A DNA stretch of 64,000 bases. Source: Candidatus Puniceispirillum sp. (GTDB taxonomy: Bacteria; Pseudomonadota; Alphaproteobacteria; Puniceispirillales; Puniceispirillaceae). Shown here piece by piece: positions 1 to 64,000 of the stretch. The notes beneath the pieces were generated by a model. That model was not told the origin of the DNA. It made no database searches and saw only the letters and a list, made by a program, of their open reading frames with translations. Position 1 is the first letter of the stretch; the number at the start of each line of letters is the position of its first letter. A program made the position numbers and the translations under genes. The stretch is from NCBI GenBank assembly GCA_028383305.1, contig JAOEVD010000012.1:1-64000 (forward strand), in the 5' to 3' direction.

Positions 1-12
1 CATAAGCCTATA

Positions 13-609
13 TTGCGTTTTAGTGTGTTCTTAATAGCACTTCTTGCATATTTAACAGCATCAGTTCCAGCCATGTCATACGAAGAACCAGAATACTCTA
101 TCGTCAAAAAGACTGATGTTTATGAGGTTCGTCAATACAACAAGCGGACTGTTGCTGAAGTTCGCTATGGTGAAGAAGACAACGGATTCAGGCTGTTATT
201 TGATTATATATCAGGAGCAAATAAAGGCTCCAAAGAAGTTGAGATGACTATTCCAGTCACTCAATCCAAAGAAATTGATATGACTGTGCCAGTCACTCAA
301 TCCACGACTGATGGTAAAATGAGTATGAGGTTCTTTTTGCCCAAGCAGTACACAAAACAAAATGCACCAGAACCTGATGATGAAAGAGTTAGAATTATTA
401 ACCTGCCAGCGGAATATTTCGCTGTCATTTCGTACTCAGGTTTTGCATCTGACGGTAACTTTGAAGAGCATTACACGGAATTAGAGGCTGCATTGGATAA
501 AGACGGCATGGTCATCAAGGGCCCGCCAATCAAAGCCACCTATAATTCGCCTTTCACACTGCCTTTCCTTAGACGCAATGAGGCGATGTACCCATTAGAG
601 TGGAATTAG
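13..609 (+). CDS. SOUL-family heme-binding-like secreted protein
   Basis: The 198-residue product opens with a hydrophobic signal peptide (residues 1-21, ending near VPAMS). It continues with the SOUL/HBP fold signature: an EPEYSIVKK start, a YEVRQY strand and the repeated MTxPVTQS segment at residues 78-85 and 90-97, where SOUL proteins normally carry MTxPV motifs. SOUL proteins bind heme or other hydrophobic ligands; the bacterial ones are mostly periplasmic and of unknown role. The start used is a TTG, and the frame stays open to the first base of the window, so the true start may lie outside. It converges on the broken integrase, overlapping its 3' end by 15 bases, and sits outside the inner attachment repeat, so it may be cargo of the older, left-hand island. 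The family call is firm; the function and start are not. Confidence 0.8.
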   Translation: MRFSVFLIALLAYLTASVPAMSYEEPEYSIVKKTDVYEVRQYNKRTVAEVRYGEEDNGFRLLFDYISGANKGSKEVEMTIPVTQSKEIDMTVPVTQSTTDGKMSMRFFLPKQYTKQNAPEPDDERVRIINLPAEYFAVISYSGFASDGNFEEHYTELEAALDKDGMVIKGPPIKATYNSPFTLPFLRRNEAMYPLEWN

Positions 610-1761
610 CTTATCCATCCATTTAGCTTTGACATTCAACGGCTGTCCAAGACCATATCTCTGACCTACTCCAGTCGTTGTCCAGCCACCAATCGCATCA
701 ATGATGTCTGATGGACATTCAACAGCACGAAGCCTGTCCCGCATTGAGTGCCTCAATGAATGTATTACACAGCCCTCTGGCACTCTTGGCTTTAGCCACT
801 TGTTTATGGCTGCTGAAGCAGAGTTGGCATTGCTACTTGAGCCATGATTATATCTGGGGAATAAGAAATTGCTCCCAGATGCAGCCTCAATCCCCCTAGA
901 AGCCGCCCACAGGGCTTCTCCAACCAATGGAACATATCTTCGCTACCTTTGGTCTTAAGCCGTCTCCACGGATGTGGAGTGATATTGATATGGGGTGTTT
1001 CATCATTCAGATGAACATCTTTTACTGATAGCCCAACAGCTTCTCCAAGCCTCATGCCAGTGTCACTTAGTAAGGCTACAAGCCAGCGCATATCATTGTC
1101 CATGTGACGACACTCAGACTGAATGGACCTGATACATTCTGTTGGAATGGGAAGCCTTCTCTGCCTGTCCTCTTCGGGCATGAAGGTACGAGCAAAGGCA
1201 TTGCCGCAATCAAGCCCTTGCTCACTGATGGTTAGGTTGATGATTGACCTGATAGTTGAGAAATTGCGTTTAACTGATGCGATAGATAATCCTCTATCCA
1301 GCATGGCATCACGAAGGGCAGCTGCATCAGAAGATGAATAGCCATCTATGGGGTCTGTCACCCAGATGCTTGATAACAGCATCCACGTTCCGTGATGCAC
1401 CACGGATGAAGGTTTTATCCTTACCAACGCCCTTCAGCTTGATATAGGCATCTCTTGCTTCTGATAGGGTTAAGCCAGACGATAACTGACCATGACCGTT
1501 ACTATCATGCACCAAATGTGCTGCGGGAAGCGGCATTGCACTCAATCTTAACGACAACCAATAATCATGCAGCCGTTGCAGGATGGAATCACACATCCTC
1601 TTTGCACGACTAACTGACTTGGTTTTGAGGCAAATAACTATCCTGTCACGCTTATAATGCTGTCTGACATCGCATGGAACCTGCTTACTAAAATAGTAAA
1701 CACTACGTTTTTGATAGAGATATGAGGCACAAGATTTGTCTACCATATTGTCTACCCACAT
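595..1761 (-). pseudogene. Tyrosine site-specific integrase, two frameshifts
   Basis: Three consecutive minus-strand reading frames together give one full-length tyrosine recombinase. The N-terminal part (from MWVDNMVDK, about 1761-1355) has the SAxLYQKRSVYYF-like start of integrases with a DUF6538-type N-terminus. The middle (about 1350-930) carries the first catalytic Arg in TGMRLGEAVGL. The last part (about 930-595) has HSLRHSMRDRL and GGWTTTGVGQRYG with the nucleophile Tyr. The frame changes at a run of four C (minus strand) near 1350-1353, where dropping one C joins GDRP to IDGYSSSD. It changes again near 930, where one base is missing before VPLVGEALWAAS. Catalytic residues are otherwise intact, so the breakage looks recent, although sequencing error in short runs cannot be excluded. 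The gene starts about 60 bases from the tRNA-Leu fragment, as expected for the integrase of a neighbouring island. Confidence 0.85.
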
Positions 1762-1820
1762 TGACTGCTGCAAATAAAATACTTGCAAATCAATTGAGTA
1801 GTTCAATTGGAACACTAAAG

Positions 1821-1881
1821 ATGGTGCGGGCGGGGAGACTCGAACTCCCACGGCCTAGGGCCCACGGATTTTAAGTCCGTT
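1821..1881 (-). repeat. Left attachment site: 3' fragment of tRNA-Leu(TAA)
   Basis: The stretch matches 14048-14108 base for base except 1858 (g against a at 14085). It contains the 3' CCA, the 3' acceptor strand, the T arm, the variable arm and the anticodon arm up to the start of the anticodon stem. It lacks the D arm and the 5' acceptor strand (the sequence turns into a T run at 1881), so it cannot be a working tRNA. It is the duplicated attachment sequence left by integration into the tRNA gene. Confidence 0.93.
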
Positions 1882-1984
1882 TTTTTATGCATTATCTAGC
1901 TACCGTCAAATCATTTTATCATTGAAAACATTATATTTTAGGAAGACAATATTACTTCAACCTACTCTTGTTTGTCTTAAATAT

Positions 1985-2026
1985 AGGGACTTGAGAGGGA
2001 CGTGAATTCTCTTTAGAGGGACTTGA
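1985..2026 (+). repeat. Three agggacktga repeats, candidate integrase arm sites
   Basis: Copies are agggacttga at 1985-1994, agggacgtga at 1996-2005 and agggacttga at 2017-2026, between the left attachment site and the integrase start. Similar copies occur inside the right end at 13960-13980. P4- and lambda-type integrases bind short direct repeats of this size (arm sites) flanking the core. The position just before the integrase gene would also let the protein repress its own promoter. The assignment is by pattern and position only. Confidence 0.55.
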
Positions 2027-2031
2027 AGTAA

Positions 2032-3213
2032 ATGCCTGAAATAGAAAAGTTGACCCAAAGGGTCGCCTTTGACCTAGTGCAATCCGGTAAAGCTGGGAAA
2101 TGGGGTGAAAAGAACAATAAGCTCAAATTAAAGGTATATCCTTCGGGTGAGGCTTCGTGGGTGTTTAGGCACGCGGGCAGGGAGACGGTTATCGGGCAAT
2201 TTAGCTCTGTAGATTTAGCACACGCAAAACAGGAAGCGGCATCTATTGAGCTTAAATTGCGTGCGGGCGAGGATCCGATAACCAAAAGGCGACTGGCAAG
2301 GACACAGATCCCCGACGAGCATCTAACCCTTAGGGCTGGGTACAACTTGTTCTGCAAGTTAGAATTGCCCTTAAAAAGTCCAAGGTATCAGCAGGATTAC
2401 ATCCACGAATTTGAAAAATACATATTACCCAAATTTGGAAATAGGCCCTTTTTCGAAATCACCAGAGATGATGTTATTGCGTTTATTGATCCGCATCGGA
2501 TTAAGCGCCCATCCATCGCCAAACGCTTAATCGCGTATTTGTCTCGGCTCTACAACTGGCTAAGCAATCGCCCGGGATTTTCTAGTCACTACAATGATCG
2601 GTTTATAAATCCTGCCAGAAGAGTTGAGAAGCCGATCATAAAGGAGAGATCCGGCTACCTGTTGCCAGAGGAAATGCGACGGATATGGGACGCTTGCGAT
2701 CTTCTGCCTAACCCATACAGCGCAGCCTGTGTTCGTTTGTTGATAATTACGGGCAAAAGGACTGTTGAGGCTCGTGAGATGCGGTCAACGCACCTTGATT
2801 TCCAGAGTAAGGTGTGGACGATACCCAACCCCAAGTCAGGAGACCTTGAGGACAAGGTTCCACTTACCGAACGCGCTTTTGAAATCATATCTGAGATCAA
2901 CAAAAACAATGGGCCTTATGTTTTCAGTTCTAATGGTGGGTTTTCTCCAATCTACACTGACAATAAATTGAAATTGCGCTTGCAGGCTGCATCAGGTGTA
3001 ATTGGCAAACACTGCGGTGAGACGGGTTGGACGTTTCATGATTTTAGGCGCTCTATTAAATCCAGCCTGACAAACCTTGGCTGCCCGCTTTTTGTTTCTG
3101 AAGCGATTCTGGGCCACAAGAATAAGGGGCTTGAGAGGGTTTACAACCTAGCAGATTTGCTGGAACAAAAGCGGCATTGGCTGCTCAAGTGGGAAGAGCA
3201 AATTTTTACCTAG
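2032..3213 (+). CDS. P4-type tyrosine integrase
   Basis: The 393-residue protein catalyses site-specific recombination between the tRNA-Leu attachment sites. The N-terminus (about 1-85) is the DUF4102-like arm-binding domain found in P4 and CP4-57 integrases, with KWGEKNNKLKLKV and a short GQFSSVDLAHAK helix region. The core-binding domain covers about 100-200. The catalytic domain has Arg243 (in TGKRTVEARE), His336 and Arg339 (FHDFRR), His362 (LGHKNKG) and Tyr371 (RVYN), the full R-HxxR-H-Y set. The length is normal for the family. The gene starts 150 bases from the left attachment site and reads inward, as in most tRNA-linked islands. The first ATG follows the third arm-like repeat directly, hinting at autoregulation. 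It appears intact and active. Confidence 0.93.
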   Translation: MPEIEKLTQRVAFDLVQSGKAGKWGEKNNKLKLKVYPSGEASWVFRHAGRETVIGQFSSVDLAHAKQEAASIELKLRAGEDPITKRRLARTQIPDEHLTLRAGYNLFCKLELPLKSPRYQQDYIHEFEKYILPKFGNRPFFEITRDDVIAFIDPHRIKRPSIAKRLIAYLSRLYNWLSNRPGFSSHYNDRFINPARRVEKPIIKERSGYLLPEEMRRIWDACDLLPNPYSAACVRLLIITGKRTVEAREMRSTHLDFQSKVWTIPNPKSGDLEDKVPLTERAFEIISEINKNNGPYVFSSNGGFSPIYTDNKLKLRLQAASGVIGKHCGETGWTFHDFRRSIKSSLTNLGCPLFVSEAILGHKNKGLERVYNLADLLEQKRHWLLKWEEQIFT

Positions 3214-3274
3214 AAAAACCCAAGCCTGATTTGATACTAGTGATAAATAACTAGTAATAACAATGTTTTGGCTA

Positions 3275-3303
3275 GTGTCAGACTACTAATCTTTAGGTAT
3301 AAT
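3275..3303 (+). promoter_or_regulatory. Candidate promoter for alpA-primase operon
   Basis: An exact TATAAT lies at 3298-3303, 17 bases after a weak -35 (gtgtca, 3275-3280). The 125-base gap between integrase and alpA also holds two copies of the palindrome actagt (3236-3241, 3250-3255) and a further ctagt at 3272, possible operator half-sites. This is the only clear place for a promoter driving the replication module. It is called from base pattern alone. Confidence 0.4.
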
Positions 3304-3339
3304 AAAAGGCGTTAAGACACTGATACAGGGTTTGCGCCA

Positions 3340-3528
3340 ATGCAGGATATCTACTTTACACCAATTCAGGCGGCTGAGTTTTTAGGTGTTTCCAAATACA
3401 CGCTTCAGAACCAGAGAGTTCAGCGGGTTGGGCCACCATTCATCAAAATTCGAAATAGGCTGGTCCGCTACAAGAAAGCGGATTTGATCGCCTATCTTGA
3501 GAAAAATCGCGTTTTGACGGTCGGCTAA
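3340..3528 (+). CDS. AlpA-like excisionase / MerR-type HTH regulator
   Basis: This 62-residue protein is a single helix-turn-helix domain. It has FTPIQAAEFLGVSKYTLQNQR as recognition helices and the PPFIKIRNRLVRYKKADLIAYLEKN wing typical of HTH_17/AlpA proteins. Such proteins in P4-like and satellite elements act as excisionases or as activators of the integrase or replication genes. The gene is followed after one base by the primase-helicase start, so the two are almost certainly co-transcribed and translationally linked. Which of the two roles applies cannot be told from sequence; excision directionality factor is the more likely given the adjacent integrase. Confidence 0.82.
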   Translation: MQDIYFTPIQAAEFLGVSKYTLQNQRVQRVGPPFIKIRNRLVRYKKADLIAYLEKNRVLTVG

Positions 3529-3529
3529 A

Positions 3530-5362
3530 ATGACCGATTACGCTGCTCACATCGAAGAAGTCGCTACTCATTACTGGGGTAAGCCGAACCCGCGCCTATC
3601 CAATGGTACGGAATTACGCTGGGGAAACAACGGCAGTAAATCTGTTTGCCTACAAAAGGGTGTGTGGACGGATTTTGAGAGCGGTGAAACCGGCGGCCTC
3701 GTGGCCTTGGTAAAGGCAAACGAGCCAGCAACCATCAGCGGCAATCTTGCAGATATATTGGAGAGCAAATTTGGCATTGCCAAAAACGAGCAAGCCAAGG
3801 TTTGCTCGACCAAGCGCCAAACACTTGTTAGGCGCTACGACTATCGTGATGCGACCGGATCGCTTGTTTACCAAGTAGAGCGTTATGAAAACCCAAAGAC
3901 ATTTCGTCAGCGCCGCCCGGACGGCAAGGGTGGCTGGATTCCAAACATAAAAGACGTCCAGCCTGTCCTCTATAACCTCCCCGAACTATTGAACAGAACT
4001 GCCGAGCCTATTTACTTGGTTGAGGGCGAGAAAGATGCTGATGCTCTTATGGCAGAGGGCGTTCTTGCGACCACCAACAGCGGTGGAGCCGCCAAATGGG
4101 ACGATAGCCTCACAGAGTCCCTCAGAGGCCGCGAGGTCATCATCCTGCCCGACAATGACGAACCCGGGTTGATACGCGCCCAGCGGCTTCTCAAGGCATT
4201 AACAGGGGTCGCTGCGTCGGTTGAGGCAAAAGATCCATCGGTTTTCCCCGAAAAGGGCGATGTGAGTGATTTTCTGGCCGATAATCATCGTGTTGAGGAA
4301 CTGCATGATTTACCACAACTGCTCATAGATGACTCAGTTTACTCCACCCCTGTTTCCGGGGATGAGTGTTTTCATTTTTTGGGTGCTTCAGATCTGCGCA
4401 ATATGCCACCAATAGAGTGGCTCGTTGGTTGGGAAGAAGAGGGCTTTATTACTGCCCAAGGCCTATCGCTGATTTATGGCGCCCCGGCCACAGGTAAATC
4501 ATTTTTGGCTCTGGATATGGCACTCTCTATCGCAAACGGAGTGCGTTGGCAGGGCGTCCCAGTAAAGCAGGGCAAAGTTCTCTTCGTCGCTGGTGAGGGT
4601 GTAGCCGGTCTTGGAAAGCGTTTGAAGGCTTGGGAGGCGCACCACAAAATCCGTGATACGGGTAATTTTTGCGTGCTTCCAATAGCGGTGAATTTTCGAG
4701 AGCCTTCAGAAGTGGACAAACTAATCCGCTCGATCGAAGCAGCCGATGGTGAATGGGCCTGTGTAGTGATTGACACAGTAGCGCGGTCACTTTCAGGCGG
4801 TGATGAGAATAGCGCAACAGATGCTGGAGTTTGGATCGCCGTAGCTGATCGGGTTAGGCAGTCTCACGGTTGTGCGCTTATAGGGGTTCATCACAGTGGC
4901 AAAGACACCACTAGAGGAATGAGAGGGTCTAGCGCCTTTTTAGGCGGTGTAGATACATCCCTGCTGGTAACCAAGGAACGTGATAGCAGGTTTGTAAAAC
5001 TAAGTTGTGAGAAACAAAAAGATGCCGAATTAGCAGAAGACCAGTTTTTTGAAATGGTTCCGGTTGCGATGCTTCGCGACACTTCCGTTATTTTGAGAAA
5101 AGTTGATGCTGCCGTCGCGGCAGACAAAAAGAAGTCAGTGTCACTTACACCTCAGCAGAGCTTGGCACTTGAGGCGCTTCGATCACTAACCATCGATACG
5201 GAACGTCAGAAGCATCCGTCCGGAGATTGGGCTGAGGCACACAGGGTCAAAGTGCCTGACGAAAAGGCTAATCGACGCGGAGATCACAGAAATGCATTGA
5301 TAACTAAAGGTCTCGTCGCATCCGATCGTAATCTTGTTTGGTTAGTTCATGAAAACAGATAG
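3530..5362 (+). CDS. TOPRIM primase - RepA-type helicase fusion
   Basis: The 610-residue protein joins a primase module to a hexameric RepA-like ATPase. Residues about 1-60 look like a primase zinc/CHC-like N-terminal region (GVWTDFESGETGGLVALV) without obvious metal cysteines. A TOPRIM domain spans about 158-255, with Glu166 in YLVEGEKDADAL and DND at 208-210 (ILPDNDEPG). The helicase part starts near 300 and carries Walker A GAPATGKS at 317-324 and a Walker B-like VVIDTVAR near 410, as in AAA_25/RepA. Similar fusions replicate plasmids, phage satellites and integrative islands independently of host DnaB loading. The gene follows alpA by one base and precedes the palindromic repeats at 5371-5460. 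It is full length and uninterrupted. The replication role is well supported, the start of synthesis less so. Confidence 0.87.
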   Translation: MTDYAAHIEEVATHYWGKPNPRLSNGTELRWGNNGSKSVCLQKGVWTDFESGETGGLVALVKANEPATISGNLADILESKFGIAKNEQAKVCSTKRQTLVRRYDYRDATGSLVYQVERYENPKTFRQRRPDGKGGWIPNIKDVQPVLYNLPELLNRTAEPIYLVEGEKDADALMAEGVLATTNSGGAAKWDDSLTESLRGREVIILPDNDEPGLIRAQRLLKALTGVAASVEAKDPSVFPEKGDVSDFLADNHRVEELHDLPQLLIDDSVYSTPVSGDECFHFLGASDLRNMPPIEWLVGWEEEGFITAQGLSLIYGAPATGKSFLALDMALSIANGVRWQGVPVKQGKVLFVAGEGVAGLGKRLKAWEAHHKIRDTGNFCVLPIAVNFREPSEVDKLIRSIEAADGEWACVVIDTVARSLSGGDENSATDAGVWIAVADRVRQSHGCALIGVHHSGKDTTRGMRGSSAFLGGVDTSLLVTKERDSRFVKLSCEKQKDAELAEDQFFEMVPVAMLRDTSVILRKVDAAVAADKKKSVSLTPQQSLALEALRSLTIDTERQKHPSGDWAEAHRVKVPDEKANRRGDHRNALITKGLVASDRNLVWLVHENR

Positions 5363-5370
5363 TTACATAC

Positions 5371-5460
5371 AGATATCCGAAATACGATCGGATATCCGAT
5401 TGGATGCTTCCGTATATCCGTCCGATCCGATCTCTTTAGAGATCGGGCGGATATTCGGAT
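5371..5460. other. Palindromic repeat cluster, candidate island origin
   Basis: In 90 bases there are four versions of the palindrome cggatatccg: agatatccga (5371-5380), cggatatccg (5390-5399), cgtatatccg (5411-5420) and cggatattcg (5448-5457). A perfect 8-bp hairpin, ccgatctc-ttta-gagatcgg, lies at 5427-5446. The cluster sits between the primase-helicase and a winged-helix gene, the usual place of iteron origins in small replicons. It could instead be an operator array controlling the winged-helix gene. Confidence 0.55.
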
Positions 5461-5499
5461 CCACAAGGATGTGTAGTTTTTGTTTAGTGGAGCGCAATC

Positions 5500-5856
5500 A
5501 TGACTGACGCGCGTCGCTATTCAATTATTCCGATCCGCGCCGTGGGAATGATTACGCGCGGCAGGACTTGGCGAGTATTGGCGGCCCTTTGTGCGCACTG
5601 CTCACCAAGAGGCGTTTGTTACCCCAACCAGTCCACGCTGTCGGAGATGACAGGCATCGATCAAGCGAACGTTTCACGCGCTATTAGAGAGTTATATGAC
5701 CTTGGTTTGCTGAGATACCTGATGCCGATAGGCAAGAAACACCCCAAGGCATTCATGCGCGGCAATCGTTATCAGATTCTTTATGAGCCGCACGCACCTT
5801 TGCCGGATCCGCGAGAAATAGAGCTACCACCCGGTGCGAGAACAAACCGATGGTAA
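5500..5856 (+). CDS. Winged-helix DNA-binding protein, probable replication initiator or regulator
   Basis: The 118-residue protein has a clear HTH_36-type winged helix: RTWRVLAALCAHCSPRGVCYP, then QSTLSEMTGIDQANVSRAI (recognition helix) and RELYDLGLLRYL. This arrangement is shared by plasmid and phage replication initiators and their regulators. It directly follows the palindromic cluster at 5371-5460, which is a natural binding target for it. The C-terminal 30 residues are Pro-rich and probably flexible. It is small for a complete Rep protein, so an initiator accessory or copy-control repressor is equally possible. The fold is confident, the job inferred from context. Confidence 0.75.
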   Translation: MTDARRYSIIPIRAVGMITRGRTWRVLAALCAHCSPRGVCYPNQSTLSEMTGIDQANVSRAIRELYDLGLLRYLMPIGKKHPKAFMRGNRYQILYEPHAPLPDPREIELPPGARTNRW

Positions 5857-6203
5857 CAGCATCAAGAATGTGGGGGTCTGGGGGCTTCACACACATACTC
5901 CCAAACACGCGCTGCCTACGAACCAGCCAGCGCGAAGTCACACCGCCAGTCAGTCATGAGCAGCGGGCTGGTGGTGTGACACCTAACACAGATAACCAAT
6001 CTGTAGGTAGGCCTATGCTGTGCATTAGTTACAGCGGCACAGCTCCATTTGAGTCCCAGTTGAGTCCCTTTTATGAGGGTAGAATCAGCGCCCAAATCTG
6101 CTGCCGCCAGCGCCACAGAAAAGCACCCTTACGCCCCCGGGGGTACGCATCTCTATATGGGGAAGCCAATCAAAATTTTCGAGAAAAATGAAAGGACCCG
6201 AAA
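5857..6203. other. Gene-free stretch with a long inverted repeat
   Basis: I find no convincing gene in these 347 bases. A 13-bp inverted repeat (gtcacaccgccag 5937-5949, ctggtggtgtgac 5968-5980; one G-T pair) would form a strong hairpin with an 18-base loop. It is not followed by a T run on the plus strand, so it is a poor terminator. A 9-base direct repeat ttgagtccc occurs at 6049-6057 and 6060-6068. The next gene has a good ribosome site (aaaggacccgaaa) just before 6204. Confidence 0.5.
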
Positions 6204-6884
6204 ATGAACAATGTCAAAGAAACAGAGACCACCGTTTACCGACTTCAGGATTCGCTGGAGGCTTTGTTGAGGCGTTACAATGAGAAATCCCAAGCAGCAG
6301 CCGAAGACGGCCTCAGCGGCGCTGCAATCTCAAAACAAGCACGATGTTTGGCCGATATGAAGGCTGAGATCTCCGTAACCAGATCAGCATTAAATTTAGC
6401 CCAACAAAAATTGGCTGAAGCCGGCGAAGCTGCTAACGAGGCTGATGCAGTTGCATCGCGTGAAAGGATCTGTGAACTCACTGATGGCCTCATCGCGCAG
6501 GCAAAAAAGTTTGAGGCCTCCATTAAGAAGGCTGGCCGGGAGTATGGCCAGATACTTACAATATTGGAGGAGTGCCGAAACCTGTCTGAAACAGCCAAAG
6601 ACTGGCCACTGTTTGTCTTCAAACATCGGAAAATCACCCTCTGGGCTTACAACCATTTTATTAACCTGTCAGCTCTTCATCTGGGTCTGGCTCCAAGCCT
6701 CCACTTCACGCATTGGCCAAAGGCGGAGCTGGCAAAAGACGGTGCTGATCCGACGATCGCTTACAGTGACCTAATTTATGCAAAGAACCTTTGGCAAAAC
6801 CCAGAGCCAGCTGAAGAGGAACTCCCAGACGAGCCAATTGAATGGCGTGAGGCAACCCCCGAGGAGATCGATAATGTTGCGTGA
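6204..6884 (+). CDS. Hypothetical coiled-coil island protein
   Basis: I do not recognise the family. The 226-residue product is highly charged. Residues about 1-120 look like long amphipathic helices (LQDSLEALLRRYNEKSQ, LNLAQQKLAEAGEAANEADA), a probable coiled coil. A more globular region rich in aromatic residues follows (about 130-185, VFKHRKITLWAYNHFINLSALHLGL), then an acidic tail (PEPAEEELPDEPIEWREATPEE). No signal peptide or membrane helix is seen. The strong ribosome site aaagga lies about ten bases upstream. The gene overlaps the next one by 11 bases, so the two are coupled. A structural or DNA-associated role in the island is possible but unproven. Confidence 0.7.
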   Translation: MNNVKETETTVYRLQDSLEALLRRYNEKSQAAAEDGLSGAAISKQARCLADMKAEISVTRSALNLAQQKLAEAGEAANEADAVASRERICELTDGLIAQAKKFEASIKKAGREYGQILTILEECRNLSETAKDWPLFVFKHRKITLWAYNHFINLSALHLGLAPSLHFTHWPKAELAKDGADPTIAYSDLIYAKNLWQNPEPAEEELPDEPIEWREATPEEIDNVA

Positions 6885-7374
6885 GATTGCATCAGCTAGA
6901 CAGCCACTAAACGCTTTGATTGAGTTTGCGCTGCGTGAGAAAGGGGCAATGGTTAGCGCTGATGCGGTAAATCGATACGCTGATATGCTCTCTACGGCTC
7001 TAGCAGCAGATGAGGGCGATGACGTTTCAAACTTGCCTTGGGGTGACTTTGTAGTGTCGCTCGACGGTTCTTCAAAGTTTGATAGCGCTGTTTTTGCTTT
7101 GGGCCAAACGTTGAATGCATCTGAGGCTGAAATGCGGCAGTTAATAACTGTTGTAGACGGCGTTACAGCCATTATGGGTGGTGATGACCCTGATGATGTT
7201 GAGAATTATATCGAAGCAGCATTGGAACGTGACGAGGCCTTTAATTCAAATGAGGTAGAAGCCTTCAGTCATTTGGATGAAGAGAGCCAAGAATATGAGC
7301 AAGAGTACCTAGAGGCGCGGATTAGTGCCGCTGACGATGGTTCACCGTCTCATATTGAGGTTGGCGATGAGTGA
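6874..7374 (+). CDS. Hypothetical acidic island protein
   Basis: This is an unrecognised 166-residue acidic protein starting at the ATG inside the end of the preceding gene (overlap 11 bases). An earlier in-frame start at 6778 would give a 32-residue basic extension that only shadows the upstream gene, so I reject it. The sequence is soluble and mostly helical by eye, ending in a very acidic stretch (about residues 105-166, DDPDDVENYIEAALERD and later EESQEYEQEY). Acidic small proteins encoded with coiled-coil partners in mobile elements sometimes mimic DNA or inhibit host enzymes, but nothing in the sequence proves that here. Translational coupling suggests it works with the 6204-6884 product. 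Confidence 0.68.
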   Translation: MLREIASARQPLNALIEFALREKGAMVSADAVNRYADMLSTALAADEGDDVSNLPWGDFVVSLDGSSKFDSAVFALGQTLNASEAEMRQLITVVDGVTAIMGGDDPDDVENYIEAALERDEAFNSNEVEAFSHLDEESQEYEQEYLEARISAADDGSPSHIEVGDE

Positions 7375-7537
7375 AATTTCAACTTTATAGTATTTCCCTC
7401 ATTTGACAGCGTTTTGTAAATGAAACAGATAATGTTCTTTGTTTTTTATGTTGGTGTCATTACTTTTACATGGTGTCGTTGCTGTTAATGTCATCGATCT
7501 GTTGCGCCCATTATAAAAATTAGCTTTAGGAAACTGG

Positions 7538-8719
7538 ATGGAAAATTTTAGGCACAATTGGTTGGTGTTGGAGAATGCGATAAAACAACTCAAAAAACAC
7601 AGCCTCAACGTTAACTATTACATTGATGGAAATCATCTTAAGTTGTTTTTAGATAGCATGATTTTTTCTGCGAACAAGGGACATCAGGAAGTTTATCAAT
7701 TTAACGGACTAGGGAAATGTCCATCACTAGATCCCAATAAATCAGTTTATTCAGAATTAATTTTCAAGATTCACAGCCAATTCCTGACGAAAATAAAGCG
7801 TGAAATGTGTCACGAATTCCAGACTGTTTATGGAACAAATTTAGTTGACGAATGGGATTTGTTTCTGTCAATCAAGCCAACTCAGAGACTTAATAACCCA
7901 ACTGAGCTCTTTGAATCTGAACGCTCCCAAAAGTTTGGTTGGGACAAAAACTCCCCTGAATTTCTTGAAATGTCGCCATATTTTAACTTTTTTGTTGGTG
8001 GTGGTGTTGATTTCCAATTCCTTATTAAAACACTCAAGAAATATTGGCGTGATGAAGCAGATCCAAATGCTAGATCCAGAATTGAGCGATTTGTAGAAGA
8101 CTTTGAATCCAGAGACACTGGCGCACGGCCAAAAACAAATGAGTTTTTGAATCAGCAAAAATTTTCTTGGTTTAGAGAAGCCCTTGATGAATTTGACGCA
8201 AATTGGAAAAGTTTAGTCGCTGAGGTCAGCGAGGGACAAACGCGATTTAATATCAAGCCAAAGCAGCATTTTTTTATTGAGTTTCAAGAAAAAGCTGTTG
8301 ATACAAAACTGGTAATGAAGTGTATGGATGATTTGGCTAAAGCAAAAAATGATGACGTTTTTGTTTTCATTACAAACGATACAGATTTTCTTCCATTGTT
8401 CGAGCGTGTTGCAGAAACGCATCAATTAATTTGGTTAACAGGCGCTAAAAATAAATCAAAAGGCCTTAGTGGAGCTGTTGGCAGAGGTAAAATCTTCGAC
8501 TTGGTTGATTTCCTCTCCGGGGAAGGGTTGCACAAAAAAATACCCTCAACCAAATATTGGGACAACGAGGTACTGAAACAGAGTTGTCCGGATATTCAAG
8601 TGTTAAGGGATGATTATCTCGAACAAATGGCGTATGAGGCGTTTCAAAAGCAGCAACAAGAAATATATGAAGACTGGGAGCGAACGGCACGGCTTGAGTG
8701 GGAGAACGACAAATTTTGA
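7538..8719 (+). CDS. NYN (PIN-like) domain nuclease-like protein
   Basis: The 393-residue protein has the split signature of NYN/LabA nucleases. A first acidic strand is NYYIDGNHLK (Asp30), and the second half is VDTKLVMKCMDDLAKAKNDDVFVFITNDTDF, with Asp257-equivalent in VDTK and the TNDTDF motif (Asp281, Asp283) replacing the usual SGDSDF. NYN domains are metal-dependent RNases of the PIN-like superfamily. The two halves lie about 220 residues apart instead of roughly 100, so a large insertion (about 60-230, Lys/Glu/aromatic rich) is present. A charged helical C-terminal tail (about 345-393) follows. The stop overlaps the start of the deoxyribonucleotidase gene. The domain call is good; RNA or DNA target and biological role (defence, regulation) are unknown. 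The gene is AT-rich compared with the chromosome. Confidence 0.78.
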   Translation: MENFRHNWLVLENAIKQLKKHSLNVNYYIDGNHLKLFLDSMIFSANKGHQEVYQFNGLGKCPSLDPNKSVYSELIFKIHSQFLTKIKREMCHEFQTVYGTNLVDEWDLFLSIKPTQRLNNPTELFESERSQKFGWDKNSPEFLEMSPYFNFFVGGGVDFQFLIKTLKKYWRDEADPNARSRIERFVEDFESRDTGARPKTNEFLNQQKFSWFREALDEFDANWKSLVAEVSEGQTRFNIKPKQHFFIEFQEKAVDTKLVMKCMDDLAKAKNDDVFVFITNDTDFLPLFERVAETHQLIWLTGAKNKSKGLSGAVGRGKIFDLVDFLSGEGLHKKIPSTKYWDNEVLKQSCPDIQVLRDDYLEQMAYEAFQKQQQEIYEDWERTARLEWENDKF

Positions 8720-9153
8720 AAACTCTGTATATTGATATGGACAACGTTTTGGTGGACTTTCCCACGGGTATTGCGCGGATTAGTGAAAGCCAAAAGTTGG
8801 AATTTGAAGGGCGCTATGATGAGGTTCCCGGCATCTTTGCTTTGATGGATCCACTCGAGGGATCTATCGAAGCTTTTCATAATTTATCATCCAAATATGA
8901 TACCTACATATTATCCACTGCCCCGTGGGAAAATCATACGGCTTGGAGCGATAAATTAATATGGGTGAAAAGATATCTAGGGAGTCCAGCTTACAAGCGG
9001 TTGATTTTGTCTCATCACAAGAATTTGAATACTGGTGATTATCTTATTGATGACCGGTTGAAAAATGGCGCTGATCGATTTTCTGGAGAGCATATTCACT
9101 TCAAAACTGACAAATTTCCTGATTGGGCGTCAGTTTGCGATTACTTACTTTGA
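8716..9153 (+). CDS. HAD-family 5'(3')-deoxyribonucleotidase
   Basis: The product (about 145 residues from the TTG at 8716) starts MKTLYIDMDNVLVDF, the DxDxV motif I of NT5C-type deoxyribonucleotidases in the HAD superfamily. It has the family motif II-like LSTAPWENHTAWSDKLIWVKRYLG and the motif III/IV-like LILSHHKNLNTGDYLIDDRLKNGA. These enzymes remove the phosphate from deoxynucleoside monophosphates, trimming dNTP pools, and are common in phages and islands. The TTG start overlaps the stop of the NYN gene (ttga), giving tight coupling; a GTG at 8698 is an alternative start. The pairing of a nuclease with a nucleotide phosphatase is notable. Enzyme class is confident, exact substrate not. 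Confidence 0.83.
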   Translation: MKTLYIDMDNVLVDFPTGIARISESQKLEFEGRYDEVPGIFALMDPLEGSIEAFHNLSSKYDTYILSTAPWENHTAWSDKLIWVKRYLGSPAYKRLILSHHKNLNTGDYLIDDRLKNGADRFSGEHIHFKTDKFPDWASVCDYLL

Positions 9154-9184
9154 AGCTGTGCATTTCCTGCGCACAAAGCTAGAT

Positions 9185-9955
9185 TCACTCATTAGTGTTC
9201 TCAATAATATAATTTATAAACAGTTGTTTATTTCTGTAACTTTCATCTCCGCTTTTTTCTGGAAAAGCAGCCTCATCAAACATCTTTGTGGGAGCGAAAT
9301 TTAACCCCTCAAGCTCGTCACGGCAAACTCCAGAGAACCAAACTCTTTTAGACTTATTCCAACCAATCAGACAATGACGCTCAGCGTCTCTTTTGTAGTA
9401 GAAATAAAAATTTTCTCCATCGTCTAATATTTCCGAATGTCTTAGAATTTGACCATACTTTCCATCCAGCTCTCGCCTCCAAAGATTGTCCGCGAAGATT
9501 TTAGCTTTTGAAAATTTCTCGTCAGATATTTTTTCAGTGGCACTTTTTAGTTTTTCAACATTTAAGCCAACTTTTTTTGCTGTTTCTAATTCTTGTTCCG
9601 ACCAACACTCTGGGGCTGAATTTGTATCTCTGTTATCAGGGTTGATTTTGATTGGTTGATTGGGGTTTCCTACCGACGACAAACTCTCAGGTTCGTTTGA
9701 CGATAGCTTTTGAGCGGCAAGGCTGCACAGCAACCCTGGGACTAAAAAGATCCCCCAGAGCATAAATGCAAAATTACCAATTATTGGTATGTCACCTATT
9801 GGCCGAAGAAAATTTCCCCAAGTTTGAATGATGTCAGGTGTCCTGCTCCAAGATCCTGCGACAAATACCCAAGCTAGGATTATGCAAATAATTCCAATTC
9901 CGGCATAAAGTAGAAGTTTGGATAGTGTTGTGAGGGTGTTTGGGTTTTGGGTCAA
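9185..9955 (-). CDS. Hypothetical membrane protein, island envelope cluster
   Basis: The 256-residue product has two N-terminal membrane helices (about 12-35, LLLYAGIGIICIILAWVFVA, and 57-80, IIGNFAFMLWGIFLVPGLL). A Ser/Asn/Pro-rich linker follows, then a soluble C-terminal domain of about 150 residues with a YFYYKRDAERHCLIGWNKSKRVWFSGVC core. The family is not recognised. The only start after the in-frame stop is a TTG with a weak caggca ribosome site, so the N-terminus is tentative. It is the last gene of the minus-strand cluster, 90 bases after the 10046-11257 gene, and converges on the deoxyribonucleotidase gene with a 31-base gap. The soluble domain probably faces the cytoplasm given the two-helix hairpin. 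Confidence 0.65.
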   Translation of the reverse strand: MTQNPNTLTTLSKLLLYAGIGIICIILAWVFVAGSWSRTPDIIQTWGNFLRPIGDIPIIGNFAFMLWGIFLVPGLLCSLAAQKLSSNEPESLSSVGNPNQPIKINPDNRDTNSAPECWSEQELETAKKVGLNVEKLKSATEKISDEKFSKAKIFADNLWRRELDGKYGQILRHSEILDDGENFYFYYKRDAERHCLIGWNKSKRVWFSGVCRDELEGLNFAPTKMFDEAAFPEKSGDESYRNKQLFINYIIENTNE

Positions 9956-10045
9956 CTGTGCCTGCTATGGAAATACATTTTAGCGAACTCTCTATCTTTT
10001 TCTTTGTAAGCACTCATCAGTTTTCAATCAAATAAGAATTCCATC

Positions 10046-11257
10046 TTAATTGGCGGTGGCTGGGCTGCCCTTTCTGAGTAAGCCAAAGAAATATTTAGTA
10101 ACCCGAGACCAACTAACATCTATGCCCTTTGCTCTCATTAAGTTGACAGCAATAAGCACTGAAATTCCAAAAACCCATAAGCTTGGTCCAACTAAACTCA
10201 TTGAGATAATGACTAATGTGGAGGTTACACCGCCCGATCCAAGTGATTTGGCCCACGTTTTAACGCTAAGGTTTCCTTGCCGCCTTTTTTGAAAAGATTT
10301 TGCCAGCCCCACCAGCACAACAATTGCTCCAACAGGATTACCAGCATAGGCGGTGCTTATAGCTAATGCTCCTACGATTCTTGCAAAGCGCTCAGCGTCG
10401 TCACTATTCCAAGAAAACATTAGCGCAAGAGCCGGGATCGCAGATCCAACAACTTCAACCGTGTTATAGCTGAAAAAATCTGCAAAACGTTTCTCATCGA
10501 CGCCAATGGCCGCAAAAGCATCCCTAAATGCCTCAGCTTTTTCTTTCCCAAATTCAATAACCGGAAGGCCAACTACGGACGACATATCGCTCAACAGGGC
10601 TTCCAATGTGCCGTAGACTTCCTGAATGGTCGTGTCGTTTTCCATTGCCTCACGGCCACGCCTAAACGCCTCAGGCAAAGTATGTCCCTCAATTAAACGA
10701 TGCAATGCAGGCCTGATATGGTCTGCGCCTGACTTGAGGCCCTCTACAAACGATCCGTCTATCATTTTGGTATATTCATTGGACAGGGTGTTGAAAGTAT
10801 CTGCAGACCAACTTTCCAAAGATTTGGACACAGAACTTTCTGTCAGAAAATTCATCCAAACCATCGCATTCGCAGATAAATCGTCTTTCGATGGAAGCTT
10901 GGCTTGATAATGCCTGCGGAGTTTTGAGGCGAGTGAGAATTTTTCTGAAGTTTGCTCAGAGCCAATTAAGACTTCGTCAAGTGAGTCGATGGTTGTCTCT
11001 TTTTGTCCGTTGGTGTCACTGTCGTCTTTGTCATCAGGCACAGATGATGATTTCAGAATTTCTTCTGTAAGTTTCTCGGATTTATAACGGGAATATGCGA
11101 TTTCGTGTTGAGTTATCGGGGGGTGGCCATTCACAAAGACATCGATGAAGTGCTTTTCATTGGCAGAACTGGGTTTGACCTCACCAGATTCTAGTTTTTT
11201 GTAGCGCGTGAGGTGCTTGTTTAAGAGCCTCACATCCCACTTTTTTAAAGATGACAT
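10046..11257 (-). CDS. Membrane protein with DUF413-like N-terminus
   Basis: The start at 11257 is chosen because a perfect GGAGG lies 8 bases upstream (11266-11270); the GTG at 11266 would overlap that site. The product is about 403 residues. Residues about 1-55 (LLNKHLTRYKKLESGEVKPS, then HFIDVFVNGHPPITQHEIAY) resemble the short DUF413/MaoP-like module. A charged linker (55-120) and an alpha-helical middle follow. The C-terminal third has two or three hydrophobic segments (VEVVGSAIPALALMF, NPVGAIVVLVGLA, STLVIISMSLVGPSLWVFGI). It is unknown as a whole. It belongs to the minus-strand envelope cluster and directly follows the small membrane protein gene. The resemblance to DUF413 is by eye and should be treated as a hypothesis. 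Confidence 0.66.
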   Translation of the reverse strand: MSSLKKWDVRLLNKHLTRYKKLESGEVKPSSANEKHFIDVFVNGHPPITQHEIAYSRYKSEKLTEEILKSSSVPDDKDDSDTNGQKETTIDSLDEVLIGSEQTSEKFSLASKLRRHYQAKLPSKDDLSANAMVWMNFLTESSVSKSLESWSADTFNTLSNEYTKMIDGSFVEGLKSGADHIRPALHRLIEGHTLPEAFRRGREAMENDTTIQEVYGTLEALLSDMSSVVGLPVIEFGKEKAEAFRDAFAAIGVDEKRFADFFSYNTVEVVGSAIPALALMFSWNSDDAERFARIVGALAISTAYAGNPVGAIVVLVGLAKSFQKRRQGNLSVKTWAKSLGSGGVTSTLVIISMSLVGPSLWVFGISVLIAVNLMRAKGIDVSWSRVTKYFFGLLRKGSPATAN

Positions 11258-11262
11258 TTGGC

Positions 11263-11463
11263 TCACCTCCTGAATAGCCAGAGATAAGCTTTGCGTATGA
11301 ATGCGGCAAAGACAATTACAAAGATTATAGCTAGAGCCTTGACACCAACTACGGCTGCGGCAGGCGCACCAATCAATAGCGCTACTGCAATCAATGAAAC
11401 TATGAAAACAACGCCAATGGGTGTTTTCAAAACTTCAGCTTTTTCAATTAGCCACTTAGTCAT
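11263..11463 (-). CDS. Small two-helix membrane protein
   Basis: The 66-residue protein is mostly membrane-spanning: about 15-33 (PIGVVFIVSLIAVALLIGA) and 40-58 (VGVKALAIIFVIVFAAFI), with basic ends (FIRKAYLWLFRR). No catalytic motif is seen. Small hydrophobic proteins of this kind in islands can be holin-like, toxin-like or subunits of a membrane complex; sequence alone does not decide. It abuts the neighbouring genes without a gap (upstream stop at 11464-11466, its own stop inside the ribosome site of the next gene), so it is co-expressed with the 403-residue membrane protein. Confidence 0.62.
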   Translation of the reverse strand: MTKWLIEKAEVLKTPIGVVFIVSLIAVALLIGAPAAAVVGVKALAIIFVIVFAAFIRKAYLWLFRR

Positions 11464-11904
11464 TCAATATCTTGTCGTCCAATATTTCCACAGGGAAAGT
11501 CCACCATCATTATTGTGAGCAATGAATTTTGCCACTGTGTGGTAACTGCCACCGTTCATCGCCTTATCTTCGAAAATTACCTCAGTAAAATTGCCAAACA
11601 GTGGAGTGACATCAAAGCGATATAGCCAATTGTCGGCAGAAAGCACTTCAACTGAATTTTCAGCAAAAGTAATTTTTTGTCCGCTTGGGCAACAGGCCTC
11701 GAGGAAATCCTTCGGTGATTTATTCGCAAAATCGTATTTGCAACGCTGGCCTAAAGATGATCGTATTTCGCAGATCGGGAACAGGCGCAGTATATTCTTA
11801 TTATTAATTGAGGCGGTATCCGCAAAAGCCGACCAAGCCGCTACAAATAGTATCAGCGCAATCTCAAAAGCGCAGACTAGGAATAGGGTGGCTCGGCTGA
11901 CCAT
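11464..11904 (-). CDS. Secreted/anchored hypothetical protein
   Basis: The 146-residue product has a signal peptide or anchor at residues 5-29 (TLFLVCAFEIALILFVAAWSAFADT, plausible cleavage after AFA). A small extracytoplasmic domain with four Cys (ICEIRSSLGQRCKYDF, LEACCPSG) suggests disulfides. The C-terminal half is strand-rich (LYRFDVTPLFGNFTEVIFED). The family is not recognised. The ATG overlaps the stop of the preceding gene by one base (TAATG), showing an operon. The export signal fits the theme of this cluster, in which most products are membrane or envelope proteins. Confidence 0.65.
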   Translation of the reverse strand: MVSRATLFLVCAFEIALILFVAAWSAFADTASINNKNILRLFPICEIRSSLGQRCKYDFANKSPKDFLEACCPSGQKITFAENSVEVLSADNWLYRFDVTPLFGNFTEVIFEDKAMNGGSYHTVAKFIAHNNDGGLSLWKYWTTRY

Positions 11905-12311
11905 TAAAAAAGCTTCTTTGTTGGATCTAACTTTTGGCAGGTGGCTTTTACATCACCCTTCTCCATTCTTCCATCCTCAAGCGTGATTGAGAGGCTTATC
12001 TTATGCTGGCCTGTCAGGCGATCTATGGAAAAACTCTCCAAAACTCCGCCACTTTCCATTTCGGCAGGCTGCTCGAGATAAATTGTAGTGTCTGTCACGG
12101 CAAGACTTAACCCATTAAAAGTGTTGTTCACTATAGAGATTCGCTCCGAGAACGGGTCACTGTTAGCTGGTAACCAAATGGTCGCTTCAGGCATCTTAAC
12201 TTACGACTCAATTATGCCGTCGCAAATCAGTTCAAGGTTCAGATTTTCTGCCGCAACAGGATGACTAGACAGCGTGAGACATATGGCTGTTGGTAGGATG
12301 AGACGCCTCAT
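11904..12311 (-). pseudogene. Small secreted protein gene interrupted by an in-frame TAA
   Basis: Reading from an ATG at 12311 gives a textbook signal peptide of 36 codons (MRRLILPTAICLTLSSHPVAA, then ENLNLELICDG). It stops at TAA (12203-12201). Two codons later, in the same frame, the ATG at 12194 opens a 96-residue strand-rich domain ending KATCQKLDPTKKLF. The first ATG overlaps the upstream gene's stop (ATGA), whereas the second has only a weak ribosome site, so the ancestral gene surely started at 12311. The whole 135-codon product resembles its upstream neighbour in layout: signal peptide, Cys about 10 residues into the mature protein, and a final V-x-ATC. Either a nonsense mutation killed it, or a signal-less domain is made by reinitiation or readthrough. 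Confidence 0.72.
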
Positions 12312-12730
12312 TGGCTTGGACTGCAAGTGGCCTCAACACCACTAAAAAATGTACTGCCATCGATGAGTCCTGCCATAGCTGCAACAGCATTCAACTTGCC
12401 TATGGATACGGTTACGCCGATGTTTGCGCCATCAATATTTACAATGCCTGATCCAATTTCTGTCGTTTGTGCGCTGCTCCAAGTGAGTGCTTCATGAAAA
12501 ATTTTTTCTTCAACCAAATCAGACTCTGAACCGTCGGTATCAATAACAGATACACCGCCACTGTCTAAAAACTCATATATTGTCCAGCTTTCCTCGTTGG
12601 CTTCAAGAGGAGATGCTTCGCCGCCTACCATCACAACAGTTTGTTCATTCCAATCGCATTTGATCCGTTCTCCTGCCCAAACTGTAGTGTGTGACGCGAT
12701 TATCGTCGCCAGTGTGACTAAAATGCGCAT
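12308..12730 (-). CDS. Small secreted hypothetical protein
   Basis: The start at 12730 gives a clean signal peptide (MRILVTLATIIASHTTVWAGER, cleavage after VWA) and a strong ribosome site (ggagaaag) 6 bases upstream; the longer frame from 12787 adds a polar stretch before the signal and is rejected. The mature protein, about 120 residues, has Cys in IKCDWNEQTVVM and VEATCSPSQ at its ends, likely a disulfide closing a beta-barrel-like domain. The pattern (short signal, Cys near each end, alternating strands) resembles small periplasmic lipocalin-like unknowns of alphaproteobacteria, but no family can be named. It is coupled by ATGA overlap to the interrupted paralogue-like gene downstream. Confidence 0.68.
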   Translation of the reverse strand: MRILVTLATIIASHTTVWAGERIKCDWNEQTVVMVGGEASPLEANEESWTIYEFLDSGGVSVIDTDGSESDLVEEKIFHEALTWSSAQTTEIGSGIVNIDGANIGVTVSIGKLNAVAAMAGLIDGSTFFSGVEATCSPSQ

Positions 12731-12798
12731 TTTAAACTTTCTCCATTTGTGATCCGTATCAGTCACTAAAAATGTCAGAACTAACACGTTGTCAGTAG

Positions 12799-13884
12799 CT
12801 AAATTTTGTTGTCTTTAATTATAGTTTTTAATTGGCTTTGGAGTTCATGTCTGATTGATAGGATTTCGACAATAAATTCAGTTTTGTTTTGAGTGCTTCT
12901 GCATTTTGCAGTGTAACCGTTGTAATCTGGATCATCTTCCTCCATCGCACTTTTGGCAAAGCCGTCTGGTTCATACGAATACGCCAGAGTTTTTCTGTTT
13001 ATCCTGTTGGAGCCGTCGCTATATGTCTGTGTAAACTGAGACAAAGTGGCTTTCGAACTCCAGTGGCTTAAAATGGTATCATTGTCCTGATAAAATCGAA
13101 GGTGGTAAAAGTCTTGCCCCGTTTTCCAAAACCCAAAATATTTGCTTGATGCGTAATAGCTAAAATTCTTCGTCTCTGGCCATTTAACGTTGTCACGAAT
13201 ACACACCAAACCAGTTCCATCCCAAGTCAAGGGGGTTATTGTTTTTGTAATATCGGTCACTTTAAAATGTCGTGCGCTTATAACTGTGAAAGCCTCAGCC
13301 TTTTCTCTGGCTTTTGTGATCGCGTCGTCTGATAAAGCTCTGGCATATGCTTTTGCATACCCTTCTGAGACCATATCACCATTGATAAACGCCACTTGCC
13401 GCCAGACATAACCGTTAAATTTGTCATCAATTTTGCCATAGTACCAAGCCAATCCGACTTGTGCTTGAAGATGCCCGCTTTCAGCAACCTCAGTCCAATA
13501 TTTGATGCCTTTTTCGCGTGCTTTCTCCCTCAGGGGTTTTTCTGAGGCAAAATCCTTTTGGTCTCGTGCCTTTTCCTTAACTTGTTCGGAAAAGTTGCGG
13601 ATTGTCCCGAAAAATCCTCTGACATTTGAGTGACTTTCATTTGTTTTGGGAGATTTTCCTCCAGCGGGGGTGAAAGAAAAGGCAATCAAAGAATATCCTA
13701 AATTGTATTTGTCTTCGTCTGAGCGTGGTGAATTTTTGTAAGTCGCGATTGCTTGCTCAAGCTGATTGGTATCAACAAGTGCCAAATTGCCCAATTCAAG
13801 TGGATCAAGTTTTTTTGGTTCGTCACATGACACAAGTGCCAACGTTAACAGCAAAAACGCCCATTTTTTGTGTGATTTTTTCAC
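12799..13884 (-). CDS. Sel1-repeat-like lipoprotein
   Basis: The 361-residue product starts at a GTG and has a lipoprotein signal: KKWAFLLLTLALVSC with the lipobox LVSC, so the mature protein is acylated at Cys20. Asp at +2 would favour the inner membrane if the E. coli rule holds. Residues about 25-70 and 115-150 look like TPR/Sel1-type helical repeats (GIKYWTEVAESGHLQAQVGLAWYYG). The C-terminal half (about 210-361) is a strand-rich domain of unknown type with two Cys (LVCIRD, AKCRST). Sel1 repeats mediate protein contacts. It is the first gene of the minus-strand cluster, 164 bases from the right attachment site, so its promoter must lie in 13885-14048. No function can be assigned. Confidence 0.72.
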   Translation of the reverse strand: MKKSHKKWAFLLLTLALVSCDEPKKLDPLELGNLALVDTNQLEQAIATYKNSPRSDEDKYNLGYSLIAFSFTPAGGKSPKTNESHSNVRGFFGTIRNFSEQVKEKARDQKDFASEKPLREKAREKGIKYWTEVAESGHLQAQVGLAWYYGKIDDKFNGYVWRQVAFINGDMVSEGYAKAYARALSDDAITKAREKAEAFTVISARHFKVTDITKTITPLTWDGTGLVCIRDNVKWPETKNFSYYASSKYFGFWKTGQDFYHLRFYQDNDTILSHWSSKATLSQFTQTYSDGSNRINRKTLAYSYEPDGFAKSAMEEDDPDYNGYTAKCRSTQNKTEFIVEILSIRHELQSQLKTIIKDNKI

Positions 13885-13959
13885 TATCTACCAACTGCAT
13901 TTTGAACCAGTAGCACACGATGCCATAAAAAAAAGCAGTCGCAAAGAATTTAGAAATTC

Positions 13960-13980
13960 TGGGACGTGATAGGGACGTGT
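13960..13980 (+). repeat. Right-end copies of the arm-site-like repeat
   Basis: tgggacgtga (13960-13969) and agggacgtgt (13971-13980) match the repeats beside the integrase (1985-2026) at 9 of 10 positions or better. They lie 68 bases inside the right attachment site. Matching repeats at both inner ends are what arm-binding integrases use to bring the ends together. Confidence 0.52.
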
Positions 13981-14047
13981 CTTAAAGGAATAGATGGATT
14001 GGATACCAATTTAATTGGCAATATTGTTATAAACCATTGAAAAATAT

Positions 14048-14108
14048 ATGGTGCGGGCGGGGAGACTCGAACTCCCACGGCCTAAGGCCCACGGATTTTA
14101 AGTCCGTT
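14048..14108 (-). repeat. Right attachment site within tRNA-Leu
   Basis: This copy of the 61-bp repeat is continuous with an intact tRNA gene. The match to 1821-1881 ends at 14108, inside the anticodon stem, so the crossover lies somewhere in the 61 bases. The island lies on the 3' side of the tRNA, the usual arrangement that preserves the gene. Confidence 0.92.
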
Positions 14109-14133
14109 ATGTCTACCATTCCATCACGCCCGC
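14049..14133 (-). tRNA. tRNA-Leu (anticodon TAA)
   Basis: Read on the minus strand, the 85-nt gene has 5' acceptor GCGGGCG pairing with CGCCCGC before the discriminator A and an encoded CCA. The anticodon loop is CTTAAAA (anticodon TAA), flanked by the stem ACGGA/TCCGT. A long variable arm typical of class II tRNA-Leu follows, then the T loop GTTCGAGTC. All arms are intact. It is the integration target of the island on its 3' side. Confidence 0.95.
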
Positions 14134-14224
14134 ATGACTGGTCTGTCACAGGTGATAGCCCAGCTAATCCAATGATGCAAAAGGAAAGCGGGGTTTTCTA
14201 CTTAAAAAAATCAAGATGTCTGGT

Positions 14225-14863
14225 TTAGTTGCGAAATGGTGGCGATCCGATAATTGCGTGCAAAAAGCTGGCAGCCGAAGATCGCGCCGATAACAGCCAG
14301 AAACAAGGCTGGTGATCGCCCTCATCGGGGCGGCGGGTGATGATCGCACCGAGATGTTCCATGCTTGCGCGTGCGGTGGTGCCAATCGGCATGGCTGATG
14401 CGCTGCAATCAATCGGGCAAATTCGCGCCAATGTTTGCCGGCTGTAAAAGCCGGACAATGCCAGAATAACCCATGAATCCGATTGATCGGTCATTGCCAT
14501 CTGTTTTGATAGGCTTTTACCAAGCAATGCCTTGGCCGCGTCAATGGGATTGGTGCCATCATCATCAAAACATAAAAACCAATGGTTCTGCGCGCTTGGC
14601 ATTAAGATGCAACGCGGTTTGCCAGACCGGTCAAGTGCCATTGTCGCTTTTGGCTTCGGGCTGCCATTCTTGCCAGTCTTGAATAATTTGGCCATTGCCG
14701 TTTGAAAGGCCGTTTGGCTGCCGGCAAGTGGCGCAACCGACACCATTGACAAGCTAGTGATCTCAATAAGGCTGGTGCCGCCGGTGATCATTTCATAGCC
14801 ACCAAGCGGGCTTTGCGCGGTCAGGCTTGGCGGTGTTTTCGACATAGGTGCAGATTTAGCCAT
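14225..14863 (-). CDS. soxG: Sarcosine oxidase gamma subunit
   Basis: The protein (about 212 residues from the ATG at 14863) is the small gamma subunit of heterotetrameric sarcosine oxidase, which stabilises the alpha-beta core. It begins MAKSAPMSKTPPSLTAQSPLGGY. The C-terminal part has the SoxG/GcvT-like pattern DQSDSWVILALSGFYSRQTLARICPIDC and MEHLGAIITRR. The gene overlaps the end of soxA by 8 bases, so it is translated in coupling with it. It is last in the order soxB-soxD-soxA-soxG. Earlier in-frame starts lie inside soxA and are not needed. Sequence conservation of gamma subunits is low, so the call leans on operon position as well. Confidence 0.85.
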   Translation of the reverse strand: MAKSAPMSKTPPSLTAQSPLGGYEMITGGTSLIEITSLSMVSVAPLAGSQTAFQTAMAKLFKTGKNGSPKPKATMALDRSGKPRCILMPSAQNHWFLCFDDDGTNPIDAAKALLGKSLSKQMAMTDQSDSWVILALSGFYSRQTLARICPIDCSASAMPIGTTARASMEHLGAIITRRPDEGDHQPCFWLLSARSSAASFLHAIIGSPPFRN

Positions 14864-17813
14864 GAAGCCGTGTTCCTTCTGGATCAATAAAATGCGGGCT
14901 GCATAATTCGACCTTAATATCCTGACCGCCAAGCAGATTAACCGCCCTTACAATATCGCCATGACGGCTGTTGCCGCGCCGGATATAGCCAAGCCCGATT
15001 GCGCTTTTTAAATGCGGCGAATAGGCAATGGATGTTACCCAGCCTTCGTCATTTTCCGCAACCGTACTGGCGCCAATACCGATAAAATGCGAACCGGCAA
15101 TCAAGGGCTGATCGGAATTTACCGGTTTGAGGCCGATCAATTCATAATCATCATCACGCACCAATTCAGGGCGGCGGCTTAGCACAAGGCCAATCGAGTC
15201 TTTGCTTTGTGAGACCATCCGGCCAAGCCCCATCTGGCGGGCGGTTGTCTGGCCGTTTAATTCATTGCCAGCAACATGGCCCTTTTCAATCCGCATGACG
15301 CCGAGCGCCTCGGTGCCATAGGGGGTGACGCCAAATTCTTCACCAGCCGTCATAAGCGCACGAATCATTGCATCGCCATAGCGGGATGGAACGGCGATTT
15401 CAAACGCAAGCTCGCCGGAAAATGAAATGCGGAAAAGCCGCGCTTTTACACCGCCGCAAATGCTGATCTCGCCGCAAGCCATAAAGGGAAAGGCTTCGTT
15501 CGAGATATCTTCACCCGAATCAATCAGCTTTTCCAAAAGGTGGCGAGCATTGGGGCCAGCAACCGCATATTGGGCATATTGTTCGGTGATCGAAATCAAT
15601 TGAACATCAAGCTCGGGCCACAGGCATTGGCGGCAGAATTCAAGATGTCTGAACACGCCAACCGCATTTGCCGTTGTTGTGGTCATGACATAATGCGTCT
15701 CGCCAAGCCGTGCGGTAGTGCCGTCATCCATCACCATCCCATCTTCACGAAGCATCAGGCCATAACGGGTTTTCCCAATCGGCAGTTTGGCAAATCCATT
15801 GGCATAGACATAATTTAAAAACGCTGCCGCATCATGACCCTGAATATCGATTTTGCCAAGCGTGGTGACATCGCAAATGCCAACCGATGCCCGCGTTGCC
15901 AAAACTTCGCGGTCAACCGATTGACGCCATTCAGTTTCGCCTGTTTTGGGGTACCATTGAGCGCGAAGCCATGCACCTGTTTCAACAAAAACAGCACCCT
16001 TAGCGCTGGCCCATTTATGCGATGGTGTTAGGCGGGTAGGGCGGAAATCTTTGCCACGGCTGCGTCCGGCAAAGGCGGCAATTGGCACTGGCGTATAGGG
16101 TGGGCGAAAAATTGTTGTTCCAGTTTCGGCGATGGTTTTGCCTGAAATATCGGCAAGAATGGCCAAACCAGGGATATTGGCAATTTTGCCCTGATCGGTT
16201 GCCATGCCGAGTGTGGTGTAGCGTTTTAGATGTTCAACCGACCGAAAGCCTTCGCGGTGCGATTGCTTGATATCTTTAACCCCAACATCATTCTGGAAAT
16301 CAACAAAGGCCTTTTTATCACTGCCTTTGACATGCCAGAACGGTTGGATGGCAAAGCTTTCATCAGCGGCGCGTGGCGGTTTGATCACCGCGGGTTTAAA
16401 GCCTAAATCGTGCGCCGCCTGCTGGCCTGCCTTGAGGCCGCTTTGCAAACAGCTGGCAAGGGTCATAACTCCATTTGCCGCGCCGGTCACGATCATGCCA
16501 TCAGGCAGATTACCGCCCGGAACAAATCCGGCAATCGCATCATTCCAAACCGGATGGCCGCGCTGATGGCAGGTTAGATGAACCGTTGGCGACCAGCCGC
16601 CAGAAACAGCCAGACAATCGGCCGGAATATGCGTTCCGTTATTCAATGTCACGCTGCGAAGGCCAAGCCGTCCGGTGGTGTTGACGATTTGTCCGCCAAG
16701 AACGGTTGGCACGCCTGTTGGCGGGGTTTTGGCAATGTCGGTTCGGCTGTCGATAATGGCGGTAACTTCAACGCCTGCAGCGTGCAAATCCTGCGCGGTT
16801 GCCCAGCCATCATCATTATTGGTGAAAATGGCAACGCGTTTGCCCGGGGCAACGCCAAACCGATTAACATAAGTTCGCACCGCACCGGCAAGCATGACAC
16901 CCGGCCGGTCATTATTGCTAAAGGCAATTGGCCGTTCGGTCGCGCCTGCGGCCAAAATGCATCTTTGGCTGCGGATGTGCCAAAAAATTTGGCGAATGGA
17001 ACCATTGGCATTATGTTCGTTCACACGTTCCAGCGCGCCATAACAACCATGGTCAAAAGCACCAAATATTGTTGTCTTGGACATGATGCGAACATTATCC
17101 ATCGCCGCAAGCTTGGCCAGAGATGACTCGGCAAAAGAGGCGCTTTCCATACCGTCGATTTCCTGGCGTTCGGCATTTAAGCGGCCGCCAAGACAAAAAT
17201 CTTCATCAGCAAGAATGATTTGCAAGCCTGATTTGGCCGCCGCAAGCGCCGCCATTAACCCGCTTGGCCCGCTGCCAATGACTAATAAATCGCAATGGAG
17301 ATAGCCCTTATCATATTGATCAGGGTCGGCAAGGCCAGAAAGACTGCCAAGACCGGCGGCCTTTCTTATGATAGGTTCATAAATCTTTTCCCAGAATGCC
17401 GCAGGCCACATAAAAGTCTTGTAGTAAAAGCCAGCACCAAGTAATGGCGACAAAAAATCATTGACCGCCATAAGATCAAACGACAAAAGCCCCATTTTTG
17501 TTTGGCTTTTCGCACTTATCCCGTCAAAAAGCTCGGCTGTTGTTGCGCGGCTATTCGGGTCTTGATGAGCGCCATCACCGATTGTCACCAGTGCGCTCGG
17601 TTCTTCAGATCCAGCGGTTAAAATGCCCCGTGGCCGGTGATATTTGAAACTGCGCCCGACAAGCCGCACATTGTTGGCAAGTAATGCCGATGCCAACGTA
17701 TCACCGGCAAAGCCGGTATAATGTTGCCCGTCAAAACGAAAGCCAAGTGGCTGGTTGCGATCAACAAGCCCGCCGGTGATCCGGTTTTTTTGTGAAAGGC
17801 TTGCCGCACTCAT
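14856..17813 (-). CDS. soxA: Sarcosine oxidase alpha subunit
   Basis: The 985-residue flavoprotein subunit oxidatively demethylates sarcosine to glycine, channelling formaldehyde to tetrahydrofolate. An N-terminal 2Fe-2S-like domain (about 17-85, QPLGFRFDGQHYTGFAGDTL) lacks the cluster cysteines, as in other SoxA proteins. An NAD/FAD-binding domain has LLVIGSGPSGLMAAL at about 177-190, and a second nucleotide-binding part contains GATERPIAFSNNDRPGVM. The C-terminal half (about 600-985) is a GcvT-like folate domain (FAKLPIGKTRYGLMLREDG, MRIEKGH). The length matches the family. The start overlaps the soxD stop by ATGA. It acts in the cytoplasm in one-carbon metabolism of methylated amines, a common substrate for marine heterotrophs. 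Confidence 0.96.
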   Translation of the reverse strand: MSAASLSQKNRITGGLVDRNQPLGFRFDGQHYTGFAGDTLASALLANNVRLVGRSFKYHRPRGILTAGSEEPSALVTIGDGAHQDPNSRATTAELFDGISAKSQTKMGLLSFDLMAVNDFLSPLLGAGFYYKTFMWPAAFWEKIYEPIIRKAAGLGSLSGLADPDQYDKGYLHCDLLVIGSGPSGLMAALAAAKSGLQIILADEDFCLGGRLNAERQEIDGMESASFAESSLAKLAAMDNVRIMSKTTIFGAFDHGCYGALERVNEHNANGSIRQIFWHIRSQRCILAAGATERPIAFSNNDRPGVMLAGAVRTYVNRFGVAPGKRVAIFTNNDDGWATAQDLHAAGVEVTAIIDSRTDIAKTPPTGVPTVLGGQIVNTTGRLGLRSVTLNNGTHIPADCLAVSGGWSPTVHLTCHQRGHPVWNDAIAGFVPGGNLPDGMIVTGAANGVMTLASCLQSGLKAGQQAAHDLGFKPAVIKPPRAADESFAIQPFWHVKGSDKKAFVDFQNDVGVKDIKQSHREGFRSVEHLKRYTTLGMATDQGKIANIPGLAILADISGKTIAETGTTIFRPPYTPVPIAAFAGRSRGKDFRPTRLTPSHKWASAKGAVFVETGAWLRAQWYPKTGETEWRQSVDREVLATRASVGICDVTTLGKIDIQGHDAAAFLNYVYANGFAKLPIGKTRYGLMLREDGMVMDDGTTARLGETHYVMTTTTANAVGVFRHLEFCRQCLWPELDVQLISITEQYAQYAVAGPNARHLLEKLIDSGEDISNEAFPFMACGEISICGGVKARLFRISFSGELAFEIAVPSRYGDAMIRALMTAGEEFGVTPYGTEALGVMRIEKGHVAGNELNGQTTARQMGLGRMVSQSKDSIGLVLSRRPELVRDDDYELIGLKPVNSDQPLIAGSHFIGIGASTVAENDEGWVTSIAYSPHLKSAIGLGYIRRGNSRHGDIVRAVNLLGGQDIKVELCSPHFIDPEGTRLHG

Positions 17814-18175
17814 GTGGCGTTCCTCTTGATAACAGCCTTTTTAGCAGCAGTCTTTTTGGCGGCGACCTTTTTAGGTGCGGTTTTTTGTGCTGTTTTTGCT
17901 TTTGCCGCTTTGGCAATGTCGCTTGCCAACGCCACCGCAATAACCGCATGTGTTACTGTATCGCGCGTTACCACCAGCCATGACCGGTCGCCCTGTTCAT
18001 GAAACCATAATTCGCGGTGAAGTCCGGCAGGGTTATCTCTTAGATATTGATAATTATAGAAAGCATCATCCGCGTCACGAGCCTGCCAGTCAGGCCGGTT
18101 AATCAGGCTGGCGTCACCAAGAATGGTGAATTCGCTGGCATCGCGTGGGCCAAGATGGGGATGGTTGATAATCAT
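17810..18175 (-). CDS. soxD: Sarcosine oxidase delta subunit, cysteine-free variant with Lys/Ala tail
   Basis: The first 90 residues match SoxD: MIINHPHLGPRDASEFTI, NPAGLHRELWFHEQGDRSWLVV and RDTVTHAV. Classical delta subunits bind zinc through a CPxC pair near the start and a His-x3-Cys later (HxxGCRxW). Here these positions read HPHLG and HEQGDRSW, with no Cys left, so zinc is probably not bound. Residues about 92-121 form a Lys/Ala-rich tail (KTAQKTAPKKVAAKKTAAKK) unlike canonical SoxD and similar to the end of TopA in this window. The gene sits between soxB and soxA, overlapping soxA by ATGA. The subunit identity is secure from operon and core motifs. Confidence 0.88.
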   Translation of the reverse strand: MIINHPHLGPRDASEFTILGDASLINRPDWQARDADDAFYNYQYLRDNPAGLHRELWFHEQGDRSWLVVTRDTVTHAVIAVALASDIAKAAKAKTAQKTAPKKVAAKKTAAKKAVIKRNAT

Positions 18176-18205
18176 GGTTGTTGATGTTCGTCCTTGGGCT
18201 CTTGG

Positions 18206-19456
18206 TTAATGAAGGTTCGGCTGCGCGCCTGCGCCGCGTTCGTCAAGCATGGCACCGCGCCGAAACCGGTCAAGGCGAAGTTTGGAGGCAACTTTATGTG
18301 GTTCATCACGCGCCAGAAGATGCGCAAAACACAGACCCGATGCAGGGGTGGCTTTAAAGCCGCCATAGCACCAGCCAGCATTTAGATAAAGTTGGTCAAT
18401 CGGCGTTTTGTCGATGATTGGTGATCCATCCATCGACATATCCATAATGCCGCCCCAATTGCGCAGCATGCGGGCACGGCCAATCATTGGCATAATCGCC
18501 ATGCCGCCTTCGCATACATCTTCAAACACCGGTAAATTGCCGCGCTGGGCATAGCTGTTATAGCCATCAATGTCACCGCCAAAAACCAGGCCGCCCTTAT
18601 CTGACTGGCTAATATAGAAATGGCCTGCGCCAAACGTAATCACGCCTGGAATAACTGGCTTTAGCCCTTCGGTGACAAAGGCTTGTAAAACATGGCTTTC
18701 AATCGGCAGTCTCAGGCCAGCCTTTGCCATGACACGGCTTGTCGATCCGGCAACCGCAACGCCAATTTTGCCAGCGCGAATTGTTCCTTTGCTTGTTTCA
18801 ACGCCGGTACAAACCCCGTCCTTGATCAGAAAATCGGTCACATCGCAATTCTGGATGATATCGACACCGCGTTGATCGGCGGCGCGGGCATAGCCCCATG
18901 CCACCGCATCATGTCGTGCGGTTCCGGCACGCTTTTGCAATAAACCGCCCATGATCGGAAAGCGGGCATTTTCATAATCGAGAAAGGGGCAGAGGCTGCG
19001 CAATTGATCTTGGTTCAATAATTCGGCATCAGCGCCATGAAGCCGCATGGCATTGCCGCGCCGAACATAGGAGTCGCGCTGGGCATCCGAATGGTAAAGA
19101 TTGATAATACCACGCTGCGACATCATCGCATTATAGTTGATATCCTGCTCCAGTCCTTCCCAAAGCTGTAGCGATTGTTCGTAAAAAGGCTCGTTGCCAT
19201 CAAGAAGGTAATTTGACCGGACAATGGTTGTATTGCGGCCAATATTGCCCGATCCAATCCAGCCTTTTTCGAGAACGGCAATATTTTTCATGCCATAGCG
19301 GCTGGCCAGATAAAAGGCCGTTGCAAGACCATGCCCACCACCGCCAACAATGACAATGTCATAATGGCTTTTGGGCTCGGGCTCGCGCCAAACTGGCGTC
19401 CAGTTCCGGTTGCCTGTCAACGCTTGATTGATCAATGACCATATTGAATAACGCAT
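18206..19456 (-). CDS. soxB: Sarcosine oxidase beta subunit
   Basis: The 416-residue beta subunit carries the sarcosine-oxidising FAD domain of the DAO family. It has YDIVIVGGGGHGLATAFYL near residue 32-50 (dinucleotide-binding glycines) and GSGNIGRNTTIVRSNYL. The segment GTARHDAVAWGYARAADQRG lies where the family carries the His that holds FMN covalently. The C-terminal GWCYGGFKATPASG closes the active site. The ATG at 19456 gives the normal family start MRYSIWSLINQ. It is first in the operon soxB-soxD-soxA-soxG, 30 bases before soxD. No glyA, folD or transporter gene is attached, so glycine and formaldehyde handling is encoded elsewhere. Confidence 0.96.
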   Translation of the reverse strand: MRYSIWSLINQALTGNRNWTPVWREPEPKSHYDIVIVGGGGHGLATAFYLASRYGMKNIAVLEKGWIGSGNIGRNTTIVRSNYLLDGNEPFYEQSLQLWEGLEQDINYNAMMSQRGIINLYHSDAQRDSYVRRGNAMRLHGADAELLNQDQLRSLCPFLDYENARFPIMGGLLQKRAGTARHDAVAWGYARAADQRGVDIIQNCDVTDFLIKDGVCTGVETSKGTIRAGKIGVAVAGSTSRVMAKAGLRLPIESHVLQAFVTEGLKPVIPGVITFGAGHFYISQSDKGGLVFGGDIDGYNSYAQRGNLPVFEDVCEGGMAIMPMIGRARMLRNWGGIMDMSMDGSPIIDKTPIDQLYLNAGWCYGGFKATPASGLCFAHLLARDEPHKVASKLRLDRFRRGAMLDERGAGAQPNLH

Positions 19457-19684
19457 GCTTGTCCTAGCGCTGAGATGCTGACTTACCAAAGCCTAGTCTG
19501 GCAAATATTACTGTAAAGAAAAAGACATTTTCCATTTTAAAAGTGACTTGATTTTCAACTAAAGAAAAGATGCCAATGCTTGCGGGTAAAAATGGCTTTG
19601 CGGTTTTTGCGATGTCTGTTCATCTTGCGTTAGAGGTTGAATTGCTGGATGCTAATTATCTGTCCATCTTGATTGGAGTTTTTG

Positions 19685-19909
19685 ATGGAAAAGCTGGTTT
19701 GTGAACATTGCGGCACCAAATTCAATTGCGGCGCGCCAGTGGGAAAAGACCGTTGCTGGTGCATGGATTTACCAAATTTGCGCGGTGGCTTTGACCTTGC
19801 CGGGGCTTGTGTTTGTCCTGATTGTTTGACGATGGGCAAGGCCAAGGCGATGATCAAATCGCGTAAAGTGAAACAGCGACAACGTGCGGCCTCGGCTTTG
19901 CGTAAATAG
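19685..19909 (+). CDS. Cysteine-rich CWC-family zinc protein
   Basis: This is a 74-residue protein from the ATG at 19685 (MEKLVCEHCGTKFNCGAP). It has a CxxC pair, a further Cys, the CWC triplet in DRCWCMDLP, and CVCPDC. This is the CWC family of small proteins, probably zinc-binding and of unknown role, common next to metabolic genes in proteobacteria. The C-terminus is basic (RKVKQRQRAASALRK). The alternative start four codons upstream is possible. It converges on the HD-domain gene with a six-base gap. Function cannot be assigned beyond metal binding. Confidence 0.75.
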   Translation: MEKLVCEHCGTKFNCGAPVGKDRCWCMDLPNLRGGFDLAGACVCPDCLTMGKAKAMIKSRKVKQRQRAASALRK

Positions 19910-19915
19910 TGGTGG

Positions 19916-20587
19916 CTATTTCATCTGTTTCTTATAGCCACCAAGAATGGAAAACCGCCGCAGGAAACTGGCCGCCGCATCATCTGGTGATTGCGGGCGA
20001 AGCCGGATATTGGCAGGTGTGCCAGCCGGTTTGATAAAAATATTTGCGGCTTCGGCTTCGGAAAAACCGGCAAGCTGGGTTGCTTCTAGCCATGCGGCCA
20101 TGCGGTCGGCGCGTTTGATACTACGCTGCACCGTTTCAGGCAGGCCGGGCGGCAGGCCAAAGCGGATATTCACCGCCCGATCAAGGCCGGATTCAATATC
20201 ACGGTAAATACCGCCAAGAACATGTTTGAAAGGGGTGATCATATCGCCAATAACATATTCGGGCGCGTCATGAAGCAAGGCAGCCAGATACCATTTTTGA
20301 TCCAGCTTTGGTGCATTGGCGCGAACAAGCCGTTCAACCAGAACGCAATGTTGGGCAACTGAAAAGCTGTGTTTGCCGCGGGTTTGTCCATTCCAGCGGC
20401 TAACCCGTGCCAAGCCGTGGGCAATATCTTCAATTTCAATATCCAACGGCGATGGGCTTAAAATATCAAGGTGCCGGCCACTCAGCATCCGTTGCCATGC
20501 GCGCGCCGCGATTCCATCTTTTGCCGGTTTGAATATGCGCTGACCCGACTTTGGTTTGCGTTGGCGGGGTGAAGCAGGCTTTTGCAT
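19916..20587 (-). CDS. HD-domain phosphohydrolase (YfbR-like nucleotidase)
   Basis: The core (about residues 55-165 from the start used) is an HD domain. It has His in RGKHSFSVAQHCVLV, the HD pair in ALLHDAPEYVIGDM, and the later Asp in IKRADRMAAW. These metal-binding residues and the HDAPEY-motif are those of the YfbR/YedJ-like phosphohydrolases that dephosphorylate deoxynucleoside monophosphates or related nucleotides. The start is uncertain: ATGs at 20665, 20635 and 20587 are all possible, and the N-terminal 40 residues are basic and poorly conserved. The gene converges on the CWC gene. Hydrolase class is confident, substrate inferred. Confidence 0.78.
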   Translation of the reverse strand: MQKPASPRQRKPKSGQRIFKPAKDGIAARAWQRMLSGRHLDILSPSPLDIEIEDIAHGLARVSRWNGQTRGKHSFSVAQHCVLVERLVRANAPKLDQKWYLAALLHDAPEYVIGDMITPFKHVLGGIYRDIESGLDRAVNIRFGLPPGLPETVQRSIKRADRMAAWLEATQLAGFSEAEAANIFIKPAGTPANIRLRPQSPDDAAASFLRRFSILGGYKKQMK

Positions 20588-20879
20588 GAAAGATGATCCA
20601 AATGATAAAGTGGTGGCTGGCGATGTTCCGGACATGATAAGGGCGAGGCGTGGTTGGGGTGCCAATCAAATTTAAAGCCAACATCACCGCGTCAAATTGT
20701 ATGGCCAGTTTGACAAGTCTTTACCAAAGTTTCAAGCGGGCAAGACCCAAGCCAATTCTGATTAAAAACTGTTGCCTGTTGTGGTGCCCGATCATCGCTT
20801 GGCGTTTTGGCGTCATTGTTGTATCTAGAATCGACGAAGTCGCCGCAAGGGCATCATTATTCTGGCGAGGGCTGCCAAC

Positions 20880-21578
20880 ATGGATTTTTTTGAGACACAA
20901 GAACGCTATCGCCGTCGTGAAATGCGCAGCTGGTTATTTCTGTTTGTGCGCATTGCCTTGTTCGGTGGTGCAATATGGTTTGGCTGGGTATGGGGCCAAG
21001 CCGAACAATCCAGCCTTCAGGCCGAAGCCGATCTGGTGATTTATGAAAATAATGTTCGCATCACTGAATTAAGCGGTCAGGTGCAATCGCTGCAACTTGA
21101 CCTTGCTGAAACAAAGGCCGCTGGCATGGCAAAATCGGTGACGGGCAAGGACAATGTCGCTTTACGGCGCGTGATTGCCAAGAAAATTGCCACTGGCGTC
21201 ACCTCCGAACAGATCATTTCGTCAATTCAGACGCTTGGCAATTCGATTAATTGCCGTGAAGTCGAGCGCAATGACGTGGCGGTCGCCACGCAGCTTTATG
21301 CAGGTCCAGAATCGAAGCTAAGCCTGTTTGGCGGTGGGCTGAATTTATTTATTGAAGGTAGCGCTGGTAAACAGGCTCAACGCGACACGCCATGGTTTGA
21401 TCCAGCAATGCCGGTAAGCGTTCGGCATGTTTTCCTTGGTGGCGAGAAAACGATCACTGGCAATTTGCCCTTAAATGCGATCATTCCTACCGAAGACTGG
21501 ATTTTGAAATTACAATTCGAAAATGCCAATATTCTTGGCTATGTCACGGTGATTGTTGAAAGCTGTACGCTTCGCTAG
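20880..21578 (+). CDS. Membrane-anchored hypothetical protein
   Basis: The 232-residue product has one N-terminal membrane helix (about 18-40, SWLFLFVRIALFGGAIWFGWVWG). A probable short coiled coil (about 45-75) and a periplasmic domain rich in strands, with two Cys (NSINCREVERN, VESCTLR) that could form a disulfide, follow. There is no enzyme motif and I do not recognise the family. A lone gene with 214 bases upstream in which I see no gene, it is followed convergently by the flavin reductase gene. The topology (short cytoplasmic N-terminus, one helix, large outside domain) suits an envelope accessory protein. Confidence 0.7.
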   Translation: MDFFETQERYRRREMRSWLFLFVRIALFGGAIWFGWVWGQAEQSSLQAEADLVIYENNVRITELSGQVQSLQLDLAETKAAGMAKSVTGKDNVALRRVIAKKIATGVTSEQIISSIQTLGNSINCREVERNDVAVATQLYAGPESKLSLFGGGLNLFIEGSAGKQAQRDTPWFDPAMPVSVRHVFLGGEKTITGNLPLNAIIPTEDWILKLQFENANILGYVTVIVESCTLR

Positions 21579-21605
21579 GCGCTAAATATCCTAGCTTTTC
21601 TGGTG

Positions 21606-22241
21606 TTATTTTACCGTAGGGCGTGGCATCGCAAAAACGTCATCGATCCGCGCATAATCCATATAGCCAAGACGTGCCAAAGGTTGATAGCTTGTGACAT
21701 CTATCTTGCCGTCTTTGACAGTTTCATCGGCAATATGAATGCTGGTAATCATGCCAATAACCATAACGCCAGCACCGCCACTCTCAGCACCACCAGTCTC
21801 AGGTTTCGGTAATTCAATCACTTTCCATAATTTACATTCAAGCGCAGCAGGTGCGGCGGCAACACGCGGAACCTTGACCGTGTTGCAATCAGCCATCTCA
21901 AGGCCAGCGGCGGTAAATTCATTTTGTCCATAGGCCAAATCTGCCGATGTGATATTCATCGCATCACCAAGCGCGGCGCTAACAACATTAACGACAAATT
22001 CTTCGGTTTCGATAACATTGCGAAGCGAATCTTTATGCTGTGCATTGCCCGATGGCGCGCTGCTGAACATAACCATTGGTGGCAGTTCCGAGATCGCATT
22101 GAAATAGCTGTACGGTGCTAGATTAATACTGCCATCTTTACCACAGCTGGAAATCCAGCCAATCGGCCGCGGTGAAACAATGGCTTTAATCGGGCTGAAT
22201 GCCAGACCGGCTTCCTTATGCAATCCGGGGCGAAAATACAT
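21606..22241 (-). CDS. Flavin reductase-like FMN-binding protein
   Basis: The 211-residue protein belongs to the flavin reductase-like domain family. It has the typical beginning AFSPIKAIVSPRPIGWISSCGKDGSINLAPYSYFNAIS, followed by PPMVMFSSAPSG and KDSLRNVIETEEFVVNVV, with the FMN phosphate site in the PRPIGW and SYFN segments. Such proteins reduce flavins or act as flavin-dependent oxidoreductases with unknown substrates (DIM6/NTAB group). The start is well supported by the ribosome site aaggagatg seven bases before the ATG. It stands alone on the minus strand. The exact role is unknown. Confidence 0.87.
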   Translation of the reverse strand: MYFRPGLHKEAGLAFSPIKAIVSPRPIGWISSCGKDGSINLAPYSYFNAISELPPMVMFSSAPSGNAQHKDSLRNVIETEEFVVNVVSAALGDAMNITSADLAYGQNEFTAAGLEMADCNTVKVPRVAAAPAALECKLWKVIELPKPETGGAESGGAGVMVIGMITSIHIADETVKDGKIDVTSYQPLARLGYMDYARIDDVFAMPRPTVK

Positions 22242-22325
22242 GATGCCATCTCCTTAAAATCACGAACAGAGTTTATAGACATCTTTGTTAGGATTGGACA
22301 AGACATTATGCCCCCGTGGGGTGGA

Positions 22326-22505
22326 TTAAGAGGCTGTTGTTTCGCCTTTAAACCGCAATGTGCAAGACCCCGTAAAAATCTGTGTCACAAGCGATTCCTT
22401 GCATAAGGTATAGCTTGGGGCAGGCATGCCCTGTGAATCGCGCCATATATGCGCGATTGATAAAGCGGCGATCAATGCCACGAGAATCCACATTGTTCGG
22501 CTCAT
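22326..22505 (-). CDS. Small single-helix membrane or secreted protein
   Basis: This 59-codon frame begins at the ATG at 22505 with gggaag upstream. It starts MSRTMWILVALIAALSIAHIW, a hydrophobic helix that could be a signal or an anchor. A 35-residue polar part with two Cys (YTLCKESL, TGSCTLRFKG) follows, spaced for one disulfide. It fills most of the 285-base gap between the flavin reductase and ycgN-like genes. The family is not recognised. Codon pattern and the paired Cys argue for a real gene, but its small size leaves doubt. Confidence 0.55.
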   Translation of the reverse strand: MSRTMWILVALIAALSIAHIWRDSQGMPAPSYTLCKESLVTQIFTGSCTLRFKGETTAS

Positions 22506-22526
22506 CGAATCTTCCCTGTTTTTCGT

Positions 22527-22964
22527 TTACCAATTTGTTATATGGTCAGGCAAATCATCTTCGTCAACACTGTTTTCTGGCACCACACGATTGGCCACTG
22601 AATGACCAGCCAGCATTGTGCTATTAGCATCGCCGGTGATTAGCGGATGCCAGTTTGGGAGCTCTTTTTTCTCATAGACCAACCGATAGGCACAGCTTTT
22701 TGGCATCCAGCTTAAAATGCCAAGATTGTCAGGGGTTAGTAAAACGCAATCGGGAACATGCGTTTTGCGCGCCGCATAATTGGTGCATCGCGCATTTTCG
22801 CAATCAAGCAATTTACACGCAACATCAGTATAGTGAACGTTACCTGTATCGACATCTTCGAGTTTCAAAACACAGCATTTCCCGCAACCATCGCATAGTG
22901 ACTCCCATTGATCTTTGTCTAGCTGATCAAGCGCGATGGTTTTCCAGAACTGATTTTGGGACAC
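22527..22964 (-). CDS. YcgN-family cysteine-cluster protein
   Basis: The 145-residue protein of the UPF0260/YkgJ group has the signature WESLCDGCGKCCVLKLED (CxxCxxCC) near residues 19-32. Later cysteines occur in ACKLLDCENARCTNY and VPDCVLL, then the conserved MPKSCAYRLVYEKKELPNWHPLI. The cluster of eight Cys probably binds zinc or an iron-sulfur centre. Its function is unknown, although it is conserved across alpha- and gammaproteobacteria. The length is normal and the N-terminal MSQNQFWKTIALDQLDKDQW agrees with the family, so the start is sound. Confidence 0.88.
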   Translation of the reverse strand: MSQNQFWKTIALDQLDKDQWESLCDGCGKCCVLKLEDVDTGNVHYTDVACKLLDCENARCTNYAARKTHVPDCVLLTPDNLGILSWMPKSCAYRLVYEKKELPNWHPLITGDANSTMLAGHSVANRVVPENSVDEDDLPDHITNW

Positions 22965-23010
22965 AATTTTTTCCGATACTGATCTTCGGTTTGGCTGATG
23001 TAACGCCGGG

Positions 23011-23370
23011 TTAGCGGCGCGTCGTTGTGATCATGGGCCAATTGCAGTTGAAATACCATCCCATCCTTGCCAGCCAACATTTTTGCCAATGGCCATTATT
23101 GGCTGTCAAAGGTGCCATGAGCTTTTTAAGATCGTCATCGGCGATGGTCAATCTACCATCCATATAGGCCTCGCCAATGGCAAGATCAGGCTTGAGCAAA
23201 ATACGCCAGAACAGGCGATAATTCTGTAAATGAATCGTCACCTCAGGTCCGGCTAATTCACCCTTCAGGCTGTGTGTGGGCTCATTGGCAATCACGATAT
23301 GAAGGCAGCCGATATGTAAAAATTGCTGCAATATGAAAAGTCCAATATGGGTTAGCATCACACACCACAT
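23011..23370 (-). pseudogene. N-terminal remnant of cyclopropane-fatty-acid-synthase-like methyltransferase
   Basis: About 95 codons (from near MWCVMLTHIGLFILQQFLHIG) match the N-terminal domain of CFA-synthase-type SAM methyltransferases: a G-x-L-x-I strand (IGCLHIVIAN), LAGPEVTIHLQNYRLFWRILLKPDLAIGEAYMDG with the hallmark GEAYMDG, and LTIADDDLKKLM. The remaining three quarters, including the NVAHHYD and SAM-binding parts, are missing. The frame ends in unrelated sequence before ycgN. The frame also runs on upstream into the start of mnmC, which is chance. This is a deletion remnant; expression or residual function is unlikely. Confidence 0.7.
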
Positions 23371-23499
23371 CTTGCTGTTTAATCCGGTCATTAAAGAATA
23401 GGGGGTAAAACAAAATAAAAGGTTAAAGCCGGTATTTTTTTTTGCAAAAAAGGTGGTCAATTGCTTGCGGCTTATGAGCCGCGGGTGCAGATTACCGGC

Positions 23500-25353
23500 A
23501 TGACCGATCCTGTGACGCATCATTCAGCCGATTACCGGCTAGCATCTGCCCCTTTGTTGCATCGTGACGGGGTCTTGCGTGCTGATGATTTTGACGATTT
23601 ATATTTTTCGACCGATGATGGGCTTGGCGAGGCGCGTCATGTGTTTCTTGATGGGAATGACCTTGCTGGCAGAATTGCCGCCGCCCCCCAATTCACCATC
23701 GCCGAAACCGGATTTGGCACGGGGCTGAATTTTCTGGCGGTGATGGCCTTGCTTGAGCCTAGTAAACCCGAACAAAGTCAAGCGGGGTACCAGATTGACT
23801 ATATTTCATTCGAATCACGGCCTTTGCCAGCCGCTGTCATGGCGCAAAGCCATCAGGCATTTCCCGATCTGGCACGCCATAGTGATGATCTGATTGCCGC
23901 CTTACCGCCGCAATGGCCCGGATTGCATCGCCGTGATTTCCTGCATGGCCGATTACGTTTGCATCTGATTTATGGCGATGCCAATGATGCGGTGGCAAAG
24001 GCCGATTTTGCAGCTGATGCGTGGTTTCTAGATGGGTTCACGCCAGCCAAAAACCCGCAATTATGGAATCAAGATTTATTGACGGCGATTGGCCGTTTAA
24101 CACGGGCAGGGGGCAGCTTTGCCACTTTTACCGTTGCCAGCGCCGTTCGCCAGCGATTGGCCGAGGCTGGATTTGAGCTTGAAAAACGCCCCGGATTTGG
24201 CCGCAAACGCGATATGCTTATCGGCCGCAAGCGCATGGGTACTTTAACGCCGCAGCCGGCCGCACAAAATTGGGATATCGCAATCATTGGCGGTGGCATT
24301 GCTGGGGCTTCGGTGGCGGCGGGGCTCGTGGCGCGGGGCATAACCCCGCATATCATTGACGCCCGCGACCGGCTTGCCGGCGGTGCATCGGGTAACCGGT
24401 TGGCCCTGCAAAGCCCACGCCTGAGCGTTGATCACAATGTGGCAAGCCGAATGTCGGCTGATTGCCTGTCCTTTGCGGCAGGATGCAGTGATGCTGCGCT
24501 TGCGGTTGTTGCGGATCGGGTAATTTCGCTTGATTGGCCAGATCGTGAAGCCGTGCGTCAGGCAAAGTTTCGCACCCAATTCTGGCCAGATGATCTAATG
24601 CAATTTGTTGATGCCAAGACGGCATCATCTGAGGCTGGCATTGATCTTCCACTTGGCGGTGTTGTGCATCATTGGGGGCGGGTGATCGACCCAATTTGCC
24701 TGACAAAGCATCTTGCCAAAGGCGCTGAAACACATTTTGGTTTTTCCGTCGTTGGCATGCGCCGTGACGATGGAAAATATCACCTTATTGCCGATGATGG
24801 TCGCCAATTGACATGTGATCAGCTTGTTGTTGCTGCTGGGGCAGATTTGGCGGTTTTACATCAAATGCTGGCCATTCAGGGCATTGCCATTGATGTTACA
24901 TCGGGGCAGGTTAGCCATGTTCCTGAAACTGCTGCCCTTGCCGGATTGCGGGCAGGCATTAGCTTTGGTGGCTATTTGACCCCGGCACAAGATGGCTTTC
25001 ACGAGCTGGGTGCCACTTTTGACCGCGAGAGCAATATTGAAATTTTGGCAAGTGCGCATCTTCATAATAAACAGCTTTTGCCGCATGGATTTGGTGACGG
25101 CTTGCCTGACCCTGCCAGCTATGGGGCGCGGGTCAGCAGGCGTGCCAGCACGGCCGATCGCAATCCGGTTTGCGGTAAGATCAATGATGATTTATTCATT
25201 TTGGGTGCGCTTGGTGCGCGCGGTCTGACTTTGGCACCATTGCTTGGCGATATGCTTGCTGCAGAAATATTGGGAATGCCGGTCACGCTTGCGCGTGATA
25301 TCAGGCGCGGGCTTGACCCTTATCGGTTTCGCCTGCGGGCAAGCCGTCTATAG
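23500..25353 (+). CDS. mnmC: Bifunctional tRNA mnm5s2U biosynthesis protein MnmC
   Basis: The product is about 617 residues. The N-terminal methyltransferase (DUF752; about 1-230) has IAETGFGTGLNFLAVMALLE as SAM site and ADAWFLDGFTPAKNPQLWN. The C-terminal FAD-dependent oxidoreductase (about 245-617) has WDIAIIGGGIAGASVAAGL and the Gly-rich LGALGARGLTLAPLLGDMLA near the end. MnmC converts cmnm5(s2)U34 in tRNA first to nm5 and then to mnm5. The ATG at 23500 gives the family start; the upstream TTG only overlaps the degraded neighbour. The gene converges on the SDR gene with a six-base overlap. The length is normal. Confidence 0.93.
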   Translation: MTDPVTHHSADYRLASAPLLHRDGVLRADDFDDLYFSTDDGLGEARHVFLDGNDLAGRIAAAPQFTIAETGFGTGLNFLAVMALLEPSKPEQSQAGYQIDYISFESRPLPAAVMAQSHQAFPDLARHSDDLIAALPPQWPGLHRRDFLHGRLRLHLIYGDANDAVAKADFAADAWFLDGFTPAKNPQLWNQDLLTAIGRLTRAGGSFATFTVASAVRQRLAEAGFELEKRPGFGRKRDMLIGRKRMGTLTPQPAAQNWDIAIIGGGIAGASVAAGLVARGITPHIIDARDRLAGGASGNRLALQSPRLSVDHNVASRMSADCLSFAAGCSDAALAVVADRVISLDWPDREAVRQAKFRTQFWPDDLMQFVDAKTASSEAGIDLPLGGVVHHWGRVIDPICLTKHLAKGAETHFGFSVVGMRRDDGKYHLIADDGRQLTCDQLVVAAGADLAVLHQMLAIQGIAIDVTSGQVSHVPETAALAGLRAGISFGGYLTPAQDGFHELGATFDRESNIEILASAHLHNKQLLPHGFGDGLPDPASYGARVSRRASTADRNPVCGKINDDLFILGALGARGLTLAPLLGDMLAAEILGMPVTLARDIRRGLDPYRFRLRASRL

Positions 25354-26070
25354 GCCTAACATGCTGCGGGCTTCAAACCGCTTGCCATGATCGGTGCAAT
25401 CGGGGCTAAGAAGCGTCAAAAAGGCCGGTGCAATATCATCCGGCTGTGGCAGCGACTCTGGATTTTCACCCGGAAAGGCTGATGCCCGCATGCCGGTTGC
25501 AGTGCCGCCTGGGTTAATCATGTTGACTCGCAAATTAGTTCGCTCGGTTTCACCAGCCCAAACCCGCCCCATTGCCTCTAGCCCAGCCTTGGAAATGGCA
25601 TATGGCCCCCAGAATGGAGCAATTCCCTCGGCAACTCCCGATGAGACCAGAACAGCGCGTCCAGCTGGCGCGGCAATCAATAATGGTTCCATTGCGCGAA
25701 TCAAATGCCATTGCGCGGTCAGATTGACCGAAATGGTGCTGTCCCAGATTTTGTCATCAAGATGAGACAAGGGGGTAAGAGGGCCAAGCATGGCTGCGTT
25801 GGCCAACAGACCGTCAAGACGACCCCAGCGTCCATGGATCACTGCGGCAAGACGCGGCATAGCGGCATAATCGGCCATATCAAGTTCAACAATGGTGGCT
25901 TTGCCGCCAGCGGCCTTGATGGCATCATCGGCGTCTTCCAAGGCGCCCATTGTCCGGCCAGTCATGATGATTTCAGCACCTGCCTTTGCTGCGGCAATCG
26001 CCACAGCGCGGCCAATCCCGCGGCTAGCACCGGTGATGAGAATTACTTTGTCTTGAAGATCAGGGGTCAT
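25348..26070 (-). CDS. Short-chain dehydrogenase/reductase
   Basis: The 240-residue SDR has the cofactor motif TGASRGIGRAVAIAAAKAG near residue 14-32, LDGLLANAAMLGP (NAAG-like), the catalytic Ser in AVLVSSGVAEG and YAISKAG (YxxxK), followed by NMINPGGTATGMRASAF. This matches the YciK-like classical SDRs, which reduce an unknown carbonyl substrate with NAD(P)H. The ATG at 26070 begins MTPDLQDKVILITG, the normal SDR start; a longer frame upstream runs into purF and is rejected. It follows purF by 19 bases on the same strand, so co-transcription is likely. The substrate cannot be told. Confidence 0.87.
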   Translation of the reverse strand: MTPDLQDKVILITGASRGIGRAVAIAAAKAGAEIIMTGRTMGALEDADDAIKAAGGKATIVELDMADYAAMPRLAAVIHGRWGRLDGLLANAAMLGPLTPLSHLDDKIWDSTISVNLTAQWHLIRAMEPLLIAAPAGRAVLVSSGVAEGIAPFWGPYAISKAGLEAMGRVWAGETERTNLRVNMINPGGTATGMRASAFPGENPESLPQPDDIAPAFLTLLSPDCTDHGKRFEARSMLGL

Positions 26071-26089
26071 GCTGTACTCGTCTGGTTGG

Positions 26090-27544
26090 CTAGCGGCTAT
26101 TGCCGTGGGAAACGCGTTTTCCCGACAGGCCGGATGCCAGTTTAATTGGATAATCACCAGTAAAGCAGGCATCGCAGAATTGCGGCTCATCCGGATTACG
26201 ACCAGCCTCACCCATTGCACGATACAGCCCGTTAATCGAAATAAAGGCCAGTGAGTCGGCGCCAATTTCCTTGGCAATGGCGTCAGTATCCAGCTTGGCG
26301 GCAATCAACTGGTCTTTATCAGGCGTGTCAACCCCGTAAAAACAGGGGTTTGTCGTTGGTGGGCTGGCGATGCGCATATGCACTTCGGCAGCACCGGCGG
26401 CGCGCATCATCGCAACAATCTTGCGCGAGGTTGTGCCGCGAACAATCGAATCATCAACAAGAACAACGCGCTTACCACGAACCGTTGCCGGATTGGCATT
26501 ATGTTTCATTTTCACACTGTCATTCCGGCCTTGCTGGGTCGGCTGGATAAAGGTGCGGCCAATATAGTGATTGCGAATGATGCCAAGCTCAAAAGGAATT
26601 TTTGCTGCTTCGGCATAGCCAAGCGCCGCCGGCACACCCGAATCAGGGACTGGCACAACCAAATCAGCATCGGCGCGCGATTCATTGGCAAGCTCTGCGC
26701 CAATGGCTTTGCGGGCATGATAGACGCCGCGCCCTTCAAGAACGCTGTCCGGACGGGCAAAATAGATATATTCAAAAACGCAAAACCGGCTTTGCTTGGC
26801 TGGAAATGGTTTAATTGATTTGATGCCAGCCTTGGTGATAACCACCATTTCGCCCGGATCCAGGTCGCGTACGATCTCAGCCCCGACAATATCCAGCGCA
26901 CAGCTTTCGGACGCCAAAACATAGGCATCACCCTGTTTGCCAAGAACCAACGGCCGCACGCCTAGCGGGTCACGAACGCCGATCAGCATATCCTTGGCAA
27001 CACATACCAGTGAATAGGCACCTTCAATCTGTTTCAACGCGTCAATCAACCGGTCAGTCACCGTGTCTTGATGTGATCTGGCAACAAGATGAACGATGAT
27101 TTCAGTGTCTGATGATGATTGAAACAGGCTTCCGGTTTCAACAAGTGATGACCGTAGGCGCGCCGCATTGGTCAGGTTGCCATTATGGGCAAGGGCAAAG
27201 CCGCCAAAGGCTAATTCCGATGAAAAGGGCTGAATTTCCAATAATGCGTTTGAAGTGCCGCTGGTCGAATAGCGGTTATGGCCAATCGCGACATGGCCAA
27301 CAAGATTGGCGATATGTGACGACCCAGCGCCAAAATTCTCGCCAACATGACCAAGCCCACGATGCGCGAAAAAGTTTTTCCCGTCAAAGCTGACAATGCC
27401 AGCGGCCTCTTGTCCCCGATGCTGGAGCGCGTGCAAGCCAAGGGCGGTGTTGATGCTGGCCTCATCGGTGCCGAAAATGCCAAAAACCGCACATTCTTCT
27501 TGCAAATGATCATCGTCAAAAGGGTGGGTCGTTACCAAACTCAT
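26090..27544 (-). CDS. purF: Amidophosphoribosyltransferase
   Basis: The 484-residue enzyme performs the first step of purine synthesis, PRPP plus glutamine to phosphoribosylamine. The N-terminal glutamine amidotransferase domain uses the Cys exposed after a short propeptide (DDHLQEECAVFGIFGT) and has ALQHRGQEAAGIVSFDG. The C-terminal phosphoribosyltransferase domain has the PRPP loop VVLVDDSIVRGTTSRKIV and the conserved ARPDSVLEGRGVYHARKAIG and RNHYIGRTFIQPTQ. The length is usual. It lies between cvpA and the SDR gene; cvpA-purF linkage is widespread. No purine riboswitch could be recognised upstream. Confidence 0.97.
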   Translation of the reverse strand: MSLVTTHPFDDDHLQEECAVFGIFGTDEASINTALGLHALQHRGQEAAGIVSFDGKNFFAHRGLGHVGENFGAGSSHIANLVGHVAIGHNRYSTSGTSNALLEIQPFSSELAFGGFALAHNGNLTNAARLRSSLVETGSLFQSSSDTEIIVHLVARSHQDTVTDRLIDALKQIEGAYSLVCVAKDMLIGVRDPLGVRPLVLGKQGDAYVLASESCALDIVGAEIVRDLDPGEMVVITKAGIKSIKPFPAKQSRFCVFEYIYFARPDSVLEGRGVYHARKAIGAELANESRADADLVVPVPDSGVPAALGYAEAAKIPFELGIIRNHYIGRTFIQPTQQGRNDSVKMKHNANPATVRGKRVVLVDDSIVRGTTSRKIVAMMRAAGAAEVHMRIASPPTTNPCFYGVDTPDKDQLIAAKLDTDAIAKEIGADSLAFISINGLYRAMGEAGRNPDEPQFCDACFTGDYPIKLASGLSGKRVSHGNSR

Positions 27545-27729
27545 TATCCATGTCCTAAAAATACGACGGCTAAAATGGCATTCAAACGGCCGCCATGCGC
27601 TGGGTTATCAACCAAAACGCTGGTCCGCGTCAAGGCGTACCAGATTTTCAATGATGCGATATATCTGCAATGATAGGCTATGTCCGCAGTCACGCGTTAT
27701 GTCTGCACTGGTGCGAAATGTCTGTTTTG

Positions 27730-28368
27730 CTAATTGGCCTTTTCGTCACTTAATAGTTTCATGCCGTTATCAAGGGCATCTGTGCCAGCTTCGATTGGGG
27801 CGTCAAAGCCTTGCGATATTGAATTTGTGCTCAAAGGGGCGCGATAGGTCAGATTATCAATCAATTTATCGCGGTAATCTTTGGGGACAAAACCAGAGAA
27901 ATAATGCGCGCTGCGGCTCAAAGCAGGGGTGCTTTGCGAGTCTGTGACAATATCTGGCAGATTATTTTCACCTTCGGCGGCAAAGACCGCAGCAACAAAC
28001 ACAATCAGCACAAGACCAAAGCCACGAATAAACCCAAACAAAACGCCAAGCCAGCGATCAAGGCTGCCAAATCCAACGCGTTTCAGACCCGGGGCTAGCA
28101 GGCTTGCCAGAATGAACCAGATCACAACCGATGCGGCAAAAGGCAAAGCCCATGCCAGCGCCGCGCCAAGCCCTTTGACTTGCAGAAAATCAATGATTGG
28201 AGTTTCGATCATGGGCGCGGTGTGATTGGCAACAAGGATCGAGACAACCCAGCCAGCTAGCCCAAGCAATTCGCGGGTCATGCCCCGTAATGTCGATAGG
28301 ATCGCTGACAATATCAACACAAGAAAAATGCCGTAATCAACCAACGTCAATGTTGCAAAATCGATCAT
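27730..28368 (-). CDS. cvpA: CvpA family membrane protein
   Basis: This is a 212-residue inner-membrane protein with four hydrophobic segments (about 7-22, 28-50, 65-90 and 105-127). It has the CvpA-type features DYGIFLVLILSAILSTLRGMTRELLGLAGW and LDRWLGVLFGFIRGFGLVLIVF. CvpA is named for its requirement for colicin V production and is linked to purF in many bacteria; its molecular role is unclear, with envelope homeostasis proposed. The C-terminal 75 residues are polar. It sits between radA and purF on the same strand with gaps of 58 and 185 bases, so it may share a transcript. Confidence 0.9.
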   Translation of the reverse strand: MIDFATLTLVDYGIFLVLILSAILSTLRGMTRELLGLAGWVVSILVANHTAPMIETPIIDFLQVKGLGAALAWALPFAASVVIWFILASLLAPGLKRVGFGSLDRWLGVLFGFIRGFGLVLIVFVAAVFAAEGENNLPDIVTDSQSTPALSRSAHYFSGFVPKDYRDKLIDNLTYRAPLSTNSISQGFDAPIEAGTDALDNGMKLLSDEKAN

Positions 28369-28426
28369 GAAAATCCTTTTTCAGGAAAAACCCTGCGGCC
28401 GTGCGGTCGGATTATGCGATAGAGCG

Positions 28427-29797
28427 TCAACTTATACCACCCATAATTTCAATCAGTTCGGCCACGGTCGTTGGTTGCGCCATCGAAATGCCGGTGGTTT
28501 TGCCAATTGATTTGCGTGGGCGCGGCATGACCGCATTTTCAAAACCCAACTTGGCGGCTTCTTTAAGCCTTGCTTCGGCTTGTGCCACTTGCCGCAACTC
28601 AGCCGATAGGGCGACTTCGCCAAAAAATACCGTCCGTTTCGGCGCGGGGCGACCTGTTACCGATGAAATAAGCGCCGCCGCAACCGCCAGATCAGCGGCT
28701 GTTTCATAGATTTTCAGCCCACCAGCCACATTCAGGAAAATATCACGCCCCGATAACGGCACGCCGCATCGCGCCTCAAGAACGGCGGTTAGCATGGCAA
28801 GGCGGCTTGAATCCCAGCCAACAACATTGCGTCGCGGGCTGGCAAGTGATGATGGCGCAACAAGCGCCTCGATCTCGACAAGAACTGGACGGCTGCCTTC
28901 AATGCCAGCAAACACCACCGCACCGGTAACATCATCCCGGCGATCAGCAAGAAACAGCTCGGACGGGTTTGGCACTTCGGCAAGACCGGCCTCAACCATT
29001 TCAAACACGCCAATTTCGTCAGTCGCACCAAACCGGTTTTTGACGCTTCGCAAAATGCGGAAATGATGTGACCTATCACCTTCGAAATACAGAACCGCGT
29101 CAACCATATGTTCAAGAACGCGCGGGCCAGCAATCGCGCCATCTTTGGTCACATGCCCCACAATCAACAGCGCCACCTGATTGTTTTTGGCGGCTCTGAT
29201 CAATTCCTGCGCGGTGGCGCGAACCTGCGATACAGTACCGGGCGCTGAATCTAGACTTGGCAGAAACATCGTTTGAATCGAATCAATAACCATAATGTCA
29301 GGTTTCTCGGGTCCATCCATTGAGGCGGCGATATCGCTGGCATTTGTTGCCGTACCTAGTTCGATACTGGCATTGGCCAGCCCGAGGCGTTGGGCGCGCA
29401 TGCGCACCTGATCAGCCGATTCCTCACCTGAAATATAGGCCGCTTTCAAACCCGCGGCCGCCAGCTTGCAGGTCAATTGCAACAGCAATGTGGATTTGCC
29501 AATGCCCGGATCGCCGCCAATCAAGGTTGCCGACCCCGGTACGAGCCCTCCGCCCGATACACGGTCAAATTCGCTAATCCCCGATTGCATACGCGGCGGT
29601 GGTTCTGGGCGGTTGTCAAGATTAAGGGCTTCGAGAGCAATCCGGCGGCCAGTGACGCGTTTTCCTGGGCCGGATGGCGCTTCTTTGCGTTCCTCGACAA
29701 GCGTGTTCCAGGCGCCGCAATCATCGCATTTTCCGGCCCATTTTGGCGAAACAGCCCCGCATTGTTGGCAAACGAATGAGAGTGAATTGCGCGCCAT
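28427..29797 (-). CDS. radA: DNA repair protein RadA
   Basis: The 456-residue RadA/Sms has an N-terminal C4 zinc finger (CQQCGAVSPKWAGKCDDCGAWNTL) and a RecA-like ATPase with Walker A GGDPGIGKSTLLLQL near residue 94. The RadA signature KNRFGATDEIGVFEM follows. The C-terminal Lon protease-like domain contains GRDIFLNVAGGLKI and the PAPKRTVFFGEVALSAELR segment. It promotes branch migration in recombination. The start overlaps the stop of the ABC ATPase gene by one base (TAATG). The length and motifs are normal. Confidence 0.97.
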   Translation of the reverse strand: MARNSLSFVCQQCGAVSPKWAGKCDDCGAWNTLVEERKEAPSGPGKRVTGRRIALEALNLDNRPEPPPRMQSGISEFDRVSGGGLVPGSATLIGGDPGIGKSTLLLQLTCKLAAAGLKAAYISGEESADQVRMRAQRLGLANASIELGTATNASDIAASMDGPEKPDIMVIDSIQTMFLPSLDSAPGTVSQVRATAQELIRAAKNNQVALLIVGHVTKDGAIAGPRVLEHMVDAVLYFEGDRSHHFRILRSVKNRFGATDEIGVFEMVEAGLAEVPNPSELFLADRRDDVTGAVVFAGIEGSRPVLVEIEALVAPSSLASPRRNVVGWDSSRLAMLTAVLEARCGVPLSGRDIFLNVAGGLKIYETAADLAVAAALISSVTGRPAPKRTVFFGEVALSAELRQVAQAEARLKEAAKLGFENAVMPRPRKSIGKTTGISMAQPTTVAELIEIMGGIS

Positions 29798-30597
29798 TAT
29801 GATGTCGCCATTTTTGCAGGTGAGGCGGCAGGCTTTTCATTTGTCAGCGGGCCTTCCGCCAAGCCGTGAACAAATTGATGCACCTCGGGAACACCGCTGT
29901 CATTCATCGCTTCGGCAGGGCCAGCCCAGATGATCACGCCATTATGCACCATCGCCACCTTGTCGGCGATCCGCCGAACCGATGCCATATCATGGCTGAT
30001 GGTCACTGTTGTCGCGCCAAGCCGTTCGCGGGCGTCAATGATCAGCCGATCAATCACCCCGCCAGTAATCGGGTCTAGGCCTGATGTTGGCTCGTCAAAC
30101 AGCAGAATTTCGGGCTTGTCGACAATGGCGCGGGCAAGAGCTACGCGCTTTTGCATACCGCCTGATAATTCGGCTGGATATTGATCAATGACTGATGCGG
30201 CAAGGCCAAGCTGGGTAATGGTTTGTGCGGCGATGTCGCGGGCGTCGCTCTTGTCTAACGCCTGTTGATGGCGCAGCCGAAAGGTTACATTTTCCCAGAT
30301 TGAAAGTGAGTCAAACAGCGCGCCAAATTGAAAGGTCATGCCAAAACGCCGCCGTAAATCTTCAAGCGCGGCTCGCCCCTGACCCAAAATTTCCTGCCCA
30401 TCAATCTTGATGCTTCCCTGATCAGGCGTGATCAGCCCGTTCAGACATTTCATCAAAACCGATTTGCCACAGCCCGATGTGCCAATGATCACAAGCGATT
30501 CCTGCGGCGCAACGGTAAGGTTGATGCCCTTTAAAACATGATTGGCGTCAAATGATTTGGTAACGCTGGATAATTCAATTTTGGGGGTAACAGCCAT
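29797..30597 (-). CDS. ABC transporter ATP-binding protein, MlaF-like
   Basis: The 266-residue ATPase has Walker A IIGTSGCGKSVLMKCLNGL, the Q loop in MTFQFGALFDSLSIWENV, signature LSGGMQKRVALARAIV and Walker B EILLFDEPTSGLDPITGGVIDRLI. The Phe-Gln-Phe-Gly-Ala-Leu-Phe-Asp Q-loop context is typical for MlaF/Ttg2A, which powers phospholipid movement between inner and outer membranes to keep outer-membrane lipid asymmetry. The permease gene precedes it by two bases. No MlaD or MlaC gene lies here, so those partners, if any, are elsewhere. Confidence 0.93.
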   Translation of the reverse strand: MAVTPKIELSSVTKSFDANHVLKGINLTVAPQESLVIIGTSGCGKSVLMKCLNGLITPDQGSIKIDGQEILGQGRAALEDLRRRFGMTFQFGALFDSLSIWENVTFRLRHQQALDKSDARDIAAQTITQLGLAASVIDQYPAELSGGMQKRVALARAIVDKPEILLFDEPTSGLDPITGGVIDRLIIDARERLGATTVTISHDMASVRRIADKVAMVHNGVIIWAGPAEAMNDSGVPEVHQFVHGLAEGPLTNEKPAASPAKMATS

Positions 30598-30599
30598 GT

Positions 30600-31376
30600 C
30601 TATCCCTCGAAAAACATGGTTGTGACAATGTAATTGGCGATCAGGATCAAGATTGACGCCGACACCACTGCATTTGTTGTGGCACGGCCAACCCCTTGGG
30701 CACCACGCCCCGAATGATAGCCATGGTAACAGCCCATTAGCGCAATTAAAAAGCCAAACACCGCCGCTTTGACCAAGCCAAGTGTTACATCCGATACTTC
30801 AAGATATTCAAGCGTTCGCGCCAAATAGATCGACGGATTAAAGCCAAGACGATAAACCCCAACAAGATAGCCACCAAAAACACCAATCACATCACCAACA
30901 AGAACCAGAAACGGCAAACAGATCGTTCCGGCCAGCAAACGTGGTGCAACAAGATATTGTATTGGCCGTGTTGATAACGTGTCTAGCGCGTCAATTTGAT
31001 CCGTGACCCGCATCGTGCCAATTTCGGCTGCCATTGAGGCACCAATCCGACCAGCAACCATCAATCCTGCCAAAACTGGCCCTAATTCGCGAGTGACCGA
31101 TAGCACAACGACCGTTGCTACCGTGTCTTCGGCCGAAAAGCGGGCAAAGCCGGTATAGGATTGCAGTGCTAAAACCATGCCCGAAAACAGTGTTGTCAAC
31201 CCAACAACAGGAAGCGAAAAATATCCAATATCAATGATTTGGCGAAGCAGCTGTTGCCAATAATAGGGCGGTGTAAAAATCCAGCGAACCGCTGTTACCG
31301 AAAACAGCGTAATCCGGCCGAATGCGGCAAGAAAATTAAGGGCGGTGCGACCTATATTTTGGACAAAGCCATGCAT
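30600..31376 (-). CDS. ABC transporter permease, MlaE-like
   Basis: The 258-residue membrane protein of the MlaE/Ttg2B family has five to six hydrophobic stretches. The conserved segments are LPVVGLTTLFSGMVLALQSYTGF, RELGPVLAGLMVAGRIGASMAAEIGTMRVTDQIDAL and LMGCYHGYHSGRGAQGVGRATTNAVVSA. The Glu in AAEIGTM is the family hallmark. I use the ATG at 31376; a TTG eight codons upstream also is possible. With its ATPase partner it should handle phospholipid transport across the envelope. The alr-permease-ATPase-radA order is seen in other alphaproteobacteria. Confidence 0.92.
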   Translation of the reverse strand: MHGFVQNIGRTALNFLAAFGRITLFSVTAVRWIFTPPYYWQQLLRQIIDIGYFSLPVVGLTTLFSGMVLALQSYTGFARFSAEDTVATVVVLSVTRELGPVLAGLMVAGRIGASMAAEIGTMRVTDQIDALDTLSTRPIQYLVAPRLLAGTICLPFLVLVGDVIGVFGGYLVGVYRLGFNPSIYLARTLEYLEVSDVTLGLVKAAVFGFLIALMGCYHGYHSGRGAQGVGRATTNAVVSASILILIANYIVTTMFFEG

Positions 31377-31548
31377 ATGTCTGAAAACCGTCCCGGACAA
31401 CTGAAGAAAATACCGCTTTTGTTATGCCGATATTTGCCTTTTTTGGCTATAGAAAATTGGTTCGCTTTTTGAAAATTGATGCAAAATGGGGCGCAGAGCA
31501 ACTATATCACAATGACCTGGGTAAGGGCGCAGGGGGCTTTTGCCTGAA

Positions 31549-32676
31549 TTAAAATGAACCGCCTTGATAATGCCAATCGGCGCGTTGCCCCAATGTCGTC
31601 ATGATTTCATAGGAAATCGTGCCAAGATCGGCGGCCATCGCCTCAATCGGATAGGCATCGTGAATTAATGAAGCGTGATCAGCACGAAGGCTGTTTTGGT
31701 CAAGATCGGTTACATCGACGGTGATGCTGTCCATCGAAATGCGGCCAATGACTGGCGCGGTTTTGCCGCCAATTGAAACGGTTGCTTTACCACCAAGCTG
31801 GCGGCGATAACCATCAGCATAGCCAACGCCGATGGTTGCAATGCGCGATTGCCGTTGCAGCTCAAAGGTGCCGCCATATCCAACCCGATCCCCCGCGGCA
31901 GCCTTGCGAATTTGCAGGATTCGCGCTTGCCAATCAAACACGGGTTGAAGATTGGGGATTTGCGTTTCAAGCGGGTGAACGCCATAAAGCGCGATTCCCG
32001 GCCGGGTCATTTGGAAATGGTAATCCGTGCCCAGCAAACAACCAGCACTATTGGCAAGGCTGGCTGGAACACCGGCAAACCAGCTTCGCAATTCATTGAA
32101 ACTGGCCAATTGCCGCGTATTTACTGGATCATCAGCAAGCTCGCCCGATACCAGATGGCTCATCACATAGGCAATGTCTAGCCCATCAAGCGCGCCGCGA
32201 TTCTGGATCAACCAATCGGCCTGATCACCATCAAGCCCTAGCCGCGTCATGCCAGTGTCGAAATGCAGCAAGGCTGGCAATGTCGAGCCGGTCTTATTGG
32301 CAAAAAGTCGCCAGCGGCCTGTCTGTTCAAGATCATTCAGAACTGGCACTAATTGATTTGCCGCCAACGCATCTTCTTGACCAATTTGTGCGCCATGAAG
32401 AACTATAATGGGCATATCATTTATGCCGATCTTGTTGAAATGGCGTCTCAACTGGATGGCTTCACCAAGGCTTGCCACAAAGAAAAGTGGGCATCCCGCC
32501 GCTGCCAAAGCCGTTGCAACAGCGCCGCTGTCAAGGCCGTAACCATTTGCCTTTACCATTGCGGCGGTCTTTGTTGATGATGCTGATAGGCTGTCGAGAA
32601 ACCGCCAATTGGCGACAATTGCGTCAAGATTGACGGTGATTGTGCTATCAGCATGTCCGGATTGGCGTTTGGTCAT
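31549..32676 (-). CDS. alr: Alanine racemase
   Basis: The 375-residue PLP enzyme makes D-alanine for peptidoglycan. The PLP lysine is in TAAMVKANGYGLDSG near residue 43. The Tyr of the active site lies in GVGYADGYRRQL, and the second-subunit catalytic region is GRISMDSITVDVTDL. All family motifs and the length are normal. It follows dnaB by six bases on the same strand, a frequent arrangement in alphaproteobacteria. It acts in the cytoplasm as a homodimer. Confidence 0.97.
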   Translation of the reverse strand: MTKRQSGHADSTITVNLDAIVANWRFLDSLSASSTKTAAMVKANGYGLDSGAVATALAAAGCPLFFVASLGEAIQLRRHFNKIGINDMPIIVLHGAQIGQEDALAANQLVPVLNDLEQTGRWRLFANKTGSTLPALLHFDTGMTRLGLDGDQADWLIQNRGALDGLDIAYVMSHLVSGELADDPVNTRQLASFNELRSWFAGVPASLANSAGCLLGTDYHFQMTRPGIALYGVHPLETQIPNLQPVFDWQARILQIRKAAAGDRVGYGGTFELQRQSRIATIGVGYADGYRRQLGGKATVSIGGKTAPVIGRISMDSITVDVTDLDQNSLRADHASLIHDAYPIEAMAADLGTISYEIMTTLGQRADWHYQGGSF

Positions 32677-32682
32677 AATGGC

Positions 32683-34179
32683 CTAGAACCCCTCGGGAAG
32701 ATGGGTGCTTTCGGTCAAATCAGTAAAATGGGTAAAGCGCTTTTCAAAATGCACCTGAACCGATCCTGTTGGGCCATGACGCTGTTTGGCGACAATCACC
32801 TCGGCCTTGTTTTCTGAATTCTGCATTTTCCGCAGCCAATCGTCATGCCGCAAATTAAAGGTGTCTTCGGATTCTTCCATTTTGCGTTCAGGTTCGCGTT
32901 TGTTCAGATAATATTCTTCACGATACACAAACATAACCACATCGGCATCCTGCTCGATTGATCCGGATTCGCGTAAATCGGCAAGGTTTGGCCGTTTGTC
33001 TTCGCGCATTTCGACAGCACGCGACAATTGCGACAGCGCCACAACAGGTACGTTCAAATCTTTGGCAATGGCTTTTAGAGTACGGCTGATGTTGGAAATT
33101 TCCTGAACGCGATTTTCAGATTTGACGCCAAGCTGCGGGGTCAATAGCTGAAGATAATCGACGATGATAAGCCCAAGGCCGGAGGTTCGTTTTAACCGGC
33201 GCGCGCGGCTGGCAAGCTGCGAGACCGAAAGTGATGGCGTATCATCAATAAAGAAAGGGGCGCTGGAAATGGCGTTGCTGGCGCTAACGAGCTGATCAAA
33301 TTCAGCGCTATTCAGCTTGCCACGCCGGATTTGTTCGGAATCAACCTGTGCCCGTTCTGACAGAATACGCGTTCCAAGCTGTTCGGCCGCCATTTCAAGC
33401 GAGAAAAAAGCAACCGGAACCGCGGTTTCACCGGTTCGCGTTGTGACCGCCGCGTGAAAGGCAATATTAGTGGCAAGCGCGGTTTTACCCATGCCCGGAC
33501 GTCCGGCCAGAATGATCAGATCGGATTTATGCAAACCGCCAAGAAGGTTATTGAGATCGGTCAGGCCAGTGCTTGTGCCTGATAGATGTCCGTCACTTTT
33601 GCGGGCAAGATCGGCTTGCGTAATACTGCCGCTGATAACCGAATCAAAACCGCGAAGGCCAACGCTGGTGCTGTCAGTATCGGCAAGCCGGAACAATTTT
33701 GATTCGGCGGTTTCAATCTGTTGATGCGCCGGAACGTCGACTTCGGGATGGCTAGCATCCAGAATCACTTCATCGCCAATCAGAATAAGCTGGCGACGGA
33801 CATGCGCTTCATGAATGATTTTGGCGTAATCGGGTGCTTGCGTGATGCTGATAACGCCATCGGCCAATTCCGATAAATAAGATTCGGCGCTATCGCTTTG
33901 AAAATCGTCGCTATCGGTGAAAAAGCTTTTCAATGTTACCGGATTAGCCAATTGTCCGCGCTCAACGAGCCGCTGCATCGTCGCGAATATGCGCCCATGA
34001 AACGGATCATAGAAATGGTCGGCAAGCAGCCGGTCATCAATCCGTTCAAGAACACTATTATCAAGCAAAACCGCGCCAAGCAGATTTTGCTCGGCCTGCA
34101 AATTATTGGGCATCGTGCGTGACGGCGGTGTGCTGCCAGATCCGGGAAAAGTTTTTATATTTGAATTTTCATCAGCCAT
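32683..34179 (-). CDS. dnaB: Replicative DNA helicase
   Basis: The 498-residue DnaB has an N-terminal domain (about 20-125, LQAEQNLLGAVLLDNSVLE) and a RecA-like C-terminal ATPase with Walker A AGRPGMGKTALATN near residue 222. Walker B is LIIVDYLQLLTP, and the H4 region ALSQLSRAVEMREDKRPNLADLRESGSIEQDAD is conserved. It unwinds DNA at the chromosomal fork. No intein is seen. It is transcribed in the same direction as rpsF-rpsR-rplI, but a terminator at 34249-34274 separates them, so it probably has its own promoter in 34180-34245. Confidence 0.98.
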   Translation of the reverse strand: MADENSNIKTFPGSGSTPPSRTMPNNLQAEQNLLGAVLLDNSVLERIDDRLLADHFYDPFHGRIFATMQRLVERGQLANPVTLKSFFTDSDDFQSDSAESYLSELADGVISITQAPDYAKIIHEAHVRRQLILIGDEVILDASHPEVDVPAHQQIETAESKLFRLADTDSTSVGLRGFDSVISGSITQADLARKSDGHLSGTSTGLTDLNNLLGGLHKSDLIILAGRPGMGKTALATNIAFHAAVTTRTGETAVPVAFFSLEMAAEQLGTRILSERAQVDSEQIRRGKLNSAEFDQLVSASNAISSAPFFIDDTPSLSVSQLASRARRLKRTSGLGLIIVDYLQLLTPQLGVKSENRVQEISNISRTLKAIAKDLNVPVVALSQLSRAVEMREDKRPNLADLRESGSIEQDADVVMFVYREEYYLNKREPERKMEESEDTFNLRHDDWLRKMQNSENKAEVIVAKQRHGPTGSVQVHFEKRFTHFTDLTESTHLPEGF

Positions 34180-34248
34180 AGCTCTTTATAGCAGGCTGGA
34201 TTGGCGAATGCCTGTGTTAAATGTGGGGATGTTGGGGATAAGTTAAAA

Positions 34249-34274
34249 AAAACCGGAGACAGGGCTCCGGTTTT
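34249..34274 (-). terminator. Rho-independent terminator after rplI
   Basis: A perfect hairpin with stem ccggag / ctccgg (34253-34258 and 34265-34270), extended by four A-T pairs, is followed on the minus strand by a run of eight T (complement of 34245-34252). It lies 38 bases after the rplI stop and ends the rpsF-rpsR-rplI transcript. Confidence 0.82.
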
Positions 34275-34311
34275 AATTTGATCTGTTCTGAACAGATGAT
34301 TTCTGGCCTGA

Positions 34312-34899
34312 CTAGCTTGCGCTATCGTCGCCTTCGCCTCTACCGGCTTCAGCAGCCTCAACTTCGGCGGTTTCAGCTTCAGCCGCCTCTGGCGCGTCAT
34401 CGGTGATCTCGCCTGTGACTACAATGCCTGTTTTGAGCTGGGTTTCAGCTTCGGCAAGCGAGCGGGCGATGTTCACAATAATCGTCACAACAACCTCAGG
34501 ATGAAGCCGGACCCGGGCCTCGGTAAGACCCAAGGTCTTGATTGACCGATCCATGATCACCTGATTGCGGTCGATGGTGAAACCAGCTTCGGTAACCGCA
34601 TCAGCAATGTCGCGTGACGTGACTGACCCAAACAGTTGACCCATTTCTGAGGCAGCGCGCACCATGCTGACAGCGAGGTCTTTCATCTTGCCAGCTTCGG
34701 TCTCGGCATCTTTACGAAGCTCGAGGTTATTGGCTTCACGCTGGGCGCGTTCGGCTTCAAAACGTTCAGTGTTTGCTTTGGTTGCCCGAAGAGCCTTGCC
34801 CTGCGGGATAAGGAAATTACGCGCATAACCGGTTTTCACATTGACGAGATCGCCCATCTGACCCAGTTTTTCGATACGCTCAAGAAGAATGATTTGCAT
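34312..34899 (-). CDS. rplI: 50S ribosomal protein L9
   Basis: The 195-residue protein begins MQIILLERIEKLGQMGDLVNVKTGYARNFLIPQGKA, the L9 N-terminal signature that binds 23S rRNA. The long connecting helix and C-terminal domain follow (SMVRAASEMGQLFGSVTSRDIADAV). The last 45 residues form an acidic Ala/Glu tail (EAAEAETAEVEAAEA), a feature of many alphaproteobacterial L9 proteins. It is the third gene of the S6-S18-L9 operon, 28 bases after rpsR. Confidence 0.97.
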   Translation of the reverse strand: MQIILLERIEKLGQMGDLVNVKTGYARNFLIPQGKALRATKANTERFEAERAQREANNLELRKDAETEAGKMKDLAVSMVRAASEMGQLFGSVTSRDIADAVTEAGFTIDRNQVIMDRSIKTLGLTEARVRLHPEVVVTIIVNIARSLAEAETQLKTGIVVTGEITDDAPEAAEAETAEVEAAEAGRGEGDDSAS

Positions 34900-34927
34900 T
34901 TTGATGTCTCCTGAATTCTGGCGATAC

Positions 34928-35182
34928 TTATGCTGTCACATAAGGCATCAGAGCCAGAAAGCGTGACCGCTTGATGGCAGTGGCAAGTTCCCGCTGTTTT
35001 TTTGCAGAAACAGCAGAGATGCGTGACGGAACGATTTTCCCGCGCTCAGATGTGTAGCGTGCAAGAAGCTTTGTGTCCTTGTAATCGATCTTTGGCGCAT
35101 TCGGGCCAGAAAACGGGCATGCCTTGCGGCGGCGGTTAAATGGCTTGCGTACAGCTTCGCGTTTGATTTCCAACTGAGTCAT
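34928..35182 (-). CDS. rpsR: 30S ribosomal protein S18
   Basis: The 84-residue S18 has the conserved [26 protein letters not shown] and [20 protein letters not shown]. The basic N-terminus ([17 protein letters not shown]) carries a single Cys. It lies three bases after rpsF and binds S6 in the platform of the small subunit. The start codon and length agree with the family. Confidence 0.97.
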
Positions 35183-35185
35183 TGC

Positions 35186-35623
35186 TTAGTCCTCACTTTT
35201 TTCGTCAGCGGCGCTGTCATTGCTTTCAGCTTTGCCTGAATTGCGCTCACCGCTATCACGGTCGTCACGATCATCACGTCCGCCGCGTGTTGGCCGCTCG
35301 GTCTTCACCTGCATCATAATTGATGGGCCTTCTTCGACCTCTTCAATCCGGATGTTCAAAAAGCGAAGAACATCTTCATTCAAACCCATTATACGCTCAT
35401 ATTCCACCAGCGCTTCTGGTCCAGTTTCAAGGTTGAACATGACATAATGCCCCTTCCGGTTCTTTTTGATCCGGTAGGCAAGAGCGCGAAGGCCCCAATA
35501 TTCACGTTTTTTGATTGATCCGCCGGCAGATGTAATGATACCAGCAAATTCATCAGCCATGGTTTCCACCTGGGCTGCAGTAATATCCTGACGTGCAATA
35601 AGCACGCTTTCATACAAGCGCAT
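35186..35623 (-). CDS. rpsF: 30S ribosomal protein S6
   Basis: From the ATG at 35623 with ribosome site ggagtt eight bases upstream, the product is 145 residues and starts MRLYESVLIARQDIT. It contains the S6 core GGSIKKREYWGLRALAYRIKKNRKGHYVMFNLE and LRFLNIRIEEV. A charged Asp/Arg/Ser tail (about 105-145, GGRDDRDDRDSGERNSGK) extends beyond the fold, as in other alphaproteobacteria. The longer frame upstream has no support. It is first in the rpsF-rpsR-rplI operon. Confidence 0.96.
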   Translation of the reverse strand: MRLYESVLIARQDITAAQVETMADEFAGIITSAGGSIKKREYWGLRALAYRIKKNRKGHYVMFNLETGPEALVEYERIMGLNEDVLRFLNIRIEEVEEGPSIMMQVKTERPTRGGRDDRDDRDSGERNSGKAESNDSAADEKSED

Positions 35624-35963
35624 GATAACTCCTTCTGGCTTATCGTTGCTGCCACCAGCGGCACCAACTAACCGGTTCACCGGCAAGGATAAAGTCAATG
35701 ATGTGTTCGGACTCAAGGCGTCAAAGCCCCAAGACCGAGGCGGATCATACACTTTTTCCCCATAAGTGCAACCTGTTTGGCAGAATTAATAGGGCTGTCA
35801 AACCTGCCAGATAGCCACCGTTGGCCTTTTGCCGATTATGCAGGGCGGCAAATAGTTGCCTTTGCAAAGCCATCTGGCATAGGGTCTGATATATGTCGCA
35901 AGTCATCAGCGTCGGTTTAACTTCATATTCACGCTGACTTTGGTCAGCGAGCGGGTGGATTAC
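35624..35963. promoter_or_regulatory. Divergent regulatory gap between rpsF and fabD
   Basis: These 340 bases carry no gene that I can support and must hold the promoters of both the ribosomal operon (left) and the fatty-acid cluster (right). A perfect 7-bp hairpin, cgctgac-tttg-gtcagcg (35932-35949), sits directly before the fabD ribosome site (gcgggtgga). It could be an operator or a 5'-UTR structure. No clear sigma-70 boxes stand out. The S6:S18 leader element known from other bacteria would lie just upstream of 35623, but I cannot confirm it. Confidence 0.45.
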
Positions 35964-36914
35964 ATGACGAATAGTTCGATTGCATTTTTGTTTCCCGGGC
36001 AGGGATCACAGGCGGTTGGTATGGGCGGCGCTTTGGCAGCGTCACATGCAGCAGCCAAACAGGTTTTTGAAGAGATCAATGACGCGCTTGGCGAAAACCT
36101 ATTCGCCATCATGCAGGATGGACCGGATGATGCCATTCGCATGACACGAAATGCCCAACCAGCCTTATTTGCAACATCAATGGCGGCGGTTCGGGTTCTG
36201 GAAGCCGAGCTTGGCGCGCCACTGAACAGCCTTGGCGGTATGACAGCAGGCCATTCGCTTGGCGAATATGCAGCCCTTGCTGCAACGGGCAGCCTGTCGA
36301 TAAGCGATGCGGCGCGTTTGCTTCGCCAGCGTGGTGACTCGATGCAATCGGCGGTTCCGGTTGGCGAAGGCGCGATGGCGGCAATACTTGGCGGTGATGA
36401 AGACCAGATCAATGCCATTCTTGCTGATGCGAAATCATCAGGCCTTGTCCAGATCGCTAATGACAATGCCCCCGGGCAAATCGTCATTAGCGGCGCTGCT
36501 GCTGCGGTTGATGCGGCAATTGAAATTGCCAAGGCCGCCGGATTGCGGCGGGCAATTAAACTGCCTGTTTCAGCGCCGTTTCATTGCGATTTAATGGCCC
36601 CTGCCGCCGATGTGATGGCAAAATTATTGGCAGATACCAATTTGTCCGATGCGCTTATGCCAGTCTATTGCAATGTGTCAGCCGCTGCCGAGACGCGCGC
36701 CGATCATTTGCGGGCAAATCTTGTCACACAGGTCACGGCGCGGGTTCGTTGGCGCGAATCACTGATGGCAATGAGCGCCGCCGGTGCAACCAAATTTATC
36801 GAGCTTGGGACGGGTAAAGTTCTGTCCGGTCTGGTCAAACGCAGCATCGAGTCAAATGCGGCTGTCAATATGGACGGGCCAGATGATCTGGACAGCGTCC
36901 TGGCCGAGATGTAA
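35964..36914 (+). CDS. fabD: Malonyl-CoA:ACP transacylase
   Basis: The 316-residue enzyme loads malonyl groups onto ACP. It starts MTNSSIAFLFPGQGSQAVGMG (oxyanion Gln in GQGSQ). The nucleophile Ser is in TAGHSLGEYAALAA, and the catalytic His lies in VSAPFHCDLMAP. The C-terminal FIELGTGKVLSGLVKRS is conserved. The ATG at 35964 gives the usual N-terminus. It is the first gene of fabD-fabG-acpP-fabF-mltG-gmk, a conserved order. It acts in the cytoplasm in fatty-acid elongation. Confidence 0.97.
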   Translation: MTNSSIAFLFPGQGSQAVGMGGALAASHAAAKQVFEEINDALGENLFAIMQDGPDDAIRMTRNAQPALFATSMAAVRVLEAELGAPLNSLGGMTAGHSLGEYAALAATGSLSISDAARLLRQRGDSMQSAVPVGEGAMAAILGGDEDQINAILADAKSSGLVQIANDNAPGQIVISGAAAAVDAAIEIAKAAGLRRAIKLPVSAPFHCDLMAPAADVMAKLLADTNLSDALMPVYCNVSAAAETRADHLRANLVTQVTARVRWRESLMAMSAAGATKFIELGTGKVLSGLVKRSIESNAAVNMDGPDDLDSVLAEM

Positions 36915-36973
36915 TCTAAACGACCACAAAGTTTTAAACACGGACAAGCCGTGATTTCCAAAAAGGTGTTTTC

Positions 36974-37714
36974 ATGTTTGATCTTCAGGACAAAACAGCT
37001 CTTGTAACGGGTGCGAGTGGCGGCATTGGTGCCGAAATTGCCAAGGCATTGCATGCACAAGGCGCAACGGTTGTGCTTCATGGCACTCGCGCCGAAAAGC
37101 TGGAGTCCCTGAAGGCTGAACTTGGTGAGCGCGCCTTTGTGGTAACCGCCAATCTTGCCGATCGTGACGCGGTGGCTGCATTGATTGATGCGGCCAGCAA
37201 GGCTGCCGGCAGTCCAATTGCGATTCTGGTGAATAATGCAGGCATCACGCGTGATGGATTATTGATGCGGATGAAAGATGTAGACTGGGATGATGTTTTA
37301 GAGGTCAATATGACCGCAAGCATGATCTTATGCCGCGCCGCGATGCGGGGTATGATGAAGGCACGGTCAGGCCGGATTATCTCGATTTCGTCGGTTGTCG
37401 GGGTGACTGGCAATCCGGGGCAGGCAAATTATGCAGCGTCAAAGGCTGGCATGATTGGCTTTAGTAAATCATTGGCCGCTGAAGTAGCCAGCCGCGGCAT
37501 TACCGTAAATATTGTTGCACCGGGCTTTATCGAAACACCGATGACGGATGTTTTGGATGAAGGGCAAAAGGCAAATTTATTAGCGCGTGTTCCGGCTGGA
37601 CGGCTTGGTAAGCCTGCGGAAATTGCCGCCTCGGTGGTGTTTCTCGCAAGTGATGAGGCTGCCTATGTTACCGGGATGACAATGCATGTGAATGGTGGCA
37701 TGGCGATGCTTTAA
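36974..37714 (+). CDS. fabG: 3-oxoacyl-ACP reductase
   Basis: The 246-residue SDR reduces beta-ketoacyl-ACP with NADPH. Motifs are TGASGGIGAEIAKAL (cofactor), LVNNAGITRDGLLMRMKD (NNAG and the FabG-specific TRD), Ser in IISISSVVGVTGNPGQANYAASKAG (YxxxK) and APGFIETPMTD. The length and all catalytic residues are normal. The gap to fabD is 59 bases and to acpP 130 bases. Confidence 0.97.
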   Translation: MFDLQDKTALVTGASGGIGAEIAKALHAQGATVVLHGTRAEKLESLKAELGERAFVVTANLADRDAVAALIDAASKAAGSPIAILVNNAGITRDGLLMRMKDVDWDDVLEVNMTASMILCRAAMRGMMKARSGRIISISSVVGVTGNPGQANYAASKAGMIGFSKSLAAEVASRGITVNIVAPGFIETPMTDVLDEGQKANLLARVPAGRLGKPAEIAASVVFLASDEAAYVTGMTMHVNGGMAML

Positions 37715-37844
37715 ATGCCGGTTGAGCGCGTTATAGTGACAAACGGGGCTGGTATAAGATAAAAAACTATGTTATCTGCCGCAAACTTTGGAATTTTCCG
37801 ACCGATCTTCCGGTCAAAATCTAAGCTTCTCAGAGGGGGCAACA

Positions 37845-38081
37845 ATGAGCGATATCGCAGATCGTGTTAAGAATATTGTAGTAGAACATTTGGGTGTAGA
37901 CGCTGATAAGGTTGTTGAAGGCGCAAGCTTTATCGATGATCTTGGCGCGGATAGCCTTGATACAGTCGAGCTGGTCATGGCATTCGAAGAAGAGTTCGGT
38001 GTTGAAATTCCTGATGATGCCGCCGAGCGTATCCTCACTGTTAAGGACGCTGTGTCGTTCCTCGAAGAAGCTGCTGCTTAA
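37845..38081 (+). CDS. acpP: Acyl carrier protein
   Basis: The 78-residue acidic protein has the phosphopantetheine Ser in [21 protein letters not shown] and the usual helices. The ATG at 37845 has a perfect gagggggc ribosome site nine bases before it; the upstream frame from 37788 is not needed. It carries growing acyl chains for the Fab enzymes and for lipid A and phospholipid synthesis. The preceding gap (37715-37844) is the likely place of its own strong promoter. Confidence 0.98.
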
Positions 38082-38172
38082 CTTTCAGCGTTTCGACAAA
38101 ATTTGCGCTGTGCATGGCCGGTCGCGTGATGCACAGCCACCGATTTCCACCTGATTTTTCTGGAGGTTTGCC

Positions 38173-39435
38173 TTGCGCCGTGTTGTAGTTACCGGAATGG
38201 GAATGGTCACTCCGCTTGGATCTGGTGTTGACCATAATTGGTCGCAGATAATTGCAGGCAAAAGTGGCATTTCGCGCATCGAAGGTTTTGATGTGTCTGA
38301 TATTTCATGCCAAATTGCTGGTCAAGTGCCAGGGGCGGATTCCATTGGCGGTCTTAATCTTGATGATTGGATCGATCCGCGCGACCAACGCAAGCAAGAT
38401 CGTTTTATCCAGCTTGGACTTGTCGCCGCCTGTCAAGCCATCGAGGATTCGGACTGGAAGCCGCAAGATCGTGGATCGCAGAACCGTACCGGCGTTATGA
38501 TCGGATCGGGCATTGGTGGTCTCGAATCGATCGTTAAAACCGATCAGCTTATGAACGAAAAAGGGCCGCGGCGGATCAGCCCGTTCTTCATTCCGTCGGC
38601 GCTGATCAATCTTATCTCAGGGCATGTATCCATCCGTTATGGTTTTCGCGGGCCTAATCATGCTGTTGTGACGGCCTGTTCAACGGGCGCGCATGCCATT
38701 GGTGATGCGGCGCGCATGGTCGCGCTTGATGATGCTGATGTTATGGTCGCTGGCGGTGCCGAGGCGGCGGTTTGCCGTATTGGCATGGCAGGATTTGCCG
38801 CTGCACGCGCTTTATCAACAAGCTACAATGATACGCCCGAAGTGGCGTCACGCCCGTGGGACAAGGGCCGTGATGGATTTGTTATGGGCGAGGGCGCGGG
38901 CATTGTTGTTCTTGAAGAATTGGAACATGCTACGGCGCGCGGTGCAAAAATCTATGGCGAGATCAAAGGCTATGGTATGTCGGGTGACGCGCATCATATT
39001 ACCGCACCTGCCGAAGATGGCGATGGTGGTTTCCGTGCGATGCAGGCAGCGTTAAAGCGCGCCGGACTTGCACCAAGTGATATTGATTATGTGAATGCGC
39101 ATGGCACATCAACCCCGCTTGGCGATCTGATCGAAGCCAAAGCGGTTGCACGGCTTCTTGGTGTTGCAGCAGCAAATGTGTCGATTTCTTCGACAAAAAG
39201 TGCGACCGGCCATCTTTTGGGTGCGGCCGGTGCAATCGAAGCCATTTATGCAATCAAAACAGTGCAAACCGGTGATTTACCGCCGACATTGAATTTGAAT
39301 GATCCTGAAGATCAGGTTGCTGATTTTGATCTGGTGCCGTTAAAGTCGCGTCACCGCAAAGTTCGTAACGCGATGTCAAATTCATTTGGCTTTGGCGGCA
39401 CGAACGCATCGCTCATCATGGGTGAGGTTATCTGA
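38173..39435 (+). CDS. fabF: 3-oxoacyl-ACP synthase II
   Basis: The 420-residue condensing enzyme has the catalytic triad Cys in VVTACSTGAHAIGDAA, His in VNAHGTSTPLGD and His in SATGHLLGAAGAIEAI, plus FGFGGTNASLIM near the end. It elongates acyl-ACP with malonyl-ACP, including the temperature-linked C16:1 to C18:1 step. The start MRRVVVTGMGMVTPLG is canonical with an upstream tctggagg ribosome site. Its stop overlaps the mltG start (TGATG). Confidence 0.97.
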   Translation: MRRVVVTGMGMVTPLGSGVDHNWSQIIAGKSGISRIEGFDVSDISCQIAGQVPGADSIGGLNLDDWIDPRDQRKQDRFIQLGLVAACQAIEDSDWKPQDRGSQNRTGVMIGSGIGGLESIVKTDQLMNEKGPRRISPFFIPSALINLISGHVSIRYGFRGPNHAVVTACSTGAHAIGDAARMVALDDADVMVAGGAEAAVCRIGMAGFAAARALSTSYNDTPEVASRPWDKGRDGFVMGEGAGIVVLEELEHATARGAKIYGEIKGYGMSGDAHHITAPAEDGDGGFRAMQAALKRAGLAPSDIDYVNAHGTSTPLGDLIEAKAVARLLGVAAANVSISSTKSATGHLLGAAGAIEAIYAIKTVQTGDLPPTLNLNDPEDQVADFDLVPLKSRHRKVRNAMSNSFGFGGTNASLIMGEVI

Positions 39436-40442
39436 TGTCTTCGCCTGCCGTACGGACATTATTCCGGTCGGCGATCATGATTTTGCTGCTTGGCTGTATT
39501 ATTTCGGCTGGTGTTTATCTTTGGCATGACCGAATGCTGCATGCAGCCGGCCCCCATCAGCAAGATGTTTTGGTGATTGTCGAGCCCGGTGATGGGCATC
39601 AAGTGCTGCGATCAACATTGGATCGCGCTGGGGTAATCCATCAAATTTACCATTACGATGCGGCACGGTTGCTTGCTGGCAATCAGTTTTTGCCAAAGGC
39701 TGGTGAATTTCTGCTGCCGGCAAAATCCAGCCTTAGCCAAATCATGTCGGTCATTCATCAAGGCTTTAGTTATCAACGCCGCCTAACGATTGTCGAAGGT
39801 TTGCGAAGCGCTGATATCGTTCAAATCATCACCGATTTACCGCATCTGACTGGCGCGATCAAAACCATGCCGGACGAGGGGAGTTTGCGCCCCGAAACCT
39901 ATTTTTACACCTATGCTACCGCGCGTGATGATTTAATCAATAGGATGCAGCAAACCCAGCAGATTGCCTTTGCCGAGGCGTGGATTAATCGGGCTGAGGA
40001 TCTGCCCTACAAAACCCCGCAAGACGCGCTGATCATGGCATCAATCATCGAAAAAGAAGCGTCGGTAACTGCTGACCGGCGTCTTGTGGCGGCGGTATTG
40101 GTGAACCGGCTGAAACGCGGCATGCGGTTGCAATCTGATCCAACGGTGCTGTATGAGGCGGCTGCCAGCCCGCAATCGCCAACCCCGATTACCAAAACCC
40201 ACCTGAAAACAAAAACACCGTGGAATACATATGTCATCAAGGGCTTGCCGGAAACGCCAATCTGTAACCCGGGCGAAGAGTCACTTAATGCAGCGTTAAA
40301 TCCGGCTGATAGCGATTATCTCTATTTTGTATCTGATGGCGAAGGCGGGTTAAGATTTGCGAAAACACTGGACGTGCATAACCGCAATGTAAGATTATTC
40401 AGAAAATTTGAAGCAGCAGCTAAAAAGGGCAAGGCACAATGA
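39435..40442 (+). CDS. mltG: Endolytic murein transglycosylase MltG
   Basis: The 335-residue protein has one N-terminal membrane helix (about 12-30, SAIMILLLGCIISAGVYLW) and a periplasmic YceG domain. The LysM-like part is VIVEPGDGHQVL. The catalytic Glu lies in DALIMASIIEKEASV, followed by LVAAVLVNRLKRGMRLQSDPTVLYEA and TPWNTYVIKGLPETPICNPG. It cleaves nascent glycan strands and sets their length. Overlaps at both ends (TGATG with fabF, ATGA with gmk) show operon coupling. All motifs are intact. Confidence 0.96.
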   Translation: MSSPAVRTLFRSAIMILLLGCIISAGVYLWHDRMLHAAGPHQQDVLVIVEPGDGHQVLRSTLDRAGVIHQIYHYDAARLLAGNQFLPKAGEFLLPAKSSLSQIMSVIHQGFSYQRRLTIVEGLRSADIVQIITDLPHLTGAIKTMPDEGSLRPETYFYTYATARDDLINRMQQTQQIAFAEAWINRAEDLPYKTPQDALIMASIIEKEASVTADRRLVAAVLVNRLKRGMRLQSDPTVLYEAAASPQSPTPITKTHLKTKTPWNTYVIKGLPETPICNPGEESLNAALNPADSDYLYFVSDGEGGLRFAKTLDVHNRNVRLFRKFEAAAKKGKAQ

Positions 40443-41107
40443 CCAAAAACGCATCACCAGCCTCTGATCATCAAAATGGTCTTGGCGGCCGAAGAGGGCT
40501 GATGCTTGTCCTGTCATCACCATCTGGCGCGGGGAAAACCTCAATTTCACGGCGGCTTCTGGCCGAAGATGATGATCTGGAATTGTCGGTTTCAGCGACA
40601 ACACGAAAGCGGCGTCCAGGTGAGGTTGAAGGCAAGGATTATCATTTTGTCACTGCCGATGATTTTCATTTGATGATTAATAATCGCGAGATGCTGGAAT
40701 ATGCAAAGGTGTTTGATCATTATTATGGCACGCCTGCAGCGCCGGTGATGGCTGCGCTTGGCGAGGGACGCGATGTGCTGTTTGATATTGATTGGCAAGG
40801 CACCCAGCAGCTTGCCGATGCAAGCTGCGAAGATCTGGTGTCGGTTTTTATTCTGCCGCCATCAACGCGCGATTTGGAAAAACGGTTGTTAAGCCGTGCC
40901 CAAGACAGTACTGACGTTGTTGCGTCGCGAATGGCCAAAGCGTCGGATGAAATCAGTCATTATCGTGAATATGATTATATCTTGGTCAATGCTGATCTTG
41001 ATCAGGCCGTCAAAGAGGTTCGGGCGATTTTGCAGGCCGAACGGCTGCGCCGTGATCGGCAGATTGGCCTTACCGATTTTGTGAAACGGCTTCGCGCTGG
41101 CTATTAG
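40439..41107 (+). CDS. gmk: Guanylate kinase
   Basis: The 222-residue kinase phosphorylates GMP with ATP. It has P-loop LSSPSGAGKTSISRRLL near residue 23-40, the GMP site SVSATTRKRRPGEVEGKDYHF, the FDIDWQGTQQL segment and the SREYDYILVN-like HYREYDYILVNADLDQAV. The start lies inside the mltG stop. The last four bases overlap the convergent rsmA gene. The N-terminal 20 residues are polar and may not be conserved. Confidence 0.97.
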   Translation: MTKNASPASDHQNGLGGRRGLMLVLSSPSGAGKTSISRRLLAEDDDLELSVSATTRKRRPGEVEGKDYHFVTADDFHLMINNREMLEYAKVFDHYYGTPAAPVMAALGEGRDVLFDIDWQGTQQLADASCEDLVSVFILPPSTRDLEKRLLSRAQDSTDVVASRMAKASDEISHYREYDYILVNADLDQAVKEVRAILQAERLRRDRQIGLTDFVKRLRAGY

Positions 41108-41964
41108 GCTGTTTGTTTTACGGCCGCTTCGGCCAGCAGTGCCAGCTTACAAAACGCTTCGATATCAATCTCTTGCGGTCTTTTTTCTGGGTCAATGCCA
41201 GCCGCGTTCAACAGCGTTTCACCACCAATTTTTTTCAGCGAGCTTCGCAGCATCTTGCGGCGCTGACCAAAAGCAATACGGGTGATATCTTCAAGCGCCT
41301 TTTGGCTGCAGGGATAGCGTGGCGCGGCCAGCGGGACAATCTGCACAATCGATGAGGTGATTTTTGGCGCTGGCACAAAGGCTGATGCTGGCACGTCAAA
41401 TAAAATCTCGCTATCGGCAAGCCAGCCAGTTAGAACGCTAAGCCGTCCATAGGCAGTGTCGCCGGGCTTGGCGGTGATGCGTTCGGCCACTTCGCGCTGA
41501 AACATTAAGGTCATTGACGCAAAGGCGTTGGCATGGCCAAGCCAGCTTATCAGCAATGTTGTGGCGATATTATATGGCAAATTGGCAATGATTCGCCGTG
41601 GTGCATTGCCTATCTCCCAGATCGCACTAGTCATGGCATCGGCTTCGATCAGGCTGAGGCGTGAACCGGCGGCGCTGGTCAATCCGGCAAGAGCATCGGC
41701 GGCGCGGCGATCTTTTTCAATGGCGATCACATGGTCAGCACCTTCAAGAAGCAGGGCGCGGGTTAATCCTCCCGGACCCGGGCCAATCTCAATTGTTGTT
41801 CCCGATAAAGTGCCAGCCGAACGCGCAATTCTGCGGGTCAGATTGAGGTCAAACAGGAAATTCTGCCCAAGCGATTTCCGGGCGCGCATATCCATTGAAT
41901 CGACAAGCTGGCGCAGGGGCTGTAAAGCCTCAATCCGCTCGATCATCTGTTGCTTATCAGTCAT
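41104..41964 (-). CDS. rsmA: 16S rRNA dimethyladenosine methyltransferase
   Basis: The 286-residue KsgA/RsmA dimethylates two adenines near the 3' end of 16S rRNA. It shows KSLGQNFLFDLNLTRRIAR, the SAM site TTIEIGPGPGGLTRALLLEGA, the catalytic NLPYN in RIIANLPYNIATTLLI, and the C-terminal RRKMLRSSLK. It follows pdxA by 57 bases on the same strand; surA-pdxA-rsmA is a conserved block. It converges with gmk, overlapping four bases. Confidence 0.97.
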   Translation of the reverse strand: MTDKQQMIERIEALQPLRQLVDSMDMRARKSLGQNFLFDLNLTRRIARSAGTLSGTTIEIGPGPGGLTRALLLEGADHVIAIEKDRRAADALAGLTSAAGSRLSLIEADAMTSAIWEIGNAPRRIIANLPYNIATTLLISWLGHANAFASMTLMFQREVAERITAKPGDTAYGRLSVLTGWLADSEILFDVPASAFVPAPKITSSIVQIVPLAAPRYPCSQKALEDITRIAFGQRRKMLRSSLKKIGGETLLNAAGIDPEKRPQEIDIEAFCKLALLAEAAVKQTA

Positions 41965-42021
41965 CTATACCAATCATTGATCCATTTATCCGAGTCATCT
42001 TGTGGCGGGGGCAATCGGGCA

Positions 42022-43023
42022 TTAATCCGCCTTCTTGTTCTGGCTGTTATACGCGAAATTGTGCGCCATTTTGATTGCTGCGATCAGGCTGTCAGCACGG
42101 GCAATGCCGCGGCCAGCAATATCAAGTCCGGTGCCATGATCTGGCGATGTTCGGATGAAATCAAGGCCAAGTGTTACATTAACCCCGCCAAAGAAATCAA
42201 TTGTTTTCAGTGGAATAAGAACTTGATCATGATACATGCCCAAAACCGCATCATAGGTTTTGCGCGCTTTGCTGTGAAATAAAGTATCGGCTGGATGTGG
42301 TCCTGTCGCGTTGACTCCCTCGGCCTGAAGCTTGGTAATCGCGGGTAGGATAATTTGGGTGTCTTCATTCCCCATATTGCCGTTTTCACCAGCATGCGGG
42401 TTGAGGCCGCAAACCGCAATACGCGGATTAGCAATGCCGAAATTGGCCTTAAGACAGGCATGAAGAAGCTGGCATTTTTTGATAATCAGTGCTGTTGAAA
42501 TGGCAGCGGGAACTTTCTTTAGGGCGATATGGATGGTCGCAGGCACAACCCGCAATTCATCACAAGCAAGCATCATAAGCGGCGCGCCAGCAACAGGTTT
42601 TGATAGGCTGGCAAGAAATTCAGTATGGCCAGGATAGGCAAAGCCAGCATCATAAAGGCTTGATTTCTGTATGGGGTTGGTCACGATCCCGGCGGCGGTT
42701 CCTAATTGGCTCCAAAGCGCGGCTTGCCGGATAGCGTCGATCACCTGCGGCGCATTAGCCGGATCTGGCACGCCAGAAATCGGCGATGCTTTCCATGAAA
42801 TTGGGATAACATGCAGATCTTGGCTGGTGCTGTCAAAAGAGGCTGGATCGTCAATTTCACGAATTTTGGCAGTGATACCAAGTGACGTTGCCATTTGCGC
42901 GACTTGCGCTGGCTGCTCAATTAGGCAAATATTGCTGATCCCACCTTGCCATGCTTTTAGCGCAATTTCAGACCCAATACCTGCAGGTTCGCCAGGGGTG
43001 ATAAGCAAAGGGCGGTTTTCCAT
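42022..43023 (-). CDS. pdxA: 4-hydroxythreonine-4-phosphate dehydrogenase
   Basis: The product is about 333 residues from the ATG at 43023 (MENRPLLITPGEPAGIGSEI). It oxidises 4-phosphohydroxy-L-threonine in pyridoxal-phosphate synthesis. Motifs include GHTEFLAS, the metal site His in GLNPHAGENGNMGNED and the later GMYHDQVLIPLKTIDFFGGVNVTLGLDFIRTSPDHGTG. The longer frame into surA is not supported. It starts four bases after the surA stop. The length is normal. Confidence 0.96.
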   Translation of the reverse strand: MENRPLLITPGEPAGIGSEIALKAWQGGISNICLIEQPAQVAQMATSLGITAKIREIDDPASFDSTSQDLHVIPISWKASPISGVPDPANAPQVIDAIRQAALWSQLGTAAGIVTNPIQKSSLYDAGFAYPGHTEFLASLSKPVAGAPLMMLACDELRVVPATIHIALKKVPAAISTALIIKKCQLLHACLKANFGIANPRIAVCGLNPHAGENGNMGNEDTQIILPAITKLQAEGVNATGPHPADTLFHSKARKTYDAVLGMYHDQVLIPLKTIDFFGGVNVTLGLDFIRTSPDHGTGLDIAGRGIARADSLIAAIKMAHNFAYNSQNKKAD

Positions 43024-43027
43024 TGGA

Positions 43028-44302
43028 TTATAAATTGGTTTCAATAATCGCTGAACGACGCAGCCGCAGCAGATAGCGTTCGGAAAGCGATCCAAAAATC
43101 TTGTCAAATTCAACCCGAAACACCTCGTCACGCGACTGCAGGGTGATTTTTGGCGATATGCGATCGCATAGCATGAAAACACTGATGCCTTCAGTAAATG
43201 ACAGAGGTTTGCTTGGAACACTGGCTTTCAGATCATTGACCAAAGCCTGCAAGGGGCGATTAAAAGAGCCAAGGCTGATATTCTTGATCAAACCTTTAAT
43301 ACCTGAACCATAGCGTTGGTTGAGCGCCACAAGACCGTCACAGCTATTAATCGATGCGGTGTCACGCTCAAGTTTTGCTGCGGCTTCCAGTTTGTCGGCA
43401 TTGCTGGCGTCCTTGGCAAGCGGGTAAACCGCCCGCGCGAGGGTGATTATATCCTGACTTGGGTCGGCAACGCCGTCCTGACGCCGCCCTTCATTGCGAA
43501 CCAAAATAATCAGCCCATCACGTTGAAGCGGTGCGCTAACCGCACCAATCTTGGTCATTTTCACCTGATCTTGAATATCACCAGGCAATTGATCAAGCAT
43601 GACCCAGCCAAGCTGGCCACCATTTGTGGCGGTTCCTGATGCAGAATATTGTTTGGCAATGGCGTTGAAGTTAGCGCCGTTATTCACCGCTTTGATGATT
43701 TCATTGGCCAAAACGAGGGTGCGGTCAAGTGGGCGATTTGGTTCGGAAAGAAGAATGATTTCGCTTAGCTTGACTTGTGGTTGCTTTGCGTTGGCTTCGA
43801 TGCGGCTAAGAACCTTATCGACAATTATGTCTAATTCAGCAAATTTGGTTTGAAATTTGAACCGGATGACTTCGCCCCATACAATGTCGGTTATGAATTT
43901 CTGCTGAATATTGCTGCTATCAATGCCTTTTTCGCGCAGGCTTTGTGAACCGGTTTTGCCAACTGCCGCAAAATTCTCGTCAACCAGCTTGCGGGCGGTT
44001 TCACGGCTTCTTTGGGCAAGGGTTGGGTCAAGCGCAACGGCGGCATCCAATTTCAAGATTTCGTCAATCAGCATCTGGGTTGCGTCTTGTTTAATCTGGG
44101 CGCGATTTTCCGCGGTATCCTCCAGATTCGTTACCATGCGTAAAAAGGCGGCGCGCTGGTCAACCTGATAATTGGTAATGGCTTTGCCATTTACCTTGGC
44201 AACAATTTCAAGCGCCGCATCGGCCTGCGAAATGCCAGTACCCAGCATAAATAGCAAGCAAAAGACAGACATTAGGCTTGTTTTTTTCAGCATCGCAATC
44301 AT
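43028..44302 (-). CDS. surA: SurA-like periplasmic peptidyl-prolyl isomerase/chaperone
   Basis: The product is about 424 residues with a signal peptide (MIAMLKKTSLMSVFCLLFMLGTGISQADA). The SurA N-terminal domain begins AALEIVAKVNGKAITNYQVDQRAAFLR. A parvulin domain follows at about 195-300 (VKLSEIILLSEPNRPLDRTL, then GGQLGWVMLDQLPGDIQDQV). It helps fold outer-membrane proteins. The start may be the ATG at 44302 or 44293. It lies between lptG and pdxA, as in many alphaproteobacteria, linking LPS export and OMP folding. The parvulin domain is divergent, so isomerase activity is uncertain. Confidence 0.9.
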   Translation of the reverse strand: MIAMLKKTSLMSVFCLLFMLGTGISQADAALEIVAKVNGKAITNYQVDQRAAFLRMVTNLEDTAENRAQIKQDATQMLIDEILKLDAAVALDPTLAQRSRETARKLVDENFAAVGKTGSQSLREKGIDSSNIQQKFITDIVWGEVIRFKFQTKFAELDIIVDKVLSRIEANAKQPQVKLSEIILLSEPNRPLDRTLVLANEIIKAVNNGANFNAIAKQYSASGTATNGGQLGWVMLDQLPGDIQDQVKMTKIGAVSAPLQRDGLIILVRNEGRRQDGVADPSQDIITLARAVYPLAKDASNADKLEAAAKLERDTASINSCDGLVALNQRYGSGIKGLIKNISLGSFNRPLQALVNDLKASVPSKPLSFTEGISVFMLCDRISPKITLQSRDEVFRVEFDKIFGSLSERYLLRLRRSAIIETNL

Positions 44303-44380
44303 GGTTTTTATTTTGTCCAAGACGTTAAAGATTGAGGGTGGCAAAGCCCGCCGGATCACATCAGTTTCTACCACTATAAA

Positions 44381-45487
44381 TCAGCTTTCATCGGTTTGGG
44401 CAAGAATAACGGCACCAATCAAAGAGATGGCAATTGCCGGTGTCCAGGCGGCAACCGACATTGGCACTTGCAAGGATGATCCCAAAATTTGCATGAAATA
44501 GCTAAAGATGAAAATCACAATTGCCAGAAAAGCGCCGCGCAGAAACAACCGGCTTCGCCGACCGCGCGAAACATTGGTCAAGGTCACGCGCGCTGCAAGC
44601 ATTGCAATGCCAATCATCAATAGCGGCACTGATAATGTTTTAAAAAGGTGAAACCGATATTCGCTTGCCGGAATCCCCGCCTGTTCAAGCGCGTCGATAA
44701 AGCCCGGTAACAGATAGACCGAAATTGATTGGGGGCGAAGGCCGGATTGTCGCAGATCAAGCGCATCAAGTCCGGTTGGCAAAAGCAAATTGCCAAGATC
44801 GGTTTCTTGCCCATCTGTTTGCCATCGTGACGCGCGATCCAGCATCCAGCCCTTATCGGTTAATTGCATGTTGCTGGCTTTATAAAGCGCTTTCATGTGG
44901 ATATTGTCATGATAGAGATAAATGACCGGATTAATAATGCTTGCTGTTTCGGCATTTAGGGCGTCACCGCGGATAATCAATTTTCCGCTTTCCAGCTTGT
45001 CGCGAAGCCATATTCCAGTGGTTGAGACCGAAAAATTACTATCCGATTCACCAAAAATTTCGGCCAATTGCGCCTCATGGCGTTTTGATGTAACGGCCCC
45101 AATGGGGTTGATAACGGTGACAAGAAGCATGCCGATGATAAAGGCTGAAAAAAGCGCTGGCCCTAAAGCGGCCCAGACCGATTGACCGAAACCACGAACC
45201 GCAACAAATTCATTACTGCGGTTCCATGATGAAAAACACAGCATCGATCCTGCTAACATGGCAAAGGGCAGGATCATTTCAATGACCGCTGGCAAGTTTA
45301 ACAGCGCCATTTTTAGAAAATTAATATCAGGCGGGGAAGATGTTAAAACGCTTACTCGACGGACAAGTTCGACCGTTTGAATCAGGCTGATGATCGAGGC
45401 AAGGCCGAGAAGGCAAAGCGTGATCCAGCCGACAAAACGCAAGGCGAAATAGCGAAACAGGGTTCCAAATGGCGCAAATTGGCTCAT
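44381..45487 (-). CDS. lptG: LPS export permease LptG
   Basis: The 368-residue permease has six membrane helices, three at the start (YFALRFVGWITLCLLGLASII; AVIEMILPFAMLAGSMLCF; LFSAFIIGMLLVTVINPIGA) and three at the end, around a periplasmic beta-jellyroll. The family segment AMLAGSMLCFSSWNRSNEFVAVRGFGQS is conserved. With LptF and the ATPase LptB (not here) it extracts lipopolysaccharide from the inner membrane. The start overlaps the lptF stop by ATGA. The neighbouring surA supports an envelope-biogenesis cluster. Confidence 0.93.
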   Translation of the reverse strand: MSQFAPFGTLFRYFALRFVGWITLCLLGLASIISLIQTVELVRRVSVLTSSPPDINFLKMALLNLPAVIEMILPFAMLAGSMLCFSSWNRSNEFVAVRGFGQSVWAALGPALFSAFIIGMLLVTVINPIGAVTSKRHEAQLAEIFGESDSNFSVSTTGIWLRDKLESGKLIIRGDALNAETASIINPVIYLYHDNIHMKALYKASNMQLTDKGWMLDRASRWQTDGQETDLGNLLLPTGLDALDLRQSGLRPQSISVYLLPGFIDALEQAGIPASEYRFHLFKTLSVPLLMIGIAMLAARVTLTNVSRGRRSRLFLRGAFLAIVIFIFSYFMQILGSSLQVPMSVAAWTPAIAISLIGAVILAQTDES

Positions 45488-46599
45488 GTCAGCACCTCTT
45501 TTCGCCCTGTTGCATCGATCGTTTCACGCGGTTGGCGAAGCAGCCAAAATGCGATGATGATTGGCGCGAACACGATCAGATGAATAAAGGGCCATAGATT
45601 GGCATTATTTGTTACCCAGCCGCGCGAAACCACCACGGCGATAATGACGAGAACACAAGCGCCAATATTCAGACTTGCCCGCCGTGTCCATAAATCGCGT
45701 CTGATCTGACCGCGTAAAATAATGGCGGCTGACAATAGGGCTAGGCCCAACCCTAGCCACGGCGATGCAATGCGGTAATGCCCTTCGGCATGCCGCTGAA
45801 GATAAAATTGTGGAGACTGGGCGGCATCCGGCGACAGCAAATTGCTGATGCTGTCTTCATTGATATCGATTGTTGCGCGTTCGGTTTGTTGGCTGCTATT
45901 GCGGGTGATGGTTATGGAATGCGTATCAAACAGTAAAACAGCGCCACTTTGGCCTTCGGCATTGCGCTCGGACCGTTCGCCATTTTGCAAAATCAAGGTT
46001 GGGCTGCCGTCACGTTCGATAAATTCACCCGATTGCGCGGTCATTGTGATGATCCGGTCGGCGATGCGGGCATCATGAATGAACAGATCGCGCATGATAT
46101 CATCATCGTCACGCGACCCGATGAACATGGTCATGTCATCGACAACCTCGATAAACACGCCGTCGCGAAGCAGAATTGTCGGAATGCTGTTCCGCAATTT
46201 GAATTGTAGATCTTTATAAACGCCAAAAGATGTTGGCAAAATATAGACAGTATTTACCGCCAGAAAGGCCGTAAGCAAAACACCAAGCGCGATTGGCGCT
46301 TTGGCAAGCTGCAGCGGGCTAAGGCCAATTGATTGCATCACCAATAATTCACGATCGGCAAGAATGCGGCTAAACACCCAATTTACGGCAATAAATCCGG
46401 AAATCGGAATGGCGATCATTAGCCATAGCGGCATGGATGCTACTGACATTAAGAGGAAGTCTACAACTGCCGCGCCGCGATTCACCACCAATTCAAGAAT
46501 GCGGATTGTTTGAAACAGCCAAATGATCCCCACAAGCACTAATGTTAGTGCCAGTGTGGTTCGTAAAAGCTGATTGAAAATATACAGATTAAACTGCAT
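45484..46599 (-). CDS. lptF: LPS export permease LptF
   Basis: The product is about 371 residues from the ATG at 46599 (MQFNLYIFNQLLRTTLALTLVLVGIIWLFQTIRILEL). It has the LptF layout of three helices, periplasmic jellyroll and three helices. The conserved motif is WVFSRILADRELLVMQSIGLSPLQLAKAPI. It is the partner of LptG in the LptB2FG exporter. It is first of the minus-strand block lptF-lptG-surA-pdxA-rsmA and divergent from pepA, with both promoters in the 148-base gap 46600-46747. Confidence 0.94.
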   Translation of the reverse strand: MQFNLYIFNQLLRTTLALTLVLVGIIWLFQTIRILELVVNRGAAVVDFLLMSVASMPLWLMIAIPISGFIAVNWVFSRILADRELLVMQSIGLSPLQLAKAPIALGVLLTAFLAVNTVYILPTSFGVYKDLQFKLRNSIPTILLRDGVFIEVVDDMTMFIGSRDDDDIMRDLFIHDARIADRIITMTAQSGEFIERDGSPTLILQNGERSERNAEGQSGAVLLFDTHSITITRNSSQQTERATIDINEDSISNLLSPDAAQSPQFYLQRHAEGHYRIASPWLGLGLALLSAAIILRGQIRRDLWTRRASLNIGACVLVIIAVVVSRGWVTNNANLWPFIHLIVFAPIIIAFWLLRQPRETIDATGRKEVLT

Positions 46600-46747
46600 A
46601 CAAGACCCCATCCGTTGCCAGTGGTTTCAATAGCACAAATGGCCATGTAATGCCAAAACCTATAACATGACCAAATTGGTCGGATTGACAGTCAGGGCCG
46701 CTGCCTGTTCTAACTAGATAAACCCATAGTTCGGAGACGACAAAACA

Positions 46748-48232
46748 ATGCCTGTTAAATTTCAGCTAAGCTTCGCAAAAACCGCGCCAAAAGGCGATTT
46801 CACCACGATTTGTTTGATTGGCAAAAATGGCGAAATTATCCCGCATCTTGAAAAGGATGTTGCTGCCTATCTGATTGTGGCGATGGCCACAGCACAATTT
46901 ACCGGTAAATCTGGCAAAAGCTTGGTGATTTATACTGATCAAAACAGCTATTTGCTGATCGGCACTGGTGACAAGCTGGCGGCGGGTACCGAGGCCGAAA
47001 ATTTAGGTGGAAAGCTGTTTTCGGCGCTTAGTGGAACCGCGTCAAAGCGCGGCTGGCTTCCTGATCATAAATTGGATAATACTGTTCTGGCTGATATTTG
47101 TTTTGGCGCAAATTTGGCGTCCTATCATTTCGACAGCTATTTCACGGACAAAGGCAAAGATGATGTCAGTGTTCAGCTTGCTGTTGGCGGTGATGCGTTG
47201 AATGCGGATAGTGCCCTAGTCAAAGACCGACAGGCTATTGCCAATGGTGTGTTTATGGCGCGTGATCTGGTGTTTGAACCAGCCAATAAATTGTTTCCTG
47301 CTGAATTTGCGTCACGCTGTTCGGCGCTTAGCGCGCTTGGTCTTGAGGTCGAAATTCTTGACGAAGCGGCTATGGAAAAGCTGGGAATGGGTGCCCTTTT
47401 GGGGGTCGGGCAGGGTAGCCGGCGCGATTCCTTCATGGTGGTGATGAATTGGAAAGGCGGCGGTGATGAAGCGCCCTTTGCCCTCGTTGGAAAGGGCGTT
47501 ACCTTTGATACGGGCGGCATTTCGATAAAACCTGCCAAAGGCATGGAAGATATGAAATGGGATATGGGTGGCGCGGCGGCAGTAACCGGCGCAATGTGCG
47601 CCATTGCTGGCCGGAAACTGACAAAAAATGTTGTTGGCGTTATTGGCCTTGTTGAAAATATGCCTGATGGTAACGCCCAGCGTCCGGGTGATGTTGTGAC
47701 CGCAATGTCGGGCAAGACCATTGAAGTGATTAACACTGATGCTGAAGGTCGGTTGGTGTTGGCCGATGCGCTGCATTACACCGAAACCCGCTTTAAACCC
47801 GAGGCAATGGTTAATCTGGCAACACTGACTGGAGCAATCATCGGGTCGCTTGGCAAGGAATATGGTGGGCTTTTTGCCAATAGTGATGATCTGGCGAAAC
47901 AATTGGTCGCCGCAGGCGAGGCCACCACCGAAGGGCTTTGGCAGATGCCGATGGGGCCAGCCTATGATCGCATGCTGAAATCGCATATTGCCGATGTGAA
48001 AAATATCGGTGGGCCTTATGGCGGTGCGATCACAGCTGCCTGCTTCCTAGCAAGGTTTGTCGAGAAAACCCCATGGGCGCATCTTGATATCGCTGGCAAG
48101 GCATGGTCGGACGCGGCAACTGCCATCGTGCCAAAAGGTGGCACTGGATACGGGGTGCGATTGCTAAACCGGTTAATTGATGATTGGCAGGGTGCCACAA
48201 TTTTGGAGCAGGCCGATGAGGCTGATGGATAA
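46748..48232 (+). CDS. pepA: Leucyl aminopeptidase (M17)
   Basis: This is a 494-residue cytosolic aminopeptidase of family M17. The C-terminal catalytic domain has metal-binding GKGVTFDTGGISIKPAKGMEDMKWDMGGAA (Lys, two Asp) and the hallmark NTDAEGRLVLADAL, followed by NLATLTGAIIGSLG. The N-terminal macro-like domain (about 1-165) is as in the family. It removes N-terminal residues during peptide turnover; in E. coli PepA also binds DNA. It is followed after 11 bases by holC, a conserved pair. Confidence 0.96.
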   Translation: MPVKFQLSFAKTAPKGDFTTICLIGKNGEIIPHLEKDVAAYLIVAMATAQFTGKSGKSLVIYTDQNSYLLIGTGDKLAAGTEAENLGGKLFSALSGTASKRGWLPDHKLDNTVLADICFGANLASYHFDSYFTDKGKDDVSVQLAVGGDALNADSALVKDRQAIANGVFMARDLVFEPANKLFPAEFASRCSALSALGLEVEILDEAAMEKLGMGALLGVGQGSRRDSFMVVMNWKGGGDEAPFALVGKGVTFDTGGISIKPAKGMEDMKWDMGGAAAVTGAMCAIAGRKLTKNVVGVIGLVENMPDGNAQRPGDVVTAMSGKTIEVINTDAEGRLVLADALHYTETRFKPEAMVNLATLTGAIIGSLGKEYGGLFANSDDLAKQLVAAGEATTEGLWQMPMGPAYDRMLKSHIADVKNIGGPYGGAITAACFLARFVEKTPWAHLDIAGKAWSDAATAIVPKGGTGYGVRLLNRLIDDWQGATILEQADEADG

Positions 48233-48243
48233 AAACAAAACTT

Positions 48244-48696
48244 ATGCGGCAGATTGATTTCTATCAAATAGGCCAAGCCGGATTGGAGCCGGTGCTTTTG
48301 ATGCTGCTGAAAAAGACACTTGCGGCAAAAAAGAAAGCCTTAATCCTATGTCCGATGCCAGCGGCAAGCGCCCTTGATGACGCGCTTTGGAGTCATGATG
48401 CCGGATCATGGATTGCCCATGGTCTGGACGATGCCGATGGTGCTGACCATTGTCATGTTTGGATTTCGACTGATATGGCTGCCAATCCGATAAAGGCGGA
48501 ATTTCTGTTCCTGCTTCATGGCAGTGTGCCAACAACATGGGACGGCATTGCCCGCAGTTTCTATCTGTTTGACGGGCGCTCGGATGTGCAATTGCAACAG
48601 GCGCGCGATCAATGGAAAGAATGGCAGGATCTCGGTGACAGTAAATTGGGCTATTTTTCCCAAAATGCCAAAGGCGGATGGGACAAGATGGCCTAA
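48244..48696 (+). CDS. holC: DNA polymerase III chi subunit
   Basis: This is the 150-residue chi subunit of the clamp-loader complex, which links the replisome to SSB. It begins MRQIDFYQIGQAGLEPVLLMLLKKTLAAKKKALILCP. It has the family segments LDDALWSHDAGSWIAHGL and FLFLHGSVPTTWDGIARSFYLFDG. The length is typical and its position just after pepA is the usual one. The C-terminal GYFSQNAKGGWDKMA is conserved in alphaproteobacteria. Confidence 0.92.
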   Translation: MRQIDFYQIGQAGLEPVLLMLLKKTLAAKKKALILCPMPAASALDDALWSHDAGSWIAHGLDDADGADHCHVWISTDMAANPIKAEFLFLLHGSVPTTWDGIARSFYLFDGRSDVQLQQARDQWKEWQDLGDSKLGYFSQNAKGGWDKMA

Positions 48697-48853
48697 AGGC
48701 GGATCAGTTTGCCGATGGTTGCCGGTCTTTCTGCCATGCAACTGATTTTTGGCTTGTGCCATGGTCGGTGCTTGCCGTATTAAGGCGGCATATATTCCAG
48801 CTTGAAAATCCGCGTGGCTGTGCGCCACGCCCAGTAAAACCAAAGGATGCATA

Positions 48854-49276
48854 ATGGCTCTCGAAAGAACCTTCTCAATCATTAAACCTGATGCGACCCG
48901 CCGTAATTTGACCGGCCAGATCAATGCCCGTCTTGAAGCGGCTGGTCTTCGCATCGTTGCGCAAAAGCGGAAACAATTAACCCAAGGCGAAGCAGAAGCT
49001 TTTTATGCTGTTCACGCTGAACGCCCATTCTACAACGATCTTGTTGCCTTTATGACATCGGGTCCAGTTGTTGTTCAGGTGCTTGAAGGCGAAAACGCCG
49101 TTCTTGCCAATCGTGAAGTCATGGGCGCAACAAACCCGGCTGATGCGGCTGATGGCACAATCCGTAAGGATTTCGCCGAATCAATCGAGGCCAATTCGGT
49201 TCACGGCTCAGACAGCTCAGAAAATGCGGCCATCGAAATTGCTTACTTCTTTGCCGGCTGTGAAATCACATCATAG
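48854..49276 (+). CDS. ndk: Nucleoside diphosphate kinase
   Basis: The 140-residue kinase equilibrates nucleoside di- and triphosphates through a phosphohistidine in [19 protein letters not shown], with [15 protein letters not shown] at the start and [19 protein letters not shown]. All residues of the active site are present. An upstream aaggatgcataatg holds the ribosome site. A strong terminator follows at 49298-49324. The gene stands as a single transcription unit with 157 bases upstream. Confidence 0.98.
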
Positions 49277-49297
49277 ACCATTATTGATGATTATTAG

Positions 49298-49324
49298 AAA
49301 AGGCGGGGTTCTGCCCCGCCTTTT
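49298..49324 (+). terminator. Rho-independent terminator after ndk
   Basis: The hairpin aaaaggcgggg-ttctg-ccccgcctttt (stem 11 bp, loop 5) ends in a T run (49321-49325), 22 bases after the ndk stop. The A run on the left makes it usable in both directions, so it may also end transcripts of the small minus-strand oxidase gene. Confidence 0.93.
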
Positions 49325-49362
49325 TATTGATCTGGATAGTTGCCGATAGGGCAAATTCAAAG

Positions 49363-49494
49363 CTAGATCAGCGTTGCCGCCATGATCACCAGCGTTGCGA
49401 TGATCGCAATGACGCTGATTTTCGCCGCAAACATAAAATTTTGATAGATTTGCAGATGCGCCTTGTCCTGCTTGTCGAGTGATTTTGTGTCCAT
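49363..49494 (-). CDS. aa3-type cytochrome c oxidase subunit IV
   Basis: The 43-residue protein from the ATG at 49494 starts MDTKSLDKQDKAHLQIYQNF and ends in one membrane helix (MFAAKISVIAIIATLVIMAATLI). This is the short bacterial aa3 oxidase subunit IV, whose pattern is a polar start, HLxIYQNFMxxAK and a single helix. It is non-essential for oxidase activity. The longer frame from 49554 adds a basic stretch lacking support. Small size limits certainty, but the match in layout is good. Confidence 0.72.
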   Translation of the reverse strand: MDTKSLDKQDKAHLQIYQNFMFAAKISVIAIIATLVIMAATLI

Positions 49495-49643
49495 GATAAA
49501 TGCCTTTTCCAAAAAACGATATGCTAGTGGGCTGATTGACCTGCAACGCCTCATATCGCCATGTAAATCATCCTAGATTTATGACCGAATAAACGTTGCA
49601 AATCAACCGGACATTTTGATGATTTTGTCGATGCGACGAAACG

Positions 49644-50324
49644 TCAGGCCAAATCACACTCAGGCCAAATAACACAATGCGCTAAAATATTTTGCATGTC
49701 TACTGGAGCGGAGGTCAGCATTTTTGCATGCCAGATAACCTCATCGGATAACAGCGTCACATTCTGCGCGGCCAAGCTGAGCAAAACAAACGGATAAATT
49801 TGATGCTCAAGCTGAAGAACGCGGCCAGCAAGTATCTTGGCAGTGTCGGTTTCTGCAACCGCCAGTGAAGCTTGCAGAATCAGCGGCCCGTCATCAAGCG
49901 CGGCATTCACCAGATGGATTGATACGCCATGCGTTTTAACGCCAGCATCAATGGCACGTTGATGCGTGTCCAGCCCTTTGAAAGCGGGCAATAATGACGG
50001 GTGGATGTTAATCAGTTTGCCGGCAAATTGATCAACAAAAACAGTCCCTAAAATCGCCATATAGCCTGCCATAAACACATAATCAGCATGGCAATCTTCG
50101 ATGGCGGATGCGATGGCGGCATCATGCGCAAGGCGGTTGTCAAAATCGCTTCGTTTCACCACTTTGGTTGCAAGTCCCCGCGCTGCGGCAAGGGCAATGC
50201 CGTCACAATCCTTATTGCTAATCACAAGGGCGACGCTGGCTTCAATTTTGTAATTTTCAATGGCATCAGCAAGGCATAGCATATTGCTGCCACGCCCTGA
50301 AATGAGAATGGCAAGCCGGATCAT
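49644..50324 (-). CDS. purN: Phosphoribosylglycinamide formyltransferase
   Basis: The 226-residue enzyme transfers a formyl group from 10-formyl-THF to GAR. It starts MIRLAILISGRGSNMLCL, and its active-site signature is GKLINIHPSLLPAFKGLDTHQRAIDAGVKTHGVSIHLVNAALDDGPLI (Asn, His and Asp triad). It overlaps the purM stop by ATGA. The purM-purN pair is widespread. The length is slightly above average, with a C-terminal extension. Confidence 0.96.
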   Translation of the reverse strand: MIRLAILISGRGSNMLCLADAIENYKIEASVALVISNKDCDGIALAAARGLATKVVKRSDFDNRLAHDAAIASAIEDCHADYVFMAGYMAILGTVFVDQFAGKLINIHPSLLPAFKGLDTHQRAIDAGVKTHGVSIHLVNAALDDGPLILQASLAVAETDTAKILAGRVLQLEHQIYPFVLLSLAAQNVTLLSDEVIWHAKMLTSAPVDMQNILAHCVIWPECDLA

Positions 50325-51412
50325 GCCTGCCCAAGCCAGTGGTCGCTATTTTCCAGAATGACAGCATCACCGCCATCACGGCTGACAAGCTTGCCGATTA
50401 TCAGGGCGTCAGGCTCAGGACCATTTTTCAAGGCCTGAAAAACGGCATCAGCCTTATCGGCCTCGACATAGATGATCAGGCCGATTCCACAATTGAACGT
50501 GCGCGCCAGTTCAAAAAGTTCCATCCGGCCTTGGTCGCGAAGCCAGCCGAATACCGGCGGTAAAGGTGCGGCAGCGCAATCAAGCGTGAATGCCAGCGTG
50601 TCATCATAAACGCGTGGCGGATTTTCGATAAGACCGCCACCAGTCACATGAACAATGCCATTCACACCACCCGTTGCAAGCGCGGTTGCCGCTGCCTTTT
50701 GGTAAATGCGTGTTGGTGCCATCAATTGCACGCCAAGGCTGCCTTGATCAGGGGCAAAGGGGGCTGGCGTATCAAGTGCGGCGCCTGATATTTCAATGAT
50801 TTTGCGAACCAGTGAAAAGCCGTTGGAATGAACGCCTGATGACCGTAGACCAATCGCCACATCTCCCGATTTTGGCTGGCCGGGTGATAATAATGTGCCG
50901 CGTTCAGCCGCGCCAATGCAAAAACCGGCAAGATCATAAGAGCCAGCCGGATACATGCCTGGCATTTCGGCTGTTTCACCACCAATCAGAGCGCAATCGG
51001 CCTCGACACAACCATCGGCAATACCAGCAATAACTTCAACAGCCATATCGCGTTCTAATTTTCCTGTAGCAAAATAATCAAGGAAAAACAGTGGCATTGC
51101 ACCTTGAGCCAAAATATCATTCGCACACATGGCAACAAGATCAATGCCAACGCCGCGATGTAATCCGGTAGTTTTGGCAAGCTCCAATTTGGTGCCAACT
51201 CCATCGGTGGCTGCAACCAAAATGGGGTCATGGAAACCGGCTGCCTTGGTGTCAAACAGACCGCCAAACCCGCCAAGGTCGGTGCTGGCACCAGTGCGTT
51301 TTGTACGTTTGGCATGCGGAGCAATATCCCCAATCAGCGCATCACCTTCATCAATATCCACGCCAGCGTCGCTATATTTCAGGGATTTAGGTTGTTTTTG
51401 TCCGCTAGACAT
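50321..51412 (-). CDS. purM: Phosphoribosylformylglycinamidine cyclo-ligase
   Basis: The product is about 363 residues from the ATG at 51412 (MSSGQKQPKSLKYSDAGVDIDEGDALI), the normal AIR synthetase start. Motifs are ATDGVGTKLELAKTTGLHRGVGIDLVAMCANDILAQGAMPLFFLDY, IGGETAEMPGMYPAGSYDLAGF and HVTGGGLIENPPRV. It closes the imidazole ring with ATP. The longer upstream frame overlaps the divergent DUF2066 gene and is rejected. The two genes share a 101-base divergent promoter region. Confidence 0.97.
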   Translation of the reverse strand: MSSGQKQPKSLKYSDAGVDIDEGDALIGDIAPHAKRTKRTGASTDLGGFGGLFDTKAAGFHDPILVAATDGVGTKLELAKTTGLHRGVGIDLVAMCANDILAQGAMPLFFLDYFATGKLERDMAVEVIAGIADGCVEADCALIGGETAEMPGMYPAGSYDLAGFCIGAAERGTLLSPGQPKSGDVAIGLRSSGVHSNGFSLVRKIIEISGAALDTPAPFAPDQGSLGVQLMAPTRIYQKAAATALATGGVNGIVHVTGGGLIENPPRVYDDTLAFTLDCAAAPLPPVFGWLRDQGRMELFELARTFNCGIGLIIYVEADKADAVFQALKNGPEPDALIIGKLVSRDGGDAVILENSDHWLGQA

Positions 51413-51513
51413 GCTGGCCTCGATGATTAGGAATGATATAACACTTTTAGTAATTACGTTCGGCAGTTTCAAAACTGGCAGAGCATCAACCCGCATAATA
51501 GGCATTGGACGAC

Positions 51514-52659
51514 ATGCGCGCAGCATTTATCTTTCACTTAATCACACTATTTCGTCACCCGTCCAGACTGCTGGTAATTTTGGCACTTGGCCTTGCCATC
51601 AGTGAACCGGCTTTGGCGGCCAATAATCGCTGTAATGAGCCAATATTTGGTGTTGCTGGCGTTCGCATTGACCAACGCGCTGAAAATGCATCAAAAGCTC
51701 GCGATATGGGAATTCGCAATGCCGCCGAACGCGCCTTTGCAATCGTTCTGGACCGATTGCTGCCAACCGTCGAAGGTCAGGCGCAATTCATGGTGGCGCA
51801 TGATCTCGATAATTTTTCCGATTTCACCCATATTGTCGAAGAAAATAATTTGGAACAACGCTATATCGCGACGCTGGATTTCTGTTTTGACGCGGCACGT
51901 CTGCGCCAAGCGATGATCGCTGCCGGATTGCAATGGTCGGAACTGCAAAGCCCGCCCATTCTGGTTGTGCCTGTCTGGAAAGGCCCAGATGGTGCGCGGG
52001 CATGGAATCGTGACAATAAATGGCTTGCGGGTTGGTGGGATGCGGTGGCGTCATATAGCGGCCTGTTATCATTGCGCCAGTTTGATCGTAATTTGATTAA
52101 TGAGCGTCAGTTTCGCGGTGAAGATCTAGCCGATGCCAATCCGGTCAAATTGGCGGCTGCTGCCAGCCTTGTCAAAGCCGAACAGATAATGGTGGTGATG
52201 GCCGCCCTCGATTATGATGGCTCAAAGCCAATCATCACGATTACCGCACGGCTATTTGATAAAAATGGTCAATTGCTAACCGATATTCTCCATGGCGATC
52301 AGATGGTATTGACCAATCTGGATCAGGACGGTTTTGATGAAATGCGCCAGAAAATCATCGCCAAGATGGATTCAATTTGGCATATGACCAATCTGATTGA
52401 CGGTGCTGTCGCTGATTATTTAACGGTTTTTGTGCCCGTGTCGTCGGTCAAGGACTGGGCAATGCGCCTAACGGCTTTGAATAAGGTGGCAGTGGTTCAA
52501 AGCTATGACATCTTGTCGCTTGATACAAAGGGTGGACAGGTTGTTTTGCGGCTTGTTGGATCGCGCGAAGCCTTGGGTAATGCGCTTGCCGCGCACAAGT
52601 TAGAGCTTGTCGATGGCGATGGTCGTCTGCTGATCAAAGCTAAGCCGGAAAAAAGCTAG
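51514..52659 (+). CDS. DUF2066 domain-containing exported protein
   Basis: The product is about 381 residues with an N-terminal signal or anchor (about 14-33, SRLLVILALGLAISEPALAAN). The DUF2066 domain follows: VDQRAENASKARDMGIRNAAERAFAIVLDRLLP, then DNFSDFTHIVEENNLEQRYIATLDFCFDAARLRQAMIAAGLQWSE and PPILVVPVWKGPDG. The function is unknown; the gene is found next to hdaA and purM in many alphaproteobacteria, as here (hdaA follows by 18 bases). The start may be a TTG three codons earlier. The linkage is conserved, but no role is established. Confidence 0.85.
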   Translation: MRAAFIFHLITLFRHPSRLLVILALGLAISEPALAANNRCNEPIFGVAGVRIDQRAENASKARDMGIRNAAERAFAIVLDRLLPTVEGQAQFMVAHDLDNFSDFTHIVEENNLEQRYIATLDFCFDAARLRQAMIAAGLQWSELQSPPILVVPVWKGPDGARAWNRDNKWLAGWWDAVASYSGLLSLRQFDRNLINERQFRGEDLADANPVKLAAAASLVKAEQIMVVMAALDYDGSKPIITITARLFDKNGQLLTDILHGDQMVLTNLDQDGFDEMRQKIIAKMDSIWHMTNLIDGAVADYLTVFVPVSSVKDWAMRLTALNKVAVVQSYDILSLDTKGGQVVLRLVGSREALGNALAAHKLELVDGDGRLLIKAKPEKS

Positions 52660-52677
52660 GGCGATGGGATAATTGCG

Positions 52678-53340
52678 ATGAAACAATTACCGCTTGAATT
52701 GCCCTTTCGCCAAGTGGCCGGACGTGCTGATTTTATTGTCAGTGACTGCAATGCCTTGGCCGTGGCCTCAATCGACCAATGGCCGGATTGGCGGGGCAGT
52801 TGTCGGGTGCTAAATCTTGTTGGGCCATCAGGTGCGGGAAAATCGCATCTTGCGGCAATCTGGCAATCGCTTATCGGTGATAGCCATCACTTTGTGCGGT
52901 TAGAGGCAGAACAGATGCCACCCGATCCCGCCTTTTATGTCTATGACAATATCGATGCTGATGACAATTGGAATGAAGAAGCCTTGTTTCATTTTTTCAA
53001 TCGCTGTGTGGCTGATCAGGGCGGGTTGCTTTTGCTGTCACAAACGCCTGTTGGGCAAATGAATTGGCAATTGCCCGATTTGCGGTCACGCATGCGGGCG
53101 GTAAATATGGCGCGTATTGATTTGCCTGATGATGATTTGCTTTATGCGCTTTTGGATAAATTTTTTGCTGATCGGCAAATGCTGGCATCGCCATCACTGT
53201 TGGCTTATCTTGTGGGGCGCATGGAACGGTCATTCAGTGCGGTTCAAAACATTGCCAGCGCGCTTGACCGCCGATCAATGGCCGAGCGCAAACCACTGTC
53301 AGTATCCTTGGCGCGCGCCATGTTTGACGAATTGCCATAG
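52678..53340 (+). CDS. hdaA: DnaA-related regulatory protein HdaA
   Basis: The 220-residue DnaA homologue lacks domain IV. It begins MKQLPLELPFRQVAGRADFIVSDCNALA, with the QLPLELP clamp-binding-like motif used to bind DnaN. It has Walker A NLVGPSGAGKSHLAAIW and Walker B-like YVYDNIDADDN. It has LRSRMRAVNMARIDLPDDDLL (sensor region) and an Arg-finger-like MERSF. It stimulates hydrolysis of ATP bound to DnaA to limit reinitiation. The gene order with purM/DUF2066 is typical. Confidence 0.9.
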   Translation: MKQLPLELPFRQVAGRADFIVSDCNALAVASIDQWPDWRGSCRVLNLVGPSGAGKSHLAAIWQSLIGDSHHFVRLEAEQMPPDPAFYVYDNIDADDNWNEEALFHFFNRCVADQGGLLLLSQTPVGQMNWQLPDLRSRMRAVNMARIDLPDDDLLYALLDKFFADRQMLASPSLLAYLVGRMERSFSAVQNIASALDRRSMAERKPLSVSLARAMFDELP

Positions 53341-53363
53341 CTAGGCGCCATGGCCATATCTGC

Positions 53364-54569
53364 CTAGCCGTTATTTTCGATTAGAATGATGCGGCTCTTT
53401 TTGACGGCAAGGGCAATTTCACCCTGTTTCAGGCGCAATGCCAGATCACCAAAAATTTCGCGCCGCCACCCATTCAATGCACGGATCGGTGCGTCATCAT
53501 CGCTTGCCAGCAATTCCAATTCTTCGGCTGAGGCGATCAATCTTGGCGCGATATCATGCTTGTCGGTCACGTGTTTCAGTAGCACCCGAAGAAGCTCCAT
53601 TACCGCGGCAGGTGGGCGTTTTGCCGGGCCGCGCTTTTCTGCCTTGGGAAGTGATGATGACGGCATGGCGGCAACCATGTCCAAAACCTTGCTGATTGGG
53701 GCAACCAGCTTGCCATCTTTGCCACCCGGAAAATTGCGTATATTGGCATAATCTTTTCGGTCTTTCGGGTTTGATCCGGCAAGATCAACCAGGGTTTCGT
53801 CACGGATTACTCTGTTTCTTGGCAAATCACGACTTTGCGCTTCTCTTTCACGCCATGCTGCTAGATGCATCAGGCGCAATAATGGTGCCGGACGCATATT
53901 CCGCACTTTGAGCTTTTGCCATGCGGCATCGGGCGCGGTGACATATGTCGCCGGATCATTTGATTTGGCATATTCTTCATCAAGCCAATGGCTGCGGTTT
54001 TCGGCTTCCAGCTTGCTGCGCATCAGGGGATATAATTTTGCAAGATAGATCACATCATCAAGCGCATAAACAACCTGGCGGTTGCTTAAGGGGCGTTTTG
54101 ACCAATCGGTAAAGCGTGAAGTTTTATCGATATCATGGTTCAGCATGGCCTTGACAAGCTTGTCATAGCCAACCTGATCGCCAAGCCCGCAAACCATCGC
54201 CGCAATCTGGGTATCATAGATTGGCTCAGGCAGACTGCCCATCAGATGCAAAAAGATTTCCATATCTTGATTGCCAGCGTGAAACACTTTGGTGATATTT
54301 TGATTGCGCATCAAATCCCAAAGCGGGTTTAAATCAAGATTGGGGGCAAGCGGGTCAATCGCAACAGCATCAGCGCCATCGCTGATCTGGATCAGACATA
54401 ATTGAGGATAATAGGTGCGCTCGCGCAGAAATTCTGTATCGACCGCCAAAAATTCGGCATTTTGATATTGTGTTAAGATTGCGTTCAGTTCGTCATTTGT
54501 GGCGATAGGCGGTGCCGCTTTTGGCACATTTGCGTCATCGCTGCTCGCTTGGCTGGCCTGTCGTTTCAT
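53364..54569 (-). CDS. rnd: Ribonuclease D
   Basis: The 401-residue DEDD exonuclease trims tRNA 3' ends. Exo I is AEFLAVDTEFLRERTYYPQLCLIQI, exo II VFHAGNQDMEIF, exo III YALDDVIYLAKLYPL, and an HRDC domain follows (about 225-300, HLAAWREREAQSRDLPRNRVIRDETLVDLA). The N-terminal 25 residues are polar and variable. It stands alone, divergent from eipB with 98 bases between. All metal-binding acids are present. Confidence 0.95.
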   Translation of the reverse strand: MKRQASQASSDDANVPKAAPPIATNDELNAILTQYQNAEFLAVDTEFLRERTYYPQLCLIQISDGADAVAIDPLAPNLDLNPLWDLMRNQNITKVFHAGNQDMEIFLHLMGSLPEPIYDTQIAAMVCGLGDQVGYDKLVKAMLNHDIDKTSRFTDWSKRPLSNRQVVYALDDVIYLAKLYPLMRSKLEAENRSHWLDEEYAKSNDPATYVTAPDAAWQKLKVRNMRPAPLLRLMHLAAWREREAQSRDLPRNRVIRDETLVDLAGSNPKDRKDYANIRNFPGGKDGKLVAPISKVLDMVAAMPSSSLPKAEKRGPAKRPPAAVMELLRVLLKHVTDKHDIAPRLIASAEELELLASDDDAPIRALNGWRREIFGDLALRLKQGEIALAVKKSRIILIENNG

Positions 54570-54667
54570 TAATTACCTCGCTTTACACCGGATGATATAC
54601 GGCAAAAAGCACGCCGCTGAAAGGCAAACCTATTGATTTTGTCGAATAGCGCTCTTAAATCTTAAGC

Positions 54668-55495
54668 ATGACAAAAATTCAAAACCCATCTGAAAAGATC
54701 AAAAACGCCACAACAGCCCTCGTGATGTTGGTAGGCGCTCTCGGCCTTGGCAATCAGGTTGTTGCCGCAACGGTGACGCCGCATCGCGCATTTTATGAAA
54801 TGCAGCTTGGTGTCGCTGATCAGAACTCAAATGTGCAATCCGTCAGTGGTCGATCGGCATTTACGCTTGATCGTGATTGCGATGGATGGCGCTCTAATGA
54901 AGAATATCTGATTGAATTTGGCGGCCAAGAAGGCAGCCGTGACCGGATTTTGTCGCGCTTTGAATCGTGGGAATCCGACAAAGGCGATATGTATAGTTTC
55001 GAGATCAGCGAAAATAGCAGCTTTGACGTGGCAGAAGATTTTGGTGGCTTTGCCGAAGTAAAATCTGGCGGCGGTGGTGCGTATTTTTCAATGGCTGATG
55101 AGGTGGCGGTGGCTTTACCAGCCGACACTTATTTTCCGATGCGGCATTTAAATGCCATTATTGATAGCGCCGAAAATGGCAAAACCATGCTTGCCGCCTC
55201 AGTATTTACCGGAGCCAAACCTGATGATGCGCTGCTCTCGACCAATACGGTTATTGGCGGGTGGCGCGGCGAAGAGGCGGCCATTCAAATGGGTGAATTC
55301 GGCCAAGATGGCTATTGGCCAGTTCAGGTTGCCTATTTTAAACCAGCGGCAACAGCGGCCGCACCTGAATATGAAATTCAATATTCGATGCAGCCAAATG
55401 GCGTGATTCGGCGATATGCCATTGATTATGGTGATTTTACCATCATTGCCAAATTGTTAAAGCTGGAAAGCGTCGAAACGCCAACTTGTCCCTAA
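54668..55495 (+). CDS. Cell envelope integrity protein EipB-type (DUF1849)
   Basis: The 275-residue protein has a signal peptide (about 14-33, TALVMLVGALGLGNQVVAA) and then the DUF1849/EipB fold, a twisted beta-spiral of about 240 residues: TPHRAFYEMQLGVADQNSNVQSVSGRSAFTLDRDCDGWRSNEEYLIEF. A second Cys is near the C-terminus (ESVETPTCP). In Brucella EipB the corresponding two Cys form a conserved disulfide and the protein is needed for envelope integrity. The length and both Cys are present. It is monocistronic and converges on the ROK gene. Confidence 0.88.
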   Translation: MTKIQNPSEKIKNATTALVMLVGALGLGNQVVAATVTPHRAFYEMQLGVADQNSNVQSVSGRSAFTLDRDCDGWRSNEEYLIEFGGQEGSRDRILSRFESWESDKGDMYSFEISENSSFDVAEDFGGFAEVKSGGGGAYFSMADEVAVALPADTYFPMRHLNAIIDSAENGKTMLAASVFTGAKPDDALLSTNTVIGGWRGEEAAIQMGEFGQDGYWPVQVAYFKPAATAAAPEYEIQYSMQPNGVIRRYAIDYGDFTIIAKLLKLESVETPTCP

Positions 55496-55529
55496 TTACT
55501 GATTGAGATCGTAATTGACAGGGTGATGG

Positions 55530-56432
55530 CTAGGTGGCCGGATCGGTGGCGAGGCAAGCTGTGCCTTTGGCTAGTGTGAATGCGTCCTGATCGGCTTTTT
55601 GCAATTTCGTTTCATTGCGTTCAACCAAAAGGTAACCGGGCCATTTGCGCGGCACATTCTGGTAAAGCCGGTCAAGACCGGCAAGACGGCCGCCAAGAAT
55701 AATCACATCAGGATCAAACATATTGATGATCATCGCCGTGGTTCGGCCAATGCGATCATCCAAGACCTGCAAAACGCTTGACGCGACCAGATCTCTGGCA
55801 TCGGCGGCGGCGGCAATCGCTTTAATATCAAGGCGTGTCTGGGTGATATTGTGATATTCGGTTTCCAACCCGCCAAGCGACAAAAAACAATCAAGGCATC
55901 CGTTGCGTCCACACCAGCAATCGCGTCCATCAAATTCGTGCGGCACTGCCCAGGCAAGTGGGGTATGACCCCATGCGCCAACAGTGCGATTGGCACCGCG
56001 CCATAGCTTTTGACCAAAAGTCACGCCGCCAAAAACATGATTATCCAGATAAAGAGCGCAGGCAACGGCACTATCTTTTGCTACGCCAAAACGGCTTTCA
56101 TAAAGGGCGAGGGCTTGTCCGGGGCTTGCCAAGGCGACAGCACGCCCTAGGCTAGCTTGCAGATTTGCCTTTAAATCTGCACCAGCAAGGCATTTCAGAC
56201 CGTCAGGCGGGCTTGGCTGGTCGATAAAGCCGCCTTGTGCGCTAACCGCAATGGATTGGGACAGGTCGGGATACGCTTTGGCCGCATTTGCAACCAGCGA
56301 ACCGCAAATTTCCAACAAATTGGACATTTTGTCATGGTCAAGGCTGTGACTACCTTGCCAAACTAAATCACCACCATCGTTTAGGACGGCGGCGTTTATC
56401 ACGCTATTTTCAATTGATAGCCCTAAATGCAT
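55530..56432 (-). CDS. ROK-family sugar kinase
   Basis: The 300-residue ROK protein begins MHLGLSIENSVINAAVLNDGGDLVW (ATP-binding DxGxT-like, degenerate here as GLSIEN). The ROK zinc motif is GRDCWCGRNGCLDCFLSLGG, with the usual preceding His replaced in the segment TPLAWAVPHEFDG. FDPDVIILGGRLAGLDRL is near the end. Members phosphorylate glucose, fructose, GlcNAc or ManNAc, or act as regulators; no N-terminal HTH, so a kinase is likely. The substrate cannot be predicted. The first phosphate loop is weak, which slightly lowers confidence in activity. Confidence 0.8.
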   Translation of the reverse strand: MHLGLSIENSVINAAVLNDGGDLVWQGSHSLDHDKMSNLLEICGSLVANAAKAYPDLSQSIAVSAQGGFIDQPSPPDGLKCLAGADLKANLQASLGRAVALASPGQALALYESRFGVAKDSAVACALYLDNHVFGGVTFGQKLWRGANRTVGAWGHTPLAWAVPHEFDGRDCWCGRNGCLDCFLSLGGLETEYHNITQTRLDIKAIAAAADARDLVASSVLQVLDDRIGRTTAMIINMFDPDVIILGGRLAGLDRLYQNVPRKWPGYLLVERNETKLQKADQDAFTLAKGTACLATDPAT

Positions 56433-56459
56433 GTCTGGCCTTTTGGCCCGATTGTCAGG

Positions 56460-56627
56460 CTATTTGATTTTTGATTCGCGGAAGATGACATGCTTGCGTG
56501 CGCGTGGGTCATATTTCTTCAGCTCAAGCTTTTCAGGCTTGGTGCGAGGGTTCTTTTTGGTCACATAAAAGTAACCAGTGTCAGCTGTGCTTACGAGTTT
56601 GATTTGCAGGGTCGCTGGCTTCGCCAT
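56460..56627 (-). CDS. rpmG: 50S ribosomal protein L33
   Basis: The 55-residue protein reads [20 protein letters not shown], then [20 protein letters not shown] and [15 protein letters not shown]. It is L33 of the cysteine-free type. The ribosome site aggagtg lies before the ATG at 56627. Its place between rnr and a ROK gene on the same strand agrees with many alphaproteobacterial genomes. Confidence 0.97.
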
Positions 56628-56720
56628 AACACACACTCCTAAGTTAGGGGTCTTTGGTTGGACCCGTCTTTGAAAACTGCGCGCAAATTGGGGTAAAACG
56701 TTACAAATGTCAAGCGCAGA

Positions 56721-59039
56721 TCATCGTCTTTTTCGTTTCGACCCTTTGCCATGCCCTAACGCATTGCGGCCATTGCCCGACTTTGTTCTGGTACCGCGCC
56801 CCGATGTGCTGGCACCATGTTTTTTTGCGTATTTTGTTGACTTCCAGCCAGATGTCTCGCTTTGCAGGCCGCCTTCAACCCATTCCAAAAGAATGCCGCC
56901 TGATACTGGTGTGACCTCGGTCACTTTAACCCGCAAAGACAGCCCCATGACAAAGCGCCAACCACTATGCCGCCCATCGAGCGATTGCGCCGCTTCATCA
57001 TAGTCATAAAAATCGTCAGGAAAGCCGTTCAGCGGTAATAATCCGTCAGCGGCACCATCTTCAAGCCGGATAAAAGCCCCAAAACCGGTAATGGCGACAA
57101 TTATGCCATCAACCACCGCGCCAAGCCGCGCTTCAAAAAGGGCAGCGGCAAATCGGTCAATGGTACGTCGTTCGGCTGCGGCTGCATTGGCCTCGGTTTC
57201 GGAAATATGCGTGCAAATTTCGGCAATCTGGTCAAGCGGCATGCCGTTTAAGCCGTCCTTTGGGCCAGTTTTTTGGCCCGCAGCGGCGTCGACAAGTGCA
57301 CGATGGACAAGCAGATCAGCATAACGCCTGATTGGCGAGGTGAAATGCGCATAATTGCGAAGTGATAATCCGAAATGCCCGATATTATCGATGCTATAGA
57401 CAGCTTTTGCCTGACTTCGCAAAACCGCCTCATTCACCGTTAAGGCATCAGAAGTGTTTTCGGCAAGCGCCAGAACCTTGTTAAAATGATGGGAGCGTAG
57501 CACCTGCCCGGTGGTGAAATTGCCGCCAACAGATTCGGCAAGCTTGGAAAGGTTGGCAGCTTTTTTAGGGTCAGGCGTGTCATGAACGCGAAAGACGCAT
57601 GGTTGGTGGCTGGCAATCAAGCTATTGGCCGCGGCGACATTGGCCGCAATCATGAAATCTTCGATCAAACGTTGCGATTCGGTTTGCGACCTTTGGGAGA
57701 TGGCAATGGCTTTGCCGGTTTCATCCATAACAACGCGGCGTTCCTTCAGGTTCAGCGCCAAGGGTTCGCGGTCTTGCCGGTCTTGATCAAGCGCCCGCCA
57801 TGCACCGAACAATGCGTGAAGGCAGCCATGCGGCACATCGCAATCAGCCTCATCCATTACCCCATCAAAAACCGCCTGAACCTGATCATAGGTTAATCGG
57901 GCATGTGAACGGATCAAAGCGCGTTCAATATGATGTGATAGGCGTTTGCCATTTTTATCAATCTGGATTTCGGCAACCATCACCGCGCGGTCTTCATGCG
58001 GCCGCAGCGAGCAACGATCATTCGAGATCGTCTCGGGAAGCATTGGCACAACACGATCGGGAAGATAAACCGAATTGCCGCGTTTGCGCGCTTCCTGATC
58101 AAGCGCGCTGTCAGGGCGGACGTAATGCGACACATCGGCAATGGCAATAAGAAGACGCCAACCACCATTTTCGGCTGGTTCGGCAAAAACCGCATCGTCA
58201 AAATCCCGCGCATCAGCCCCGTCAATCGTCACAAGCGGATGATCGCGAAGGTCACGCCGGCCTTTTGCCGGCGGAATCTTTAAGCCCTGTGCTTCGCTGA
58301 TTGCCGCATCGGGAAATTGATGTCTGATGCTAAATTCGGCAAGGGCTAGCGCGCTGAAAGCGCCAGGTGATCCAGCATTTCCAAGATTGGTGATGACCCG
58401 TGCATTTTTGCCAATATAACCGTGTGAGGGCAGTAATTCAGCCTCGACCAGATCGCCAGCCTTGAGGGTGATTTTATCATGTGCCGTTAAAACAAGGCTG
58501 TCACGTTTGCCACGATCAGCTGGTTGCAGGCGAAACCCTTTGCCAGCGGGAACAACAACGCCAAAAAGACGCTTTTGCTGGCGATCAAGAACGCGGATGA
58601 TGCGCGCCTCATATAAGGCGGGGCCAACGCGGGCAAGGCGGGCAAGCACCTGCTGGCCAACAGCGGGCGCACGACCTGCGCGCCGGCTTAGAATGACGCG
58701 AATTTCAGGCTGGTTTTCGTCGTCATTTCCAACCTGACGCGCCATGCCATCGCCATTATCGTCAAATTCGGTGAGTTCAAGAACGGCGATTTCAGGCAAT
58801 GTGTCGGGGGCAGCAATGCCGCGCCGATCGCCGGCAAGAATGCCGCGTTCGGCCATATCGCGCAGCATCCGGCGCATTGAGGCGCGATGATCCTGCCGAA
58901 TTTTAAAGGCGCGCGTGATGTCGCGAAGGCTTGGCGGGACAGCGCAGCTGTTGATGTAGTCAAGAACCGATGCTTCATCCGGCATAGCCAGTTTTTCTGG
59001 CGCATTATCTGGGCGGGAGCCACCCGGTTTACGCACCAT
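56721..59039 (-). CDS. rnr: Ribonuclease R
   Basis: The 772-residue processive 3'-5' exoribonuclease has an N-terminal winged-helix part (SVLDYINSCAVPPSLRDITRAFKI) and cold-shock domains. The RNB catalytic block has DHPLVTIDGADARDFDDAVFAE (four Asp), HYVRPDSALDQEARKRGNSVYLPDRVVPMLP and NYAHFTSPIRRYADLLVHR. A C-terminal S1 domain (VVDGIIVAITGFGAFIRLEDGAADGLLPL) precedes a basic tail. It degrades structured RNA. The gene is next to topA, with its start at 59039 directly abutting the topA stop. Confidence 0.97.
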   Translation of the reverse strand: MVRKPGGSRPDNAPEKLAMPDEASVLDYINSCAVPPSLRDITRAFKIRQDHRASMRRMLRDMAERGILAGDRRGIAAPDTLPEIAVLELTEFDDNGDGMARQVGNDDENQPEIRVILSRRAGRAPAVGQQVLARLARVGPALYEARIIRVLDRQQKRLFGVVVPAGKGFRLQPADRGKRDSLVLTAHDKITLKAGDLVEAELLPSHGYIGKNARVITNLGNAGSPGAFSALALAEFSIRHQFPDAAISEAQGLKIPPAKGRRDLRDHPLVTIDGADARDFDDAVFAEPAENGGWRLLIAIADVSHYVRPDSALDQEARKRGNSVYLPDRVVPMLPETISNDRCSLRPHEDRAVMVAEIQIDKNGKRLSHHIERALIRSHARLTYDQVQAVFDGVMDEADCDVPHGCLHALFGAWRALDQDRQDREPLALNLKERRVVMDETGKAIAISQRSQTESQRLIEDFMIAANVAAANSLIASHQPCVFRVHDTPDPKKAANLSKLAESVGGNFTTGQVLRSHHFNKVLALAENTSDALTVNEAVLRSQAKAVYSIDNIGHFGLSLRNYAHFTSPIRRYADLLVHRALVDAAAGQKTGPKDGLNGMPLDQIAEICTHISETEANAAAAERRTIDRFAAALFEARLGAVVDGIIVAITGFGAFIRLEDGAADGLLPLNGFPDDFYDYDEAAQSLDGRHSGWRFVMGLSLRVKVTEVTPVSGGILLEWVEGGLQSETSGWKSTKYAKKHGASTSGRGTRTKSGNGRNALGHGKGSKRKRR

Positions 59040-61691
59040 CTAGACCGATTTCTGCTTGTCAGCCGTTTTTTTGGCAGCGGTTTTTTTTGCAGTAGCTTTT
59101 TTGGTTGCTGTCTTTTTGGTTGCTGTCTTTTTGACGGCAGCTTTTTTCTTCGGTGCCGCTTTTTTTGTGGTTGCGGGGCCTTTGGCTGCCTTGGCGGCCA
59201 ACAATTCTAGGGCTGTTTCAAGGCTGATATCGGCAATGTCATGCGCTTTGCCCAAGGTGGCACGAAGCTTGTTATATTCTACATAGGGGCCGAACCGGCC
59301 TTTTTTCACATGAACTTCACCGCCCGATGGATGCGTACCAAGCAAGCGTCCGGCCTTTTTGGCGGCTTCAGCAAGAAGATCAACGGCACGGTTGATGCCG
59401 ATCTCAAGAACGTCATCATCGGGTGCAAGACTGGTAAATTTGCCCTGATATTTCAAATAGGGACCAAACCGGCCAAGACCAGCTTGGATCATATCACCGG
59501 TTTCGGGGTGCGGTTCAATATCGCGCGGTAACGCCAGCAAGCCAAGTGCGGCTTCTAAATCCAGCGATGATGCGTTTTTGCCTTTTGGCAGGGAAGCGCG
59601 TTTTGGTTTTTTGGTTTCAGGGTCGCCAATTTGCACATATGGCCCGTAAGGCCCATTCCGCAAATAGACAGGAAGACCCGAAACCAGATCAGGCCCAAGT
59701 TCTTTATCGGTCAAAGGCGTGTCACTATCAGCATTGTCATTCTGGCTTGCTAGCTGGCGGGTGAATTTACATTCTGGATAATTCGAGCAGCCAACAAAGG
59801 CACCGAATTTGCCAAGCTTTAGCCCAAGACGCCCATTATCACAATTCGGGCAGCTTCGTTTTAACGCGCCAGTTTCATCAGCTTGAAAGAAATGTGGTCC
59901 CAATTCTTCGTCAAGAACATCAAGAACATTGGTGATGGTTAAGTCTTTGGTGCCATCAATGGCAGTTTTGAAATCGCCCCAGAAATGCGCTAGCAGCGTT
60001 TTCCAATCAAGATTGCCAGCTGACACTTCATCAAGTTGGGTTTCAAGCTGGGCAGTAAAATCATATTCAACATAGCGATCAAAGAAATTGCCAAGGAAGG
60101 TCGAGACCAACCGGCCCCGATCTTCGGGCGTGAACCGGCCTTTATCCTTGATGACATAATCGCGGTTTTGCAAAACCTGAATGATCGACGCATAGGTTGA
60201 TGGACGGCCAATGCCTAATTCTTCCATCCGTTTGACAAGGCTGGCATCGGTAAAGCGCGGCGGTGGCTGGGTGAAATGCTGTTCCGGCGTGACGCTATAA
60301 GTAGTAAGCTGGTCGCCTTTGGCCATGCTTGGCAAAAGGGCGGTATTATCGTCGCCATCACCACTAGCCTTGTCGGTATTGCTATTGTCTTGGGCGGCGT
60401 CTTTGCTTTCGCGGTAAACCGATAAAAAGCCGTCAAAAACCATCACCTGACCGCTGGCGCGCAGGGCAACGCTGTTTGCCGCATCACCGATATCAATACC
60501 GGTCTGATCAAGCTCGGCCGATTGCATCTGGCTGGCAATGGCGCGTTTCCAGATCAATTCATAAAGCCGTGATTGGTCATGATCAAGAAAGTCGCGCATT
60601 TCATTGGGGTGGCGTGCAATTTCGGTTGGGCGGATCGCCTCATGCGCCTCTTGAGCGTTTGCCGCTTTGGTTTTATAGACACGCGGCGCATCTGGGAGAT
60701 AACGCTTGCCGAAATTCTGGTCGATATTCTGGCGGATTGAGGCAATCGCTTCGCCGCCTAGCTGAACCCCATCGGTTCGCATATAGGTGATCAGGCCGGT
60801 GGTTTCGCTGCCAATATTAATGCCTTCATATAGTTTTTGCGCGATCTGCATCGAGCGGCTTGCGGAAAAGCCAAGCTTGCGCGAGGCTTCTTGCTGAAGG
60901 GTTGAAGTGGTAAAGGGCGGTTGCGGATTGCGGCGCACGCGCTTGGTCTCGACCGATTGAACGGCAAGCTTGGCGGCTGAAATGGCAGTGACGGCTTGGG
61001 TGGCTTGGGATTCGGATGTGATATCAAGCTTGCCAAGCTTGGTGCCGTCCAAATGGGTGAGCCGTGCGGTAAAATTGTCACCACTAGCAAGTCCTAGCGC
61101 CGCTTCAACACTCCAATATTCCTGTGACTGAAAGGCTTCGATCTCGGCTTCGCGTTCGCAAATCAGGCGCAGCGCAACCGATTGCACGCGTCCAGCAGAT
61201 TTTGATCCTGGCAATTTGCGCCATAAAACGGGAGAGATTGAAAAGCCGACAAGATAATCAAGCGCACGCCGCGCCCGGTAAGCATCAATCAGTTCAACAT
61301 CCAACTGACGCGGATTATCCATGGCGGCAAGGATCGCGGTTTTGGTAACCTCGTTAAAGACAACCCTTTCGACATCAACACCATCAAGATGTTTCGTGCC
61401 TTTTAGCTGTTCGAGAACGTGCCAGCTAATGGCCTCGCCTTCGCGGTCAGGGTCAGTCGCAAGGATCAATTTATCCGCATCCTTCAGCGCGGTAATGATA
61501 TCTTTTAGATGTTTTTCAGAGCCGCTTGAAATTTGCCATTTCATCTCAAAGTCATTGTCAGGCAGAACGGATCCGTCCTTGCTAGGCAAATCGCAAACAT
61601 GACCATAAGACGCAAGCACCTTATAGCCATCACCGAGGTAACGGTTGATGGTCTTGGCCTTGGCTGGAGATTCGACAACGACGACTTTCAT
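59040..61691 (-). CDS. topA: DNA topoisomerase I
   Basis: The 883-residue type IA enzyme relaxes negative supercoils. The TOPRIM start is MKVVVVESPAKAKTINRYLG, with DPDREGEAISWH. The nucleophile Tyr is in TTGLITYMRTDGVQL, and a C-terminal zinc region has CPNCDNGRLGLKLGKFGAFVGCSNYPECKF followed by repeated GRFGPYVEY-like units. The last 45 residues form a Lys/Ala/Thr tail (AAPKKKAAVKKTATKKTA and so on) that should bind DNA. The start is the ATG at 61691. It is adjacent to rnr and to the decayed dprA. Confidence 0.97.
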   Translation of the reverse strand: MKVVVVESPAKAKTINRYLGDGYKVLASYGHVCDLPSKDGSVLPDNDFEMKWQISSGSEKHLKDIITALKDADKLILATDPDREGEAISWHVLEQLKGTKHLDGVDVERVVFNEVTKTAILAAMDNPRQLDVELIDAYRARRALDYLVGFSISPVLWRKLPGSKSAGRVQSVALRLICEREAEIEAFQSQEYWSVEAALGLASGDNFTARLTHLDGTKLGKLDITSESQATQAVTAISAAKLAVQSVETKRVRRNPQPPFTTSTLQQEASRKLGFSASRSMQIAQKLYEGINIGSETTGLITYMRTDGVQLGGEAIASIRQNIDQNFGKRYLPDAPRVYKTKAANAQEAHEAIRPTEIARHPNEMRDFLDHDQSRLYELIWKRAIASQMQSAELDQTGIDIGDAANSVALRASGQVMVFDGFLSVYRESKDAAQDNSNTDKASGDGDDNTALLPSMAKGDQLTTYSVTPEQHFTQPPPRFTDASLVKRMEELGIGRPSTYASIIQVLQNRDYVIKDKGRFTPEDRGRLVSTFLGNFFDRYVEYDFTAQLETQLDEVSAGNLDWKTLLAHFWGDFKTAIDGTKDLTITNVLDVLDEELGPHFFQADETGALKRSCPNCDNGRLGLKLGKFGAFVGCSNYPECKFTRQLASQNDNADSDTPLTDKELGPDLVSGLPVYLRNGPYGPYVQIGDPETKKPKRASLPKGKNASSLDLEAALGLLALPRDIEPHPETGDMIQAGLGRFGPYLKYQGKFTSLAPDDDVLEIGINRAVDLLAEAAKKAGRLLGTHPSGGEVHVKKGRFGPYVEYNKLRATLGKAHDIADISLETALELLAAKAAKGPATTKKAAPKKKAAVKKTATKKTATKKATAKKTAAKKTADKQKSV

Positions 61692-61844
61692 CACTTGTCC
61701 CTACTATATTGTGAAGGGCTTGCGATAAAGGCAAAAATGGGTTTTGTCAAAATTTCTAATGGTTTTTTTGGAATTTAGCCTGTTTTGAGAGCAATTCAGC
61801 CTGATTGCATGGCTGGTTGACTGCTCGTATTTGCCACTGATGTT

Positions 61845-62760
61845 TCACTCAAAGCCATCAAATTCAAATTGACGTGATACGCGATTGCCATAATGACGTG
61901 TTAATTGACCTGCCAATTCCAATTCAAGAGTGGCCGCCCAGACGACTGCACAAGGGTGGCACCATCGCGGATAAGCTGGTTGCAACCATTTGATCTTGGG
62001 TCAAGTGGCGATCCGGGAATGGTCATCATCTCACTGCCGCGTTCACCCGCTTCATGCGCGGTGATTAGTGATCCTGATTTGGCCGCTGCCTCGATAACCA
62101 GAACCCCAAGCGCAAGGCTGGTAATAATTCGGTTGCGTGTTGGAAAATGACGTGGGTCAGCGCGGTTCCTGGGCGCATTTCGGCCAAAAGCAATCCTTCA
62201 TCAACGATTTGCTGAAACAGGGCGCGATTTTCCGGTGGATAGATAATATCAATGCCGCCAGCAATCACCCCAACCGTGCCCGTTGCGATGGCACCGCGAT
62301 GGGCAGCGGCATCTATTCCGCGCGCCATGCCTGACCCAATCACATAGCCTGCATTGCCAAGTTCGCGCGCCAGCGTTTCGGCATGGCGAATGACATTGAT
62401 CGAAGCATTACGCGCTCCAACAAGCGCAATCATCGGTTTATGCAGCAGATGCGAATTGCCCCGCGTTGATAAAGTGACCGGCGCGTCATCAAATTGAGCT
62501 AATCGAAGTGGGTAGGAATTGCTGTCCCGCCAGATCAGTCTGGCCTCAGCATCGTCATTCGCAGCAAGTTCGGCCTTGGCATTGGCAAGGCTCGCGATCG
62601 ATAGTTTGCGTCCCCCACGCGCGGCAAGATCAGGAATCGCAGCAAGCGCAGCAAGAGCGCTTCTATAACGCTGGATCAAAAGACTGAATGTCATTGGCCC
62701 GATATGGCACGTTTGGATCAACCGGATCCGTGCCAGTTTTTCACGTTCATCCATGCCCAA
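61845..62760 (-). pseudogene. dprA: DNA processing protein DprA, frameshifted and internally deleted
   Basis: The first 200 codons read normally: Rossmann start HKPMIALVGARNAS, then VIGSGMARGIDAAAHRGAIATGTVGVIAGGIDIIYPPEN and EMRPGTA. One base is then missing near 62160, between GTA and DPRHFPTRNRIITSLALGVLVIEAA in the next frame; the open frame ends at 62065. The second frame continues KSGSLITAHEAGERGSEM and GCNQLIRDGATLVQSSGRP, then a deletion removes the linker and winged-helix domain. Only the very end (LELELAGQLTRHYGNRVSRQ) remains, in a third frame, stopping at 61845. DprA loads RecA on incoming DNA in transformation. With two lesions the gene is almost certainly dead. Confidence 0.85.
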
Positions 62761-62823
62761 ATCTTAAAGGCACTGATTTAACAAACGGTTAACGGAAAAG
62801 GATTATCCCTTTGATCGGATGTT

Positions 62824-63429
62824 TTAGGATTTTTTTGCGCCAATTTTGGTTTCAGTACCCGATAAAAGACGGCCAATATTCGTATGGTGACGAGTCCATA
62901 CAATGCCGCCAAGCAGCAGAATGGCAATTTTGATCATATTGGAGTCAAGCAAGCCAAACCCCGTCACAACACAAGCCGCCATTGCCAATAATGCCGATAA
63001 TGATGAATAGCGCGATAAAAATGCAGTCAACAGCCAAACAAACACAAAAACCGCACCAAGCCGCAAATCAAGCGTGGCCATAACGGCAAGGCTGGTGGCA
63101 ACGCCTTTACCACCATTGAATTTCAGCCAAATTGGAAAACAATGGCCGGCAACGACAAGAATGCTGGCAAGGGCTGTCAGGGCTGGCGTGGTTGTTTGAC
63201 CAACAAGCCAAACCACACCAACACCTTTGCTGGCGTCACAAATCAAGGTTGCAATGGCTAGTTTTTTATTGCCGGTTCGCAGCACATTTGTTGCGCCAAT
63301 ATTGCCCGACCCGATTTGCCGAATGTCACCAGCACCAGCCAGTTTCGTCAAAATCAAACCAAATGGAATGCTGCCAAGCCCATAGGAAAAGCACGCCACA
63401 AGAAAAACCCACCCGACATCATCAAACAT
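62824..63429 (-). CDS. plsY: Glycerol-3-phosphate acyltransferase
   Basis: The 201-residue membrane enzyme transfers acyl groups from acyl phosphate to glycerol-3-phosphate, opening phospholipid synthesis. Five hydrophobic segments carry the three PlsY motifs: GSIPFGLILTKLAG, IGSGNIGATNVLRTGNKKLA and VVAGHCFPIWLKFNGGKGVATSLAVM. The length is normal. It lies between pyrC and dprA on the same strand, the common alphaproteobacterial order. Confidence 0.95.
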   Translation of the reverse strand: MFDDVGWVFLVACFSYGLGSIPFGLILTKLAGAGDIRQIGSGNIGATNVLRTGNKKLAIATLICDASKGVGVVWLVGQTTTPALTALASILVVAGHCFPIWLKFNGGKGVATSLAVMATLDLRLGAVFVFVWLLTAFLSRYSSLSALLAMAACVVTGFGLLDSNMIKIAILLLGGIVWTRHHTNIGRLLSGTETKIGAKKS

Positions 63430-63466
63430 TTAATTATCGTTCCTGATTAAAGCTGTTCTGGCCAGT

Positions 63467-64000
63467 TTATTGGCGCAGGAATATGGCAGCACCATCAACA
63501 TAGGTCGCGTCGACAATGCCTTGCACTGGATACGACTCAAAAGGTGTGATCCGCGAATTTGATTTGAAATTTGCGCCGGTAATGATCCAGCTACTATTGG
63601 GCCGAAACAAGATAATATCGGCGGCACTCCCCGGGCTTAGCGTGCCACCCGTCATATCCAGAATTGACGCTGGGGCAAGGCTAAGTGCTTCAATCATGCG
63701 GGGCATGGAGATATGACCTTGATGGACAAGGGTAAGGCTTAGCGCTAGCAAAGTATCAACGCCTGATGCGCCAGGCTGTGCTGGTCCAAAGGGCTGCATT
63801 TTGGCGTCGCGGTCAACCGGCATATGGTCAGAAGAAATTGCATCAATCGTTCCATCGGCAAGACCTTCGATCACTGCCTGCCGATCATCTTCGCTTCGCA
63901 ATGGCGGCGACAGTTTGAACGCGGTGTTATAGGTGCTGATGGCCAGTTCATTGAGCAGGAAATAGGGTGGGGATGTATCGGCGGTAACAGCCAGACCTTC
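63467..64000 (-). CDS. pyrC: Dihydroorotase (class I), 5' part outside window
   Basis: The frame is open to the window edge, so only the C-terminal 177 residues are visible (from EGLAVTADTSPPYFLLNELA). Metal-site Asp lies in GTIDAISSDHMPVDRDAKMQPFGPAQPGASGVDTLL, and the tail of the amidohydrolase barrel in ASILDMTGGTLSPGSAADIILFRPN, followed by the small beta domain. It catalyses ring closure of carbamoyl aspartate in pyrimidine synthesis. Some family members are inactive PyrX partners of PyrB; the visible half keeps the DHxP motif, which is neutral. The plsY neighbour supports the call. Start beyond 64000. Confidence 0.9.
   Translation of the reverse strand, partial: EGLAVTADTSPPYFLLNELAISTYNTAFKLSPPLRSEDDRQAVIEGLADGTIDAISSDHMPVDRDAKMQPFGPAQPGASGVDTLLALSLTLVHQGHISMPRMIEALSLAPASILDMTGGTLSPGSAADIILFRPNSSWIITGANFKSNSRITPFESYPVQGIVDATYVDGAAIFLRQ

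Follow-up and report, generated by a model that had tools for sequence, protein, structure and literature searches.

The window analysed here, a stretch of 64,000 nt from a contig of Candidatus Puniceispirillum sp., contains a short non-coding region with clustered repeats and a hairpin behind a primase-helicase gene, and the question is what this region does and which protein reads it. The original prediction saw in it the replication origin of an excised island, bound by the product of the next gene. We consider it likely, with a probability of about 0.8, that an excisable, satellite-like island of 12.2 kb has its replication origin in this region, and that the helicase binds the ATATCCG repeats via a winged helix. 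Judging from sequence and its comparison, the cluster is very probably the island's own replication start site.

The island and its replication genes

The 3' part of a tRNA-Leu gene is duplicated at 1822-1881 (attL, minus strand), forming a 60-bp direct repeat 98% identical to attR at 14049-14108 (minus strand), which lies in the intact tRNA-Leu(taa) gene (14049-14133, identified by ARAGORN) and forms its 3' part. Empty sites are observed in genomes of the same genus, where the flanks are joined at tRNA-Leu without the island; in the clearest of them (L184), the segment corresponding to 14048-16701 runs straight into 1881-614. Because of the tRNA-Leu copy and the empty sites, 1822-14108 can be regarded as an integrated 12.2-kb element, and the same two observations support its predicted excision. 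A broken second tyrosine integrase gene, in three overlapping frames with DUF6538 and Phage_integrase pieces (595-1851, minus strand), adjoins attL; its position next to the attachment site makes it probable that this tRNA-Leu had already been the target of an older element.

The genes at the left end follow the order integrase, AlpA-type gene, primase-helicase gene, repeats, all on the plus strand. They comprise the tyrosine integrase of the island (2032-3213; PF00589, 1.3e-15), an AlpA-type regulator or excisionase (HTH_17, assigned by family search; 3340-3528) and the primase-helicase (3530-5362), with a sigma-70-like promoter match, by consensus only, ahead of the alpA/primase-helicase operon (3275-3303, plus strand). 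The best full-length homologue of the primase-helicase in the order comes from a 2.75-Mb genome, where it also follows an integrase and an AlpA-like gene beside a tRNA gene. The other cargo consists of a NYN-domain protein, an NT5C-like phosphatase, and proteins without assigned function. The NYN-domain (nuclease-like) gene at 7538-8719 overlaps the NT5C-like phosphatase/nucleotidase gene at 8698-9153, and a role of this pair in defence or nucleotide metabolism is possible. The right half of the island (10046-13884) is occupied by leftward genes, several of them with predicted membrane stretches or signal-like starts as judged by eye, and the Pfam search of these genes yielded no match except a weak one to DUF413. 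No capsid, tail or terminase families were recognised in the island by family search against Pfam and PHROG. A second island is seen in the same genome (L170, G000:C20, 12039-16609), at tRNA-Val; its RepA-like helicase is shorter, and GGACA repeats and a CCCCTATAGGGG hairpin follow the gene.

The primase-helicase (610 aa) combines TOPRIM, a RecA-type AAA_25 helicase and a C-terminal winged helix, as assigned with Pfam, PHROG, AlphaFold and Foldseek. In Pfam, the AAA_25 match is strong (9.7e-37) and that to Toprim_2 weak (0.0045). The nearest solved folds in Foldseek are T7 gp4 (5ikn, the top match, with a large rmsd over both domains) and RSF1010 RepA (1g8y), the latter ranking first among solved helicase folds when the TM-score is normalised to the target (0.74 over 239 columns). 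The AlphaFold model, built on a 12-sequence alignment, has mean pLDDT of 80 and pTM of 0.45, so that the domain arrangement is uncertain; the winged helix itself (residues 541-605, encoded at 5150-5344, plus strand) is modelled with block pLDDT mostly 84-93 and is composed of helices 541-557, 564-574 and 580-592 and strands 596-599 and 602-605. The third helix (H3, residues 580-592, encoded at 5267-5305, plus strand) is the predicted recognition helix, in agreement with the covariation peak at residues 577-591 described below.

Repeats and hairpin behind the helicase gene

The putative origin region comprises 137 non-coding bases (5363-5499, plus strand) from the stop codon of the primase-helicase gene to the next start codon, and the predicted gene neighbours on both sides were found as described. 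Only four 10-mers in the 64-kb window, all located at 5370-5457, are within one mismatch of CGGATATCCG on either strand; this query is its own reverse complement. These are, all read on the plus strand, CAGATATCCG (5370-5379), CGGATATCCG itself (5389-5398), CGTATATCCG (5411-5420) and CGGATATTCG (5448-5457), referred to as repeats 1 to 4. Being 90-100% identical to the query, they bear out the four near-identical copies of the original prediction, which had called them palindromes, but only the copy at 5389-5398 is strictly palindromic. ATATCCG is a better statement of the shared unit than the 10-mer palindrome, and additional half-sites, ATCCG or CGGAT, are present between the repeats.

The hairpin, predicted as a perfect one of 8 bp, is present but larger: a perfect 9-bp stem with a TT loop, CCGATCTCT-TT-AGAGATCGG (that is, CCGATCTCTTTAGAGATCGG; 5427-5446, plus strand), nested in an imperfect inverted repeat of 51 nt (5409-5459, plus strand), whose 19-nt arms are 89% complementary and contain repeats 3 and 4. 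As single-stranded DNA, the region 5363-5499 folds with z = -5.6 compared to shuffles. The repeat-pair score of the 140 bp following the stop codon is reached by approximately 0.1% of 909 other windows and was matched by none of 300 dinucleotide shuffles. There is no clear AT-rich melting zone inside the repeats, the lowest GC content, about 0.32, being observed just upstream.

To place this arrangement among its relatives, homologues of the primase-helicase were collected from viral contigs, genomes and plasmids, and the bases after each helicase stop codon were inspected. Of 46 non-redundant loci, 38 show a repeat cluster at p < 0.01 within 140 bp downstream of the stop codon, and in 34 the score of these 140 bp exceeds that of every other window of the same locus. 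The remaining eight have no cluster by this test; two of them have one elsewhere, and one has a hairpin with few repeats. The displaced clusters lie about 0.6 kb downstream (L032) and 4.4 kb upstream (L164). An iteron-type origin beside the primase-helicase gene, as originally predicted, is thereby well supported by comparison with homologous loci.

The repeat words vary by lineage, and include GTCCG, TCACAC, TCGCA, GTCGC, CCCGAC, CCCAC, CGTAC, TGCGGA, CTACGA, ATCCG, and others. The centre of the cluster is usually a GC-rich (C-rich) stem with a CTA, TTA or TATA centre, and a simple motif describing this hairpin centre is present in 29 of 39 repeat-positive loci (the 38 significant ones and L047, classed by eye), compared to 3.3 expected from the same contigs; the hairpin of the window has the same shape but misses the exact centre motif used for the count. 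For example, the cultured Roseobacter phage CRP-406 (L175, PV211008.1) carries repeats (GGCTGGAAAT) and a hairpin (GGGAAACCCTAAGGGTTCCC), both unannotated, behind its primase/helicase gene, which makes it a convenient laboratory test case. Several plasmid records follow the same plan. The record CP018459.1 (L178), a 17-kb Klebsiella plasmid entry with TGCGGCA repeats after a RepA-like helicase gene, contains a capsid gene, and resembles a small phage or an excised satellite more than a plasmid.

Recognition of the repeat word

In 31 loci, similarity of repeat words was compared with similarity of protein segments by Mantel correlation. The correlation is 0.26 for the whole core and 0.18 for the rest of the winged helix, and reaches 0.47 for residues 575-592. 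In a sliding scan of 199 15-residue windows with the core similarity partialled out, the peak falls at residues 577-591, that is, on the predicted recognition helix (partial Mantel r = 0.41, family-wise p = 0.001). This indicates that the repeats are read by the C-terminal winged helix of the primase-helicase, as far as covariation of sequences can tell. As the protein of the window is only about 45-53% identical to most relatives, the match between its own word and helix is inferred from the family.

Physical linkage as the only cause of this covariation was considered and found insufficient: the signal peaks at helix 3 and not at the residues nearest to the repeats, and the downstream gene has no comparable signal (the repeat-word correlation of the downstream phage protein is 0.15, vs 0.39 for the helix). 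Moreover, linkage alone does not suffice because the agreement persists where the module is displaced by 4.4 kb, as in L164, whose recognition helix ARRDAR belongs to the TCACAC class and whose distant repeats read GTGTGA, fitting the helix. Separately, in L126 and L134 as compared to L159, the cores are 85% identical, the helices are PGNRRDARRAL and PSARRDARNAL, and the words TCACA and TCGCA, respectively, which provides a near-minimal pair for a recognition code.

Among 251 pairs of loci with cores at least 75% identical, both the winged helix and the repeats are replaced between conserved flanks in 72, which, given common ancestors of the pairs, is a number of pairs and not of independent events; at least two of the exchanges look independent. 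Replacement of only one of the two elements is seen in none of the 251 pairs. In the same set, winged-helix identity correlates with repeat identity at 0.98, and with downstream identity at 0.33. The borders of such an exchange are visible in L110 compared to L138, where DNA is mostly 70-98% identical through the core, falls to 37-58% between about -240 and +120 relative to the stop codon, and recovers to 73-91% in most bins beyond +120; the same pattern is observed for L147 and L155. These comparisons indicate that the winged helix and the repeats have probably been exchanged together, as one specificity cassette.

The gene following the repeats encodes a 118-aa winged-helix protein (HTH_36; 5500-5856, plus strand; PF13730, 7.9e-8; PHROG 270 and 678), which resembles lambda-O-like initiators of phage replication, and the original prediction had this protein bind the repeats as the initiator. 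The gene adjoins the repeats, its closest PHROGs are replication initiation proteins, and relatives, confined to a small number of islands within the same order, turn up alongside a RecA-type helicase (L166). A search of viral contigs with the protein yielded no confirmed relative, and its AlphaFold model is poor (mean pLDDT of 59). The assignment is at odds with phage homologues of the same architecture, which have another gene, or none, in this place, and with the fact that phage and island homologues lacking the gene keep the same arrangement; moreover, the repeat word covaries with the recognition helix in the primase-helicase's own C-terminal winged helix, and the downstream protein of phages does not follow the word to a comparable degree. 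We regard it as unlikely that this protein is the repeat binder; it may have an accessory part in initiation or loading. The repeats could also be operators, through which the helicase or another regulator controls downstream transcription, as a start codon follows them here and in most of the phage relatives, and iteron replicons often use the same sites for regulation and initiation. This explanation is weakened by islands without a following co-directional gene: in L046/L169, L058/L170 and L049/L173 the gene that comes next is either convergent or far away, yet the repeats and the hairpin are present. It would also be unusual for operators to surround a hairpin in many copies just where a helicase gene ends, and no promoter match was found within 5363-5499. 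An operator function in place of an origin seems improbable, while additional use of the same sites in regulation may accompany replication.

A packaging (pac) site for the terminase of a helper phage would be compatible with the small and large terminase genes situated 1.5-2.3 kb further on in some phages (L099). The repeats, though, sit at the helicase gene and their word tracks the helicase winged helix, and the same modules are found in tRNA islands and plasmid records, some with no terminase gene in the stretch read, which leaves this explanation very improbable. Hardly more credible is a transcription terminator or an RNA regulatory hairpin after the helicase gene: a strong stem does stand immediately 3' of the stop codon, but the hairpin at 5427-5446 has no T-run and gave no call as an intrinsic terminator, and the terminator was rejected on these grounds. 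Such a hairpin would also leave unexplained the many repeats outside the stem and the covariation with a DNA-binding helix.

Proposed initiation and known systems

Taken as an origin read by the primase-helicase, the region suggests the following order of events. The island would be induced and then excised in an integrase- and AlpA-dependent manner. Several copies of the 610-aa primase-helicase would bind the ATATCCG repeats via the recognition helix, as the strong covariation suggests, and the binding would load the helicase ring, of the RecA type, where its own gene ends. The central hairpin with its TA-containing centre would melt or extrude, and might, more speculatively, be a site where the TOPRIM domain starts a primer. 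The winged helix with its repeats would act as a single specificity cassette, swapped as a unit in evolution. The proposed binding and loading follow the published logic of SaPI Rep, Cch2, Gram-negative PICIs, and pRN1.

A wider suggestion, which we hold tentatively and at somewhat less than even odds, is that marine phages and their island parasites have a common replication chassis with interchangeable origin-specificity cassettes (winged helix and iterons), swapped against replicon interference between co-resident phages and satellites, and that the code relating the winged helix to the DNA word can be read from sequence. In practical terms, the sequence that follows the primase-helicase gene will probably reveal the origin in this large family of marine phages and islands, and the part of the protein reading the repeats comes down to a single helix. 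Simple cassette swaps make it possible to test replicon specificity and helper-satellite interference, and the loci form a natural data set for the winged-helix recognition code. No description of an origin in this primase-helicase family was found in the literature searched, although one may exist elsewhere.

Iterons behind a self-loading initiator helicase are of a kind already known, and what appears to be new is the RecA-type, gp4/RepA-like enzyme with a winged helix, the conserved hairpin, and the swapping of cassettes across marine phages and islands. As in T7 gp4, a TOPRIM primase (here with the weak Toprim_2 match) and a RecA-type helicase are joined in one chain. P4 alpha unites a TOPRIM primase, a helicase and a C-terminal winged helix in a single chain and binds short repeats; its helicase belongs to SF3, and the P4 repeats lie in two separate places. 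The one-chain primase, helicase and winged helix resemble P4 alpha with its ori/crr (comparison text PMC4234260), while the helicase here is of the AAA_25/RecA type and not SF3. In the crenarchaeal plasmid pRN1, an essential stem-loop lies directly downstream of the gene for ORF904, a fused primase-helicase with a C-terminal winged helix (PMC4234260), and a hairpin behind the gene for a fused primase-helicase with a predicted winged helix is also seen here, but ORF904 has an archaeo-eukaryotic primase and an SF3 helicase, and there are no iterons. The oriV of RSF1010 (IncQ) combines iterons with the priming hairpins ssiA and ssiB (PMC4234260); RepA has a similar helicase fold (1g8y), but RSF1010 uses three proteins, RepA, RepB' and RepC, where one fused protein here appears to bind, unwind and prime.

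The closest parallels in the placement of repeats are found in other mobile islands. SaPI Rep and SCCmec Cch2 bind, with their C-terminal domains, short iterons directly downstream of their own genes (PMC7581432), and clustered short repeats are likewise found directly downstream of the helicase gene here; reading of the repeats by the C-terminal part is suggested here by the predicted winged helix, the covariation and the cassette swaps. The helicases themselves differ, being of the DUF927 or D5/Primase_Cterm types in those islands (PMC7581432), compared to TOPRIM, RecA-type helicase and winged helix in one chain here. Gram-negative PICIs have the same order int - alpA - pri-rep - ori, as in EcCICFT073, with the iterons and the origin directly 3' of the primase/initiator gene, and the pri-ori of an E. 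coli PICI supports plasmid maintenance (PMC6092414). Their origins consist of two iteron sets flanking an AT-rich melting region, in place of which we observe a GC-rich hairpin with a TA-containing centre, and the RecA-type (gp4/RepA) helicase of the island sets it apart from PICIs as well. By sequence and by analogy with these systems, the best reading is that of a self-contained replicon, whose helicase would bind iterons beside its own gene.

Follow-up and report, generated by a model that had tools for sequence, protein, structure and literature searches.

Why should a gene for a predicted nuclease run straight into a gene for a predicted nucleotide phosphatase? The window, by which we mean the whole stretch of 64,000 nucleotides analysed here, comes from a SAR116 (Puniceispirillales) genome and carries a gene for a NYN-domain protein, overlapped by one for a HAD 5'(3')-deoxyribonucleotidase, as cargo of a mobile island (Table 1). 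In our reading, the two genes probably represent one of the pairings, in a slot for defence genes, of a dNMP phosphatase with a nuclease that can be exchanged. Taken as a whole, the best explanation is that they are cargo of an integrative island and form an operon with translational coupling, in which the nuclease would attack phage or element nucleic acid and the phosphatase would block the recycling of dNMPs; we give this joint reading a probability of about 0.48, slightly short of even.

The gene structure is established. Both open reading frames lie where the preliminary description had placed them, and the overlap it had reported is there: the TGA stop of the NYN gene (8717-8719) and the TTG start of the HAD gene (8716-8718) interlock in the sequence TTGA, an overlap of 4 nt. 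AGGAAA stands at 7528-7533, 5' of the NYN ATG, and GGGAG at 8700-8704, 5' of the HAD start. The TTG is supported as start codon because a homologue in genome G050, 83% identical, has the same length of 145 residues and begins with MKTLYIDMDNV, and because the next in-frame ATG would cut off Asp7. Between 7200 and 9400, three promoter-like sites were found against a mean of 5.7 in shuffled sequences, which is no excess, and three terminator-like sites against a mean of 1.9.

Table 1. Genes and attachment sites of the island in the window.
Feature	Position	Strand	Remarks
Left attachment repeat	1821..1881	.	61 nt, 98% identical to 3' part of tRNA-Leu gene
Tyrosine integrase	2032..3213	+	PF00589, PF13356
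AlpA-like excisionase/HTH protein	3340..3528	+	HTH_17; the name AlpA is an interpretation
Toprim/AAA_25 primase-helicase	3530..5362	+	Pfam; 44-46% identical over full length to the G020 island primase
Winged-HTH replication-initiation (O-like) protein	5500..5856	+	Family match
NYN-domain protein	7538..8719	+	393 aa, ATG start; Pfam
HAD 5'(3')-deoxyribonucleotidase (predicted)	8716..9153	+	145 aa, TTG start; Pfam, model
256-aa cargo protein	9185..9955	-	Without family; convergent with HAD gene
406-aa cargo protein	10046..11266	-	Weak DUF413-like N-terminus
Right attachment repeat	14048..14108	.	Inside tRNA-Leu gene
tRNA-Leu (anticodon TAA), integration target	14049..14133	-	Rfam

The island is equally well established. 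It measures 12.2 kb, is bounded by 61-nt repeats that are 98% identical and is integrated at tRNA-Leu. Its genes follow one another in the order integrase, HTH_17 protein, primase-helicase and O-like protein, then the NYN-HAD pair, then convergent genes without family; integrase, AlpA-like gene, primase and the duplicated tRNA attachment site mark it as a satellite-like integrative island. No gene for hijacking a helper phage, as in PICI or P4-like satellites, was recognised in the island, most of whose cargo ORFs have no family. Rfam found only tRNA in the window, and the island DNA had no near match among plasmids. The pair stands out by its composition: GC is 0.380 in the NYN gene and 0.404 in the HAD gene, as compared with 0.510 in the island primase and a minimum of 0.461 in the right flank (1182-nt windows), so that both genes are poorer in GC than any of these and appear to be later cargo of the island. 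Directly left of the left attachment repeat lies a second, broken tyrosine-integrase-like frame (595-1851, minus strand), which suggests that an older element once sat at the same tRNA-Leu site and that the site is a tandem insertion hotspot.

The island belongs to a family that carries defence genes. The nearest primase outside the own genome is encoded in a complete genome of the SAR116 order (G020), where it belongs to an island of 21.7 kb that lies at tRNA-Pro and contains a type I Zorya system (ZorABCD at 11183-18805 of locus L091; ZorA 5e-83, ZorB 1e-85, ZorC 3e-58, ZorD 0). The integrases of the two islands are just 23% identical, which indicates that their common part is the replication module. 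G020 gave neither a NYN nor a HAD match when the 136 genomes of the order were searched.

The phosphatase is the better characterized half of the pair. It matches the Pfam family NT5C (PF06941) with an E-value of 3e-13 and 50.4 bits (cut-off 24.8), and its AlphaFold2 model, built from 25 sequences, reaches a pLDDT of 96.3. The model superimposes on the Staphylococcus epidermidis deoxyribonucleotidase-like protein 3bwv with Z 17.9 and an rmsd of 2.6 over 140 residues, and on the human 5'(3')-deoxyribonucleotidases of cytosol and mitochondria with Z 16.5-17.4 (17.4 for 4yih); its matches to 5'(3')-deoxyribonucleotidases together span Z 16.3-17.9, and other HADs stay at Z 11.5 or less. Asp7 and Asp9 are invariant in 10/10 and 25/25 aligned homologues, as are K102, D112 and D113 in the larger set. 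Membership in the 5'(3')-deoxyribonucleotidase family, as first suggested, is thus upheld. With the human enzymes cdN and mdN and with 3bwv, the protein has in common the fold over the whole model, the catalytic Asp pair and the STAP, Lys and DD motifs; it differs in its length (145 aa, as against about 190 aa in the human enzymes), and in being encoded in mobile elements beside nucleases. Its activity is predicted from sequence and model, and on this footing we regard the assignment as a putative dNMP phosphatase as sound.

The nuclease is a more unusual protein. Its NYN domain was recognised by Pfam (PF01936) with an E-value of 8.8e-7 and 30 bits (cut-off 24.2) over residues 236-307, and all acidic motifs are present, with four Asp residues predicted to be catalytic: YIDGN (Asp30), EKAVD (Asp255) and TNDTDF (Asp281, Asp283). 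The large insertion and the variant motif of the preliminary description were borne out as well. Asp30 and Asp281 are 251 residues apart, as compared with 89 in 14 of the 16 measurable distant homologues, which belong to another NYN subfamily (31 distant loci were examined, and 15 gave no reading); TNDTDF stands where these homologues have TSDSDF, SSDSDF or SSDADF. Compared with LabA-like proteins, with which it has the IDGN and T-N-D-T-D-F motifs and a Pfam score above the cut-off in common, it is longer by about 160 residues from one acidic motif to the other and has no close relative save one fragment. A long C-terminal helical tail would be a further difference, for which the structure model is weak evidence: it was built from two sequences only and, because its pLDDT is 41.5, was kept out of claims on the fold. 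The assignment as a predicted nuclease is sound at the level of sequence; the protein would be a metal-dependent nuclease of PIN-like fold, the long insertion of which probably carries target recognition or control. PADLOC returned no convincing match for either protein (NYN, a weak E-value of 0.005 over 33 residues; HAD, none).

How widespread is the pair? The NYN protein is present in 2/151 relatives and 2/136 genomes of the order, with the own genome counted in both. The other copy, in genome G063, is a decayed C-terminal fragment of 137 aa that lies directly behind an integrase and has no adjacent HAD gene. No NYN homologue was found in the phages, plasmids or viral contigs searched. The DNA pattern for TNDTDFxPL, which is blind to relatives with a different motif, occurred in two stretches of viral DNA, neither with a NYN relative by tblastn, and in 19 stretches of genomes, where the sole relative was locus L041 on the same contig as the G063 fragment. 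Weaker matches from searches of the class and phylum were discarded: they mainly covered the core and, where read, were ordinary LabA-like proteins. A NYN gene stood beside HAD at no other HAD locus inspected. Co-occurrence of the exact pair in other genomes was not found; since the lone other NYN copy lacks HAD, the two genes do not form a conserved system in the data searched.

And what about the phosphatase by itself? Its homologues are present in 6/136 genomes of the order, in 7/398 of those sampled in the phylum and in 1/240 of those sampled in the class, each count including the own genome; they were also found in 10/72,556 plasmid records and, with an alignment as query, at 36 loci in viral contigs. 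We inspected the neighbours at 51 HAD loci, 26 of them at 60% identity or more and 25 below that value. After four loci of the first group without upstream sequence and three from KVP40-type phages were set aside, 19 were scored. In 11 of the 19, the gene or cassette directly upstream of HAD is one for a nuclease or for restriction: the NYN gene in the window; a type I MTase behind HsdR and HsdS at three loci (L079, L082 and L085; the class rests on a PADLOC run on L085, to which the other two are 97-98% identical); a type I REase at three (L080, L081, L084); an REase followed by a YgjP metallopeptidase at L106; a GIY-YIG protein of the PD-T4-3 type in two SAR116 genomes (L089 in G131, 2e-33; L090 in G124, 1.5e-34); and, at L121, an HNH-like ORF of 109 aa that was read by eye and had no library match. 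The remaining eight have no nuclease directly upstream (L086, L087, L088, L107, L108, L109, L123, L124). Here, a small HD_4 phosphohydrolase-like gene adjoins HAD at L086 and L087 (G050 and G045), a WYL regulator precedes it at L109, and at L107 a DUF2779/Cas4-like gene lies 261 nt downstream on the opposite strand. In the three annotated KVP40-type records inspected, HAD instead precedes gp47, an SbcD-like nuclease subunit, whose gene it overlaps or abuts. Below 60% identity, the sole locus with annotated neighbours (L112) gave no family for the neighbour.

The strongest single result is the comparison of four type I cassettes. In one type of mobile element (L079-L085, L106), the HAD proteins are 94-99% identical, and the DNA flanking HAD on its downstream side is 74-94% identical, depending on the piece aligned. 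The cassette upstream, by contrast, falls into four type I classes that are dissimilar to one another: their restriction subunits are about 21-32% identical over most aligned stretches (47% in one stretch of 40 residues). This indicates that HAD stays constant whereas the nuclease varies. The 11 positives amount to few independent events, namely this single type of element with its several cassettes, the two sister loci in SAR116 and the locus in the window. HAD may be a useful partner for many nucleases, as its close coupling argues: its start overlaps the upstream stop by 4 nt in both the window and L080, and it follows the upstream gene by 0 and 2 nt in L089 and L090. Alternatively, it may be no more than a fixed gene at the edge of a cargo slot, a reading favoured by the fact that most positives come from one type of element.

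The idea of a defence or pool-control unit has thus held in part: HAD homologues do recur behind unrelated defence nucleases, and a sister island encodes Zorya, but the exact pair was seen nowhere else. As HAD relatives elsewhere stand behind several virus-restricting nucleases, we see in the pair a probable version of a defence cassette that cuts and discards. In such a cassette, the nuclease would attack the nucleic acid of an invading phage or a competing element, and HAD would dephosphorylate deoxynucleoside monophosphates, turning the freed dNMPs into deoxynucleosides and so keeping them out of the dNTPs needed for replication. HAD would be the constant, portable half and NYN one of the exchangeable nucleases, alongside type I restriction enzymes and GIY-YIG proteins. 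We infer an antiviral activity of the pair from this arrangement. The weak point of this preferred reading is the substrate: NYN proteins are usually described as RNases, and an RNase would supply no dNMPs, a poor fit with a deoxyribonucleotidase; type I enzymes by themselves do not release dNMPs either. A further counterpoint is that the NYN-HAD combination was seen in the window alone and that eight of the 19 scored HAD loci have no nuclease directly upstream.

The reading that comes closest to the defence reading, ranked below it as a serious but less probable explanation, is that HAD is a phage-derived nucleotide-metabolism gene that travels on many mobile elements; adjacency to nucleases would reflect shared cargo slots, and NYN would be an unrelated neighbour. 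HAD homologues occur in 88/50,697 phage records, among them KVP40-type phages with 66% identity. The type I element family that keeps HAD while its slot varies, the 8/19 loci without a directly upstream nuclease and the HD_4 neighbour in G050 and G045 also fit. The gene spacing described above, with stop/start overlaps in the window and L080 and distances of 0-2 nt in L089 and L090, is however typical of coupled operons, and partner nucleases unrelated to one another turn up repeatedly, in no fewer than three genomic backgrounds.

Improbable, in our view, is a role within the island itself, with NYN as an RNase that controls island replication or maintenance, or as an island toxin, and HAD offsetting nucleotide stress during excision. 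NYN proteins are predicted RNases according to a family title in the reference list of PMC10853773, the NYN gene adjoins the island replication module, and an integrase likewise adjoins the sole other NYN copy; against this, the G020 sister island with its homologous primase has neither gene, and the pair, to judge from its low GC, joined the cargo later. More improbable still is a defence against base-modified phages, in which the nuclease would cut DNA with modified bases and HAD would remove modified dNMPs before phosphorylation: PD-T4-3 degrades 5hmC-type DNA according to PMC12923530, and in G131 and G124 its relatives are separated from the HAD homologue behind them by 0-2 nt, but no link to modified bases is known for the type I partners, and KVP40-type phages themselves encode HAD. 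A toxin-antitoxin pair is disfavoured, as neither protein resembles an antitoxin.

Finally, we would like to place the defence reading into the context of known systems. PD-T4-3, type I restriction, Zorya and deoxyribonucleotidases are all already known. PD-T4-3, a GIY-YIG type IV restriction enzyme, differs from NYN in its nuclease fold; in two SAR116 genomes, a relative of it takes the upstream position next to members of this HAD clade. The excerpts of PMC12923530 and PMC12409345 describe it as a single-gene system. The chemistry has a precedent in Dmp of phage T5, a phosphatase that prevents the recycling of host dNTPs as stated in an excerpt of PMC12265719. Like Dmp acting alongside host DNA breakdown, the predicted HAD would be a dNMP phosphatase that blocks nucleotide recycling; Dmp is, however, encoded by a lytic phage, and the likeness drawn here is one of described function. 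With the dGTPase and dCTP-deaminase systems and Clover, the pair would have in common an action on the DNA precursor pool. These act on dNTPs, whereas the HAD family acts on monophosphates and, unlike dNTP-depleting defences, would need a nuclease or turnover as a source of dNMPs.

As a rule, restriction enzymes are regarded as working by themselves. A HAD gene recurring directly behind several unrelated nucleases would link DNA cutting to nucleotide depletion, and such a link would account for the fate of the DNA debris. The furthest-reaching version, a portable 'restrict and drain' module of a small deoxyribonucleotidase and interchangeable nucleases of unrelated folds, in which removal of dNMPs makes the destruction of invader DNA irreversible, we consider unlikely; if true, the NYN-HAD pair in the window would be an undescribed version of it. 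In the open-licence literature, no paper was recognisable as describing a NYN-HAD pair or a link between HAD and restriction, which is weak evidence of novelty because open-licence papers alone were covered.

Two further observations concern HAD homologues elsewhere. At L089 and L090, genes for DUF2779/Cas4-like nucleases lie near those for the PD-T4-3-like protein and the deoxyribonucleotidase. The deoxyribonucleotidase at L109 (G609, 4992-5879), which adjoins the WYL-domain regulator, carries a C-terminal extension of about 150 aa and reaches 295 aa in total.
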